A stretch of 64,000 nt of DNA from Spinacia oleracea (Eukaryota > Streptophyta > Magnoliopsida > Caryophyllales > Amaranthaceae): the NCBI RefSeq assembly GCF_020520425.1, contig NC_079491.1:7303143-7367142 (forward strand), read 5' to 3'. This document shows positions 1 to 64,000 of the stretch, in pieces; position 1 is the first letter of the stretch, and every line of letters starts with the position of its first letter. Both the position numbers and the translations under genes were made by a program. Below the pieces are notes generated by a model, which made no database searches, had not been told where the DNA came from, and worked only from the letters and a program-made list of their open reading frames with translations.

Positions 1-713
1 CCTATTTTCAGTCAAACGTTCCTCGATATCGCAGGTCACTGAGGTTACGGAGTCGCGCCCGTACCTCGTCTAGCTAGAAAACTCGGTCCATTGCCTATTT
101 CAATTAAAATAATATTATTGTTATAAAAGTCTAGTCCAGTCTAGCCTAGTCTAGTTAAGTATGGTCTTCAGATTATCATGATTTGTCTGCCCTTATTTAT
201 GTTCATTAGTGTCATGTTAGGATTGATCGTTTAATAGTATCATGTTAGGATTATTATTGATTTAGTATGTAGTACTCAGCTTTGCTGATTACGTGCTTTT
301 GCTTGTGCATGATGATCATGGCTATGCCTTATTGATCCTGTGATGACCCAATCTTTGGTGAGCAGTCTCTAAGGATCAATAAGCATTGTCCATCTGCAGG
401 TTTGAAGATGTTGCATCATTGGGATCGGGAATAGAGAGCTTGTATTTAGTTTTGATTTGCTAAGTTAACTTGGGTTTGTTAATTGGGACTTTAAACTTGT
501 CGTACTATTTATATTTCCTTATTTTCGTTGGTTGATTTTTGGGGACTAAATCTGTAATCGATTATTTATAAACCTAAAGTTAGTTTTATGTTTTCCGCTG
601 CAAAATTCTGAATAAGCCGTTACGTTTTCACACGGGCGATAATGCCTTGATAATTCTCTACGTTTTATATTAAAAGATTAATTTAGAAAAGAGAGAATTG
701 TCGGGGTGTTACA
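1..713 (-). mobile_element. partial LTR, probably Ty3/gypsy
   Basis: The segment ends with a sequence that reads on the minus strand as TGTAACACCCCGACA. That is the usual start of chromovirus (Tekay/Del-like) LTRs in plants. The other end and any internal region lie left of the window. No coding region is seen here. It is an old fragment or solo LTR, and the family call is tentative. Confidence 0.5.
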
Positions 714-1353
714 GTCCGGTCTATTCATATTTAGGGTTTAATTTGGGGTCATCCTCGTCGGGTAGGTCTATAAAATCAGATTGGTTGTGGTGCCAATAGT
801 AACCAACGAATTACATGTGTCAATTCATGTCCAATTGAACTTCAGAGGCTGAATTCCTACTAGAAACTCACACTTCGTACTTGACTTCTCATTCATTTAA
901 GTAACGTGCGTATTATTAAGTGTCACGTCTACGTGTGTCAAGTCTCGCGGGAATTTAATTTACAACGTGCTCTTTTGCGGTGTGTACACATTTCCAAATT
1001 CTTCTCTTTTTGTTGTCGCCTTCTTGGTACAAACATATGTTATTTTATTGCCGGTCCATCTTTTACAAGAATTTATAAATTTTGTTAATACTATATGAAG
1101 TTATATCTTAAAAATGTACAACAAGATTAATTCTGAGATCACATATTGTGAGAGTTATGATAGAACTATGCTATTGTATATGTCTAGTGCTTTTTTGTTT
1201 ATGAAACTAGAGTATGTGTTCGTTTTCTATATGACGTGTTAGCGCGTCACTCAAGTGGTGGTGTCACATAATAAGTAACCTCATCAAACAAATGTTGTTA
1301 ACCTCTATAGAATTATAGTATTACTCAGTATGTTGAAAACTCATTTGTACTTA
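714..1353. other. intergenic, nothing recognised
   Basis: AT-rich sequence between the LTR fragment and the first Stowaway element. Only a short open frame with no recognisable domain is present. I see no gene or repeat here. Confidence 0.5.
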
Positions 1354-1543
1354 CTCCCTCTGTCCCTTAATACTCGCACCGTTTTGACTGGACACGCTTG
1401 CCAATGCACAACTTTGACCATCAATATCTTTAACTACATATTATAAAAACTTATAAAAATATTAATATTTTAAAAATATATATTAAGATGAATCCAACAA
1501 TATATTATATACTAACATTTGTTTTCATATACTATAAATAAAA

Positions 1544-3145
1544 CGGTTTTTTCATGAAATGCCCCCGAAGTTTGCACAAACGCACCAAATACCCTCGTGT
1601 CTTTCGAATCACATAATATACCCCTATTTTTGCCTAAGTTTGCACCAAATACCCCTAATCCGACCTTCCGTTAGTCCTCCGTTAAGTCATGTTTATAATT
1701 CACAGAATGCCCCTATTTTTAAACTTATTGCACAATATACACCTATTTGTAAACTAAGTTTCACTAAATATCCAAACTGCTTTTTTTTTTTTTTTCTTTT
1801 CTCTCCATCCCTTCCTTCTCTTTTCCTGATCCATCTTCTCCGGTGCACTCCATTGTTCTACAACCGCCAACATAAGAATCAACGTGCAAACAATCAAATT
1901 CGAAATATCAATTACTTCCATTCACACTAATCGCCCACAAATTGGACTGAGATTGGAGAAACAAGAAGGGCGGACCCAGAGAAGAACATACGGGATTGAG
2001 CTACTTAAAACACAAAGGCTGCAAGAATTAAACCACTTTATCAAAGATATTCAGATCAACAACACTTACAACAACATTTACAGAGAATTCCTTAACTAAG
2101 TGCTTCATACTATCTTAGTAGTAAGTCAAAAACCTTAGAATTAGAATTCGATTCTGGAAATCCACCACCATAAATCCATAATCAATGTCTGCTTCTACAT
2201 TGACTCCCAATTTTCTTCAAACAGTCTCCACTCAATTTTACTCACTCTCCCAATTCCGAATTCCCAACACCCTCAACTTCTCGAATTTCATTCAATTGCA
2301 AATCAAAATACCCAATTTCGTCAAAATCAGCTTCAATTCTAACCCTAAATGCAGCACTTTTTGACCCTTTTGTGCTTCAAATTGCAGAAACTTTTGAAGA
2401 CTCTCTCTCCTCTTCATCTTCTTCAACTCCCTTACCTTTGCAGAAACTAAGGGATTCGTCCTTCGAATCCCTTCTTTCTCTATTGCTCGTTGCACTTGAG
2501 TGGGTCAATGAATCGACGGTGCAACCGAGGATGTTGAACCCTGGGCCGAGATCGGCCTCCGCCGGCGACCAGAGAACGGAAATCGGACGCCGTCGGCTAT
2601 CAGAGAGCAGGAGGAAGAACAACTTCGTTTTTTGCACCGCCGCGAAACTTCCGCACCACCGGAGAATCGACAACCTTCCCAATGCGGCCACCGGAGAACG
2701 ACCACCCTCCGCGAAGCCAAGTCGACCACCATCAACATCTGATTTAAGTGATCCTCCGGATCACTGTCGGGGACCAGAGATCGGCCTCCGCCGGCGACCA
2801 GAGAGCGGAGATCGGACGTCGCCGGCGACCAGAGAGCAGGAGGATCTACCCAGAATTACTGGGTTTCGAGTAGGTTGAAGCTTGAAGAACAGGGGAGAGG
2901 AGAGAGAAATAGAAGAATATGAGATTTTTTTTTTGAGTTTTTGTCAAAGGGAAGGTAAGTAAATGGGGTCATAACACAATTAAGGGCAAAATAGTAAAAC
3001 TCCACTAACGGTAGACTAACGCCGTTAACTGTTAGGTGCATCTCATGAACAATACGGATAAATAGGGGTATATTATGTTAATCGAAACACGCGAGGGTAT
3101 TTGGTGCGTTTTTGTAAACCTCGGGGGTATTTCATGAAAAAACCG
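1544..3145 (+). mobile_element. Mutator-like element (Pack-MULE) nested in Stowaway
   Basis: Inverted termini of about 55 bp begin CGGTTTTTTCATGAAATGCC. They are flanked by an exact 9-bp duplication, TAAATAAAA, at 1535-1543 and 3146-3154, which is the Mutator signature. There is no transposase, so the element is non-autonomous. Its interior is far more GC-rich than the surroundings. It holds a captured SUFD-like 5' gene fragment (2185-2480) and a second GC-rich stretch (2520-2870) in which a block beginning GAGATCGGCCTCCGCCGGCG occurs twice. Confidence 0.85.
2185..2480 (+). pseudogene. captured 5' fragment of a SUFD/ABCI7 gene
   Basis: In one frame this reads FDPFVLQIAETFEDSLSSS, a serine-rich run, then LPLQKLRDSSFESLLS. 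This matches the conserved start of the mature plastid Fe-S scaffold protein SUFD (ABCI7) as I remember it. An ATG at 2185 opens a serine- and asparagine-rich stretch that looks like a chloroplast transit peptide, but it is one frame off, so at least one frameshift has occurred. Similarity stops at about 2480, where unrelated sequence begins. SUFD acts with SUFB and SUFC in plastid iron-sulfur assembly; this piece lacks the beta-helix core and cannot do so. The identification is from memory of the Arabidopsis protein. Confidence 0.6.
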
Positions 3146-3226
3146 TAAATAAAATATGGTCAAAGTGAATTATGTGAATAGTGCAAAAAGTCAACACGGT
3201 GCGAGTATTAAGGGACAGAGGGAGTA

Positions 3227-4048
3227 CATATGTATTATTCCACACTAGAAAAAGGGTATGTAAAGAATATATGAAGTTATCAACTTATAGGTTGGAAGAG
3301 TTGCTCGGTTTACTCCTATCCTATTATCACCAATTGATTTTAATTTGGAAGCTCCTTTAAACTTATAAATAAATGAATTCAACTCTCCTTATTATTGAAT
3401 TGTCCAGATCTATTTTATGTTCCATATTCTAACAAATACGTAGTATAACATATATAGCAACCCTATCAAAAACAAAAAAGGAATGATTGTATTATAGTTT
3501 TTTGTATGTTAATAGATACTTAAATAGTAAGAGTTGTTGTAGAATAGAAAAGTTTTCCGGCCCGAGCGGTCTTTCATACTAATAAATAATAATCATTGAC
3601 ATTTCAAGATAATAATTGATGAAATCCCATCAAAAAAAAAAAAGATAATAATTGATGAAAAGTTAGCAACATTTGGCAGAGCAAGTCATTGTTCAAGACT
3701 TAAGAGTCCTCAGCTCGCCGACCATTTTATTTCGTTCCATTGTTGATTGTAACTCGTTTGACCTTTTTCTAATATTTCGTTCCAACTTTTCAAACAAAAT
3801 CTTTTAAATTCTTTCCAATATATGAGAAAAAACATAGTCATGTAGACTCTTGTTTGACAAACATGATATAAATTTTTAATATTGTCATGCAAACTGTTGT
3901 TATAATTTTTAATATTGTCTAATTAGACATAAAAATGATATAAAATGAGCATTGACAAACATGAAAAAAAAAACTGGAACATCATTGTGGAACGGAGAAA
4001 GTATATATGTTTTCCGCTATTTCACTTCAATGTCTTACTAATTACAAA
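3227..4048. other. intergenic with a possible TRIM remnant
   Basis: Around 3300-3430 the sequence resembles the LTR at 12512-12649 (shared word CCAATTGATTTTA followed by similar spacing), so it may be another remnant of that miniature retroelement. The rest is AT-rich and holds nothing I recognise. Confidence 0.3.
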
Positions 4049-4317
4049 CACTACAAGAAATTGTACTATTAACGACGGGAAATCCCGTCGCTAAAGGCCA
4101 ATAATTGTTGATTAACGACGGGATTTTCCGTCGTGAACCCGTCATAGAAGGGGGCCGTCGTCAATGGAATATCTCGTCGTTAATCCGTCATAAAAAATAT
4201 TTACGACGGTTGTTCCCGTCTTTGTTGGGTTGTTATCCCCGTCGCAAAATCCCTTTTGCGATGAAATTTTTACCCGTCGTTATTAGGTTGTCATAAAAGA
4301 TACAAATTTTTGTAGTG
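4049..4317. mobile_element. CACTA MITE
   Basis: It begins CACTACAAGAAATTG and ends in TTTTTGTAGTG, flanked by a 3-bp duplication AAA (4046-4048, 4318-4320). The 269-bp interior consists of repeated ACGACGGG/CCCGTCGT words in both orientations, the subterminal repeat pattern of CACTA (En/Spm) elements. There is no coding capacity. A sister copy lies at 22190-22469. Confidence 0.85.
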
Positions 4318-5731
4318 AAAGTACTACTGTTTCATATTAGAAATTAGCTTTTAGTTTAAGGAAAATGGAGTAATCCACCAACTAGTGTGATGATAAAGAT
4401 ATCAAGTTGCGACAATTAATTAAAATGCGTCACAAGCCTCTGCATCACTCATTTAATGGTACGTACTATAAGGGAGCCACAAAGGTCAGGACTCATCAAA
4501 AGTTCAAAACGTTTTACTGTCAAGTGTCAACTGTTCAATGCCATATTGTTTAATTGTACGTACATAAGGGAGCCACAAAGGTCACGACTCATCAAAATAT
4601 TTTATTATGAAAAATATATTCAAATAAGGTTGTCCGTTTAAAAAAAAAGATGGAACCAATTTTTATTATGGTAAGAATGTAGTTTTCCTTAAAAACCATT
4701 GTAAATAGAAATTATAATATAATAATACGGAGCACAATTTTATGTAAAAGGATATAATTGCGTCACAAATAATTCTGTCGTAAATTGCGACTTCTATCAC
4801 TTTGCCACCAATAATATAGAGATTATTCTTGTGTGAACTTGGTCCACAATAATATTAATGTGGACCCAAAATCAATAATTTTTAGAGCTTATCAACATTA
4901 GCTCGACCCGCTAGCCCGACCCAAATGACCGATTTTCGGGCCCAACCCAATTTTTTTTAAAAATTGCTGGCTTTGGGCAATGTAAAACTACAATTTTAGT
5001 TATAAAATTAGCTCGACTCAAGTGATCGATAAGCCCGCTACTTTTGACTCAAAATAGCGGATTTTGGGCTAAAAAAAGGGACCAAAGCTTGGCCCGACCC
5101 AACACGGCCCGATACAATGGGCATCCTTTTTATGGCCGCGGCCCGACCAGAACCCGGTCCGGTCCGACTATTGATCAGGTTTAATAATTTTCTCTAGCAC
5201 CCATTTTACGTACGTACATAGGGACCTTTATTGTATATTTTTTTTTGATTCAAATGTGGAAGCAGGGCTTCAAGGAAAGAAAGAAAAATAACAAGGACCT
5301 TTATTGTATATACAGTGACTTTAATAAATTAAACACCAAATTTATTAGACATACTCATCATTTTTTTAAGCATAGTTCAACTTTTTTTTTTCTTTCTATT
5401 TGTTCATCTAACACGACCCTCACATTTTTGACATAACTTGGCTGCTTCAACCATTGAGAACACGAGTATTTGGGAAGTTCATTTCAGCAGAGAAGGTAAT
5501 ATTGTTGAAAGTTAAGGGGAACGAGAAGTAAGCACAACTGATTATTGCTTTGATTATTTTTCTTTCTACTCTTCTTGTTTTCTTGAAATCACAATTTTAT
5601 TTTATTTTATTAAAGAAATATAAATCATTGCAAAGTCAAGTCAATAAAAAATAAATGGTGTAGATCAAAATTAAAAATTTATAGTAGCTACGAATCGATA
5701 TAGCGGTTCTACAATCTTCCCAAATTACTGA
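4318..5731. other. intergenic with a short direct repeat and hAT-like debris
   Basis: A segment of about 43 bp containing AAGGGAGCCACAAAGGTCA occurs twice (about 4456-4502 and 4555-4597). The stretch 4890-5180 is rich in CCCGACC and GGGCC words, like the hAT-type MITEs seen elsewhere in the window, but I cannot define its ends. No gene is seen. Confidence 0.35.
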
Positions 5732-6316
5732 GGGCTTGTGTTGGTTGATATGAGAATTTAATTCTTATAGGAAGTTGTAATTCAAGGGAAATTAGTTCCC
5801 TTGTTAAATTCATAGGAAGTTCTCTAAGTTGTTTGGTTGACAACATGAAAATTTAAAATACCCATGAACTTTGATTGATCAAGGGAGAGATAGGTAATTT
5901 ATTTTCCATATTTTGTAGGAATATAATTCAAACTTCTCATGAATTCCAACTTACTCCACTATTACTTTTTTATAGCAACCAAACAAATACTTCCTCCGTT
6001 CCGCAATAGATGTATCGTTTCTCTTTTGGACACTATTCATTAACTAACTTTAACAATTATTCTTCCACATTAGATAAAAACAAACATAGTCAAGTGAGAT
6101 GTTGTTAAATTCGTATCAATGTGAGGATACCAAATATCAATTTTTTATAATTTTTACTTACACACAATTAGAGATATTAATGTTTAAAGAAACATGTTGG
6201 GATACGTGAAAAAAGAAATGATGCATCTATTGCGAAACGGAGGTAGTACCAATCTATAAATTCCAATGAATTTTTACTTCCACATTTTTAGATGTCAACC
6301 AAACAAGGGAACAACC
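5732..6316. mobile_element. MITE-like inverted-repeat element with nested Stowaway
   Basis: The left end (GGCTTGTGTTGGTTGATAT) and right end (ATGTCAACCAAACAAGGG) are imperfect inverted repeats. Interior words on the two sides also pair. A Stowaway MITE interrupts it at 5990. Target duplications are not clear, so the superfamily is open and the ends are approximate. Confidence 0.45.
5990..6246. mobile_element. Stowaway MITE
   Basis: It starts CTTCCTCCGTTCCGCAATAG and ends with the inverted match, inside TA dinucleotides at 5988-5989 and 6247-6248. It is 257 bp with no coding capacity. Confidence 0.8.
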
Positions 6317-6342
6317 CATGAGTAGCATAGTTTGAATGTTTG

Positions 6343-6996
6343 ATTAAGCCAACTTTTGCCCGATTTTCTTTAATTAAGCCTACCTATGCAATATTTCTAA
6401 ACAATCCAACCTTTATGACCCAACTACTATTATTAAGCCTAGCAAGTTAATAACCTGTTGTAACCGGTATTCACCCTTACGTGGCAATATAACCCTTACA
6501 ATTTAATTTTTTTCCCCCTCCTTTTTTTTAAATTGTTATTCTAATGTTCGTTCCTCTCTCCTCTGCGATTTAATTGCTTCATCTTTGCAATTTTCGTTCC
6601 TCTCTCCTCTGTTCATCATTTCTCTTCTACCTCTTCTCCACCATTGTTGATCCCTCATACCTCTCCATTCGAAGTTCGTCAAAAATAATCAGCAATTGCT
6701 ATGACTGGGTTAAACCAATCAACTGTTGGATCCGGGTTAAGGGTTAAGAGGAGAGAAGGGTTAAAGGTTTTTTGAAAATAATTAGAAAATCCTGTTTAGG
6801 TGGCACGTGATGTGACGTGTCCAAAATTTTAGGAGGGAAATCAACTTTAGGTTGTCAACGTTTTTAATGTTGATTTTGTAACAGGTAACCGGTCACCCAA
6901 ACTTAATAATAGTAGTTGGGTCATAAAAGTTGGATTATTTAAAAATATTGCATAGGTTGACTTAATTAAAAAAAGCCAGGCAAAAGTTGAATTAAT
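6343..6996. mobile_element. inverted-repeat element, MULE-like
   Basis: The first and last roughly 100 bp are inverted copies of each other. Both contain CTATGCAATATTT and CCCAACTACTATTATTAAG words, with about 85% identity by eye. The interior has a pyrimidine-rich stretch and no gene. Long terminal inverted repeats suggest a Mutator-type element, but I find no convincing 9-bp target duplication. Confidence 0.55.
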
Positions 6997-7228
6997 ATTT
7001 ACAAATTTTCCTAAAGTATACTCCGTACTTCGTATTTTTTTTAATTTGTTTATGCGTTAAGCCATCCAATACCTAGTCCAAGCCCGTAACAAATATGAAA
7101 TCTTCCACGTCAAAGACCAAGCCCAAGCACAAGCCCAAAATAGTTGAATATCACATAGTTTTAAAAAACCCCTATTCTTGCTTTTAGCTTTGGTCTTCCC
7201 TCCACAACTTGAACCTCCAAAACTAAAC

Positions 7229-9475
7229 ATGACTTGTATGAACTTGTCGTCACTACCCGAAGAATGCATCTCACACATCTTGTCGTTGATATCGCCGACG
7301 GACGTAATCCGATCATCGGCGGTTTCGAAACAACTCTTATCGGCATCCGAATCGGACACCATTTGGGTGAAGTTCCTGCCATTTGATATTGATCTCATCA
7401 TCTCTGAATCGTCAACAACGCTTGATCAACAACAGTTGACTTCTAAGAAAAAGCTCTTTCTCCATCTTTGCCGATATCCTTTACTCTTCAATAATAACAC
7501 TCTGGTAAATTTACCTTCACTTTCTTAATTACTTTATTTATCAAATGCCTACATGTAAACTATATTACTATAATCTGTTACATACAAAATTACAATTGAA
7601 ATACCGATCCCCTAACATTTCTCCCGTTTTGTTCCATCCGGATCCAGGATGGATCCCCCAATTAACTTCTCATTTCTAAGTGAAATGGATCTTAAATCAA
7701 AATATACTCTTTTAGTTCTTATTTAATCATCGCATTTTCTATACATCCCAATTTAATTTAACTAGCATATTTTCTTTTATGACATGAAACCATTAATATT
7801 AAAGCGTAAAGAATATAAAGGACGGAAGGAGTAATATAGTACAAATATGCAGACTTACAATATATTATTGCTTAATACTCCATGAAAAGTCCATTACAAT
7901 TTACGACCAATAAATTAGGACGAAGTGAGTAATATTTGTACATTTTTTATTCTATACTTTTAATCAGCATTCTTAGCTACACGCCTACGCCCACACCCTA
8001 GTGGCCTAGTTTGGATTTGTCGGTATGAGATTTAGGTATGGTATGGGTGTATGGTAATGGGCTAATGGTATGATATCCATCACTGACTCGAATACAGCCC
8101 ACACCGGATGAATTTTATTGGGCCTACACCCATAAATTTGTTCTATTAGCCTTTCTACAAATTTCCCATGTATTATTTAGCATTATTTTCTAGTGCAAAA
8201 ATATACTTAGTAAAAAATTATTTCCTCTGCACCTCCATATTTTGCAATTTGCAACAGTTTGATATTTGTGTTATTGACCTATTAAATTTGACCATATTAC
8301 ATTATTACGAGAATAAGTTATTTTTTAGGGCTGTTTTTCGGGCAAGGTCCGATCCGGGCCAAATTTTAAATTTTTTTGACGGGTTTTGTGCAAAGTAAAA
8401 CATCATTTGAAGTTATAAAATTGGCCCGGCCTAAATAAAAGGATGATTTTTAGACCCTAGCTAGACCCGAATCTGACCCGCCTTTTGATCAGGTCTACTG
8501 TATTGTATTGTATTGTTTCTTTTTTTTTTGTTTTTTTTTTTCTAGTCACAGAACAATATATGTAGCTAGTGTAATTTCCTATAAAACTACATTTTTTAAC
8601 TTATAAATTTGACCCGGTCCGAAAATCCCATTACCATTGACCCAAATTAGCGGGTTTTGGTGATACACTATTGGCCCGAAACTTTTTGACCCGACATAAA
8701 GGATTGATTTTTAGACCGTGGTCTAGCCTGCACCCGGTCCAACCCGCCATTTTGATAGGGTCTAGTACATTATTTTTCTTTTATAGTCACAGAACAATAT
8801 ATGTAGCTAGTGTAGTTGGCTATAATGATGCATTCCTTATGCTGGATTTCTTCCATCATTCAGAGCTTTTCACTAGACATACAGAGCGGCAAGAAATGCT
8901 ACATGCTTAGTGCAAGTACACTAGTAATTCCACGAGGCGACACCCCCGATTGTTGGGTTTGGAAATCAGACCCTAAATCAAGGTTCCCAAAAGTGATTGA
9001 GCTTCAATGGATCGACATAACTGGCAAAATACACACCAAAATGCTGTCACCAAACACAACTTACGGCGTTTATTTCGTGTTCAAGCTAGGAATCAAGTAC
9101 CCTGCAACATTCGAACACACATCCGTTAAGCTATCCGTATTAGAACTCGACGAAGGGTTGCCAAGAAATGATCAACACCATCTTCTTCGTCGTAAAACGG
9201 TCCATAAGGAGTTTTACCTCAAAACTCCAGTAGAGTCTGAAATTTTCAAATTTACAGAGCAATTCAGAAGGCATGTTGAAGCAGTGCAGCTTCCGACTGA
9301 GAGATGTGATGGTTGGATGGAGATAGAGTTGGAAAGGTACAACGTTGGTAGTGGTGGTGATGGTGGTGGTGATAATGGAAGTATGGTGTTGGAGATTTGT
9401 ATGAGGGATGTTGATGGACTTAATTGGAAGGCTGGTCTTCTTGTTCAAGGGATTGAATTACGTCCTTTGGACTGA
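7229..9475 (+). CDS. F-box protein PP2-B-like (F-box plus Nictaba lectin domain), copy 1
   Basis: Two exons, 7229-7504 and 8864-9475, join in phase 0 (CTG/GTAAAT donor, TTCAG acceptor) to give 295 residues, the usual size for this family. Residues about 5-50 are an F-box (LSSLPEECISHILSLISP followed by SSAVSKQLL). The rest is the PP2/Nictaba domain, with KKCYMLSAS, FPKVIELQWIDITGKI, MLSPNTTYGVYFVFKL and a closing GLLVQGIELRPLD. Members act as substrate receptors of SCF ubiquitin ligases and may bind glycans; that role is inferred from the family. Unlike its two neighbours it has no intron after the ...KSR codon. A glycine and aspartate run (about residues 255-260) comes from a GGTGGTGAT repeat. 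The start is the first ATG close to the F-box. The 1,359-bp intron contains repeats. It looks intact. Confidence 0.85.
8341..8815. repeat. tandem duplication of a hAT-like MITE and flank in intron 1
   Basis: Two units of about 240 bp follow each other. Each carries GGCCCG/GACCCG-rich MITE-like sequence ending near GATCAGGTCTA or GATAGGGTCTAG. After each comes the same word, AGTCACAGAACAATATATGT (about 8544 and 8785). The duplication lies just upstream of the 3' splice site of the first PP2-B gene. Confidence 0.6.
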
Positions 9476-10365
9476 TTGATTGACTAAGTCAACGTGTTAC
9501 TTTGGGAACTATGGTGGCATTCAAGGGGTAACAAAAATATTATCGGAGAAGAGGATTTGGAGTCTGTTTCCTACAATTTGTGTACCATTTATGAATCACT
9601 TTTTTTTTTAATTGATCGATGAATATTTGTACCATTTGTGTATCATTTGTGATCCATTGTTTTTTGTCATCTAGGGGAGGATACAAGCCGTATCAAGTCG
9701 CACTCTAATACGACTTGGCTTTATGTGAACTCGACTCAACTCGAGTTAAAAAGTTCCTGACGGACTATGCTTGATAAAAATTCTTTTAGTTCGAGTTGAA
9801 TTTCGAGTTTTTTCGAGCCTTGACTCGATAAGTTAGATAAAACATATTTCGATAATAAGTACAATAAAATATGTTAACATTGTCATTACTTTTCTTGAAC
9901 CATAACATGTTAAAATCCGCCTTGTTTGTCACTCAACGGATAGTTTAGACATTGATATTAAAGATTTAAAGGATATACCATGTCATAATAATCTCATAAA
10001 CATGCGTTATTTTTCTGAAATTAATGAGTTCACGAGCTTTCAAGGTGAACATCACTTGATTTGGTTCATTTAGTTATTGAACTATAAATTTAGCCTCGAT
10101 CTTGGTTCATTAACAAACTAATCAGGCTCGAGTCGAACTTTTTTATTGAAACAATTCTGAACCTTTATCCTTAACCCACTAACCAATTCTCCATCCTTAT
10201 ATCTCAAATTCCTTATCTCGTACCAAACACCATTAGGTATATACCTATGTGGGGATTATTTCAAATGATTTTCCATGAAATTCGGTCAAATCATCAATGT
10301 AGTCAAACTCATTTTAGTACAGAAGACCAAGAAAATTGAAAAAAAATAAGTACAAATTTATTGAG
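9476..10365. other. intergenic, no gene seen
   Basis: The space between PP2-B copies 1 and 2. The part at about 9670-10150 is rich in CTCGA and TCGAG words and may be an eroded transposon, but I cannot define termini. Confidence 0.35.
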
Positions 10366-10478
10366 TGGAAGCGTCTAAAGCTAGTCCAACGTAACTTAGA
10401 ACAGGTGTGGAATTGACTGATTCATGTTAATTAGAATGGACTAACAACAATTACTTTTGTTCTTGGTCGTCTTAAAAT
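10366..10478 (+). promoter_or_regulatory. upstream block shared by PP2-B copies 2 and 3
   Basis: This block lies 60-170 bp before the start codon of copy 2 and is closely matched at 13979-14084 before copy 3. Both contain GGAAGC, then TCTAAAG, GGAATTGACT or GAAATTGACT, and GTTCTTGGTCGTCTTAAAAT. It probably holds the core promoter that was copied with the gene. Promoter function is inference from position and conservation. Confidence 0.45.
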
Positions 10479-10535
10479 ATACACTTCCTCCTTCTCTTTA
10501 AAATATTGTTCAAATTCAGATAAAATCAAAGCAAA

Positions 10536-12436
10536 ATGTTGAAGATGAAAAACAAAAAAAACAAAAAGAGGGAGACTAAATTGTTGGATTTACCAGAAGG
10601 ATGTCTATCTCAAATCCTGTCACTCACAACTCCTTCATGTGTTCTTCGTTGTTCGTTGGTCTGTAAGCTTTTATACTCCATTGCAAACTCTGATTTCGTG
10701 TGGAAGAAGTTAGTACCGTCTGATTTGCACCCCCTGGTTGAACGCTCATCATCTACTTCTCCTCCTACAAAGCACCTAGTCCTCCTCCTTTGTCGTTCTT
10801 TCATTATTTTAGAAGATGGCCATATGGTAAGCTACGACTTTTTCGTTCAATTTACGTTAGAATTAAAATATGTCAGACCATCTTTTACAAGAATTTTATG
10901 ACATGATTATGGATATGTTTTTAATTGTTTTGTAGAGCTTTTCATTGAATGAATGGACGGGGAAGAAAAGTTATATGATTGGTGCTAGAAGACTAACATT
11001 TGCATCGGGTGATATGTTTGGTTTTTGGAGGGGAATACTTCCCAAACCTAAATCCAGGTTCTCTGTTTCTCTACCTTTCTACAATCAACTATGAATCTAT
11101 GATACGTACGTGCACACACTTAAGTTCTTACTCAATTTGTAGCAAATTAAACATATTGCTAATGGGGAATTCGAATTAGTAACCTATTGTGCACATACTC
11201 TCAGCTTTATACAATTATACGCTATGCCAATTTATCGTTGGTAGGTCATAGTGACATGTGTTAAGGTTTTATTTGAAATGTTCTTATACTAATTAACATG
11301 AGAAAATGTGTTGAGTGATTCAATTTTTCCTAACATACCAACTCGGTCGAAAGTTATCTTTGTTTTGTTTTTGTTTTTCCTTTGTGTGTGTAAAAAAGAG
11401 AGGAGAAACCTAGTACGAACTAGAAAGGGAAATAATCAAATAAAGCAAGAACTAAAGACCTCCTCGTTGAGTTAATGTTGTATCAAACAACGATGTGAAA
11501 GAGAGTATTTATCATTGCCAGATCTAATCTACAACGATCGTGGTTTTGCCGGATTAGAATTTCGTTTGATCCAAATTGTTTTGATTTCTATTGTAGATGT
11601 CGTATGACTATTTTATTAATGAACTAATTTTTACTTTCAAAAAAAAAAAAAAAATCTGCTGCCCAAATAACTTTCATGTAGCCCAACACTACCTTAGGAG
11701 ATATAAGTCATATAACAAAACACCATAACTAGTTTGCTAACCCATTAATCTACAACCCATTTAACTTTCATATAGCAATGTTGGATCGTATTTTTAGCAT
11801 ACGAGCCACAACCTATGATACAATCAAGAGATTAGGTGAAATATTCAAAGAAATTTAAAATTAATTGCTTAGGTGAAACATTTTTATGTGTTAGAACCAT
11901 CTTATCAAAAGAAAGGATTATTTCTGCTTACAACTTACGATGTTCAATTGTTCATTTTACATTACAGATTTTCAGAGGTGGCAGAACTAATAGGAGTGAA
12001 CGAGCTCCATATAACAGGAAGAATAAGCACACAATTGCTATCTCCAAACACAACTTACCGTATGTATTTCTCTTTCATGCTCGAGGCTGCCTCTCATGGC
12101 TTCGATGTCTACCCAGTTAGGGTTTTCGTGTCGAGGATCGATAAAAATGGTTCGTATTTAGGAGGTAGTAGCTACAATGATGCTTCAAAGACATTCTATC
12201 TCAAACCACGACGACCTATGCATGCTGATATGTATGGTCATGTGACTCATGTAGAGAGTGAAGACACCATGGATTGTGATATTAGTAATAGATGGATGAT
12301 GATAGATATGGGGAAATACTTCAACCAGGTTGATGATAATGTTGATGTTTTGGAGATGACATTGATGGGTACTGAGATTGGTTTGCGCAAGTCTGGACTC
12401 GTTGTCCAGGGTATTGAGATTTTACCTGTCGATTGA
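10536..12436 (+). CDS. F-box protein PP2-B-like, copy 2
   Basis: Three exons (10536-10826, 10936-11057, 11968-12436) splice with GT-AG ends into 293 residues. After a lysine-rich leader, the F-box reads LLDLPEGCLSQILSLTTPS then VLRCSLVCKLLYSIANSD (residues about 15-60). The PP2/Nictaba domain follows: SFSLNEWTGKKSYMIGAR, FSEVAELIGVNELHITGRI, LLSPNTTYRMYFSFMLEA, and SGLVVQGIEILPVD at the end. The expected role is an SCF substrate adaptor with a lectin-like domain. It is closest to copy 3, with which it shares exon sizes (exon 2 is 122 bp in both) and promoter sequence, so the pair is a recent tandem duplicate. Intron 2 (910 bp) contains a poly-A-tailed stretch near 11640. No defects are visible. 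Confidence 0.88.
11340..11656 (+). repeat. possible retroposed fragment with poly-A tail in intron 2
   Basis: A sequence unlike the intron of copy 3 ends in about 17 adenines at 11639-11655. This suggests a LINE or processed-RNA 3' end inserted into the intron. I find no clear target duplication and cannot name the source. Confidence 0.3.
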
Positions 12437-12511
12437 TCGATCGATGATCTTCTTTCTTAGGACTTGAATCGAGTCAAACATGTTAAAACTCAATGTTACC
12501 TACACGTGAGT

Positions 12512-12661
12512 TGTCACACATTGGAAAAACAGGGGAGAATACCCACTGTTGCCAATTGATTTTAGTGTGAAACCGATGCTAAACTTATAATTGGACATAG
12601 CTCTCTTCTTGCTTATTGAATAGTCATACTCATTGCATATTATTTAACATGGTATCAGAGC
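12512..12661 (+). mobile_element. TRIM-like LTR with primer-binding site, fragment
   Basis: A 138-bp segment starts TGTCACACATTGG and ends TTTAACA. It is followed at once by TGGTATCAGAGC, the usual tRNA-Met primer-binding site of plant copia and TRIM elements. No second LTR is visible. The small size fits a terminal-repeat retrotransposon in miniature that survives only as its 5' part. It is old. Confidence 0.55.
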
Positions 12662-13177
12662 AAATTTATTAGCCCCTATCATGTTTGTATAGTAGTCTTT
12701 TATGGAGACGATGATTGAAGTGGTGTAAGAATACATTCGATTGTATGATCGATTAAATACTCCCGTGATTAGAGATAGTTTTGGAATTTTGTTAATTATG
12801 CGTAACATCTTGTCCAATATGATTGCCTAGTCACAAAATTGTAACATGTTACATACATGATACGACGTACTTACATTAGTATCAAATATGTTATACACCT
12901 CACTATGTATGTATATCCCCTGGGTCAATTAGTAATGCTCGTGTAAAGGTTACTACAACCTTACAGAGTTCTCCGTATTTAGCAATCAATTACATCCTAC
13001 TAGTCTTGTATGTTTATCTAAAATCCTTTTTTTTTTTTTTTAGGGAAATATCTAAAATTCTAAATGCTTCTCGATCCTAATTAACTTAAACTCTCCCGAT
13101 GTTCAATTCCAAACCGGCCTTCATAACTAAAGGTCACACGGTTAGGTACAAAGTATATGATTTTATACTCAAGCCAT
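12662..13177. other. intergenic, nothing recognised
   Basis: AT-rich sequence between the TRIM remnant and the hAT MITE. There is a T-run at 13029-13042. No gene is seen. Confidence 0.4.
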
Positions 13178-13678
13178 TAGGAATGACAATGGATCGGACT
13201 CGGGCCGGATGTAGTAAACTCCAAATCCGGACTTCAAAATTGTATTCATATCCATTTAAAATCAGGACTCCAAAATGCATCTAAAATCCGAATCCATATC
13301 CATATCCAAATCCAAATCATGCGTTAACTTTACTTACACAGAACTTGTATTTTTTTTAATTCTAAAATAAATTTGAAATCATATTTCTCATTTACCAAAA
13401 TCTAATGAGTTTCTAATAAATTAATAAATTTACAAATATACGCGCTTTATTTAAATATATTACATTGGGAACTTCCTTTTAAAAAAAATCTTATACACTT
13501 TGAAATAATTTTGGGTCGGATTTGGACTCGGGATCGGACTCAAGTTGAAGTCTCTACATACTCCATATCCGATCCAAATCCATTCGGATTCGGACTTTTT
13601 TTTCTCAAATTCGGATAGGAATTTTTTCTTCAAATCGGGGCGGACTCGGTTCGGATTCGGATGTGATTGCCATCCCTA
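13178..13678. mobile_element. hAT MITE
   Basis: The ends are TAGGAATGACAAT and ATTGCCATCCCTA (inverted, two mismatches). An exact 8-bp duplication, CAAGCCAT, flanks them at 13170-13177 and 13679-13686. The 501-bp interior repeats TCCGAATCC/GGATTCGGA words and codes for nothing. Confidence 0.85.
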
Positions 13679-13978
13679 CAAGCCATGCATTAGTATAAGG
13701 GTCGGGCAATATAGTACAGATTATATGATTTGATACTCGAGCCATTATTATAACCAATCACATATTCGCATCTTAGCTATATGTACTCTATCAGTCTATC
13801 CTAAATAATATAATCCCTATAATTCCCTATAGTGTTAGTTGAGAATGTTTCAATTTGGGTGGTTGGAATTTGGAATTTCTGTCCGGCAGCCGGTGACATA
13901 CGCACTAATTAATCAAAAGCGCGCAATAACAATGTTTTAACATTAACAAAACAAAAAGTGTGCATTATCCTAGTGCAT

Positions 13979-14084
13979 GGAAGCATCTAAAGTCCAACTT
14001 ATACAAGTGTGAAATTGACTCAAATAATCTAAGAATGGACTAATAAGGGAGGAAATCAACGTTTGTTCTTGGTCGTCTTAAAAT
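13979..14084 (+). promoter_or_regulatory. upstream block of PP2-B copy 3
   Basis: It matches 10366-10478 before copy 2, including GTTCTTGGTCGTCTTAAAAT. A TATA-like TTTAAATA follows at about 14110, 50 bp before the ATG. Its function as a promoter is inferred. Confidence 0.45.
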
Positions 14085-14158
14085 AGCTTGAAATGCAAGA
14101 AATCCCCCCTTTAAATACCATTTTAACTTATCCTTAATTCCATTAAACTTGTAGCAAA

Positions 14159-15612
14159 ATGTCGAAAATGAAGGAGCGAGAAAATAACAAGGAGACAAAA
14201 TTGTTGGATTTACCAGAAGGATGTTTATCTCAAATCCTGTCACTCACAACTCCTTCTTGTGTTCTTCGTTGTTCCGTCGTATGTAAGAATTTATACTACA
14301 TTGCCAACTCCGGTTTAGTGTGGAAGAAATTAGTACCGTCCGATTTCCACCCCCTCGTTGAACGCTCGTCGACTACTTCTCCTTCCGTAAAATACCTCGT
14401 CCTCCTCCTTTGCCGTTCTTTCATTCTCTTAGAAGATGGAAACATGGTAAGCTTTTTAGCATATGATTTTTTTTTGTCTAATTACTTATATATTTTTGTT
14501 AAGCATTGTTAAATTCTCTATCATTGAGGCGGTCTAGGGTTCTTATTCGTCAGACCAAGTATTGGTTAATGAAAGTAAACAAAGTAACTACTCCGTATTT
14601 AGTCTCATCAAAACAAACGCTTGCAATCACACTATGTGACACAAAACATGTTTCTTTTATACAAACTAACATAAGTTGTTGGAGTCAGTGGGGACTTTCC
14701 TTGTGATCTTGAGGTCATATGGTTGAGCTCTTCTTCAGTAGGGTTCATTCTTCTTACCTACTAAAATAAAAAACGATGTTACTTTTTGAGAAGGATGTAT
14801 TGGTTAGGATAGTTATTGAGCTTACTTTCCTACACACCTCTAATATATCTTCAATACCTTTGTAGAGCTTTTCATTGGATGAATGGACAGGGAAGAAAAG
14901 TTATATGATTGGTGCTAGAAGACTAATATTTGCATCGGGTGATGTGTTTGGTTGTTGGAGGGGAAAGCCGCCCAAACCCAAGTCCAGGTATGGATCTCTT
15001 TTTCCTCACACTTTCCACATCCAAATGAAGCGAACCTAATTAGGCCCTATTTGATTCGATTACTAGAAATTTATTTTGACTTATTTCAGACGAGATAGTT
15101 TATACGTAGTATATATTTTTACAGAATAAGTTGAATAAAACAGAGCTTTCATTCGTTACAGATTCCTAGAGGTGGCAGAACTTATAGGAGTAAACGAGCT
15201 CCACATAACAGGAAGAATAAGAGCACAATTGCTATCTCCAAACACAACTTACCGTATGTATTTCTCTTTCATGCTCGAAGCTACCTCGTATGGTTTCGAT
15301 GTGTACCCTATTAGGGTGTTCTTGTCGAGAATCGACACGAATGGTGCATATGTGAGAGGCAACTATACTTCAAAGACATTCTATCTCAAAGCTCGACCAA
15401 TACATGGTGAAATGTATGATGATGCAGAGGTTGAAGACACTATCGATTGTGATATTATTGGTAATAAATGGATAAAGATAGATATGGGCAAATACTTCAA
15501 CGGGGTTGATGATAATGTTGATGTTTTGGAGATGACATTGATGGGTACAGAGATTGGTTTGCATAAATCTGGCCTAGTTGTCCATGGTATAGAGATCGTA
15601 CCTGTCGATTGA
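14159..15612 (+). CDS. F-box protein PP2-B-like, copy 3
   Basis: Three exons (14159-14446, 14866-14987, 15162-15612) join to 286 residues. The F-box is LLDLPEGCLSQILSLTTPS followed by VLRCSVVCKNLYYIANSG (residues about 14-58). The Nictaba-type domain includes the conserved SFSLDEWTGKKSYMIGAR, FLEVAELIGVNELHITGRI, LLSPNTTYRMYFSFMLEA and SGLVVHGIEIVPVD. It is a tandem duplicate of copy 2, with the same exon phases and no premature stop. Intron 2 is only 174 bp against 910 bp in copy 2, which points to insertions in the latter. The likely function is target recognition in an SCF E3 ligase, from the family. Confidence 0.88.
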
Positions 15613-16159
15613 GATTAATTTTTCGGGGATTGAATTGTGATGATCCTTCAAACATTTTTCCGTAAGAGGCTCTCTTAAACCTGTCAAAAATCGAACAAAC
15701 CCAAAATACGTACCGGGCCGGACTTGAACAAACTTTTGTGACTTGGAATAATTTTATCTGAACTCGAACAAACTGAAAATAATGGGTCACAACCCGACCG
15801 AACCCGTTTTTTTCCCACCGATTGAAAATAAGTGTATTTATAGTAATAATTGAGATTGTAAATGATTATAAGCCTAATAACACGTTATTGTTACTATAGT
15901 TAGTTATAATTAAATTTATAAAATAATTTTGGTTTGACTTACGTGTCATTTTATAGTTAAATTTAATTGACTACATATAAACTTGTACGGATATACTCCA
16001 GTAGTAATCCCCATTGACTTAGGTTATTAGTGTTTATATATGTAAAAACTCCGTATACAATATAATCCCTATTTATATACACGAAGTATAAGGTCATAAA
16101 CTAATTCTTTCCACTCCCTTCCCCCAACTCCATCGATCCCTTCTCCGGCCCTAGTCGAC
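15613..16159. other. intergenic; 5' flank of the truncated F-box gene
   Basis: The first 200 bp carry GAACAAAC/CCCGAC words typical of degraded MITEs. The last 100 bp (TATTTATATAC at about 16069, then a pyrimidine-rich leader) resemble the 5' flanks of the F-box copies at 19.2 and 36.6 kb, so they are probably the promoter and leader of the next gene. Confidence 0.4.
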
Positions 16160-16600
16160 ATGAGGAGCAGAAGAAGAAGGAACCGGAAAAGGAAGAACAA
16201 CAATTGTAAAGTCTTACCACCGGAGCTGGATTTACCACCAGAGTTATGGACGGACGTATTGGCGAGGCTGCCGGCGAAAACTCTGGTAAGATTCAGGTGT
16301 GTTTGTAGAGCTTGGTGCTCTAAGATCGATAAACCTGAATTCTTATCGATGCATCTTAGTCTTTACAAGAATAATGTTGACAAGAATCGTTTACTAGTTA
16401 TGGAGAATTCGAAGGGATACAGTACACTTGAAGTTCGTCAAAGAGATAAGTATGATGAACCAAGGTCTTACAATATTATAACTCATGAAATACGACGTTT
16501 GAGAAAATCTATACCCGGCCTGAGGAGTCATTTTGTGGATACTTATGTTGAGAGTTTGGCTTTGTGCAGTGGACGTGAAGATCAAACTTTTTTATACTAA
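16160..16600 (+). CDS. miniature F-box protein made by internal deletion
   Basis: An intact 146-residue frame. Residues 1-20 are basic. An F-box follows (LPPELWTDVLARLPAKTL, then FRCVCRAWCSKID, about 22-60), with the linker LSMHLSLYKNNVDKNRLL. The frame then jumps at about 16450 from VRQRDK straight to YDEPRSYNIITHEIRRL and the family's C-terminal VDTYVESLALCSGR. Comparison with the copies at 19.2 and 36.6 kb shows that about 270 residues, the whole FBA domain core, are missing and the frame is kept. The normal stop (TAA in relatives) is GAA here, adding EDQTFLY. An F-box without its substrate domain could still bind SKP1; expression is unknown. It may simply be a pseudogene. Confidence 0.6.
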   Translation: MRSRRRRNRKRKNNNCKVLPPELDLPPELWTDVLARLPAKTLVRFRCVCRAWCSKIDKPEFLSMHLSLYKNNVDKNRLLVMENSKGYSTLEVRQRDKYDEPRSYNIITHEIRRLRKSIPGLRSHFVDTYVESLALCSGREDQTFLY

Positions 16601-16728
16601 TTCAGAGATTGTTCGTTGCCTAGTACAAAAATATTCCAAACAGGAAGAATAAAAAAGAGACCGAAAGAGCAATAAATAATAAGTTATACAAAGTATATAA
16701 AAAGAGACTGAGAGAGTAGTAAATAATA

Positions 16729-17228
16729 GGTTTTTCTAAAGTGTGCCCATTGGCACACATTAAGAAAACAGATTCTATACTATATATTTTTTTTTGTGGC
16801 ATTTTATCTCTTAATTATGTAGGTGTGTTAAATAGGGAGGTAAAATATATATTCCCTTACATGTCTCTCGTAATCTTTTTTTTTTTTTTTTTTTTTTGGT
16901 GTTAGCACCTGGTTCACTCTTAAGGCTAATCCGGATTCGGCACGAATTATGGGTGGATAGGTTCCACTCCTCCCTACCAAGTTCAGCCCCAATCATCAGT
17001 GAACCAATAGACAATTGGATTCCCGCAATCTATTTTCTTACTCCTTTTTCTTTATTGCAAACAATATTTTAGACTCGCCCCGAATCCGGATTAGCACTAA
17101 GAGTGAATCGGGTATTAACCAAAAAAATTAACAATATTTTAGTATAACGGTTAAAATATTTTCCTGAAAGACACTTTATACGCTTATACAAGAGTCTTTC
17201 GGATTATTCATCATTTATCCTTTTATTT
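16729..17228. mobile_element. partial copy of the GTGTGCCCA-type inverted-repeat element
   Basis: From 16729 the sequence matches the left part of the element at 21631-22688 (GGTTTTTCTAAAGTGTGCCC, then TTCTATACTA, AGGTGTGTTAAAT and CTTACATGTCTC). A SINE has been inserted at 16877. The matching right terminus is absent, so the copy is truncated or interrupted near 17228. Confidence 0.6.
16877..17023 (-). mobile_element. SINE
   Basis: A T-run (poly-A on the minus strand) of about 23 bases begins the insertion. An imperfect duplication flanks it: CGTAATCT at 16869-16876 and CGCAATCT at 17024-17031. The uninterrupted site is seen in the sister copy near 21770. The minus-strand 3' end, CCGAATCCGGATTAG then GTGCTAACACC plus poly-A, recurs near 17090 and 21830 on the plus strand, so these are SINE copies of one family. 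Confidence 0.6.
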
Positions 17229-17837
17229 TTTTATATGACATTTAAATAATAGAAGTCAACATTTGACTTTTACGGGACAAAAATGATGACGTGGCATTTA
17301 TCACATTTTTAATGCCTACAAATTGCCCCCTCGGGATCGGTCACGTACACGAAGCTTTGAGTGTTTGCTCGTGGTTCGATCTCGAAATCTTGCTTGCATT
17401 TTTTTTTTGATACTCCAGCATCTGCCTTTTACTAGAACCAGGAGTAATACTTGGCCTTTTAGCCCAGCCGAACTTGGTCCATTGTGATGGCCCAAACTTT
17501 GATCTCCTTGGACCGCCCCTTTTTATTTTTTTTGGCTTTCTTGATCCAGGACTGAACACTTACTCAGATTATCTCCATGAGAAATAATCTCAACATTTTG
17601 GAAATAATAAAAGAGAAATTGTAACCATGCTCAAATACCGAGTTAGGATAGAATTTGGTCAACCTTCTTCGCCAAGTTGATATGAAACAGGACTCAAGAC
17701 TTAATTTAACTAAACAATAATTTGGATAGACTTTCATAGAAAATAATTTATATGACATTTAATTAATAGAAGTCAACATTTGACTTTTACGGGACAAAAA
17801 TGATGACGTGGCATTTATCACATTTTTAATGCCTACA
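17228..17837. repeat. 86-bp direct repeats flanking a 430-bp segment
   Basis: The sequence TATATGACATTTAA to AATGCCTACA occurs at about 17230-17320 and 17752-17837, almost identical. Each repeat starts TG and ends CA, as a very short LTR would. I see no primer-binding site after the first copy and no matching flanking duplication. A tandem duplication or a tiny retroelement are both possible. Confidence 0.45.
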
Positions 17838-18048
17838 CCATCACCAATACATGGACAAAAACAAACAAGCAGGAGCAGTCATGGAAACTCAAATCAACTG
17901 AGGTACAGGAAGATCACCATCATTGTTATTATTATTGGGTGAAATACCATTTTGGTTTGACTTATACGTCATTTTTTTGTTGAATTTGACTACATATAAA
18001 TTTGTATATGATACTTTGTTATTATTATGCATGTGAGCATATTTTGTA

Positions 18049-18299
18049 CTTCCTCAATACTTGCAACGTTTGTCATTTTCACGCATGCCAATGCACATTT
18101 TAGATTGTCAATATCTTAAATTCTCTCCAAGCAAAAATTATAAAAAGTTGATATTTTGAAAATACGTATTGAGACGAATCTAACAAGATCTCACATGACT
18201 ATGTTTTATTTGACATATAAATCACTAACAATAGTCAAAGTGGAATATGTAAATAGTGTAAAAATATCAAACGTTGCGAGTATTTATGAACAGAGGAAG
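18049..18299. mobile_element. Stowaway MITE
   Basis: CTTCCTCAATACTTGCAACG at the left and its inverted match at the right, within TA dinucleotides (18047-18048, 18300-18301). It is 251 bp, related to the elements at 1354 and 32776. Confidence 0.75.
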
Positions 18300-18531
18300 T
18301 ATAATTTATTGATTGAGATACCTACGGTTAGTGTTACCAGAACTAGTTATCAAAGCATAATACGTGTCTTAAAGTTTCTCAACCCGTTGAGTCGCCCAAA
18401 TCTAAACACTCTAGGTCATGAACAAGCTAAGCATTTGTAAACCGGAACTCAAAACTGATGACCCGAACTAAACCCAAGCCCGAAAGTATTTATCTATTAT
18501 CTATTATCCATGTAGTATCTATTACGAAGTA

Positions 18532-18951
18532 TCTATTATTATATACTAAAAGAGACACCAGAAATGACACGTGTAAATTCCTGGTGCGATTTTTCCCGCC
18601 AAAAAGTGTTTCTGTTTTATTTTATTTTTTATTCTCTACCTTTTGTTATAAACTATTTATGCATGGAAACAAAATTAGTTTATAAATTATGGCAATAATA
18701 GATACGACGTAATAATAATAATTCTAAATTGGTAATATTTTAGGCAAATCGATCGCTATATTAATAATGGAAAATATATCACTCAATATTTTGTTAAAAT
18801 TACCATATTAGCATTTTAAATATGCATATTAGATGTATAAATTTAAATAAATATGTTAAAAATGATATAACTATGCAGTAGTTTAGGATATTCAGTTAAA
18901 TGTTTTGTGAAAAAATGATCAAAATTCGTGCGTGCACGGAATCTAATCTAG
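18532..18951 (+). mobile_element. short non-autonomous Helitron
   Basis: It begins TCTATTATTATATACTAAAA and ends with the hairpin TTCGTGCGTGCACGGAA followed by ATCTAATCTAG. It lies between A and T. No flanking duplication is present, as expected for Helitrons. A close copy is at 27086-27525. Confidence 0.75.
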
Positions 18952-19201
18952 TTAACTATAACCCACCTAACCAACCCGTTTAACAAATAAATGAAGTTAG
19001 GGGGGTCTGCGTGCTTGGTGTTACAACAAGCCGTAGGAATTCTAATCCCCCTGGACTTAGGTTTTTTAGGGTTTATAATTTTATACTCCATATATATGGT
19101 CCTACAATTTACAAAAGTATAACCCTATATTCTAAACCTAATTCTTTCATCTCCCTTCTCTCAACTTCATCGATCCCTCCTCCCTAGTCAGTAAGGGGAA
19201 C
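18952..19201 (+). promoter_or_regulatory. probable promoter and leader of the 19.2-kb F-box copy
   Basis: A TATA-like CATATATATGG lies at 19089-19099, about 110 bp before the ATG. A pyrimidine-rich leader follows (CTAATTCTTTCATCTCCCTT), shared with the copies at 16.2 and 36.6 kb. Transcription is inferred only. Confidence 0.35.
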
Positions 19202-20460
19202 ATGAAAAGGACGTACAATAAATTGATGAGATGTAACGTTTTACGACCGGAGCTGGATTTACCACCAGAGTTGTGGACGGAGGTATTGGCGAGGCTGCCG
19301 GCGAAAACCCTAGTAAGATTCAGGACTGTTTGTAGAGCTTGGTGTTCTACGATCGATAAACCTGAATTCTTTTCGAAGCATCTCAGTCTTTACAAGAATA
19401 ACACAGCCAAAAATCGTTTACTAGTCTTGGATGATTCGATGGAATACAGTACACTTCAAGTTCTTCTAAGGTATAAGTTTACATTAACTACAACATTTCG
19501 GCAGAAGATGAGTGGAAGACTTGACATTCTTGGATACTGTAATGGTTTGGTTTTGCTTTCGCTGAATTGTGGTATGTATGATCAGATTAAGCTATTGAAC
19601 CCGTCTATACAAAAATCTACTGTTCTTCCCCGTTGTCCTGGCGTCACACAAACTGATGCTCCTATATATATTATTGGATTTGTCCCTTCTAGTAATGAAT
19701 ATAAAGTGGCTGCCTTTCGCTTTTCGGTTAAGAATTTATCAGTTTCAATTTCAATTTATTCATTTAGTGATCATCTTTGGAGGACCAAAACCGCTATGAT
19801 TGATTTTCCTGTTAGATTTTTTCGAAGTATGGGGTATGTCGAAATATACAAAGAGGGTTATTGTTCCTCTAATAATTGGAAAAGTTATTATTCTCATGGG
19901 GCTGTGTATTGGCTTGTGTCTGATAAAAAAGAACCAAATCAACAGAGTGATGAATACGAACCGGTTTTTGAATACGGACCTAAACATGGTTCGACTTTGG
20001 TGTGGAAGGTTTTAACTATGTGAAATTGCCAGTTGTTGAAGATCCCGAAATGGCAATGCATCTGTTTAACCTAGGTGAATCAATGGCAGTCTTTGGTGTT
20101 ACGAAGCAGAGAACCTGCATTTGGGTTATGAAGGAAAACTTAAGCAACAACCCATGGAGTGTATGGTTTTCAGGAGATTCTACTTCAGAAGCATATGAAC
20201 TATTCTCAATTAAATGTTGGTCATACAAAAAGGTTTCCTATATAATTTTCTCCAAATTACGGTTATATAAGAAGCTATTCTATGACGAGAGTACAAGTAC
20301 ATTCATTGTAGTATACCACGAGTCGTATAATGAACAGGAACCAATGTCTTACAATATTATAACTGGTGAAATACGACGGTTTAGAGAATCAACGGCCGGC
20401 CTTAGAATCAATTTTGTGGATACTTATGTGGAGAGCTTGGCTTTGTGCAGTAGACGTTAA
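19202..20460 (+). pseudogene. F-box/FBA protein gene with one frameshift
   Basis: The first frame (19202-20023) gives 273 residues: an F-box (LPPELWTEVLARLPAKTL, FRTVCRAWCSTID), then an F-box-associated domain with KLLNPSIQKSTVLPRCPG, YIIGFVPSSNEYKVAAF, SIYSFSDHLWRTKTAMIDF and YYSHGAVYWLVSDKKEP. The second half of the domain continues in another frame to 20460 (VKLPVVEDPEMAMHLFNLGE, TCIWVMKENLSNNPWSVWF, YNIITGEIRRF, VDTYVESLALCSRR). Comparison with the copy at 49.9 kb places a 7-bp loss at the word CATGGTTCGAC (about 19986), which causes the shift. A truncated 273-residue product is possible. Intact relatives would be about 420 residues and would work as SCF substrate receptors. Confidence 0.75.
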
Positions 20461-20665
20461 GGCCGGAGTCCGGACTTTGTTATGCTAATTCAGAGATTGT
20501 TTCGTTGCCTGGTAATGGTACACTCTTAAGACCTTACAAACTTTGTCTTTCTCGTTCAAGAATTTCAAGAATCAATTGTTAATATTTGTTGTCTTCTTCT
20601 TCATAGCTTGTACAGACAGAGGTTTATAATAAAGTTTGCTATTTTCTTAGTATGTTACTGCCTTA
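20461..20665. other. 3' flank of the F-box copy
   Basis: It contains CTAATTCAGAGATTG and a following GCCTGGTA, shared with the other F-box copies, so it is probably 3' UTR. Confidence 0.4.
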
Positions 20666-20745
20666 GGCCCTGTTCTTTTTGGCTTAATTTCAGTTTCAGA
20701 ACTTATTTGGCAGCTCAGTTCAGTTCAGCTCTAAAAAACAGGGCC
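20666..20745. mobile_element. 80-bp Tourist-like MITE (PIF/Harbinger type)
   Basis: GGCCCTGTTCTTTT and AAAAAACAGGGCC form imperfect inverted ends. TTA at 20663-20665 and 20746-20748 is the 3-bp target duplication typical of Harbinger elements. It is very short. Confidence 0.65.
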
Positions 20746-21263
20746 TTACTGGTAGTTCACCTTGAAACTTGTGTTGATGCTTGTTGCTTTTTTTTCAACT
20801 TATATACTCCATCAGAATTTAAATGATTTCTCCATTTCCTTTTTAAGTGTCCATAAATGATATTCTAATTTGTTTTCTTTCCTTTTTAACCTTGTAATCT
20901 TATTGATTTATCAATATAAAATCATGCATTCTCATTGGTTAGTTTAAGTATTGATGGATTGATGAGTTCGCATTTTGATTCTTTAAATTCTATTGGCTCT
21001 TACAAATCAAAACTTTAAAATTTGTTTTGTATTCTTGTGAAAAAAATTAGCAAAGACAACAACTCCCCATAAAATACAACAATAAATTATTATCAACTCT
21101 CAATGTTTTTTTTTTTTTTCTACTTAGTTACCGCGTAAAATTGCAAATGGGAAAAACATTTAGATTCGGAGGGAGTATATTAAAGTAGATTATACTCCCG
21201 TCCCAAAATTATAGTCTTGTTTGACCAAAAAGTGGAATATAGTTGGTGGGAAATTGAAATATA
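20746..21263. other. intergenic with MITE debris
   Basis: A lone Stowaway-like end (GATTCGGAGGGAGTA) is at about 21160 and a second (TACTCCCGTCCCAAAATTA) at about 21193. No gene is seen. Confidence 0.4.
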
Positions 21264-21513
21264 CTACCTCTGTTTCAAAAAAAAATCTCACTTACTATTT
21301 GCACGGACTCCGGTATAATATTTGACCGTTAATATATCCAATTCTGTCGACAAAAAATTATAAAAACTTGACATTTATAAAATATATTTTGAGACGAATC
21401 TAATAAGATATCTCATGATAATTTTTTATAAAAATAATAGTGGGAATCTATGGTCAAAATTTTGATTATTGGTCATACTTTCAAAGCGCAAAAAACTTAA
21501 TGAAACGAGGTAA
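21264..21513. mobile_element. Stowaway-like MITE
   Basis: CTACCTCTGTTTCAAA on the left and TTAATGAAACGAGGTA on the right are inverted repeats in TA context. The interior has the family's TTGACCGTTAATAT and GAGACGAATCTAATAAGAT words. The ends are uncertain by a few bases. Confidence 0.55.
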
Positions 21514-21630
21514 TAATACATTGATGATTAATTTGTATGAGAAAGTAGAATATAGTACAGGGGGAAGGGAAATATAGTACAAGGGGTAGGTTTCCAATGC
21601 AACTTTTTTTTTTTGTGATCCTAATTAAGA

Positions 21631-22688
21631 GTATTTCTAACGTGTGCCCATGGGCACACATTAAGAAAATAAATTCTATACTAAATATTTTATTTTGTGG
21701 AATTTTATCTCTTAATTAGGTAGGTGTGTTAAATGGGGAGGTAGAATTTATATTCCCTTACATGTCTCCCGTAATCTATTTTCTTACTCCTTTATTCTTT
21801 ATTGCGAACAACATTTTAAACTCGCCTCGAATCCGGATTAGCACTAAGGGTGAATCGGATGGTAACACCAACAAAATTAACAATATTTTAGACTAACAAT
21901 TAAAATATTTTCTGAAAGACACTTTTGTACGCTTATACAAGAGTCTTTCTGATTATCCATCATTTATCCTTTTCATTTTTTGTCTGCATACTTCAAAAAA
22001 AGTTACAGAATTCTCACTTAAACTTCCAGTAGTTTAATTGAAAAATAAATCCTGGATTTCTTATTAAAAGTTTTAAGTAAAAGAATGAAAGAATGAAAGA
22101 ACAAAGTGTTGAAAATATTTAAGTGGATGACTTTGTTTGTGGAAAAAAATCATTCAGGTGATATTAGGCGGCGTTCCCCGAGTTTCATACACTACAAGAA
22201 ATTGCACTATTAACGACGGGAAATCCCGTCGTGAAAGGCCAATAATCGTTGATTAACGACGGGATTTCCTGTCGCGAACCCGTCATAAAAGGGGGCCGTC
22301 GTTAATAGAAAATCCCGTCGTAAATCCATCGTAAACCCGTCATAAAAGACATTTGCGACGGTTATTCCCGTCATTGTTTGGTTGTTAGCCCCGTCGCAAA
22401 AGGCTTTTGCGACGGGATTTTTGACCCGTCGTAATTAGGTTGTCGTTAAAGATACAAATTCTTGTAGTGATATTTGATTGTTGTTATTTGAAAATAGACT
22501 AAAATAAATCGATAGAAAAATTAGGAAAGGGTGGTAACCTTGGTAAGAAAGGAAATAATGACGATTTTATTATTTCACAAACGACATATTCAACTTACCA
22601 TAAACTTGTAAATATACTTCACTATTAAATATTTTAGTATAGAATCTGTTTTCTTAATATGTGCCCATGGGCACACATTAGAAAAACC
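21631..22688. mobile_element. inverted-repeat element with palindromic GTGTGCCCATGGGCACAC ends
   Basis: About 65 bp at each end are inverted copies. Each contains the perfect palindrome GTGCCCATGGGCAC close to the tip, followed by TTCTATACTAAA. A CACTA MITE sits inside at 22190. A partial sister copy is at 16729. No transposase is present. I cannot find a target duplication, so the superfamily is undecided. Confidence 0.65.
22190..22469. mobile_element. CACTA MITE
   Basis: CACTACAAGAAATTGCACTA begins it and AATTCTTGTAGTG ends it, with a 3-bp duplication ATA at 22187-22189 and 22470-22472. The interior is made of ACGACGGG-type subterminal repeats. It is a close relative of the copy at 4049-4317. 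Confidence 0.88.
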
Positions 22689-22855
22689 TTGTTTCTTTTA
22701 ATTACTTTTACAAGGTTTAAAATTGTGCACTTAATTAGCTATCATGCGTTCTATATAATCTCCTAATTTTTATTTATTTTTCATGACCTTATCTTATCTG
22801 AAATTAATTAAATTTATTACAACTTATTTGAACGTTTGTAATGAGTTATATATTA

Positions 22856-23130
22856 CTCCCTCCGTATTTATTTAAGAGATACACTTGGCCGAGTACGGGT
22901 ATTAAGAAAAAGAATTGAATGAAATAAAGTAATAAAACAAGTGGGGTTGAGTAGATATTTTAATAAGAAAAACAAGTGGGGACCATGTCATTTTAGGGAG
23001 TGGGGGTGGGGTGTAAATATATTATTTAGTTAGATGGTGGGGTTGATAAGTTATTAAAATGGCAAGTCTATCTCTTAAATAAATACGGCCGGAAAAAGCA
23101 AGTGTATCTCTTAGATAAATACAAAGGGAG
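22856..23130. mobile_element. Stowaway MITE
   Basis: CTCCCTCCGTATTTATTTAA begins it and the inverted TAAATACAAAGGGAG ends it, in TA dinucleotides (22854-22855, 23131-23132). It is 275 bp and shares its interior with 28052-28332. Confidence 0.85.
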
Positions 23131-23251
23131 TACAATGCTTGGTTTGATATCTAATTCAATTCTAACCCTCCAGCTAAACGCCGCCTCCCCTCCTCTAAGA
23201 TTCTAGCTTTATTTCTCCTTGGACTATAGATATCATTACATAATTTATCTA

Positions 23252-23993
23252 TCTATACCTAGTATTTAAAAACTAAAATCATAGGTGATAATGAGACATG
23301 TGTCCTCACCTCATCAATCTCCCATTTTTTTTTCTTAATTAAAATAGAAAAATAAAAAGATATCAACTTGTATTAAAAGAAGGAAAACCCAAAAGACTTC
23401 CCATAAAAAAAAAAAATCTAAAATACACCCCTAAAAATAAATAATCAAAACTAAATGAGCTAACTTACAGTGTTATTAATATTCCATAACAATAACAATA
23501 AACATTAGTATTTATGAGTTAATAGCTTTTTTAAAAAAATTAACTCAAAATAAATCATAAGAAACTAAACACCTTCTTCATCAACCTCTCATCTTCCATA
23601 CACCCTCTTATAAATAATTTGACTAACAATCATTTTCGTTGTATCACTTACACAATCACTCTATATCATCATACCATTTTCAGAGGTAATGTGTGTTTTA
23701 CTTTGTGTGTCTATTTTTTTTTTTATGGCTAAGTTTGTTTTTTCGTCAATGTATTATGATTATTTTATTAATGGTTTGTTTTTATATTGACATCATATTA
23801 TATATCATTATCGTTGATTGTTCCTTCTAAATGTTGTTAGATTAATTTATTAATAATCTTAAATATATACACGTGGTTCTATTTAATTATATATTTATAT
23901 CATAATACCGGAAATTATTGTAGGTTGAGCAATACAAGTTCGTATAACACCTTAAAAATGCTATTGTGCATTGCATTGGGGCTCAAATGCTAG
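23252..23993 (+). mobile_element. non-autonomous Helitron
   Basis: It begins TCTATACCTAGTATTTAAAA and ends GGGGCTCAAATGCTAG before a T. The hairpin near the end (TTGTGCATTGCATTGGGG) is a degraded form of the usual GTGCATTGCAC stem. It is 742 bp with no coding region. Confidence 0.65.
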
Positions 23994-24084
23994 TTAGCAT
24001 TTAAGAACGAATGGAGTAGTAAATTTGTAGAACTTTATAGAACATTGGAATGGATGAAGTAATACGTAGTTTAATAAACAACTA

Positions 24085-24412
24085 CTCCCTCCATCCCGGA
24101 AAACTTTACCTGTTTTCCTTATCGGGCCATCCCTTAATACTTGACCTGTTTCTAAAAATGAAAATATTCTAACAATATTATATTATTTCTCACTCCACCC
24201 CTATTAACCCACCTACCCCCTACTCCATACAAAAAATAATTAAAAATTCAACCCCTACTCTCCCCCAACCCCATCCCTTTACACATTTCCCATTAACTAC
24301 AATAAAATAATACCCTACTATCAACTACTACCTATTAAATTAAATAAGTCAGTTCAAGTCCCTTAAACTCTGTGCCGGTCAAACCGGATCGAGTATTCCG
24401 GGACGGAGGGAG
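24085..24412. mobile_element. Stowaway MITE inserted in a Helitron terminus
   Basis: CTCCCTCCATCCCGG and CCGGGACGGAGGGAG are its inverted ends, with TA duplicated on both sides (24083-24084, 24413-24414). It is 328 bp. The target TA is the centre of the CTAG end of the minus-strand Helitron. Confidence 0.85.
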
Positions 24413-24693
24413 TAGTTAGTGACCCGGGCGATGCCCCAAATTTTATTGTTTTTGTTATTTGTTTTTGTCTGATTAATGATTTTTTTCTTTGCAAAACTTT
24501 TTGTATTTGTTTTATTTAATTTGTTGTCATATTACATAATTTCCTCTAAATATATGAGAATTTTCAGAACAGTCCCTATGTTCAGATTCTTTATTTTTTC
24601 AAGTCTTACTTGGTTGGTACTCTGTATAAAACTTTTTTTTTTCTATTTCACTTATAAACATAGGAAATTTCTTAAAGTGTCAATTATTATAAA

Positions 24694-25912
24694 CTAGTAT
24701 TGAAGCCCGTGCGATGCACGGGTTTGTAATGAAAAGTACATATTCATTAGCTGGAGTTCCATCATCTTGGGTAGATTCAAAAAATTGGCGAAATCGACAA
24801 TCCGTATCATCGCGAAATTATGAATTGGCCATTAAGATTACACCCATTTTTTTAATCAAACTACAAATGCAAATTAAATGAATAATTTACTCTCACACTT
24901 TATTTTGAAGCCCGTTACAATAATTATCTACTCAAAAATTAATAAGTCGTTCAAATTTGTAAACTAATCCCTATAACTTTTTTCGATGGAGATAATCCAT
25001 CCTATGATTTTGGATAGATAAATCTATCCTAACTACCATAATTACCTTTTTATTAAGATCTACCAACATATTAACAAAATCAAAAAATCTATCTAACTAC
25101 CAGCATGCTAATTTCACGGCAAATCTTTTTTTAATTAATAAAAATATGAATAAACCTTATTTATTTAAGCTATATTTTTTTAAAAAAAAATTGTTATGTT
25201 GATGGTTAGATATGGGTATAAAGTCATATAATTTGTAATTGGAAGAAAAAATAGGTTTAATGCAAATAGAACTCTATTATACTTAATCATAATTATCATA
25301 ACTATTACAAATTTCTTTCGTGGTTGCACCAAAAAGATTTTTTTATGTAAAAATTATTAAGGTAATTGAAATTACAATTACCATTTATTATAATAACTAC
25401 TACTCCGTATAACTTGTTGAATCGATCACCCTCCTTGAACCATCGACTTTTGCGCTGAAACATAGCAAAGAATTTATGTACGTGAGTTACTTAAGCAAGA
25501 TGAAATCAAGAGCACAACAAAAACTAAAATTCAAATATATCAATATCCAGTAGGCATACAAAATAGTATTACATGAACACACATCAACGAATAGCAAGTT
25601 CTTAAGCCGATGGAGCATAAACAATTATGCTGTGTACAAAAAAAAAATTACGTAGATTTTTTTGTGTTATACGTGAGTTTTGGTGGATCCTGAAAAGAAG
25701 TTTATATGTATATATATACAAAAAGGGAGAAGAGAAGTAGGATAGATTTTAGTTGGAATCTATCTTTATCATATTAAGTGGTTAATCATGGAAAGACTCT
25801 AATATTATTTATTTAATTAATTAATAATTTAATTATATGTGATGACGTGGAAATCCTACGTGGACGCTCTAAATGCTTTTGAAAAAACTCCCCTTTATAT
25901 ATATATATTAGA
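24694..25912 (-). mobile_element. Helitron nested in a Helitron
   Basis: On the minus strand it starts TCTAATATATATATATAAAG and ends with the perfect hairpin CCCGTGCATCGCACGGG, then CTTCAATACTAG. It lies between A and T. It is 1,219 bp and I see no gene in it. Confidence 0.78.
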
Positions 25913-26234
25913 TTGAATAACAAAAATTATATGTTATTGGAAAAACAAAATTGATTATCTAAAGAAGTAGTGTAATAATTGACTTTTTTTTATGCATGAT
26001 CTGAGTAATTAAGAAAGGATTAAGTAAAAGTTTGTAATAGGTTGTTATTCAAATATATATTGGGCATTAAAGTTTTAATATTTATAAGAATGACTTTTGT
26101 GTTTTTTTCATTACTATAGAGTCATACGTTATATCATTGAAGAGATGGTTAAAGTTATAAATAAGAGGTCATGGGTTCGAACATTAATACTAACATTTTT
26201 TGTGATAATAAAATTGAGGAATTCGCAATGTGAC

Positions 26235-26238
<4 letters not shown>

Positions 26239-26271
<33 letters not shown>

Positions 26272-26426
26272 GGTAAGAAGAAGGGATCCTAACTGAACCA
26301 GCACCTAGCACAGGTTAACCAGCCAGCTCCGCAGGTCATCACTTGAGCCACTCCCAAGCATTTCGCAGTTGATGGGGCTCGAACTTGTGACCTCCAAATC
26401 ACAAGGTGAGTTCCCCCACCAACTCT
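26239..26426 (-). mobile_element. tRNA-derived SINE
   Basis: Read on the minus strand it starts GAGTTGGTGGGGGAACTCAC, contains a B-box-like AAGTTCGAGCCCC, and ends in about 30 adenines. It is flanked by a 15-bp duplication with one mismatch, CGCAATGTGACATCC at 26224-26238 and CGCAACGTGACATCC at 26427-26441. It is 188 bp and lies inside a Helitron. Confidence 0.82.
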
Positions 26427-26471
26427 CGCAACGTGACATCCCTTGCCTTGGAGATTTAATAATAGTATAGA

Positions 26472-27085
26472 TTATGTACGGAGTACGCAATAATATCCTT
26501 TATGACATTAAAATAATAAAAAAATGGAACTAATAAAGTAATAGTAACATAAATTTTGTGTTGCAATAAGTAGTACAACGTACTAATTAAGGCGTAAAAT
26601 GTTGATTTCATCTCAATTTGTAATAATTATTTTATAATAAAATAACGTCTATTTAACTCAGTGAACAACATTAATACGGAGTTCTACTAATATAAATATT
26701 TATATTTTTAATTTAGGACAATTTTAATTTTAAAACTTTTTAAATCGTGCAATTGGATTTTGGACACTATTTACACATGTTCTTTTGACTTTCTTCTGTG
26801 ATTTATAATTAATAAAAAAATATATTCGTCTGGATTTTGTTAGATTCGTCTCAATAAGTATTATTTAAATATCAACTTTTTTTTATCCATAATTGAAAAT
26901 ATTAATGTTTGAAATCGTGCATTGACAAACATTATTAAAGAGTTGTGTCATGTAATAAGAACGTGATTAAAGTGAGTGAATTATTTATTGTAGTAAAAAG
27001 ATAATGTGAGTGAGTATAGGGACCACGTAGGAGATAATTAAATCTAATAATAATAATAATATTAATAATAATAAATAAATAATAA
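26472..27085. other. intergenic, nothing recognised
   Basis: AT-rich sequence with an AATAAT run near 27045-27085. The part at 26750-27000 has words shared with Stowaway interiors (TTGACAAACAT, GATTCGTCTCAATAAGTA) but no clear ends. Confidence 0.4.
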
Positions 27086-27525
27086 TCTAGTATTACTATA
27101 TACTAAAAGAGACAACAGGAATGACACGTGTCAATTCCAGGTGCGATTGTTCCCCTCCAAAAATCACTTTCCCAAAAAAGTGTATCTGTTTTATTTTATT
27201 TTTATTCTCTACCTTTTTTTATAAGCTATTTATGTATGGACACAAATTTTAGTTTACAAATTATGGCAATAATAGATATGACGTAATAATAATTATTCTA
27301 CATTGGTAATATATTAGCCAAATCGCTATATTAATAATGGAAAACATATCACTCAATATTTTGGTCAAGTTGTCATATTAGCATTTTAAATATGCATATT
27401 AGATGAATAAATTTAAACGAGTATGTTAAAAATGTTCTAACTATGCAGTAGTTTGGGAGATATTCAGCTAAATATTTTGTGAAAACAAAATATCAAAATC
27501 CGTGCATGCACGGGATCTAATCTAG
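27086..27525 (+). mobile_element. short non-autonomous Helitron
   Basis: It begins TCTAGTATTACTATATACT and ends with the hairpin ATCCGTGCATGCACGGGAT, then CTAATCTAG. It is about 85% identical by eye to 18532-18951, so the two are copies of one family. Confidence 0.78.
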
Positions 27526-27602
27526 TAAATATATATAGGGAAGATTTTTTGGTGAGCATTTAAAGCATCCATGTAGGATTGTCGATCTAATCAATAATTA
27601 TA

Positions 27603-27855
27603 CTTCATCCGTTTCATAAATATCGCACCATGGTTAACTTTTGATTCTCTAACATATTATTTTAACTCTTAATATCTCAAATTATGTGTAAGTAAAGTTA
27701 TAAAAAATTGAAATTTAGAAAATATATATCGATACGAATCTAACATGACCTCACATGACTACAATTTTCTTACGTGTGAATCACAAAAAATGGTCAAAGC
27801 CGTATTGTGAATAGTGTAAAAACAAAATGGTACGATATTTACAGAACGGATAAAG
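27603..27855. mobile_element. Stowaway MITE
   Basis: CTTCATCCGTTTCATAAATA begins it and the inverted AACGGATAAAG ends it, in TA context. It is 253 bp and of the same family as the element at 28773. Confidence 0.75.
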
Positions 27856-28051
27856 TATTTAAATATTAAGATTTAGAAATTATAAAATAAAGTAAATACG
27901 TTTAGGATAAGGAAAAGTGATTTTTTTGAAAAGATAAGATTAAGCGAATATTTAAAAGACATAATTTGATAAATAGTCTTTTATCATTTTTTAAAAGATA
28001 TAATCAGATATATGTTAATATAACTCCATATCAAATGTCAAAAATCAAATA

Positions 28052-28332
28052 CTTCCTCCGTATTTATTTAAGAGATATACTTAGTCGGGCACGCGTATTA
28101 AGAAAAAGAATTGAATGAAATAAAATAATAAAACAAGTGGAGTTGAGTTGATATTTTAATAAGAAAAACAAGTGGAGACCATGTCATTTTAGGGAGTGGG
28201 GGATGGAGGTGGGATGTAGATATATTATTTAATTAGATGATGAGGTTGATAAGTTACTAAAAATGACAAGTGTATCTCTTAAATAAATACGACAGAAAAG
28301 ACAAGTGTATCCTTAAATAAATACAGAGGGAG
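28052..28332. mobile_element. Stowaway MITE
   Basis: CTTCCTCCGTATTTATTTAA and the inverted TAAATACAGAGGGAG are its ends, in TA context (28050-28051, 28333-28334). It matches 22856-23130 throughout. Confidence 0.83.
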
Positions 28333-28772
28333 TAATACACAACAACATAAATTAACCTGTGCAATGATAGGCAAAAAAAAAAAAAAAAACGACCGAATAT
28401 AAAGTGTATTACCTCGTGAGTCGTGAATCGTGATCACCAATTTCGAGCCGAATTATAACCAAAAGATTACAATAGTTAACTAAAAGATCTCACCCAACTT
28501 GACTCGAATTGTTATTTCCAGCCATGAATCCATGATGGCTTTAATTTGACTAAACAAACATGCGTAGTGCCGTAGTCTATTTATTTATTTATTTTGTTTT
28601 TCCATTCTACACGGTCTAAGACTCTAAGCACGTTAAAATGTACGTAGTACCAGAATAAAACCACAGATAAAAGGACAAAAACTGATTAGTCTGAAAATGT
28701 AAGAAGAGTACTCCCTCGTGCTTTTAGGGGTTACAACTTGATCGATATAATAATAAAAAAAAATTAGTTATA
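28333..28772. other. intergenic, nothing recognised
   Basis: It holds an A-run at 28375-28389 and AT-rich sequence, with no gene or defined repeat. Confidence 0.4.
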
Positions 28773-28899
28773 TTTTCTCCATTTCGTAAATATCGCACCA
28801 TTTGATTTTTCACACTATTCACATTATGATTTTGGTCATTTTTTGTAATTTGTATGTAAAAAATTGTAGTCATGTGGGGCCATGTTATATTTGTATCAA

Positions 28900-30372
28900 C
28901 GGATATTTCATGAAATGCCCTCGAGTTTTTCCATAATTCACCAAACGCCCATCAAGTTTCAATAATTCATAAAATACCCCTCACAATTCGTACAAATACC
29001 CAACATACCCTTACTAATAACGGACCGTTAGTCTGCCGTTAGCCAAGTTTTCAATTCACCCAAATGCCCCTATTCTGAAACTTATTTCACCAAATGCCCC
29101 TATTGTGAAACTTTTTTCACCAAATGCCCCAAACTTAAATATAGCTATTTTGATGTTTCAGCGACTAGTTTTTGTGTTTGAAAGGTAGTTGTTGGTCACG
29201 GTCGACTATAAAAGCCCCTTTGCTGAATGGTTCTTGTAAGTTAGATGTTATTTTGATTTGCTTTGCTAATTTCATAAGATTTTTGTCATGAGTTTTCTTT
29301 CAAAATCATCATCCACACCCAATGAGTCCACATATATATTAGAGTACCTACCAAATTTTGTTATTGTGGTAGGAAATTTGTCATTCGAAGCTCTAATACA
29401 ACACTCAATCCACAAAGGTTGTACTACAAGTGTGATCCTTGAAACAATCTGAGATGGTGAAAGGGAGTAGTTGAGCAAAAAAACAAGGGGCAACAACACG
29501 AAGGACAATGCGGGGGAAGCTTAGACGAATGAGAAAGTATTGAAAACAGGCGAAACAGTAAGATGCAAGAAGAATTGAAGCAAATGAAGAAGAAGCTAAA
29601 ACAACAACAAAAAGTAGTCAAAGTTGTAATACAAATGGGGATATTGATGTTTGTAATTTTACTGTTTGTAATCATGAAGTAAACACAAGTAATGAGAAAC
29701 AAATTCACATTTAATAAATAATTGATGTTGCATAATCTGCACAAAATACCAAAGTGGGAAGGATTTCTGTTTTTAGCTTCACTTACAAAACATCTTTCCA
29801 CCAACTACATTTAATGTTATTTTCTACTCAACGAATATGTGCAAGATCACAACAGATGTGCAAAAAACTACCCCAAAAAGCATTAGCAGCTATCCAGAAG
29901 AGCTTGTGGAACACCACTTCAACCTCCATTCCTACCACAATAACAAAATTTGTTAGGTACCCTAATATATGTGGAATGATTGGGTGTGGAAGATGATTTT
30001 GAAAGAAAACTCATGACACAAATCTTATGAAATTAGCAAAGTAAAGTAAAATAACATCTAAAATACAAGAACCATTCAGCAAAGGGGTTTTTATAGCCAA
30101 CCATGACCAAGAACCACTTTTGAAACACAAAAACTAGCCGTCTGAACATCAGAATAGCTATATTTAAATTTGGAGAATTTGGTGAAATAAGTTTCCTAAT
30201 AGGGGCATTTGGGTGAATTGGAAACTTGACTAACGGCGGACTAACGGCCCGTTATTAGTAAGGGTATGTTGGGTATTTGTACGAATTGTGAGGGGTATTT
30301 TATGAATTATTGAAACTTGATGGGCGTTTGGTGAATTATGGCAAAACTCGAGGGCATTTCATGAAATTTCCG
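28900..30372 (+). mobile_element. Mutator-like element with long inverted termini and a GRF gene fragment
   Basis: The ends read CGGATATTTCATGAAATGCC inward from both sides. An exact 9-bp duplication, TTGTATCAA, lies at 28891-28899 and 30373-30381. The inverted arms are long, about 500 bp each, and include part of a GRF zinc-finger gene. No transposase is present. The tips resemble those of the MULE at 1544, so the two belong to one group. Confidence 0.85.
29288..29682 (+). pseudogene. decayed GRF-type zinc finger protein gene inside the MULE
   Basis: Around 29355-29435 one frame reads KFCYCGRKFVIRSSNT, then LNPQRLYYKC. This is the CxCG...N-P-R-Y-C pattern of the GRF zinc finger. About 100 bp on, KLRRMRKY and then a 39-residue frame (29563-29682) give a lysine/glutamine coiled-coil stretch (ELKQMKKKLKQQQK) followed by a hydrophobic tail (IQMGILMFVILLFVIMK). 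That order, GRF finger, coiled coil and C-terminal membrane segment, is common in small plant GRF proteins often carried by transposons. Several stops and frame changes separate the parts. The first part also recurs inverted in the right arm. Confidence 0.65.
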
Positions 30373-30510
30373 TTGTATCAATATATATTTTCTAAATATT
30401 ATTTTTTTATAATTTTTACTTACACATAATTTGAGGTATTAAGAGTTAAAGTAATAGGTTAGAGGAGTAAAAGTCAACCATGGTACGATATCTTTGAAAC
30501 GGAGAAAGTA

Positions 30511-31480
30511 TATTGGTTCTCTTATCGCATTAAGTTATTTCTTTAATTTCTTTTTATAATTTTTTTATCTAACATTCATCCTCGTATAGCTTTCTATTTT
30601 ATAAATATCTTATTGGTACACGGAGTAAGAATGAAAGGGAGTAATATTGAAATATTTGCATCCTGAATCATGATGGCCTGTAACGTGGAGCCTAATTGTA
30701 GACAGCCACAACCGGTCAACATATTATAATAAAATAATAAAGTTTATTACGAGTAAACTACAGTATCACACAATTCCTAAACCAATAATACCAATGAAAT
30801 TAAACTATTTACTGATCATGGAATGTGGAAGCGTCGACCACAAGTCCAGTAGTCCACAACTGAGCACGTGACCAATTGTTTTTAATGAGTGGCGGAGTCG
30901 GGATTTTTAAAACGGGAAATCATGATTTTGAAGACGAAATATATGGTTGTACGCTGTTGTGTATTATTCATGGGCATATATTATAATACAAACAAAATAG
31001 AACACAACTCTACCACGATATTCTATCATAGGATAACTACGTTATCTTTCCATACCACCACTAATTTTAATGCATTTTAATAACAAAAAGATAATGACTG
31101 TAACAGCAGAATCATGAAGGATGTAACGGACGTAATAAATGCAAATTAAAACCCACCCCACGCCCACGGTCCGAGCCCGACCCAGCACGCACTCGCATTA
31201 TGTGTTCACCTATATCACTCTCCTACTTTCTTAAACAAGAGTTACATCCTTTCCCCCAATTAATAAACAAGGAAAATATGAAGAGTTTTTTCAAAGTAAG
31301 ACTCTATGATTATCTTTTTTTTCTTTGTGCTTTTCGATGAGAATTTTCAACCTACACTTTCTTAATTTTTAATTAATACATTATTTAAATTGTAAAAGGT
31401 AGTCATATTTGGCACTTGATCGTCTTACTTTTCTTTATAATAACCAACGTTGTAGCATTTCTGTTTTGAAAAAGTATCAC
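30511..31480. other. 5' flank of the AVT1-like gene
   Basis: I recognise no transposon. The last part probably includes the promoter. No convincing TATA element can be singled out. Confidence 0.35.
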
Positions 31481-31520
31481 ATCTCTCTACTCTCTTTCTC
31501 TCTTTCTCTCTCTCCTCTCA
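31480..31520 (+). promoter_or_regulatory. CT-rich microsatellite in the 5' leader
   Basis: A run of CTCTCTTTCTCTC words ends about 30 bp before the ATG of the transporter gene. Such pyrimidine tracts are common in plant 5' UTRs and can bind BPC-type GAGA factors; any role here is inference. Confidence 0.4.
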
Positions 31521-31549
31521 AACAAGGCAGTCAACAATTAATCAAACAA

Positions 31550-34500
31550 ATGGAAGGTGATCATCGCGAGGGATCGTCGTTAACACAACCATTAGTAGAG
31601 TTAGACGAAGCAAACAACAACATCAACATCTCATCAATTAAAGAAGGCAATTCTTCATTCTTCAACACTTGTTTTAATGGCCTCAATGCCATTACAGGTT
31701 ATTTACTTCTTCCTCTATATCTATTTCCATCCCCTTGTTTCCGCATTTTCTTATTTTATATTTCCTCCCTCCGTCCCTTACTGTTTGTCTAATTGTATAT
31801 AGTAAAGTTTTTAAAGTTTGACCATGGATTTCATTGACCTAATTATGGCTCCGTTTGGTAGGGCGTAAAAGGTTTTCATGGAAAACGATTTTCTCATTTT
31901 CAATCATTTTACGTTGTTTGGTTGGATAAGGGATTGAAAACAATTTTTCATGACTTCCTCAAAGGTGTTAAACCCTTTTCCATTTGAAATGGAGAGAAGC
32001 CACTTTTCCTTATTTCCTCCTTACCTCGCTCTCCTTTCTTCCCCTCAATCTTCACCATCTTCTCCCATTATCCTTTAAGTTACCAAACAAAGGAAAATTA
32101 ATTTGAAATTTTGTTTTTTCATGAAAAATTATTTTACAATGAAAACGTTTTACGCCCTACCAAACGGAGCCTCTATGAACTGATTATAATCAAATCAATT
32201 AATCCCTCTGGTCAATTTTCTAATGTCTTTTGTTCAAAGTATTATTCATGCGAGATCTTGCAAAATATGACTACTTTTTAAGGAGGGATTAAGAAAAATT
32301 ATCTCGCATGGAGTATGAGCTAACAACTTGTAAACAAAAAAGCTAAGTCTATGAAAAGAGCCACCTTATGACGTTTTGGTTGTATTATTCTCATTTTTAA
32401 TTAGCTACTCCTCTTTCCCCACTTCCTGACAAGAAAAGTAGGAAGAATAAAAATAGAATTAATCAATTAATTACAAGACAACTAAAAATCACACAATAGA
32501 AGATCTGTTTTGCAACAAATTAAGGAAAAAATAATGTAATACGTACGTAGTAGTTGAGCAAATTGTTTTCTTCGAAGTTTATTCAAAAGATAAAAACAAA
32601 AATTATTGTTGATGTGGTATAAAATAGCTGGACAACATGGTCCAAGAAAGGCACTAACACATATAGGCTATGATGACTATCGGTACGACAAATGGTCCAC
32701 TTCATTGCCAACGTAACACCAATCTAGATTTATCTGTATAAAAACTTATACTCCCTCCGTCCATTTTAAGTGCTACTCCCTCCGTCCCAGAATACTCGCA
32801 ACGATTTGACTTTTTGCACTATTCACATAATTCACTTTAACCCTATTTTATTTATAGTATATGAAAATTAGTTATCATATAATATATTGTTGGCTTCATC
32901 TTAATATATATTTTCAAAATATTAATATTTTATAAGTTTTTATAATATATAATTGAAGATATTGATGGTCAAAGTTGTGCATTGGCAAGCGTGTTCAGTC
33001 AAACCGTTGCGAGTATTCCGGGACGGAGGGAGTACATTACTTTTATGTAGTCGTCCCAATTTAATTATACATATCTATATTATAAATGGGCCCATACAAA
33101 TTTACATCTTCATCTCAATTAATTAAATTAAAATGATCTTAAATTAAAATGTCCTTTTTCTTGTCTTCTTTTTGTGCCTAAAAATTCGTGCCAAATTCCA
33201 TTTGTGCCACTTAAAATGGGACGGAGGGAGTACTTTGTATATGGAGGTCTCATTTTTATGTAAGACAACATTTTATGTTCTACTATTATTAATTACTCTA
33301 TCCGTCCCTTAATATTCACACCACTTTCCTTTTTGGGTCGTACCTAAATACTCGCACCATTTCTATAAATGGATTTTTTTTTACCAATATTATATTATTT
33401 CTCACACTTACCTACTAACTCACTCACATCCCTACTCTCTACAAAAAATCATTTAAAAATTCACACCCCCACTACCCCTTTACACATTTTCCACTAACTA
33501 TATTGAAAATTACCCCACTATCTATGGGTGTTCATAAAAAACCGACCTAAATGGGCGGTAAATCGAACCGGAAAAATTAACGGTTAAACGGGTCGGTTAC
33601 GGTTACAATTTTTGACAGAACGCTTAACCGAATAAACCGAAAATAGAAGATCAAGTCAAACAAAAATAAGTCTTACCAACGTCTAAAATTACACAAGTTC
33701 ATCAAGTTCAAACAAAATTATGAAGTAACATACTTATTGTTTCAAGAAAGGACTAATGGGCTAAGAGCCTAAGAAGTAAGTACACTAACAAACATTTTTT
33801 ACTCAATTCAAATGTCTTAAACTCCGCATCGGTCAAACCGGTGCGAGTATTAAGGGACGGAGGGAGTATACTTTTAGATCAAACAGTTATACTTATAATA
33901 AAGCTATCTTTACGTGTATGAGTGTATGACAGTCTACTGTCTACATATTCTTGTACCTGTACACTTTCTATAGTCACTCTCAAATTATATAAACGTAGCA
34001 CTAATGTAACAAATTATTGTTACATTATTTAACCATAATTAGTTTCTAAAATGGGTAAATTAATATTATTGGATCAGGAATTGGAATACTATCAGTACCG
34101 TATGCCTTAGCAGCAGGAGGATGGATGAGTCTAATCCTATTCTTCATCATAGCCTTAGCAGCAACATACTCAGGCCTACTAGTAAAACGATGCATGCAGG
34201 CCGATTCAAAAATCAAAACATACTCCGATATAGGCGAACACGCGTTCGGACGCATCGGAAAAGTCGTGGTATCCGCAGTATTGTACGCAGATCTGTACAT
34301 GGTCGTAACCGGGTTCTTAATCTTAGAAGGCGATAATCTACACAACTTGTTCCCACAAATGAGTGTTGAATTACTCGGGTTGACGATCAATGGTAACTCG
34401 AGCTTCATTGTTATGGTTGCCCTGATTTTGTTGCCTACGGTTTGGTTAGATGATCTTAGTATTCTTGCGTATGTCTCGGCTGGTGGCGTGGTCGCATCGT

Positions 34501-35915
34501 TTGTTATACTATTATCGGTCGTATGGGTTGGTGCATTTGATGGAGTTGGGTTCCAACATAAAGGGGAATTGTTTAACTTGAAAGGGTTACCTACGGCTGT
34601 TAGTTTGTTTATGTTTTGTTACAGTGCTCACCCTGTTTTCCCTCCACTATACACTTCCATTCAAAAGAAACATCAGTTTTCTACGGTACGTAAACCTCCA
34701 ACCCGATCTATGTTTTTGTCTATGATTTTATATTACTTAATGTAATTTCGTATGCACCAATGATGTCTTAATCTAGTGATAGACCGAATGTCTGTGTATG
34801 GTAGTTTATAGGTTCGAGTCGCCACTAATAATATTTGTTGTAGTGTTAAAAAAGCTTATATTGATGCATGTTTAAGGCGAAATGAAAAGTTCGAGTGACA
34901 AAGAGTAAAATTTGTCGATGATATCAAAATTTTTACTTTCTTATATCGCCGAAAAACACACTAGAATTATAGATATTATCACAATCTAGACCTGATCAAT
35001 AGGCGGGATGTGTTTAGGACGGGCCACGGTCAAAATTACATTCTGCCCTATTGTGTTGGACTAGGCTAGGCCAGACATCAGGTCAAATTTTATGTCAAAG
35101 CCCACTATTTTAGACCAAAAATAGCGGATTTTTCATGGCGGACCAATTTTATAACTAAAATTTCAATTTTGCGTTGCCCAAATCCACCCAAAAAAAATTA
35201 AAACCGGGCAGCGTATCAGGCTGAACCAATAAAAACGGGCCTGAAAATATGCCCAAACCCCACTATTTTCAGGCTAGGTCAGCGGGCCGGCTCAAGATGG
35301 TCGGGGTCTATGACAATCTATATTTCAATTTTATAAACTTTATAATGGTTAACTTGCTAAGTTAATGACATTGCTCCGTTTGTATATGGGCAGGTCTTAC
35401 TCCTATGTTTCACAGTATGCACACTGAGTTACGCAGCAATGGCAATCTTAGGGTACGCAATGTTCGGTCCAGGAGTAAACTCGCAAATCACATTAAACCT
35501 TCCGACGTCAAAGCTAGCCTCGCAAGTAGCAATCTACACCACATTGGTGACTCCATTAGCAAAATACGCACTCATGTTAAAGCCCGTGGCAATTACAACC
35601 GAGAGTTGGTTTCCTACATACCAGAAGAACAAGTCCTTCAGAATCTTCATCAGAACATTCTTGGTTGCTACACAAGTTATCGTTGCGTTGTGTATTCCGT
35701 TCTTCGGGTATCTCATGTCACTTGTTGGAGCATTGTTAAGTGCAACTGCATCTCTTACCATCCCTTGTGTTTGTTACATGAAGATTTCTCGAACTAAATG
35801 GGGTAGTGTTGAGATGGTTGCTATCCTAAGTGTTATAGTCTTGAGTATTCTTATTGTTGTTTTTGGTACCTACACTTCTTTGGTCCAAATCATTGGGGAA
35901 ATCACCACTTCTTGA
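31550..35915 (+). CDS. amino acid transporter, AVT1 type (AAAP family)
   Basis: Three exons (31550-31697, 34078-34685, 35394-35915) join with GT-AG ends into 425 residues. The acidic, polar N-terminal tail (about 40 residues) is followed by the family signature ITGIGILSVPYALAAGG in the first membrane segment. About ten further hydrophobic segments follow, including FVILLSVVWVGAF, VLLLCFTVCTLSYAAM and VEMVAILSVIVLSILIVVF. FCYSAHPVFPPLYTSIQ matches the conserved loop of vacuolar amino acid transporters. AVT1 proteins move neutral amino acids across the tonoplast; substrate and location here are inferred from the family. The length fits the shorter plant AVT1 members. Intron 1 (2.4 kb) holds nested MITEs and intron 2 a hAT MITE, all outside the splice sites. 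No defects are seen. Confidence 0.9.
31847..32171. mobile_element. MITE in intron 1 of the transporter gene
   Basis: GGCTCCGTTTGGTAGGGCG begins it and the inverted CCCTACCAAACGGAGCC ends it. The interior pairs further (GTAAAA.../TTTTAC). It is 325 bp. The target duplication is unclear, so it may be hAT or Harbinger type. Confidence 0.7.
32751..33230. mobile_element. Stowaway MITE carrying a second Stowaway
   Basis: CTCCCTCCGTCCATTTTAAG begins it and CTTAAAATGGGACGGAGGGAG is its inverted end. Removing the inner element leaves about 220 bp. It lies in intron 1 of the transporter gene. Confidence 0.8.
32776..33032. mobile_element. nested Stowaway MITE
   Basis: CTCCCTCCGTCCCAGAATAC and its inverted match, with TA duplicated (32774-32775, 33033-33034). 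It lies inside the Stowaway at 32751 and is 257 bp. Confidence 0.85.
33296..33866. mobile_element. Stowaway MITE with an internal insertion
   Basis: CTCTATCCGTCCCTTAATAT begins it and the inverted TTAAGGGACGGAGGGAG ends it, in TA context. It matches the family of 24085-24412. An insertion of about 270 bp starting near TATGGGTGTTCATAAAAAAC (33523) has no counterpart there and may be a hAT-type MITE. Confidence 0.7.
34987..35310. mobile_element. hAT MITE in intron 2 of the transporter gene
   Basis: TAGACCTGATCAAT begins it and GTCGGGGTCTA ends it. The flanking 8-mers TCACAATC and TGACAATC (34979-34986, 35311-35318) differ by one base. The interior is rich in GGCCCG/CGGGCC words. It is 324 bp and related to the element at 49538. 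Confidence 0.75.
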
Positions 35916-36582
35916 GGTTAATTTGGGTTTGAATAATTAATTAATGCGTAGATTTTATGATTCATTTGATTTTTTGATCAATTTTGTACGAGTGTTGAAT
36001 GGTATAGATCGGTCAGTTTATTTACCGAGAAGATCTAAACTTGTAATTTTTCCGTGTTGGAATTCATCTTCCAATACTTTATGGATAAAATTACTACTAT
36101 GTAGTTCCAGAAAGATTTAAACTTGTAATTTACCAATTAATTCACATATTGTAAGGGATCTCAAAATCTCAAATTAGCTAGAAGTGAGTCAAGTGGCCCA
36201 CATAACTTAAATCTCAAAGCAAACATTTATTTGCAAGCGGACTATAATAAATACTTTTGGATCCTCTACAGTTTTAATAAAAATGTAGAGTTTGAACAAT
36301 ATCAACATTTCAAAATGTAAATGGAACTTAATGAAACAGAGATAGTATGTACATAAAACAATATTTTTGGAAAATAAAAAGAATAACAAAATTGTGGGAT
36401 TTGAAGTACGAATATTTATTTCGAGGAAAGTGATTTATTTGATATAAAGAAATCGTTATCCTTTTCCTTTTTTACAACAAAGAAGATATACCGTATACGG
36501 AGTATATAAATATAGACGAAGTATATAGTCATACACTCATACAGAGGTACTTCGTATAACCCTATATATATTCTAAACCTAA
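35916..36582. other. intergenic; promoter region of the 36.6-kb F-box copy
   Basis: The first 250 bp are probably the 3' UTR of the transporter gene. A TATA-like GTATATAAATATAG lies at 36503-36516, before the leader CTAATTCTTTCC shared with the other F-box copies. Confidence 0.4.
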
Positions 36583-37817
36583 TTCTTTCCGCGAAGAAGA
36601 AGAAACCGGAAAAAGAAGAACAAGAATTTGTCCAGATGGAAAGTCTTACCACCGGAGCTGGATTTACCACCAGAGTTGTGGACGGAGGTATTGGTGAGGC
36701 TGCCGGCAAAAGCCCTTGAAAAATTCAGGTGTGTTTGTAGAGCTTGGTGCTCTACGATCGATAAACCTGATTTCTTATCGATGCATCTTAGTCTTTACAA
36801 GAATAATGTTGACAAGAATCGTTTTCTAGTTATGAAGAATTCAAAGGGATGCAGTATACTTCAAGTTCGTCAAAGAGATAACTTTAAGATAAGTACAAAC
36901 TTTCTGCAGAAGAATATGAGCGAAAACATTGACGTTCTTGGATATTGTAATGGTTTGGTTTTGCTTTCACGGAAAGATGATTATGGTATGATTAAGCTAT
37001 GGAACCCTTCTATACAAAAATCTATTGTTCTTCCCCGTTGTCCTGGCGTTAGACAAATTAAAGCTCCTATCGTTGGATTTGTCCCTTCTAGTCATGAATA
37101 TAAAGTGGCTGCCTTTAGCTTTTCTGTTGAGAAATTATCAGTGTCGATTTCAGTTTATTCAGTTAGTGATCATATCTGGAGGGAAAAAACAGTTATGATT
37201 GATTTTCCAGTTATATTTGTTCAAAGTATGGGGTACCGCCAAAAATACGATTACTCTATGATCTTTGATAAATGGAAATTTTATTACTCTCGTGGGGCTG
37301 TGCACTGGCTTGTTTCCGATAAGAAACAACCTGAATAGTGAATACGAACCTAAACCTACACATGTTCGACTTTGGTGTGGAATTGCCGGTTGTTGAAGAT
37401 GAAATGGTAATGCATAGTATGTTTAACCTAGGCGAATCATTGGCCGTCTTTGGTGTCTCGGAGCAGAGAACCTGCATTTGGGTTTGGGTTATGGCGGAAA
37501 ACTTAAGCAACAACCCATGGAGTCTATGGTTTTCAGGAGACTCTAATTTGGATACCTCTAGATTTTTCTCCAAAACACAGTTATTGTTATATAAGAAGCT
37601 ATTCTATGATGAGAGTACAAGTACATTCATTGTAGTATACAAGAGTACAACAATATTGTTTGTAGTATACAACTACTACAACCACGAGTATGATGAACCA
37701 ATGTCTTACAATATTATAACTCGTGAAATACGACGTTTGAGAGAATCTACGGCCGGCCTTAGAATCAAATTTGCAGATACTTATGTGGAGAGCTTGGCTT
37801 TATGCAGTGGACGTTAA
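36583..37817 (+). pseudogene. F-box/FBA gene lacking its start codon and frameshifted
   Basis: The open frame begins RRRNRKKKNKN, matching residues 3-13 of the 16.2-kb copy, but no in-frame ATG precedes the F-box (LPPELWTEVLVRLPAKAL, FRCVCRAWCSTID). About 60 bp containing the ATG are missing between CTAATTCTTTCC and GAAGAAGAAG. The FBA domain follows: LGYCNGLVLLS, KLWNPSIQKSIVLPRCPG, SVSDHIWREKTVMIDF, YYSRGAVHWLVSDKKQPE, then a stop at about 37338. The rest continues in a second frame to 37817 (ELPVVEDEMVMHSMFNLGE, TCIWVWVMAENLSNNPWS, IITREIRRLRES, YVESLALCSGR). Relative to the 49.9-kb copy there is an 8-bp loss at CATGTTCGAC and an in-frame 18-bp loss. It is not translatable as a full F-box protein. 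Confidence 0.8.
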
Positions 37818-38772
37818 GACCAAACTTTGCTACGCTAATTCACAGATTGTTTTGTTGCTTGGTACTGGTACACTCTTAAGACCCTACAAACTTTTCCTAA
37901 TGCAAGATTGCTTTTTTCTTCATTTGTAGCTTGTAAGTTGTAAAGACTGAAGTATTTAACTTATACAATTATTAGATATCATTTTCTTTTGGAATTGAAT
38001 AATATCCGTAATCGTAACTATAATGGTACCCCTGATCTATCCAAACTTTTGGATATGGGATTGATTTGATAACTGTATAAGTTATAATACCCTAGATTGG
38101 GTATATAACAACCTTTCAGGTTTATAAGTAATTTTATTGGACCCACTTTTTAACACTAATTTTAGATTTATTAATTAATTAAAATAATTAAAATATAATT
38201 AACGATTGATTAGGATATGATTAGTGATTAATTGGCCGGAATTTTGACTAAGGTAGTAATTGACAACAATTAACTAAAGATCTAGGTAGTAATTTTAACA
38301 ATCTAGGTAGTAATATGCAAAGTCACCAAATACCTAGGTAGTAATTAGTAAATTTTAATTAATAACCAACGTTGTAACATTATTTATGTCACTCGAACTT
38401 TTCATTTCGCCTTAAACATGCATCAACGTAATTCCCCTTTATGTTGGAATCGTTACAACTTTAAGTTTAGATCAACTTTCTGGTAAGCTGACCTGAAAAT
38501 CGGGATACCCACAGTCCCACACTAATGTTTCCATTTGATGACGATTCATCTGACCGGCTAATTAAGTGAACGATGAGCGAATTTACTGTGAAATGTGGGT
38601 ATCGAAGGGTTGTCTAAAGGGAAGGGACATGTCCTCTTCATACCAACAACCATCATCTATGCTACATCAAAACAAATTAGTTTAACAAAGGAATTGAAAA
38701 TACGTCTATAATTAAAATTACTTGCATGATCAACAATCTCAATTTATTTCTTGAAGATATTAAAACCCACCA
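37818..38772. other. intergenic, nothing recognised
   Basis: The first 100 bp share CTAATTCA.AGATTGTTT with the 3' flanks of the other F-box copies. A short tandem of CTAGGTAGTAATT words is at 38275-38350. No gene is seen. Confidence 0.4.
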
Positions 38773-39107
38773 AGGCCTTGTTCGGCAAAAGTAGCGGTAG
38801 CGGGTAGCGGTTAGCGCCTTAGCGGTTGAGTAGCGGTTAGCGGTTGAAGTAGCGGGTAGCGGTGAATGGTAGCGGATAACGGTTAGCCGTCAAAGTAGCG
38901 GGTAACAAATATGAGTGTTCGATAAAAGTAGCGGTTGATATTATAAAATAAAATAAAAGCTGAAATATTATTTAAGACTTTAATATAAATTTGTCAAACG
39001 CTATCCGCTACCTTAAACACGTACTACTAATTTTAATGTTTGATAAAAACTACTCAACCGCTACCTCTACCGCTACCTAAACCGTTACCTCACCAAACAC
39101 TTACCAA
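38773..39107. mobile_element. MITE rich in GTAGCGG repeats
   Basis: GGCCTTGTTCGGCAAAAGTAGCGG-like sequence on the left is mirrored by CCGTTACCTCACCAAACACTTACC on the right. Both arms are built of GTAGCGGT/ACCGCTAC words. No target duplication is identified; hAT type is likely but unproven. The ends are approximate. Confidence 0.5.
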
Positions 39108-39268
39108 GTTTTCATAATGGATCATGTGCATGTGATTAGTTTAGAGAATTGAGGAGATATTCAAGGACCAAATCTAACATGCATATCAAAGAAAAATATG
39201 TAACAAACATGGAGAAAATATATCAACTTCACCTAACATTTAGGATGAAAAAATCAGGATGGTGATAC

Positions 39269-39914
39269 CTTATCCTCATCTGGCCACAATGGTGAGTAAA
39301 AGCTTTGGTTTGAAGGGGGTTCCATTGGAAAATTGACTACAGTTGATGATGACAAAATATTGACCTATTACATATTGAACAAAATATTAAACTAATTTAC
39401 ATACAATTAAGAATTAATATAGATTCATTAGGAAATGTTTTTTACCAATGAACTCGAACAAGGCGGTTGATGTTATTGTGTATTCTGATCATGACTAAAC
39501 TCATTAGGATTTGTATGCCACAATTTAGTATAACCAACATTTCCATGGACCGGGATTGGAGGCCATCCACCTTGAACCCCATCACCATTGCTACCCGGAC
39601 TCAAACAAGGTATTGATCCTAAGTGAAAATTCTCGGTATTTGGTAACATAAAAATCGGATTTTGAGACGACAAATTAATCGGCATTGGAGGAGGTGATGG
39701 AGGACGACAAGATTTTAGTGGCTTTTGGTTATTAGGAATTGGTAAATTAGGCAATGGCAATGGCAAATGAATACCATTTCGAGAAGGCGAATCCGTGGAT
39801 GGAGATGAAAATTTGCTTCAACTTTTTTGATGATGATATTGATGATGATCTATTAACAATCCCATCATCACCACAAATGTTGCTACACATTTGTTTTTGA
39901 TCTTCTTGAATCAT
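39269..39914 (-). pseudogene. two-exon fragment of an unrecognised gene, probably a regulator
   Basis: Exon 1 (39914 down to 39446) starts MIQEDQKQMCSNICGDDG and then a serine run. It changes frame at about 39810 and continues as a proline- and asparagine-rich region (LPLPLPNLPIPNNQKPL, GGWPPIPVHGNVGYTKLW). It reaches an in-frame TAA shortly before a GT donor. Exon 2 (39364-39269, 32 codons, AG and GT edges) reads TVVNFPMEPPSNQSFYSPLW. Low complexity with a GWPPxPVH motif suggests a plant transcription factor, perhaps of the APRR2/GARP kind, but I do not recognise it firmly. No DNA-binding domain remains, and the next part would lie where the MITE at 38773 now sits. One frameshift and one stop mark it as a remnant. 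Confidence 0.45.
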
Positions 39915-39979
39915 CCTTAATTCTATCTTTTCTTCTTCTCCCTACCTCCTTCGATCATGAACCTATGATACTTACATCT

Positions 39980-39982
<3 letters not shown>

Positions 39983-40056
<74 letters not shown>
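39983..40056. repeat. (TA)n microsatellite
   Basis: 74 bases of pure TA repeat just upstream of the remnant gene's start. Confidence 0.95.
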
Positions 40057-40059
<3 letters not shown>

Positions 40060-40850
40060 ACTAAATTTCGAAAACTTTATCAAATTCGAAATATGATTTT
40101 TTTTTTCTTAATCTAACAACTTAGAAATAAATCTTTACTAATTAAGAAATTAATTATTATAGTAAATGGATCTAAAGTGGCTATATCTACTCTAAACTAA
40201 ACTAAGATTTTCACTCTACACGGTGACACTCATGAAACAAATTTTATACAAAATGACCTACCCAGAAATAAAGGAGTTCCCCAAAAAGTGAAATCTCATT
40301 AAAATCACACAAATTTTATAAAATTTAAAATATAACATTTTTTTGAGGACGCATGCGGAAGTTTTGATGGACCTGAATAATATAACAAAATTGTATTTTT
40401 TTCATTGATTACATTAATAAGAATTGTACAACAATATTTGCGAGAGCTCATGTCTCTCACTTATCTCTTTGGTAGAACCCTTGTTTTTACCCCTCATGTT
40501 TGTGGGAGCTCTCTTTATGGGCTCATTCCTAAACTTATGCAAATACAAACTATTTATAGTTGTTCAATATAGGTCATTTTCATTCTCTAGAATTTTTTAC
40601 CTCTTTCACTAAATAAATTTTTCTAGACGCTTAACTAGATATTTTTCAAGTAAATTCTAGACATTGTTTTGGCTAGATTTTTCTACACACTTTACTACTA
40701 GATTTTTATATAACACCTTGTAGATTTAGATTTTTCTAGATTAATAGATTTTGGGTCCATAACCTACCAAATACTTTCTAAATACAGAATTAAATCAATT
40801 TTATGTGACTTTCACGTGTCCTCGGTTGCTTCTCTTCTGTTCGATAATCA
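40057..40850. other. intergenic, nothing recognised
   Basis: AT-rich sequence with several CTAGATTTTT words. No gene or repeat termini are seen. Confidence 0.4.
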
Positions 40851-41345
40851 AGAATGGGATAATTGATTAATTTCGTTCTAGAGAACAAGAACTTTTGAAA
40901 AATATATTACGATAAATTTTAATCATATTTGTACATTCTGTTTGTACGTCCAATTGACTTTTAGTTGGTCCTGTAGTCTGAAAGCCCACTTGGATAAATA
41001 CAACATAATCCAGTTATCTTCCACAAGTCTCTACGCCTCTTAAGCGGCCCACGGCCCATTTGTAATGCTACATTTATTACACGAACACTATAAATACGCC
41101 GTCTTAGTGCACATACCAAAATACGTTCATTTATTATTTTTACATACACTTTAATTTATAGAGCTTACTCTCGAACCTAGTATTTACTTAGGCATCGGAT
41201 GGGCTTTACTCGTAACATCCCCGAGACCAGTTAACTCAGTTGTGTGGAGGTATTCTTGGACTAAAACACTCAAGACCATGTTAGATCTTCTTCCACTACA
41301 AAAGGGTATTTAATCCGAATCCCATTATTTCATACACGGAACACA
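40850..41345 (+). mobile_element. possible LTR fragment of a Ty3/gypsy element
   Basis: A TATA-like CTATAAATACGCC (about 41089) is followed after about 100 bp by CTTAGGCATCGGATGGGCTT. That resembles the R/U5 part of long plant gypsy LTRs. No internal region is present. It is an old remnant and this is a weak call. Confidence 0.35.
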
Positions 41346-41466
41346 TTCAATTGCTATTTCACTAGTGTTATTCAAGAAAATAGTTGACATAAATTTGTTG
41401 TAGGTGGGTATTTTTTGTTATTGCATAACATATTATTAGCAAGAACTGTATATGTTTTTATTAAAA

Positions 41467-41606
41467 CTAGTACAAAACCCGTGCCATGCACAAATGGTTA
41501 TATATTTTTAATTCATTAGTTTTTTACTTTTATGTATCATATATGAACTTTATTAGCATCATTACTTAAAGTAGATGATATATTTTTTAAATAACGTGGT
41601 AATAAA
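41467..41606 (-). mobile_element. Helitron 3' end, fragment
   Basis: On the minus strand, GTGCATGGCACGGG then TTTTGTACTAG is a Helitron-type hairpin and terminus. The 5' end cannot be placed; the next Helitron begins immediately to the right. Confidence 0.5.
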
Positions 41607-41874
41607 TCTATACTATATATTAAAAGGCGTTTCAAAAGAAGTTTACATGGCGCTCTGCTTATTAGTCATTCACTCTATGCGATTTTCACATACATGAAAA
41701 AAAATGTGAAATATGATTTGTATAAAGTTTGAACCCCTAACCTTGTGTTTAATTAATAAAGCTTTTACCACTATGACATAACGTGTTTCATGTTATCATT
41801 ACGAAAATATAAATAAATAAATAAAAATGTTACTAATGTGGTAACTCGGGGCATCGCCCGAACCCAGAAACTAG
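41607..41874 (+). mobile_element. short non-autonomous Helitron
   Basis: It begins TCTATACTATATATTAAAAG and ends with the hairpin CGGGGCATCGCCCG, then AACCCAGAAACTAG. It lies between A and T and is 268 bp. Confidence 0.75.
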
Positions 41875-42617
41875 TTACCAATTAAAAAGAAAATAATGCA
41901 CAACCAAATAAAAGAACTAAAAGCCAGAAGATCGATCACCAAAAAAATAAAAAAATAAATATAAGCCAATAAGGTAAAAAATTAAAAAAAACTAAAAGTC
42001 ATCTAACTTTGGATGAAAATTCCTATTTAAATAAAATGAAAAATAAAACTTTTTCGATCTTATGACTTATCTTCTTTGTTCATCATCTTCTCCATTCCTA
42101 TAGATTAATAATCCAATTATATTTGTGTGAATTTAGAGCATAAGAGGCTGATACGAGCATATTGTATTACTTTCTGTGAATGATTCAACAATGCATAAGA
42201 AAACACATTAACTTCTAAGATGGTAACACTAAGTTAAGAAGTTTGTACGTAATTTTTCAATAGTAAATGATTATACTTGTTAATTAAAAAGACACATTAC
42301 CTTCTCATCCATAAGAACTATTTCAATGCCGTATGGATCTATATGAGTCTTAGAGCTATGAGTTTTCTAGAATCGAATTACACTAGTTTGTATGCTCCAT
42401 GATTAGTTCAATGGAGTGACATCCAAAACTAAATTTAATCTTGACACCATGATGATCAGTGAATATTATTCGAAAAATAATTGTGCAGTGTTTCCCTTAT
42501 ACTTATATCATTTATATAGTCGTAGACGTACAACAACACAACTTATTTTTTAATCCAAAAAATAAGCTATATTTAAAATCAAAAAATCTTTATGTGTAGA
42601 CGTTTTGTTATAGAAAA
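41875..42617. other. intergenic, nothing recognised
   Basis: AT-rich sequence between two Helitrons. No open frame or repeat of note. Confidence 0.4.
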
Positions 42618-43111
42618 CTAGTCTAATATGCACGCGATGCGTGCGGAATTATATAAAAACTTAAAATTGTATTACAACCACTAAATATAATAAAAAATGT
42701 TCACAAAGTAGTAACATTTCGAAATAAAAATAGAATTATATTAAATTACACAATATATTGTTGTTAATTCTAGATGTCTCTGAAGAGACATAAAAACAGA
42801 ATTACATTAAATTACACAACATATGAACATCTATATCACATAAGAATAAATTATGTAGCTGAATAAAAGTAATTATGAAGTGATAGAAACTTAACATAAT
42901 GATGCTAACGTAAACCCGTTAAAGGCCAACATTGGGCTTAAATATTGAGCCCAAACAAAGAAGCTTTCAAAAAAGACAATAGCCTGAATACAAAACTCTA
43001 CCCAAGTGTTTCACCTTTTTCTTTCATTACCCTATCTTTTGTTTTGCCGTGAAACTTGAAGGATGATTCAGCCGTAATTCCTGCACCAGAGGAGAGAGAA
43101 TATAAGAATAC

Positions 43112-44194
43112 AAAATGGCGGAAAAGGAAGTCACTAATCAAAATCCAAACTCGCAAGTTCATGACCACTCGGCTTCTCTCATGAAGCAATTCTTTAGTTC
43201 TTCTCCCTCTTTTCTCCATTGATTGTCTTCTCTCAAGTGCAGTTTAGTTCCAGTTTTTATGACATTGTGGACCGTCATGGATCTCAACCTCAGTAGTATC
43301 TCCACTCGTGTGGATCAAGAAGATGATAGTCTTTTGGTCACATCGCAGCATTGTCGATTTATGTTGTTCAGTTACCTAACCAGTCCACCAAAACAGATTT
43401 TGCTTAAAAAACCGCCAACCACAACAATAACTGCAATGAAGGTAAAAACGTAAGTGTAACAAAGTAACATACGCATAAGCAAAGCTGAAAGGGAAAAAAA
43501 AGATAACCCTCAGCCGCAGCTGCTGCTGGGAAAAACAGAAGAAAAACAACAGTTGAAACAGCTGGAATGAACAACCCATAGCAGCAGACTGTAACAACAG
43601 AACAAACAGTCTGCAAACACTCTAACACAAATCTGCACATATCAAAAGTATGAAAATCAAACTGCACCTGCAGCTGCTGAACCAAAAACTACCAGAAGAA
43701 CCAATCTGCACATATAAGAAGTGCAGGTGCTGCTGTTTTCTTCTGTTTTTCCCAGAGTACGTTGTTGGCTAATGATGTAGCAGCTGCTATGTTCTACTGC
43801 AGTGTTCTGCTACCGTCTTAGAATTCATTTCAAACAAATCCATCCAGCCTATGAAAGCAAGGACCCTATTCTCAGGAACATCTTGAGCATAACCAAGAGT
43901 AGGGCCACTGGAAACCCTAATCCTATTATTCATACAACCCCATAGAAAAAAATAAAACCAACAATAATTATTCACATTGATAAAGGATACCCGCATCCTT
44001 TAACTTCAACTTCTGACAATTGAACAATGAGTCTCCTATCTCAGCTATCATCGCAGTGTCACTACAAAAATGGCGGAAAAGTAGTCACAAATCAAAATCC
44101 GAACTCGCAAGTTCATGACCACTCGTCTTCTCTCAAGGAAGCAAAATTCTATAGTTCTTCTCCCTCTTTTCTCCATTGATTTTCTTCTCAAATT
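43112..44194. repeat. 130-bp direct repeat inside the Helitron
   Basis: Copies at about 43112-43240 and 44062-44194 share AACTCGCAAGTTCATGACCA and TTCTCCCTCTTTTCTCCATT with few differences, 950 bp apart. This may be an internal duplication or two captures of one sequence. Confidence 0.7.
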
Positions 44195-46228
44195 GTTATT
44201 CCATAATTTTAGTAATTGTATTAAGTAGTAATTATATTTCAATCATTCTACCTTTTAAAAAAAAAATCTTGACGTTTTTGATAGCTACTGAATTTGTGGC
44301 GTGATTGGTGGAGCAAAGTCGCAAACTAATGTGACTTTCCTTTTTCTTATTTTCTGTTTCAATTATGGCATGATTTTTGGTGAGTTAACCTGTATATTCT
44401 GCTGTGATTAAAAATATTATAAAATATAGGGGATATTAAATGTTTTTAAGGTGACTTAACTTTCTGATTCAAAGCCTTCATTGCATCTGTTAACTTGAGA
44501 AATGAATAGTTACCGCTAGTGATCCATTTCATCTATGCAATATATAAAACCTTAAAAATCAATTGTCCAGTTTATAATCATGGTAACTAATGATAAGAAT
44601 CGAACAAACAAAGTAGTTAATTAGGGGGAAAAGTTGTCACCTTTTGCTTAAAATCTTAAATATTTCATTTCAAATTTGCAATTGATCAATTGAATATGAA
44701 AATTGTATTAGAATTTCATCCAAAGCAGCAAATACAGAGCATCATGATCACAATCATAATAACCTCAATAAAAAAAGTACTCTTGTAAAATTAGAGAAGC
44801 AAGAAATGGAAACAATAGAGCAAATTTACCTGATGAGAAGTGGAAACAATAGAGCAAGTTCAGGCCATGAATTCTTCTTTACAAATTCAGCATCAACAAC
44901 AAAACTATCAAAAATCAAAAGTCGATCAGTTACAAACTTACAATTACCGTATCATCAAAAACCAAAAGGGAAATAGGAAATTCGGAAATTCAGCTAAAAA
45001 AGTTAGGTTACTGCTTCTAACCTAAGAACCGGAAATTCCGCTCGAATTAACGATTCCAATAGCATCTCCTTAAATTCCTGACTAAAAGAACCCGATCGAC
45101 CTTCCCATGAACATTTCGTTGAATCAAGTTCTTAAAATAATAAGCAGCAGCTACTTTACCATCTCCTACACAGTTTAATCAAGTTCAAATTTTCAATTTT
45201 TTGAATCGCAATTAGAAATTCAACTGATTTAGTGCAGGAATCAAATTGATAATATGAAATAGTAGAAATGAATTACCGTTAACATGGGAGAGGAGAGAGA
45301 AAGGGAAATCTATCCCTGGAGAAACATAGGCTGTCAAGTAATTTTGTCCCAGTCTCCTACATAGTAAGAAAACATCCATCACATGTCAGATAAAACTATA
45401 TTCTGCTTTGCCATGATGCTCTTGTGTTAAACACAAAGATCCAGTGAATATAATTAAAATTAACCTAAAATATTGATGATTATTGTCAAGGACCTCAAGT
45501 CCTCAAGGTATGGAGAATTATACAAATTAGTGAGGTAAATAAAATTCCAAAGCTCATCTGGTAGCAAACCTATAGCATCAATTTCATAGACCTTCAATTT
45601 CTCGGACATTAGTCACTATCTCCGTTTACACTTTGTACAGGAGGCTGCTCAAAGTTTTTAACAAAAATGGAAGAATTGTAGCTTTGCGATGACGAATATG
45701 GTTGGACCAACAGAGCAAGTTAGTTTCGCAAACAACCCTGTAAAAGGGTTTTACTTCTTACCAACTGGAATAAACTTGGTAAGATCAGTTACCTACGTAC
45801 CCCCATCTAGTTCATCAATATTCATTAATCTCCGACCAAGATTTAATTAACCTATACATTCTTGAGATCATTTTATTGCAGAGTTTAATAGTGATGCACA
45901 TAGTTTGTTAACACACACCAGCTTATTAGTGATATTAGGTTAATTACAACTTAATTTAATCATCTCATGTTAACACACACCAGAATTCCCCTTCCAATGT
46001 ACCTGATCAATCAATCACCAGTCCAAAACCCCAAATTCTACAATTATAAGTGATTAAGGCGGTGTAAAAGGTGCAGAAATTCACCGAGTAAAATTGCAGA
46101 GTAAAATTAAACTCACGGGATTAACTCCCTTCAAAATTATACTACAATTATGATTAGGAGACAAAATTAAATATGAACTAATAAGTAAATAAATATTTAG
46201 GTTTTGAAATTAAAGGAGTTCCACAAAC

Positions 46229-46579
46229 CTCTCCTCTCACAGGCTTAGGTCCATTCCAAAATGTGTATGTTTCAATCACACACCTCCTTCTTTTGCCTTT
46301 GCAATCAAATCAAGCCACATCTGAATAATTGAAAATTGATATTGAAGTAAAAATTGGGTATTATTACACCAAAATCGGGAAGAAATGTAAATTTAAATGA
46401 AATTGAAATATTTACAACAAAATTCGGGGAAAAGGAAGAATGATGACCTGGGGAGTGGCGCGAGGGTAGTGATGCCGGCGGAGATGAGAATACGACGGCG
46501 TCCGGCGATGATAAGTGATCGATGATCATATGTCACGTTGTACAGCTCAAAGATGAGTTTTTCGATGGAGAATTCCGCC
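46229..46579 (-). pseudogene. captured beta-galactosidase (GH35) exons 1-2
   Basis: On the minus strand, the first piece (46579 down to 46448) contains NVTYDHRSLIIAGRRR then ILISAGI. This matches the start of mature plant beta-galactosidases, which read close to YDHRSLII-DG-R-LLISASIHYPRS. A 1-bp loss precedes the HYPR part. The piece ends CCCCAG/GTCATC as an exon would. After a 127-bp intron, the second piece (46320-46229) gives MWLDLIAKAKEGGV and, after a 4-bp loss, IETYTFWNGPKPVRGE. That is the [25 protein letters not shown] block of the catalytic barrel. Both splice borders are kept. The native enzyme acts on cell-wall galactans and is over 700 residues; this is a dead piece carried by a Helitron. 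The family match is from memory. Confidence 0.8.
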
Positions 46580-46908
46580 ATTAAAAGCATGAGAAAACAC
46601 CATTGCTATTTGAGAGGGAAAAGGGTGAACCTTACCATCAATGATTTTTCATTGATCTTCGAAATTGGTTAGGGTTCTTCAGTGACCGGGGAAGAAGACG
46701 GGGGGAGGTTTGGGATGTGCAGAATTACCATGGAGTTGAGAGGAGAGAGAAAAGGCGTGAGTTGAGAGGAGGGAGAGATTGGGCGCTTAGTGAATCTCTA
46801 GGGTTTCGACCGAAGTCTGGGGTAGGAGGGTATTATTGTCTTTTTCTAAGGGGACACGAAAAGTGTATTTACTTATTTATCCTCAGATGTTCCTTTATAT
46901 AATAGAGA

Positions 46909-47141
46909 TTACTTTTATTTTTTGGTTGAAGAATTTTATCCTTTATTTAAAAAAGTAATAAAAGATTCTATTTTAACAAACTCTGACTTATGTTCACGTT
47001 CAACATATATTACTGTTTAACATTTTTTCATTTATTAAAAAAACAATGATTTAATCTTTTATTTAAAAATGTAGTAAAAGATTCTATATTAACAATACCT
47101 GACTTATCTTCACGTTTAACAAATCATAATTTATTATGTGA
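46909..47141. other. intergenic, AT-rich
   Basis: Two related segments (AAAAGATTCTATTTTAACAA and AAAAGATTCTATATTAACAA, about 46960 and 47075) suggest a local tandem duplication of about 115 bp. No gene is seen. Confidence 0.45.
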
Positions 47142-47557
47142 AAATTTGCCAAATACAACCTCATAAAGTTCTTTATTTGTCAATTACAATCATAAATTTT
47201 TATTTTTGCCAATTACAACCTTAAACTTATACATCCATTTTAAATTACAACCCGAAGTTATTTTCCGGCAAAAATCACCGAAAGATTATATCATAATGTT
47301 ATTAAAAAAAATTACATAATTTCTATAAAAAAATTAAATCGATAAATAAGAATTAAAACAAAAAAAAAAAGAAATTGAAAAAATATTTTTTTTATAGAGT
47401 ACTTCGTAAGTTTTTTTAATAACGTTATTACATTATCTTCTGGTGATTTTTGCAGGAAAATGATTTCGGGTTGTAATTTAAAATATTGAAAAAATTAGAA
47501 ATTTGAGTGTGTAATTAGCAAATAGTGAAATTTATTAGGTTGTATTTGACAAATTTT
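47142..47557. mobile_element. inverted-repeat MITE
   Basis: AAATTTGCCAAATACAACCT on the left is mirrored by AGGTTGTATTTGACAAATTT on the right, and further inner words pair (GGTGATTTTTGC/GCAAAAATCACC). It is about 416 bp. The superfamily is not clear; no target duplication was found. Confidence 0.65.
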
Positions 47558-47881
47558 ATGTTTAAAATTTATTTCATATAGAAAAACAATGATTTCATGC
47601 TTATCTTTTAAGTTCTTACATAGAATCTGCTTAACTTTTTTTTAAAATTAAAAAAAATAGAAAATATTTTAAGCCTGGGAACTTTTTTCTAAAAAAGCGA
47701 CATGCGCATTTCGGAAATTTATCTGGTGATTACTTTAATACTCCATATATAGTAAATGATGATTGGTAAATTGATGTTGAATGAGGAAGATAGAGTGGAA
47801 AATGTGTTAAGTTGTAAAATAAGTTGCAAACAACAACTTTCTCTTATTTTATTCTTTTTTTTTTCCTTATACCCACCCACA

Positions 47882-48592
47882 TCTATACTATTATTAAATC
47901 TCTAAGACAAAGTATGTCACGCCGCCATGTGTCACCTTCTGTAAATATGACAAGACGCCACATCAACAATGACATGGAGGGTATGCTTTTTATATTAAAA
48001 TAAACAAAATGATTTTGTTAGGGTTCGAACATGGGACCAACAAATAATATATTAGAAAGCTTACCATCTTAGCTAATTATTAGTTATGTCTTTTAATTCT
48101 ACTTAAATTATTTAAGTTGGATAGGATTAGTGTGTATTAATACTAATTTTTCACCATGTTTATGTTATTTGCTAATTTTCACACAATAGTGATTGCAAGA
48201 AAATGTAATTTTGTTACAAATATTGAAAAAGGTTTCAAATAATATTACATCTTTTAATTTGACCATTTTCTACATATAATATAACATGTTTTTTCATTCA
48301 TTAGTCAACAATTTTGTTAGCATATATGGATTATAACATATATACAAGACATTGAATAGATATTAGTTATGATTTACAAATACTAACAACCCAAAAAAGA
48401 TAAAGAACACTATTACTAAAATATGATACTACGTACAACACACTACATCCAAATAAAATAAACTATTGCTGGATAGTTTTAAAAAAAAGAGTCAAACTCG
48501 CATACCCACGTATAAATGTAAACAATGTGTAAAAATATATTTCATATAGTATTCTACGTTTTAACCGGGGCATCACCCGGGGAAAACACTAG
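47882..48592 (+). mobile_element. non-autonomous Helitron
   Basis: It begins TCTATACTATTATTAAATCT and ends with the hairpin CCGGGGCATCACCCGG, then GGAAAACACTAG, between A and T. It is 711 bp and related in both ends to the minus-strand Helitron at 24082-26471. Confidence 0.78.
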
Positions 48593-48844
48593 TTTTTATA
48601 CATTTCTCTTACTTCATCCATATTTTATTATATTTAAGGGTAAACTTTTACCACATAAAAAAATTGAAAAATTTATATCGCCAAAAAAATAAATTGTGTT
48701 TTACCACCTAAAAATAAAATAAAAATTGTTGTACACTTGAGTAAAACTTTACTCGGAATACTTAAAGTTACTCCTAATTACACCCTTCCTCTCTTTGTTC
48801 TTCATATGTGAAATATAGTCTTTTATCAAATCGATCTGGTTAAT
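48593..48844. other. 5' flank of the fourth F-box copy
   Basis: AT-rich. The leader resembles those of the other copies only weakly, and no TATA element is singled out. Confidence 0.35.
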
Positions 48845-49537
48845 ATGGGTGGCGGTAGGAGAAGGAAAAACCGGCGTAATAAGTCAAAACGTAAAGTTTT
48901 ACCACCGGAGTTATATTTACCACCAGAGTTATGGAGGAAGGTATTGGCGAGGTTGCCGGTGAAAACCCTATTAAGATTCAGGGCGGTTTGTAGAACCTGG
49001 TGTTCTGTGATCGATGAACCTGATTTTCTTTCGATGCATCTTAATCTTTTTAAGAATAATGTTAACAAGAATTACTTACTAGTCATGGATTCAGATTTTT
49101 GGGGAGATCCATATTTAGGAGTTCGTCTAAGAGAGAGTTTTACGATAATTACACAACTTCAGCAAAATACCAAATCATTTAAGATTCACGGAAATTGTAA
49201 TGGATTGGTTGTAATTCAACATTATGATACGTTGGTTGGGATTCATAATGATAATAGGGTGAACCCTTTGATAAAGCTATGGAACCCGTCTGCACAAAAA
49301 GCTATATATGGTACTTCCCCCTTCTCCGTGCTGTGTAGACGTTGTTGTTATTGGATTTGTTCCTTGCAGTAATGAATATAAAGTGGTTGCCTTTTGCTTT
49401 CATTTAAAAAATTCATCAATGACAGTTTCGGTTTATTCAGTTAGTGATCATCTTTGGAGGAGCAAGACCGTTACGATTGATTTTCCTGTAATATTTTTAC
49501 GTTTGTGGAGGAATTGCACGAGAACATCTGGACAGAT

Positions 49538-49928
49538 TAGACCTGGTTATCGGGCGGGGCGGGTCAGGGTCGGTGCGGGTTAAAAGAGGGTCGGGTATTG
49601 AAAGGGTCATTTTTAGCGGGTCGATAATGGGCGGGTCAAATCGTGTTGCGGGTCAGTAGCGGGTCATTAGTGGGCGGGTCAATAAACGAGCAATGAAAAA
49701 TGAAAAACAAAAGAGCCATGTGCATGTACAAGTAAATACGAAGCTATACACGTAATTTTTTGTATCATTACTATTTTAATTTTCAAAATAATTGTATTAT
49801 AAGTTTGACCCTACAATGACCCTGTCCAATAAAGGCCCTGTCCAATAAGAGCCCTGCCCAATAAAAGCCCTATTAACTTGACCCTAACCCTATATCCATT
49901 GGACTACCCTGTCCAATAACCAGGTCTA
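49538..49928. mobile_element. hAT MITE in the F-box pseudogene
   Basis: TAGACCTGGTTAT and ATAACCAGGTCTA are perfect 13-bp inverted ends. The 8-bp duplication GGACAGAT is exact (49530-49537, 49929-49936). It is 391 bp; the interior has GCGGGTC repeats and CCCTGTCCAATA repeats. Confidence 0.92.
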
Positions 49929-50731
49929 GGACAGATGTGTGATTATTACTCTAATGGAGCCGCACACTGGCTTGTGTCCGATAAAGAAGAACAAAATCAA
50001 TTCACACATGTTCTTTCGTTCGACTTTGGTGCGGAAGCTTTCAGCTATGTGAAATTGCCGGTTGTTGAAGATGAAACCACTACAAGAATTTGATTAATTA
50101 CCAACCGCTAAAATTGGTTGGTAAAACGCGAAAAACGGTTGGTAAAAGATTTTGCGACCGCCAACGGTCGCAAAAAAGCGGTCAGTTTTCACCTGGACGG
50201 TAATTTAGGAAACTCCAACTGGAAGGCGGTCGCTAAAATTTACCGACAGGATTAGCGACCGCAATAAACAGTCACTAAATTAGTGACCGCCAAGCAGTCG
50301 CTAATTTAGTGACCGCTAAGGCAGTCGCTAATTTAGCGACCGCCTAGACGGTCACTAATTTAGTGACTGCCTAGGCGGACACTAAATTAGTGACTGCCTT
50401 GGTGGCGGTCACTAAATTAGTTACTGCTTTAGTGGCGGTCACTAAATTTGTGACTGCCTTTGCGGTCGGTAATTATGCAAATATCATTTGCAGCCAATTT
50501 TGTAAAATCGCATATATACCTGTATTATATATGTACCTGTAAATATTATATATGCCTGTATATATACGAATTTATATAAATTCTGTAAAATCGTATGAAA
50601 CCTGCTCGATGTTATAATATTAAACCTGTTCAAAGTCATACAACAAAGATTCATAATACACATAATGTTGTTCAAACATGTTAATACGAAAAGTTATAAC
50701 TAGTTCAAACTAATACAAGAATACTAACTAC

Positions 50732-51267
50732 CTAACACAAAGGTGTCCCGCCGTCGGTTGGATCTCGAGGGTCCTGCGACTGCGAGAAAGGAAAACCAGT
50801 ACATTGACTGAACATCCGCTCGTAAGACTCCATTGCCTTTTTCATCTGGGCGGCATGTTCTTCTCTTTCTTGTCTCTCCCTTTCTCTCTCTTGTCTCTCC
50901 CTTTCCATCTCCCTTTGGTGCTCTAGTCGATCTGCTTCTCTTTCTTCTCTCTCCCTTTGCCTCAAAAGTAGATCGTCCTCCATAGCCTTTAACATCTGAT
51001 TTTTGTTGTTTCAAGCTCAATGGATTTTTGGGTCAACTGTTGTTGAGTCTCTTCCAATCGAGATGACATTTGAGAATAAATAGATGGGGTGTATGAGCTA
51101 GAAGAACTACCACCCCTTCTAGATGGTGCAAAGTATAGAGAGTCTCCACTCCCCAGCCCGGGGATCTTTCCCTTCTTTCTCCCACCTACTGTCTCAAAGT
51201 AGATTTGGTTGGGATCTTTAGCAATGCCTTTTTCAACACATTTAGCAACAATTTTTTCATAGTTTTC
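50732..51267 (-). pseudogene. C-terminal exon of a Ptta/En/Spm-type transposase
   Basis: Starting after an AG acceptor (TTCTTGTAG), the minus strand reads NYEKIVAKCVEKGIAKDPNQ, FETVGGRKKGKIPGLGSGD and SQMSSRLEETQQQLTQKS. After a frame change near 51003 it continues as MLKAMEDDLLLRQRERE, a long charged coiled coil of RE repeats, MKKAMESYERMFSQCTGF and a GGTPLC tail with stop. This is the usual end of plant En/Spm-family transposase proteins (Transposase_24, PF03004, and its C-terminal extension). One frameshift and the missing upstream exons make it non-functional. Upstream on this strand lies the 161-bp array, which has displaced or separated the rest of the gene. Confidence 0.75.
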
Positions 51268-51329
51268 CTACAAGAATTAAAATGATTATCACCCATGCAT
51301 AACAAATATATTAAATTGAGCACATTTAA

Positions 51330-54300
51330 ACTTAAAACATATATAGGCTAAATAAGGCATTTTCGCTCCCATTTTTCAAAAAAAAGAACTAAGGGCTGAT
51401 TTTAAACTTAAAACATGTTTCATAAGCTTTGTTTTCACTTGCTAAGTCACATTCAAACGTAGTTACTCACATCTAAGGCCTATTTGGTCGTTATAGGTCA
51501 TATATTGCCTAAAATGTCATTTTCTCGCCCAACTTTGAGCTAAGGAACCAAACTTGTCATTTCAAACCATTTACATGTTTTATGTGGCATATTCAAGGTT
51601 TCTAAAACCGATTCTATGCAATTTAAGCACATTTAAGTCATATTTGGTCGATATAGGTCATATATAGGCTAAATAAGGCATTTTCGGTCCCATTTTTCAA
51701 CTAAATCACCTAGGGGCAGATTTTAAACTTAAAACATGTTTCATAAGCTTTGTTTGAACTTGCTAAGTCACATTCAAAGGTATTTACTCAAATCTAAGGC
51801 CTATTTGGTCGTTATAGGTCATATATAGGCTAAATAAGGAATTTTCGGTCCCATTTTTCAACTAAATCACCTAGGGGCAGATTTTAAACTTAAAATGTGT
51901 TTCATAAGTTTAGTTTGAACTTGCTAAGTCACATTCAAAGGTATTTACTCACATCTAAGGCCTATTTGGTCGTTATAGGTCATATATTGCCTAAAATGTC
52001 ATTTTCTCGCCCAACTTTGAACTAAGGAACCAAACTTGTCATTTCAAACCATTTACATGTTTTATGTGGCATATTAAAGGTTTCTAAAACTGATTCTAAG
52101 AAATTTAAGCACATTTAAGTCATATTTGGTCGATATAGGTCATATATAGGCTAAATAAGGCATTTTCGGTCCCATTTTTCAACTAAATCACCTCGGGGCA
52201 GATTTTAAACTTAAAACATGTTTCATAAGCTTTGTTTGAACTTGCTAAGTCACATTCAAAGGTATTTACTCACATCTAAGGCCTATTTGGTCGTTATAGG
52301 TCACATATAGGCTAAATAAGGCATTTTCGGTCCCATTTTTTAACTAAATCACCTAGGGACAGATTTTAAACTTAAAATGTGTTTCATAAGTTTAGTTTGA
52401 ACTTGCTAAGTCACATTCAAAGGTATTTACTCACATCTAAGGCCTATTTGGTCGTTATAGGTCATATATTGCCTAAAATGTCATTTTCTCGCCCAACTTT
52501 GAACTAAGGAACCAAACTTGTCATTTCAAACCATTTACATGTTTTATGTGTCATATTCAAGGTTTCTAAAACCGATTCTAAGCAATTTAAGCACATTTAG
52601 GTAATATTTGGTCGATATAGGTCACATATAGGCTAAATAAGGCGTTTTCGGTCCCATTTTTCAACTTAATCACCTACGGGCTGATTTTAAACTTAAAACA
52701 TGTTTCATAAGGTTAGTTTGAACTTGCTAAGTCACATTCAAAGGTATTTACTCACATCTAAGGCCTATATGGTCGTTATAGGTCATATATTGCCTAAAAT
52801 GTCATTTTCTCGCCCAACTTTGAGCTAAGGAACCAAACTTGTCATTTCAAACCATTTACATGTTTTATGTGTCATATTCAAGGTTTCTAAAACAGATTCT
52901 AAGCAATTTAAGCACATTTAGGTCATATTTGGTCGATATAGGTCATATATAGGCTAAATAAGGCGTTTTCGGTCCCATTTTTCAACTAAATCACCTAGGG
53001 TCTGATTTTAAACTTAAAAAGTGTTTCATAAGCTTTGTTTGAGCTTGCTAAGTCACATTCAAAGGTATTTACTCACATCTAAGGCCTATTTGGTCGTTAT
53101 AGGTCATATATAGGCTAAATAAGGCATTTTCGGTCCCATTTTTCAACTAAATTACCTAGGGGCAGATTTTAAACTTAAAACATGTTTCATAAGCTTTGTT
53201 TGAACTTGCTAAGTCACATTCAAAGGTATTTACTCACATCTAAGGCCTATTTGGTCGTTATAGGTCATATATAGGCTAAATAAGGCATTTTCGGTCCCAT
53301 TTTTCAACTAAATTACCTAGGGGCAGATTTTAAACTTAAAACATGTTTCATAAGCTTTGTTTGAACTTGCTAAGTCACATTCAAGGTTATTTACTCACAT
53401 CCAAGGCCTATTTGGTCGTTATAGGTCATATATAGGCTAAATAAGGCATTTTCGGTCCCATTTTTCAACTAAATCACCTAGGGGCAGATTTTAAACTTAA
53501 AACATGTTTCATAAGCTTTTTTTGAACTTGCTAAGTCACATTCAAAGGTATTTACTCACATCTAAGGCCTATATGGTCGTTATAGGTCATATATTGCCTA
53601 AAATGTCATTTTCTCGCCCAACTTTGAGCTAAGGAACCAAACTTGTCATTTCAAACCATTTACATGTTTTATTTGTCATATTCAAGGTTTCTAAAACCGA
53701 TTCTAAGCAATTTAAGCACATTTAGGTCATATTTGGTCGATATAGGTCATATATAGGCTAAATAAGGCGTTTTCGGTCCCATTTTTCAACTAAATCACCT
53801 AGGGTCTGATTTTAAACTTAAAACATGTTTCATAAGGTTAGTTTGAGCTTGCTAAGTCACATTCAAAGGTATTTACTCACATCTAAGGCCTATTTGGTCG
53901 TTATAGGTCATATATAGGCTAAATAAGGCATTTTCGGTCCCATTTTTCAACTAAATTACCTAGGGGCAGATTTTAAACTTAAAACATGTTTCATAAGCTT
54001 TGTTTGAACTTGCTAAGTCACATTCAAAGGTATTTACTCACATCTAAGGCCTATTTGGTCGTTATAGGTCATATATAGGCTAAATAAGGCATTTTCGGTC
54101 CCATTTTTCAACTAAATCACCTAGGGGCAGATTTTAAACTTAAAACATGTTTCATAAGCTTTGTTTGAACTTGCTAAGTCACATTCAAGGTTATTTACTC
54201 ACATCTAAGGCCTATTTGGTCGTTATAGATCATATATAGGCTAAATAAGGCATTTTCGGTCCCATATTTCAACTAAATCACCTAGGGGCAGATTTTAAAC

Positions 54301-54515
54301 TTAAAACATGTTTCATAAGCTTTTTTTGAACTTGGTAAGTCACATTCAAAGGTATTTACTCACATCTAAGGCCTATTTGGTCGTTATAGGTCATATATTG
54401 CCTAAAATGTCATTTTCTCGCCCAACTTTGAGCTAAGGAACCAAACTTGTCATTTCAAACCATTTACATGTTTTATGTGTCATATTCAAGGTTTCTAAAA
54501 TCGATTCGAAGCAAT
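51330..54515. repeat. satellite-like tandem array, unit about 161 bp, two unit types
   Basis: Markers such as AAGGCCTATTTGGTCGTTAT recur at 53081, 53242, 53403 and 53564, exactly 161 bp apart. About 20 units fill 3.2 kb. Type A has GGCTAAATAAGGCATTTTCG and ACCTAGGGGCAGATTTTAAA. Type B has GCCTAAAATGTCATTTTCTC and GAACCAAACTTGTCATTTCA. A and B share the start (TAGGTCATATA) and are interleaved in a partly regular higher-order pattern, for example 53564-53885 is 321 bp. There is no coding potential. Confidence 0.92.
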
Positions 54516-55017
54516 TCACGTGAGAACGAATCACAAATATCTTCTTGAAATCTAACACAAAAATCATGCATACTCCCGAATTCACGTGGCTTCATATCAT
54601 TTTTCACACCTAATCTAAAATCTATTAGGACTATTTTCATCAATTGGCCTATTATTCTTTACTAACTTTCTCTTAGATTCTTATTACTGCGTAGAATATA
54701 TACTACAAGTCAGTCATTACAGCTAACATCAACTGAAAAAACATCAAATCATTATATAAGGGGCCAAATTAAACGTTTCTCGATCATCCTTAACGGCTAC
54801 TTTGACTATTGCTCATCATTTTCAAGAATGTCAGACAATTAAGAGCACATGAAATGAACACCATCAAGAACTAAAGCAACCTCTTTCACAAAATTCCAGA
54901 AATTCAACCTAAAACAAGTACACACCACAATCTAAAAAGAAAATAAATTCATAAAAAAAATAACATATTTAATTTCAGAGAGAAAAAAAAGCAGAAATAC
55001 AACTCACCAGATTTAGT

Positions 55018-55290
55018 TTGTGCGGTAGTGCGGTTGTGCGGTTGTGCGGTAGTGCGGTTGCTCAGATTTTACGGTAGTGCGGTTGTGCTGGGAAGGAGCG
55101 TCGGTTGGTGGCGGTAGTGCGGTAGTGCGGGCTGTGGCGGGTTTTTGGAAGTGTGGTAGTGCGGGCTGGGAAGGTGCGTCGCCGGAAGGTGGGAGGGGCG
55201 TCGCCGGTAGTGGTAGGTTCGTCGCCGGCAGCCCAAATCGCCCAGCAGGTTCGTCGCCTCGAGGTGCTTCGCTGGGTGTGAAGCTTTTTT
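55018..55290. repeat. GC-rich minisatellite in the CACTA element
   Basis: GTGCGGTAGTGCGGTTGTGC-type repeats of about 8-9 bp grade into TCGTCGCCGG-type repeats. It is far more GC-rich than the flanking AT-rich sequence. An open frame through it is an artefact of base composition. Confidence 0.75.
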
Positions 55291-55763
55291 TTATATATTT
55301 ATTTTGAAGTGTAGATCTGAATGAAGTTGGTCACAAATTGTACTCAAATCTCTTTTTTTTTTTTCCTTTAAAAAATTACCGACCGCTTATATGGTTGGAG
55401 ATATTAAATAGGCGGTAATTAAAATTTTGAATGAGTTTTGGAAATAGTCGGATTTTTACCAACCGCTCTTTAGTCGGAATACAAGAAAAAGCAGTCGATA
55501 AATTACCGACTGCTTTAAAAGCGGTGGGTAAACTTAAAATTTAGCGACCGCTCAATTTTCGGTCGGTAAATTACCGACTGGTTTTTTAACGGTCGCTAAT
55601 TTTTTTTTTACTGACTAATTTTTTGGCGGTCGGTAAAAGCAGTTGGTAATCAAGCGCTTTCTTGTAGTGAACGTTGATGAATCTGTTTAACTTAGGCGAA
55701 TCATTGGCAGTGTTTGGTATTTCGAAGCAGAGTAGCTGCATTTGGGTTATGAGGCAAAATGAC

Positions 55764-56707
55764 CAGGGCCGACTCCGACGATTTGGTGGCCCTGTGCTAA
55801 GCTTATCAACGAAGTTCATATGAGGCCCCTACAAATACAATATTTTAGCCCTTTTTTTTATAATTGAGGATTTTCATTGCTTTAAACGAGCAAAGTGTTC
55901 AGCTCAATACATTATACAGCAGACTTAAGCAACCGAATATAACGATTAAGCCAAAGATAAAGTTCTACATCCTAGCAATGAAAACATCTTCCCTATTGAG
56001 TCCCAGTCTTGCCCGATAATCTGCAACCATATTTGAAGCACGACTTTTATGAGAAATATTTTAGCCTTAATTCCAAACTCTTCCCATTCTTTTTTCCCAT
56101 TCACGTTTTGGCATAATTCAATAATTGAAAAATTAAACAGAAAAAATAATTACAATTACAATATTTTAAAGCATTTGAAAAATCAAACAACAATTTAAAT
56201 TTACATATAAATTACAAAAATAAAACTTTTAAAAAAGATAGATACAACCTGAATTGATTGCTTGTCAATTGAAGAAAGAGAATAAATTGATTGCTTCCCC
56301 TCTTTGAGTTGTAGCAAATTGTAGATATTGATACTTTCGATTTTCCCCTCTTTGAATTGAAATAATTCGAAATTGTAGATCTTGATACAAAAATATAGAT
56401 GAATGGAATTTTTTTCCTAATTGGAGAAAAGGTAGGAGACGAATTCAGTGAATTTAGTAGTTTTTAGGAGAGATAATTAAAGGAATTAAGAGAATTTATT
56501 GACTAGCTTTGGAAATCAAAACATGGGAAGGAGAGAGAATTTGATGAGTGATTTTGGGGTTCTGTTTCACCGGGAAGGGAATTGAAGAAGAAGAGCGGCT
56601 TTTCTTTTCTTTTCTTTTTTTAAACCAACAGTCTGTAATTTTTGGGCCCCCAAAATTTTTGGGCCCTGTGTTGTAGCACCGCCCGGACCGCCCTATAGCC
56701 GGGCCTG
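55764..56707. mobile_element. hAT element in the F-box pseudogene
   Basis: CAGGGCCGACTCCGACG begins it and TATAGCCGGGCCTG ends it (imperfect inverted ends). The 8-bp duplication AAAATGAC is exact (55756-55763, 56708-56715). It is 944 bp. Inner words GGTGGCCCTGTGC and GGGCCCTGTGTTGTAGCACC pair as well. It contains a short RNase H-like coding tail (see 55945-56050) but no hAT transposase. Confidence 0.88.
55945..56050 (-). pseudogene. RNase H-like C-terminal fragment, probably from a LINE
   Basis: On the minus strand one frame reads SRASNMVADYRARLGLNRED then VFIARM and a stop. This resembles the R-x-x-N-x-V-A-D-x-x-A-R-x-G end of plant LINE-type and related RNase H domains. It is only about 26 residues, inside the hAT element; capture or an old insertion are both possible. 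Confidence 0.4.
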
Positions 56708-56786
56708 AAAATGACGATGATAACAACAACCCATGGAGTGTATGGTTTACAGGAGATTCTAATTCAGATGGCTATGGATTATTCTA

Positions 56787-57229
56787 TATTGGAGAACATG
56801 ATCATGGAATACAAGATCATGATCAGAAGCAAGACAGCAATCAAGCTGAACAACAACTGAAGCAAGACAGCAACATAGTTGAGCAACAACTGACTAACAC
56901 ATTCGAGCAAGATCAGTCCAACACAAGAACTAAACTGATCACTGCACTGCTGACTTGTTTGTTGACACTAGAAGACCACAATGCACAGATTGGTGATGTG
57001 GCACTGCAGTAGACAGATTGATGACATGGCTAAGGTTGTTACATGATGTAATAGTTAGTTATAACTAACTCTCTTAGGTGTGTTTGTTTAGGCTTGTAAA
57101 ACTAGCACACTAGTATAAAAACAGTAGTGCTTTGCTTCTGTTAAGTAACAAGAATCATTCTCGATTCTTAGTTAATAAAATTCTCTTCCCTTTCTCTCAA
57201 TTTGTAGTTCTAAATATAGAACTTCTTCA
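56787..57229 (+). repeat. copia 5' LTR
   Basis: 443 bp from TATTGGAGAACATG to AACTTCTTCA, ending directly before the primer-binding site. A TATA-like AGTATAAAAACAG at about 57111 fits the LTR promoter. Confidence 0.9.
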
Positions 57230-57417
57230 TGGTATCAGAGCAGGCTTAGATTCTGCCAAAATTCCAAAATTCCGCATTTCTTTAAACTGTTAAAAGAACA
57301 GAAAAGCAATTCTTTGATAAAATCTCAACTTGTTTGTTATTCAAAGCCAGAAAAATAATCTTGATAATTGAAAGCAGCAATTTGTTGAAATTTTCTATTT
57401 GATTTCCTGAGATCATC

Positions 57418-58620
57418 ATGGCAACAGAAGCAATGCAAGATCCAAACAGTGTGTACTTCATACATACATCAGAAAATCCTTATGCAGCAGTGGTGTCTGA
57501 TAAATTTGATGGAGAAGGTTATGCAGAGTGGAAGAGGGGCATATTACTAGCTTTTGCAGTCAAGAACAAAGTTCGATTCATTGATGGATCATTGCCTAAA
57601 CCAGCCCTCAATCATGCTGATTACCAAGCTTGGGACAGATGCAACAACATGGTCATGGCATACTTATTAAGATCTCTAAGTCCTACAATTGCCAAGAGTG
57701 TTGTTTTTCTTCCAACTGCAAGAGATATTTGGAAAGATTTGGAGGAACGTTTTTCAGTTACATCTGGACCACAGTTTTATGGTCTGCAACAAAGTTTAAG
57801 TGAAATTTCACAAGGAGATAGCAGCATTACTGATTTCTTTACCAAGATTAAGATGATTTGGGATGAATTGAATAGTGCTAAGGCTACACCAGTTTGTATC
57901 TGCAGTGGTTGTACTTGTAATGTCAGTCAAAAGTTTGTGCAAGAAAAAGAAGAAGAAAGATTGATTCAGATGTTAATGAAGCTGCATAAGAAGCACTCCC
58001 AAGTGAGAACTAATATTCTAATGATGAACCCTTTGCCTAGTATTGCAACTGCATACAGGTTGCTTATTCAAGATGAGAAACAACAAAGAATGTCTAAAGA
58101 TCAAGATGTAAAGCCAATGGTGTTTGCAGTATCTGATGACAGAAGGAACACTCATTACAACAACAATAACAACAGAGTTTATCAGCCAAAGATGTTGCAA
58201 GGTCCTGGTAACAACAGAATTGCAGTCTCAAACAAAAGAATTGGCAATTCATATTTCTGCAATCACTGTAACATGGCTGGTCATTCTGTTGAAAAATGCT
58301 GGAAGCTGCATGGGTATCCACCTGGTCACAGGGGAAAAAGATTTGCAGCAGTAATGCAAGGTACTGAGGATACTCCAAGTGATGGGAATGTTACTCACAT
58401 TTCAGAAGAGCAATACCAACAATTTTTAACACTCATCAATGGTCAAGAACAGTCTGTTCACTCAGCAAATATGGCAGGTACTTGTCTAATCACATCTTTT
58501 AATACAAGGTGGATCATTGATAGTGGAGCAACTGATCATATCTGTTCTAATTTGGATTTGTTTCATACATATTCTGAGTTGCAAGGAGATGTTAGGTCTA
58601 TAACAGTAGCTGATGGAAAG
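57418..58620 (+). CDS. copia gag and protease region (fossil)
   Basis: The start ATG is 190 bp after the primer-binding site. The N-terminal gag part has NPYAAVVSDKFDGEGYAEWK and FIDGSLPKP, typical of the plant copia gag family (Retrotran_gag_3). A CCHC zinc knuckle, CNHCNMAGHSVEKC, lies at about 58255-58300. The aspartic protease motif WIIDSGATDHICSN is at about 58510-58550. It belongs to the element at 56787 and is treated as a fossil. Confidence 0.88.
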
Positions 58621-58973
58621 AAAGTTGAGGTTAAACATGTTGGTAATGTTATGATTGGGAAAAACATTGTGCTTAAGAATGTTCTACATGTACCTAGTTG
58701 TCATTTTAACCTTATCTCAACTCATAAGCTGTGTAGAGATCTGTCTCATGATATCATTTTCACTCATGACAAGTGTATGATTCAGGAACATTCTCAGAAA
58801 GCTTCAGTGGTTCTTGGTAAGATAGAATCAGGGTTGTATGCTGTTGTTGAGGATGATTCGGAGAATAAGAAGCTCAAGAACAACTCAGTTTCAGAAGTCT
58901 TGGTTACAGTCAGTGAAGACATCAAGTATGGCACTTAAGGATAGGCCATTTACCTTTTGATAAACTTCATTTA

Positions 58974-61010
58974 GTGAATAAATCCTTGCCTTCTGTTGGC
59001 AGAAATTGTGATAGTTTTTGCCAGATTTGTCCCAAAGCAAAACAAAGTAGGAAACCATTTCCTGTTAGTCATACTAAGACTTCTCAGTGTTTTGAACCTC
59101 TTCATATTGATGTTTGGGGACCATTTAGAGTAAAGACTCATGACAATTGTACATTTTTCCTTACAATTGTAGATGACTATTCAAGGAATACATGGACTTT
59201 TTTTATAAAGCATAAATCTGATTCTGTTGATATTTTGTCTAATTTCTTGACCTTTGCTGATACTCAATATGGTTTGAAAGTAAAGTGTTTTAGATCAGAT
59301 AATGCTAAAGAACTTTGTGAGGGGAGAATTTTGTCCTTGTATCATAAATTTGGGATCAAACATCAGAAAAGCTGTACAGATACTCCACAGCAAAATGGAG
59401 TAGTTGAAAGGAAGCATAGGCATCTATTAGAAACAGCAAGAGCTTTGTTCTTCCAATCTAGACTTCCAATGAGATTTTGGGGAGAATGTTTGCTCACTGC
59501 TACTCATCTCATCAATAGAATGCCACTAGCTAGCATCAACTTTGACATACCTTATGAAAGGTTAAACAACACTCAAGTTCAGTTGGATCACTTGAGGGTT
59601 TATGGTTGTCTTGGCTATGTTTCTACCATCAAAGCCAATAGGTCTAAGTTTGATCCTAGGTCCATTCCATGTGTTCTAGTTGGTTATCCTCCTGATCAAA
59701 AGGGTTATAGGATGCTCAATTTGGAAACCAAACAAATTATAGTTTCCAGAGATGTACACTTTCATGAGAAACACTTACCATTCCACATTTCAGCCACCAA
59801 ACACACAACCACAAGCCCTATTTTTCTCCCAATTCACACTCCCTTTGACCTTCAAACTGATTTTGATATCCCTGATGTGTTTGATATACCATCTGAACCA
59901 AATACTCCAACTACAGAACAAAATTCACCTAGCACAGATTTTGAACTTTCTCAAACAACTAATGAACCTGAAACACATACCACCTCACCTGAACCTACTC
60001 CTAATACAAATACAGATTCTGAACCTGAACCTAATGCATCTAATTCTGCATCCACAGAGCTGTTAGTGCCATCTAGACAGTCTACAAGGTTACACAAACC
60101 TCCAACATGGTTGGATGATTATGTATGCACAGTTTCTGAACTCAGTTGGTGCAACATTGTTAGTTACAATGATTTTCCAACTTTTCATAAAGTTTTGGCA
60201 TCTCAAGCTGTTAAAGTTTCTGAACCTGTCACTTTCAATGAAGTTTCTCAGTCTGCAGAATGGGTTACAGCAATGAACAAAGAAATTGAAGCTCTCACTG
60301 CCAACAACACATGGGCAATGTGTATGCTTCCAAAAGGCAAAAAGGCAATTGGGTGTAAATGGGTTTACAGGATAAATATGAAGAAGGATGGTTCTATTGA
60401 AAGGCACAAAGCCAGACTTGTGGCTGAGGGGTTTACACAAAAATATGGGATAGACTATGCAGAAACCTTTTCACCACGTATCAAAATGGCTACTGTTAGG
60501 TGCTTAATTTCTTTGGCAGTCACTAAAGGTTGGATTGTTCATCAACTAGACATTAATAATGCATTTCTGCATGGTGATCTAACAGAAGAAGTCTATATGA
60601 GGGTGCCTGATGGGATTTCTAACCCAGAAAAACAAGTGTGTAGGTTGAAAAAGTCTCTTTATGGTTTAAAACAAGCAAGTAGACAGTGGTTTGCAAAGCT
60701 CACATCTGAACTGCTTCATCTTGGTTTTGTTCAATCAAAGAATGATTATTCTTTATTCATCAAAACACAAAATCATGAACACACTTTAGTTGCAGTCTAT
60801 GTTGATGATATTTTGGTTACTGGTCCTCATCATTCAGAGATTATTGCTCTCAAATCACACTTACACAAGAAATTTAGCATCAAAGATCTAGGTGAATTGA
60901 GCTACTTTCTTGGGATTGAAATTTCCAGAGTTGATAATGGTGTTTTTCTGTCTCAGTCAAAGTTTACTAGAGAATTATTGGCAGATTGCAATATGGATGT
61001 GTCTGATGAG
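58974..61010 (+). CDS. copia integrase and reverse transcriptase region (fossil)
   Basis: The integrase follows a zinc-binding CQICPKAKQSR motif (GAG-pre-integrase) and reads HIDVWGPFRVKTHDNCTFFL, VDDYSRNTWTFF and DTPQQNGVVERKHRHL. A threonine- and proline-rich spacer (59800-60070) separates it from the reverse transcriptase (GCKWVYRINMKKDGSIERHK, QLDINNAFLHGDL, LYGLKQASRQW and the catalytic YVDDILVTG at about 60800). These domains copy and insert the element; it is treated as a fossil here. Confidence 0.88.
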
Positions 61011-61018
61011 TTAAAAAG

Positions 61019-62818
61019 TGATACCGCAAGTGCACGGTGTCTGTTGTTAGCAGATACTTAGCAAATACGGGTCGATCCCACAGGGAGACAAGTTCTATTA
61101 GTTTTTGCCCAATTATACGAACTATTTCAATAACGAAAGTTGATTTTGGATATTATTAACTAATGAAGCTAAAGCAATAATGTAAATGTGAACTTATCAA
61201 TGAATTAAAAGGTCTAGGGCGTCTGTTCGGTTCACCATGCTTATACCAATCCAAGAACACAAATCAATCCATAAATGAATAAACTAAGCCGAGTAATTAA
61301 AGTACATGTTAATCCTACGGTCGGGTCTTAACACTTTCAATTCAACATATGCAGTACGGTCACTAACATAATCAGAATTGCCGATTGCACTAAGCCTCTA
61401 AAAATACGATCTTTCGATTCTAATTCCTATTAGCTAGATAATCAATTCATGAAACTGGCCGATAACATGAATCAACAATTAAAACAAATCAATCGGAATA
61501 CTCAAGCAATAATCTATAAATTAACGAACTTTATGCATAATAATCATGGTATAAACATGGCTTCCCTTACTTAGCCCTAGAGTACGACTACTCGCTCATA
61601 ATTGAATTAATAAACATGATAGAAATAATAAACATGAAATTCATAATCAAAGGAAAAATTAAACTAAGGAACGAAAACAATAATAATAAATTAAAGAAAA
61701 AGAAATTATGAAAAATACCTCTATATTGATTAATTGAATGGAATGAACTAGGGCTCAATAATGTGTAGAGAGAGAAATAAAACTGAGCGTTTAAAAGAAT
61801 TCTCAGGAAATAATAACATGAGGGAAATAAATTAGTTCCCTTGAGTATTTATATGCTCCTATTTTCTAAAATAAAAAAATAAATAAATATGAAAATAAAA
61901 AATAAAAGTCGTCGATGATTGGTCGATGGAGCGATGATGTGGCAGCCAAACCCGAGCACGAGCCGCGCACACGGGAAGATAGATGGCGAGGCATGGGCAG
62001 CGAGGGATCTCGCGCACCATCCCTCGCTGACATCATGATGAGCGACTAGCAAGAAGGTAGAGCAGCGAGGGAGCTAGCGAGCCATCCCTCGCTGCCCTGC
62101 GCGTGTGTGTAGCAAGCTAAGCGACGAAGCTATAGGCAGCGAGGGAGCTAGCGAGCCATCCCTCGCTGGCCTAGTGAAGTGCAGCAAGACAGGACGACGA
62201 AGCTATAGGCAGCGAGGGAGCTAGCGAGCCATCCCTCGCTGGCCTAGTGAAGTGCAGCAAGACAAGACGACGAGCAACGAGGCAGCGAGGGAGCTAGCGA
62301 GCCATCCCTCGCTGGCCTAGTGAGATGCATAGCAGGCCAAGGCGACGAGCAACGAGGCAGCGAGGGAGCTAGCGAGCCATCCCTCGCTGGCCTAGTGAAG
62401 CAAGCAACTATGAAGCGATGAGGCACGACGATAGATGTAGCGAGCCAACGATAAATGTAGCGAGCCTACGATAAATGTCTTGCGAGCCAACGAGGGATCT
62501 TGCGAGCCAACGAGGGATCTTGCGAGCTATGCACAAGCGATACATCGAGTTAATCATCCCCGGAAAACTCAATTCTCCGATCAAACACTTCGTCTCCGAC
62601 TCAAACCATCCGGTGATCATTCGTTCCACCTCCAAACACTCCGAAAGCACCCAAATGAAAAATCACCTGAAATATCAAAGAAAACACAAACGGAGCGTAA
62701 TAGAGTACAATAACGACGACTTATGCAATTATGACTCTAAATGCAACTAAAATGAGACGAATGCCTAGAAATGCAACCTAAATGAGCCTAGAATACCCTA
62801 TATAAATATGATTCATCA
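61019..62818. mobile_element. 1.8-kb non-coding insertion inside the copia element
   Basis: It begins TGATACCGCAAGTGCACGGT, followed by GGGTCGATCCCACAGGGAGA, a motif pair I associate with non-coding LTR-type repeats in many plants. It ends ATATGATTCATCA, so the tips are TGAT...ATCA. No coding domain is present. A convincing 5-bp duplication is not visible. It may be a solo LTR or a non-autonomous retroelement. It contains a hairpin minisatellite at 61996-62400. Confidence 0.6.
61996..62400. repeat. hairpin-forming minisatellite, unit about 72-75 bp
   Basis: The palindromic block GCAGCGAGGGAGCTAGCGAG plus CCATCCCTCGCTG recurs at about 62062, 62136, 62208, 62281 and 62356, with a variant at 61996. 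Each block pairs AGCGAGGGA with TCCCTCGCT. Spacers carry GGCCTAGTGAAGTGCAGCAA. It is strongly GC-rich inside an AT-rich region. Confidence 0.88.
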
Positions 62819-62821
62819 GTG

Positions 62822-63568
62822 TCCAAGCTAGCCAAAACACCACTTCCTGTCAAACTCAAGCTCACTGCTTTGTCAGATGAACCATATACTGATCCTACTC
62901 AGTATAGGTGCTTGGTAGGCAAACTCAATTTCCTCACTCATACCAGACCTGATCTCTCCTTTGCAGTACAGACTTTGAGTCAATTCATGCAGTCTCCCAA
63001 GGTATCTCATTCCTATGCTTTGAATCATCTGCTTAGGTATGTAGCTCATACAATTGGTCAAGGGATATGCATTCAGTCTTCTTCTCAATTGGTTTTACAA
63101 GCTTACTGTGATTCTGATTGGGCTGCATGTCCAGATACTAGAAGATCTGTCACTGGTTATCTTATGCTACTTGGTACAAGTCCAATTTCTTGGAAATCTA
63201 AAAAGCAAATCACCATCTCCAGATCATCTTCTGAAGCTGAGTATAGAGCTATGGCAGCTGCAGCTTCAGAAATTACTTGGTTGGTAAGATTGCTGCAAGA
63301 GATGGGTATATCTAATCTAAGTCCAGTTAAGCTTCAGTGTGACAACCAGTCTGCCATACACATTGCAAAGAATCCAGTTCACCATGAAAGAACTAAACAC
63401 ATTGAACTAGACTGTCATTTTACAAGGGACAAAGTGCTGGAAGGGTTGATTGATCTGACTTTTGTTCCTACTTCTAATCAGTTAGCTGATGTGTTAACAA
63501 AGGTGTTGTCATACCCTCAACACTCTGATTTATTGTCCAAGCTAGGTATGCTACCCCCACCTAGCTTG
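62822..63568 (+). CDS. copia RNase H region (fossil)
   Basis: The end of the polymerase module (SKLAKTPLPVKLKL, YRCLVGKLNFLTHTRPDLSF) is followed by RNase H motifs: AYCDSDWAACPDTRRSVTGY, SRSSSEAEYRAMA, LQCDNQSAIHIAKNPVHHER and THELADVLTK-like ADVLTKVLSYPQH. It ends just before the polypurine tract. Part of the element at 56787 and treated as a fossil. Confidence 0.88.
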
Positions 63569-63576
63569 AGGGGGGC

Positions 63577-64000
63577 TATTGGAGAACATGATCATGGAAT
63601 ACATGATCATGATCAGAAGCAAGACAGCAATCAAGCTGAACAACAACTGAAGCAAGACAGGAACACAGTTGAGCAACAACTGACTAACACATTCGAGCAA
63701 GATCAGTCCAACACAAGAACTAAACTGATCACTGCACTGCTGACTTGTTTGCTGACACTAGAAGACCACAATGCACATATTGGTGATGTGGCACTGCAGC
63801 ACACAGATTGATGACATGGCTAAGGTTGTTACATGATGTAATAGTTAGTTATAACTAACTCTCTTAGGTGTGTTTGTTTAGGCTTGTAAAACTAGCACAC
63901 TAGTATAAAAACAGTAGTGCTTTGCTTCTGTTAAGTAACAAGAATCATTCTCGATTCTTAGTTACTAAAATTCTCTTCCCTTTCTCTCAATTTGTAGTTC
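63577..64000 (+). repeat. copia 3' LTR, cut by the window edge
   Basis: It matches 56787-57210 with about 8 substitutions over 424 bp. By comparison with the 5' LTR about 19 bases remain outside the window. Confidence 0.92.

Follow-up and report, generated by a model that had tools for sequence, protein, structure and literature searches.

How did a single F-box gene copy in spinach come to lie in four pieces spread over some 8 kb, and does the DNA between the pieces mark a place that draws transposons or a spare gene in decay? The copy lies in a window of 64,000 nucleotides of Spinacia oleracea (NC_079491.1, positions 7,303,143 to 7,367,142), and positions below are counted from the first base of this window and continued past its end. 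The reading preferred here, with a probability of about 0.88, is that a member of a clustered F-box/FBA_1 family was recently hit by unrelated transposons and lost its end, with no targeting beyond lost selection in a genome rich in transposable elements (TEs). What the sequence shows is the separate insertion of three DNA elements, each flanked by its own duplication: a MITE and a further element, both hAT-like, and between them a non-autonomous CACTA. A copia with both long terminal repeats (LTRs) lies in the same gene, and a solo LTR with a duplication of its own lies in that copia. At the copia border, an event that used a shared CTTC, whether a subsequent deletion, the repair of a break or the insertion of a LINE, probably removed DNA of uncertain length, including the last ~270 bp of the gene.

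The host gene and its pieces

An earlier note on this DNA had described the host pieces as consecutive parts of related F-box copies. Aligning them to the window copies at 19.2 and 36.6 kb, the check proposed there, bears this out, as the pieces are collinear with consecutive parts of both copies in the same order and orientation. Four pieces, all on the plus strand, can be delimited:

48845-49537, plus strand: host piece 1 of the F-box copy (Pfam F-box and alignment to paralogs)
49937-50077, plus strand: host piece 2, final bases AAC (alignment to paralogs)
55670-55763, plus strand: host piece 3, with AAC at its start and AAAATGAC at its end (alignment to paralogs)
56708-56786, plus strand: host piece 4, the last surviving F-box sequence, final bases TTCTA (paralog alignment; right boundary at 56786 set from other copia copies)

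The stretch 48845-56786 spans 7.9 kb, of which 996 bp are host DNA, and related F-box copies span about 1.25 kb, in agreement with the earlier figures of about 8 kb for a gene of about 1.3 kb. Joining the host pieces, with one copy of every duplication kept, yields a sequence that can be aligned over its whole length with uninterrupted paralogs at ~80% identity, e.g., C5:7774951-7775871 (81%) and C6:101792020-101792972 (80%), both without large interruption. The core of the earlier description, one duplicated F-box copy broken by independent insertions, stands, and the collinear paralogs carry no insertion there.

A Pfam scan of the 175-aa open reading frame (ORF) at 48845-49372 identified an F-box domain (PF00646, E 1.9e-11). 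In the paralog L051, Pfam finds both F-box and FBA_1 domains in a 415-aa ORF, and the FBA_1 membership of the window copy comes from the alignment of host pieces 2-4 to L051, the Pfam FBA_1 hit itself being that of L051. With the F-box N-terminal and the FBA region C-terminal, the window copy is a member of the F-box/FBA_1 family. An Rfam scan of 44000-64000 gave 0 matches at gathering score.

A single frameshift was found, in host piece 1 at about 49296-49311, and after it the frame is open from about codon 160 through host piece 4. Since the frame is otherwise open in all four pieces, the gene may have stayed whole up to a recent date, and under the preferred reading the frame persisted almost to the time of the insertions. 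A crude neutral simulation put the probability of meeting no in-frame stop at 0.004, 0.019, 0.03 and 0.13 for 169, 107, 85 and 50 substitutions, respectively. A codon-position test did not reveal purifying selection on the window copy, as host-only substitutions are evenly spread (33, 36, 38); paralog branches are likewise without a clear third-position excess (8, 16, 15 and 18, 9, 12). The frameshift fits equally before or after the insertions and cannot be placed.

The inserted elements

Four successive insertions with exact target duplications had been claimed for this copy. Exact duplications adjoin the termini of three elements, hAT, CACTA (AAC) and hAT, as the note had stated, but the copia has none, and with the four insertions placed next to one another the anatomy does not show them to be successive. 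The three elements and their duplications, for which no strand is assigned, are as follows:

49530-49537 and 49929-49936: left and right copies of the target duplication GGACAGAT, an exact 8-bp repeat
49538-49928: hAT-like MITE (hAT1), 391 bp, with terminal inverted repeat (TIR) TAGACCTGGTTAT (TIRs and 8-bp duplication)
50075-50077 and 55670-55672: AAC target duplication of the CACTA, directly adjoining its termini
50078-55669: apparently non-autonomous element of CACTA type, 5592 bp, with TIR CACTACAAGAA (termini and 3-bp duplication)
51338-54417: tandem array of 161/321/482-bp units within the CACTA (Tandem Repeats Finder)
55756-55763 and 56708-56715: target duplication AAAATGAC of hAT2, an exact 8-bp repeat adjoining the element termini
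55764-56707: hAT-like non-autonomous element (hAT2), 944 bp, ends CAGGGCCG/CGGGCCTG (TIRs and 8-bp duplication)

The first element is classed as hAT-like by its terminal inverted repeats and the 8-bp GGACAGAT duplications directly adjoining its termini. Its genome search gave 787 first-pass candidates, 40 of which were scored, and 8-bp duplications are present in 9/9 other copies read, among the 39 other matches listed. In hAT2, the inverted repeats are imperfect (CAGGGCCG vs CAGGCCCG) and begin CAGGG/CAGGC, which together with the 8-bp duplication gives it a hAT-like structure. One of the two hAT2 relatives read carries an 8-bp duplication; the second is not alignable at its start. The CACTA element shows CACTACAAGAA at both ends next to its 3-bp duplication, and the 2/2 other full copies read carry 3-bp duplications of their own (TAG and ACA). 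Transposase coding was not found within the CACTA, where the largest ORF lying wholly inside has 98 aa, so the element is classed as a non-autonomous member of its family; a Pfam scan of its 87-aa ORF at 50732-50995, the one ORF scanned, gave no match at E 0.001.

The fourth insertion was said to open with a copia LTR. A 5' LTR does begin at 56787, but the right end comes without a duplication and lacks the last LTR base. The plus-strand features of this element are:

56787-57229, plus strand: copia 5' LTR, TATTGG...TTCTTCA, 443 bp (LTR alignment, other copia copies)
57418-58938, plus strand: copia ORF with gag and Pol beta-barrel domains (Pfam PF14244, PF14223, PF22936)
58974-61061, plus strand: copia ORF with integrase, then reverse transcriptase (Pfam PF00665, PF25597, PF07727)
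61004-62818, plus strand: solo LTR (TGATGA...TCATCA) of 1815 bp inside the copia (the site is uninterrupted in L075, the C2 copia copy)
62819-63576, plus strand: what is left of the copia interior, resuming the sequence cut at 61003 and reaching the G-rich tract that precedes the 3' LTR
63577-64000, plus strand: copia 3' LTR, running 18 bases past the window end (alignment to 5' LTR)

Like Ty1/copia elements, the window element has two LTRs, a primer-binding-like site and rve (integrase) ahead of RVT_2 (reverse transcriptase); unlike them, it lacks a duplication, its 3' LTR is one base short and a solo LTR sits inside it. The site TGGTATCAGAGC at 57230, directly after the 5' LTR, is presumably the initiator-tRNA primer site. 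No Pfam match at E 0.001 was obtained for the ORF at 62819-63811. A boundary at TGGAGAAC was considered and dropped, as the duplications of other copies place the copia start at TATTGG, 3 bases leftward.

The copia sequence proper is interrupted at 61003 by a 1.8-kb piece that the earlier note had overlooked, which together with the missing 3' end of the gene takes away its description of the locus as a clean record. The piece carries a perfect GTGTC duplication (60999-61003 and 62819-62823), and is classed as a solo LTR of a family with full elements elsewhere: many other copies are paired about 12 kb apart and one pair has ATGAC on both outer sides, the pairs being judged by spacing and flanks, not by interior. 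An alternative delimitation with an AGTG duplication was dropped, as the uninterrupted copia copy points to GTGTC and the pairs point to an LTR.

The right border of the copia element

At its right end, the 3' LTR stops at 64018 with the sequence ...CTTCTTC; the A that closes the LTR in this family is missing, and the junction as read in L009 runs from CTTCTTC, i.e., the LTR end minus one base, straight into GAGGACC. The expected 5-bp target duplication is absent from the window copia, with TTCTA on the left and GAGGA on the right. Elsewhere in the family, both flanks were read in 5 copies, of which 3 have an exact 5-bp duplication and 2 match at 4 of 5 bases. The right end adjoins a LINE-like poly(A) tail, of which only about 50 bases remain (64015-64064), and CTTC is common to both. 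This tail was recognised in 5/5 other loci read. The last ~270 bp of the F-box gene are absent at this border, and a search of 19 kb rightward of the copia found no 3' remnant. For a full-length LTR element, an insertion should thus be called clean only once its two borders have been read.

When the genome was searched with the paralog 3' end, 14 matches were returned. Eight of these fall in the window copies at 16, 19.2 and 36.6 kb and in L051, L053, L054 and the C6 copy, some of these copies being matched in two pieces; one match lies in a further L054 copy, one close to the intact gene at C5:7614168, and three at other loci. Among the latter, L102 gives a weak 3' match (33% aa) and L103 weak pieces of the middle and 3' part, while L101 (C5:7785787-7785975) is a 3' piece alone, covering aa 347-407 at 57% aa identity and 73% identical to the paralog. 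Lying 420 kb distant, with its own 5' part and a copia LTR both absent in the 2 kb read, this orphan piece is a faint candidate for the lost end of the window gene.

Microhomology deletion, capture of cDNA at breaks and LINE-associated deletion are known routes to such borders. The window border resembles their products in the shared CTTC, the missing host DNA and the short LINE tail, and the three routes are not separable without the ancestral allele. One possible, if doubtful, account is that copia cDNA was captured during double-strand break repair, so that a duplication never formed and the break removed the F-box end up to the LINE tail. This would explain why the junction lies one base short of the LTR end, at a CTTC common to the LINE, and why the TTCTA duplication is missing although 5/5 other copies read carry a complete or nearly complete one; it also avoids the coincidence by which an ordinary later deletion would have to end no more than a base from the LTR terminus. 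Yet the left copia end is complete, as in normal integration, and a later deletion with the same microhomology would look alike, LTR divergence separating neither.

To be held just as tentatively is the proposal that a short 5'-truncated LINE, primed to the right of the gene, was joined via CTTC to the copia border and deleted the gene end. LINEs truncated at the 5' end are known for microhomology junctions and deletions. The LINE tail with its poly(A) is only about 50 bases long here, an equally short copy at L061, starting GGCCTACTTC, is flanked by an 18-bp duplication, and L055, which resembles the right flank, has no LINE at the corresponding point. Against this, the position of the stop, at most a base from the LTR terminus, would once more be a coincidence, and the left LINE duplication is absent, which makes a shortened older LINE equally possible. 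A LINE-copia chimera formed by template switching was rejected, because the 5' LTR start is complete and copia RNA lacks the full 5' LTR start.

It appears unlikely that a copia in the F-box gene recombined with another in the right-hand LINE, the intervening DNA being lost and a hybrid without matching duplications remaining. While such an event accounts for both the junction at the LTR end and the lost gene end, the LTR substitutions (5 in the 5' and 3 in the 3' LTR) are all private, none being common to 10 other LTRs, so no second parent is visible; the LTR tree shows no shared variants and says nothing further on a hybrid origin. The missing last LTR base would also need a separate change, and the CTTC match would be chance. 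Finally, repeats flank the copia/LINE junction on both sides, which speaks for an assembly error hiding a true gene that runs on to the right, but this is very improbable given that the right flank is similar to stretches next to other F-box genes and that the spinach assembly apparently used here has, according to the available part of its description, a contig N50 of about 23.8 Mb and QV 46.2 (PMC8668906).

Ages and clustering of the insertions

The inserted elements differ little from their relatives. Differences amount to 6/391 between hAT1 and its nearest copy (9 copies among the 39 other matches listed being used for its dating), 6/943 between hAT2 and the copy at C4:12376141, which has its own 8-bp duplication GTGATCTT, and 13/1795 for the solo LTR. 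The CACTA shows 18/5399 differences from a relative (50271 onward only, the first 193 bases, where the aligner split, being excluded), with 17 private differences in 5388 sites. For the copia, the LTR pair has 8 mismatches over 442 aligned bp, taken as 4 per LTR in the age comparison. At assumed rates of 7e-9 and 1.3e-8 substitutions per site per year, the insertions look young, with point estimates of about 0.2-1.5 My, wide intervals and upper limits reaching 3.7 My at the slower rate, and would date from about one to a few million years ago at most. Judged by divergence, the CACTA is probably the youngest, with uncorrected one-sided p values of 0.018 vs copia, 0.050 vs hAT1 and 0.18 vs the solo LTR.

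The locus had also been called a transposon sink, which the distribution of insertions does not demonstrate. Insertions of at least 100 bp number 5 over 18 F-box copies, and 4 of the 5 lie in the window copy. Under an even spread, the chance of four in one copy is about 0.0008, or 0.006 counting nine copies only; one gap in an L054 copy, 67 to 126 bp longer than elsewhere depending on the copy compared, was left uncounted as doubtful, and taking it as a sixth insertion changes 0.0008 to 0.0023. These figures, and the small divergences of the inserted elements, speak for a true hot spot that draws transposons of several families. The figures are nevertheless generous, because selection purges insertions from working copies and because the case was chosen for being extreme; moreover, the background consists of one or two events, and no target site is common to the elements (GGACAGAT, AAC, AAAATGAC and the flank TTCTA). 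A hot spot is quite improbable, and the clustering can be explained by relaxed selection together with the picking of an extreme case. Even less probable is a combined scenario in which a fragile locus of ~1 kb served both as the break site, where copia cDNA was captured and joined by CTTC to the LINE tail with loss of the F-box end, and as a hot spot for three concurrent DNA transposons.

In plant pseudogenes, TE insertions that are nested or clustered form a general pattern. The window gene shares with it independent insertions bearing target duplications in a dispensable copy and a solo LTR lodged within an older LTR element, and differs in having four insertions of distinct families, all of small divergence, within about 1 kb of one gene and the gene end lost at the copia border. 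It is a clear but ordinary case of spare-gene decay in a transposon-filled genome, and opens no long-standing question. Its value lies in making several families, sizes and approximate dates in the decay of a duplicated plant gene readable at one place. The locus was not found in published work by literature searches that did not ask for it by name. The available parts of two studies of F-box birth and death in plants describe a large, fast-changing family with many broken copies (PMC3030570, PMC7829749); they treat whole families, in contrast to the one copy read base by base here. Within the window, three neighbouring F-box copies are likewise broken.

Host gene and DNA-transposon insertions

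An F-box gene copy in the window had been described in an earlier note as holding four successive insertions with exact target duplications between pieces that match consecutive parts of related copies. The alignment with the neighbouring copies at 19.2 and 36.6 kb agrees, as the four host pieces between 48845 and 56786 are indeed consecutive parts of one gene, separated and followed by these elements:

49538-49928, hAT1, a miniature element (MITE)
50078-55669, CACTA
55764-56707, hAT2
56787 onward, copia, past the right end of the window
61004-62818, solo LTR within copia

The window corresponds to C5:7303143-7367142 in a genome of 894,210,420 bases in 242 contigs, six large contigs of which carry F-box matches. 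The published spinach Monoe-Viroflay assembly is given as ~894.3 Mb with 69.9% repeats and 307 contigs before scaffolding (PMC8668906).

As stand-ins for empty sites, F-box paralogs were used for the host gene and one copia copy (L075) for copia, all from the same genome. With each target duplication kept once, the joined host sequence aligns over its full length with two paralogs, C5:7774951-7775871 at 81% and C6:101792020-101792972 at 80% identity, and the insertion points are gap-free in the paralog alignment, except for a 3-base indel beside the second and small indels beside the third. The C5 paralog has a 415-aa open frame with F-box and FBA_1 domains. The joined host reading contains one frameshift, a net 4 extra bases at ~49296-49311, downstream of which the frame is open across all four pieces. 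In a crude neutral simulation, the probability of no stop was 0.004 at 169 changes and 0.13 at 50, while purifying selection, sought through codon positions, left no signal in the substitutions private to this copy, which are even (33/36/38). We infer a fast-evolving gene whose frame was kept until recently. Three nearby members of this subfamily also seem to be broken: those at 19202-20460 and 36628-37817 each consist of two ORFs in different frames, and that at 16187-16594 has an internal deletion. At 48556-48594, some 250 bp before the F-box ATG, a hairpin-like ACCGGGGCATCACCCGGGG is followed by AAAACACTAGT, which we take to resemble a Helitron 3' end.

The duplications claimed for the three DNA transposons, GGACAGAT, AAC and AAAATGAC, abut the element termini at both ends. 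The first flanks hAT1, which is 391 bp long with TAGACCTGGTTAT ends, and 8-bp duplications also flank 9/9 other hAT1 copies read from the 39 others listed. The CACTA element (5592 bp, CACTACAAGAA ends) is flanked by AAC, as two other full copies are by the 3-bp duplications TAG and ACA, and is counted as non-autonomous because the longest ORF wholly within it is only 98 aa. For hAT2 (944 bp, flanked by AAAATGAC), a near-identical copy at C4:12376141, with 6 differences over 943 sites, has its own 8-bp duplication, while in a second copy the start was not alignable and a duplication could not be judged. Within CACTA, units of 161/321/482 bp are repeated in tandem over 3.1 kb (51338-54417). Few-kb stretches resembling this array are dispersed over several chromosomes (330 matches from the 29 scored of 1123 candidates), as if this satellite-like array were carried about inside CACTA elements.

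The copia border and the nested solo LTR

The copia element has the domain order gag, integrase, reverse transcriptase, and its two LTRs (443 and 442 bp) show 8 mismatches. Elsewhere the family's LTR has the form TATTGG...TTCTTCA; both flanks were read for five of these other copies, of which three carry exact 5-bp duplications (GCTAT, CAGTT, CATAT) and two have flanks agreeing at 4/5 bases. The exact duplication expected at this fourth insertion is absent: TTCTA lies on the left, and the 3' LTR, ending 18 bases beyond the window without its final A, continues directly into GAGGACCTAACCTAGTCTTCTCTCCG... and then poly(A) up to 64064. The GAGGACCTAACCTAGTCTTCTCTCCG stretch, a LINE-like 3' tail, was recognised at 5/5 other loci read, and CTTC is common to the copia LTR end and the LINE, since those loci read GGCCTACTTC before GAGGACC, GAGGGCC or TAGGGCC. 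The tail with its poly(A) occupies 64015-64064 (L009:15-64, in the stretch immediately right of the window) before TACACCC, and the sequence directly past it matches a stretch adjoining other F-box genes (L055), where the LINE is absent.

The last ~270 bp of the F-box gene were not found within the 19 kb to the right. A genome search with the paralog 3' end gave 14 matches, including a lone F-box 3' piece 420 kb off (L101:787-975; C5:7785787-7785975), 73% identical to the paralog and covering its aa 347-407 at 57% aa identity; the 2 kb read around it contained no 5' part and no copia LTR. On sequence grounds it is a weak candidate for the lost end, because over the rest of its length the host gene shares 81% identity with that same paralog.

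With these features, the copia border marks either where a deletion ends or where a break was repaired, rather than a clean insertion. The LINE insertion itself may have removed DNA here; at one of the five other LINE loci (L061), an equally short copy begins at GGCCTACTTC with an 18-bp duplication around it, and very short LINE copies therefore exist. Alternatively, a later deletion may have made the border, or copia may have been captured at a break.

The fifth insertion, the solo LTR (TGATGA...TCATCA), has GTGTC on each side, and another copia copy is uninterrupted at its site (GGATGTGTCCAAGC). It was probably once a ~13.8-kb element reduced by LTR-LTR recombination, since many of its listed relatives are paired ~12 kb apart and one such pair has ATGAC at both outer sides. 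GC-rich 73-bp tandem repeats (GCAGCGAGGGAGCTAGCGAGCCATCCCTCGCTGG...) lie within it at 62062-62400. The earlier observation was mostly right, in its three duplications and collinear host pieces; the nested solo LTR, the lost gene end and the copia border without duplication are additions to it.

Ages, order and clustering of the insertions

Private differences amount to 17/5388 in CACTA (50271 onward), 4/391 in hAT1 and 9/1791 in the solo LTR, while hAT2 was dated by 6/943 against its nearest copy and copia by 8/442 between LTRs. Under assumed substitution rates of 7e-9 and 1.3e-8, point estimates are ~0.2-1.5 million years with wide intervals, the upper limits at the slower rate reaching 3.7 (hAT1) and 3.3 million years (copia). 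CACTA is probably the youngest insertion, judging from these differences (one-sided, uncorrected p = 0.018 vs copia, 0.050 vs hAT1 and 0.18 vs the solo LTR). As for the insertions being successive, the solo LTR must postdate copia; for the rest, a side-by-side arrangement gives no order.

In the stretches examined, 19 F-box copies were found by tblastn, and one cut by a locus end was omitted. Among the remaining 18, insertions of at least 100 bp, judged from alignment gaps, number four in this copy, one in a copy at another F-box locus (L054) and none in 16; a second gap in the L054 copy, 67 to 126 bp over-long depending on the copy compared, was not counted. Under an even spread, the chance of at least four of five insertions in one copy is ~0.0008 (18 copies) or 0.006 (nine copies), and 0.0023 with six insertions (second L054 gap included). 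Among the copies compared, some are intact and perhaps selected, and deletions occur in some of the broken ones; the present copy was picked as an extreme case. These counts are at most compatible with a hot spot, the 'transposon sink' proposed earlier. Such a broken copy is nothing out of the ordinary after gene duplication in a TE-rich plant genome, here seen at unusually good resolution. The L054 insertion (L054:3625-3955) is MITE-like, ~331 bp long and near the 3' end of that F-box copy, and is 94.6% identical to window positions 24083-24414.
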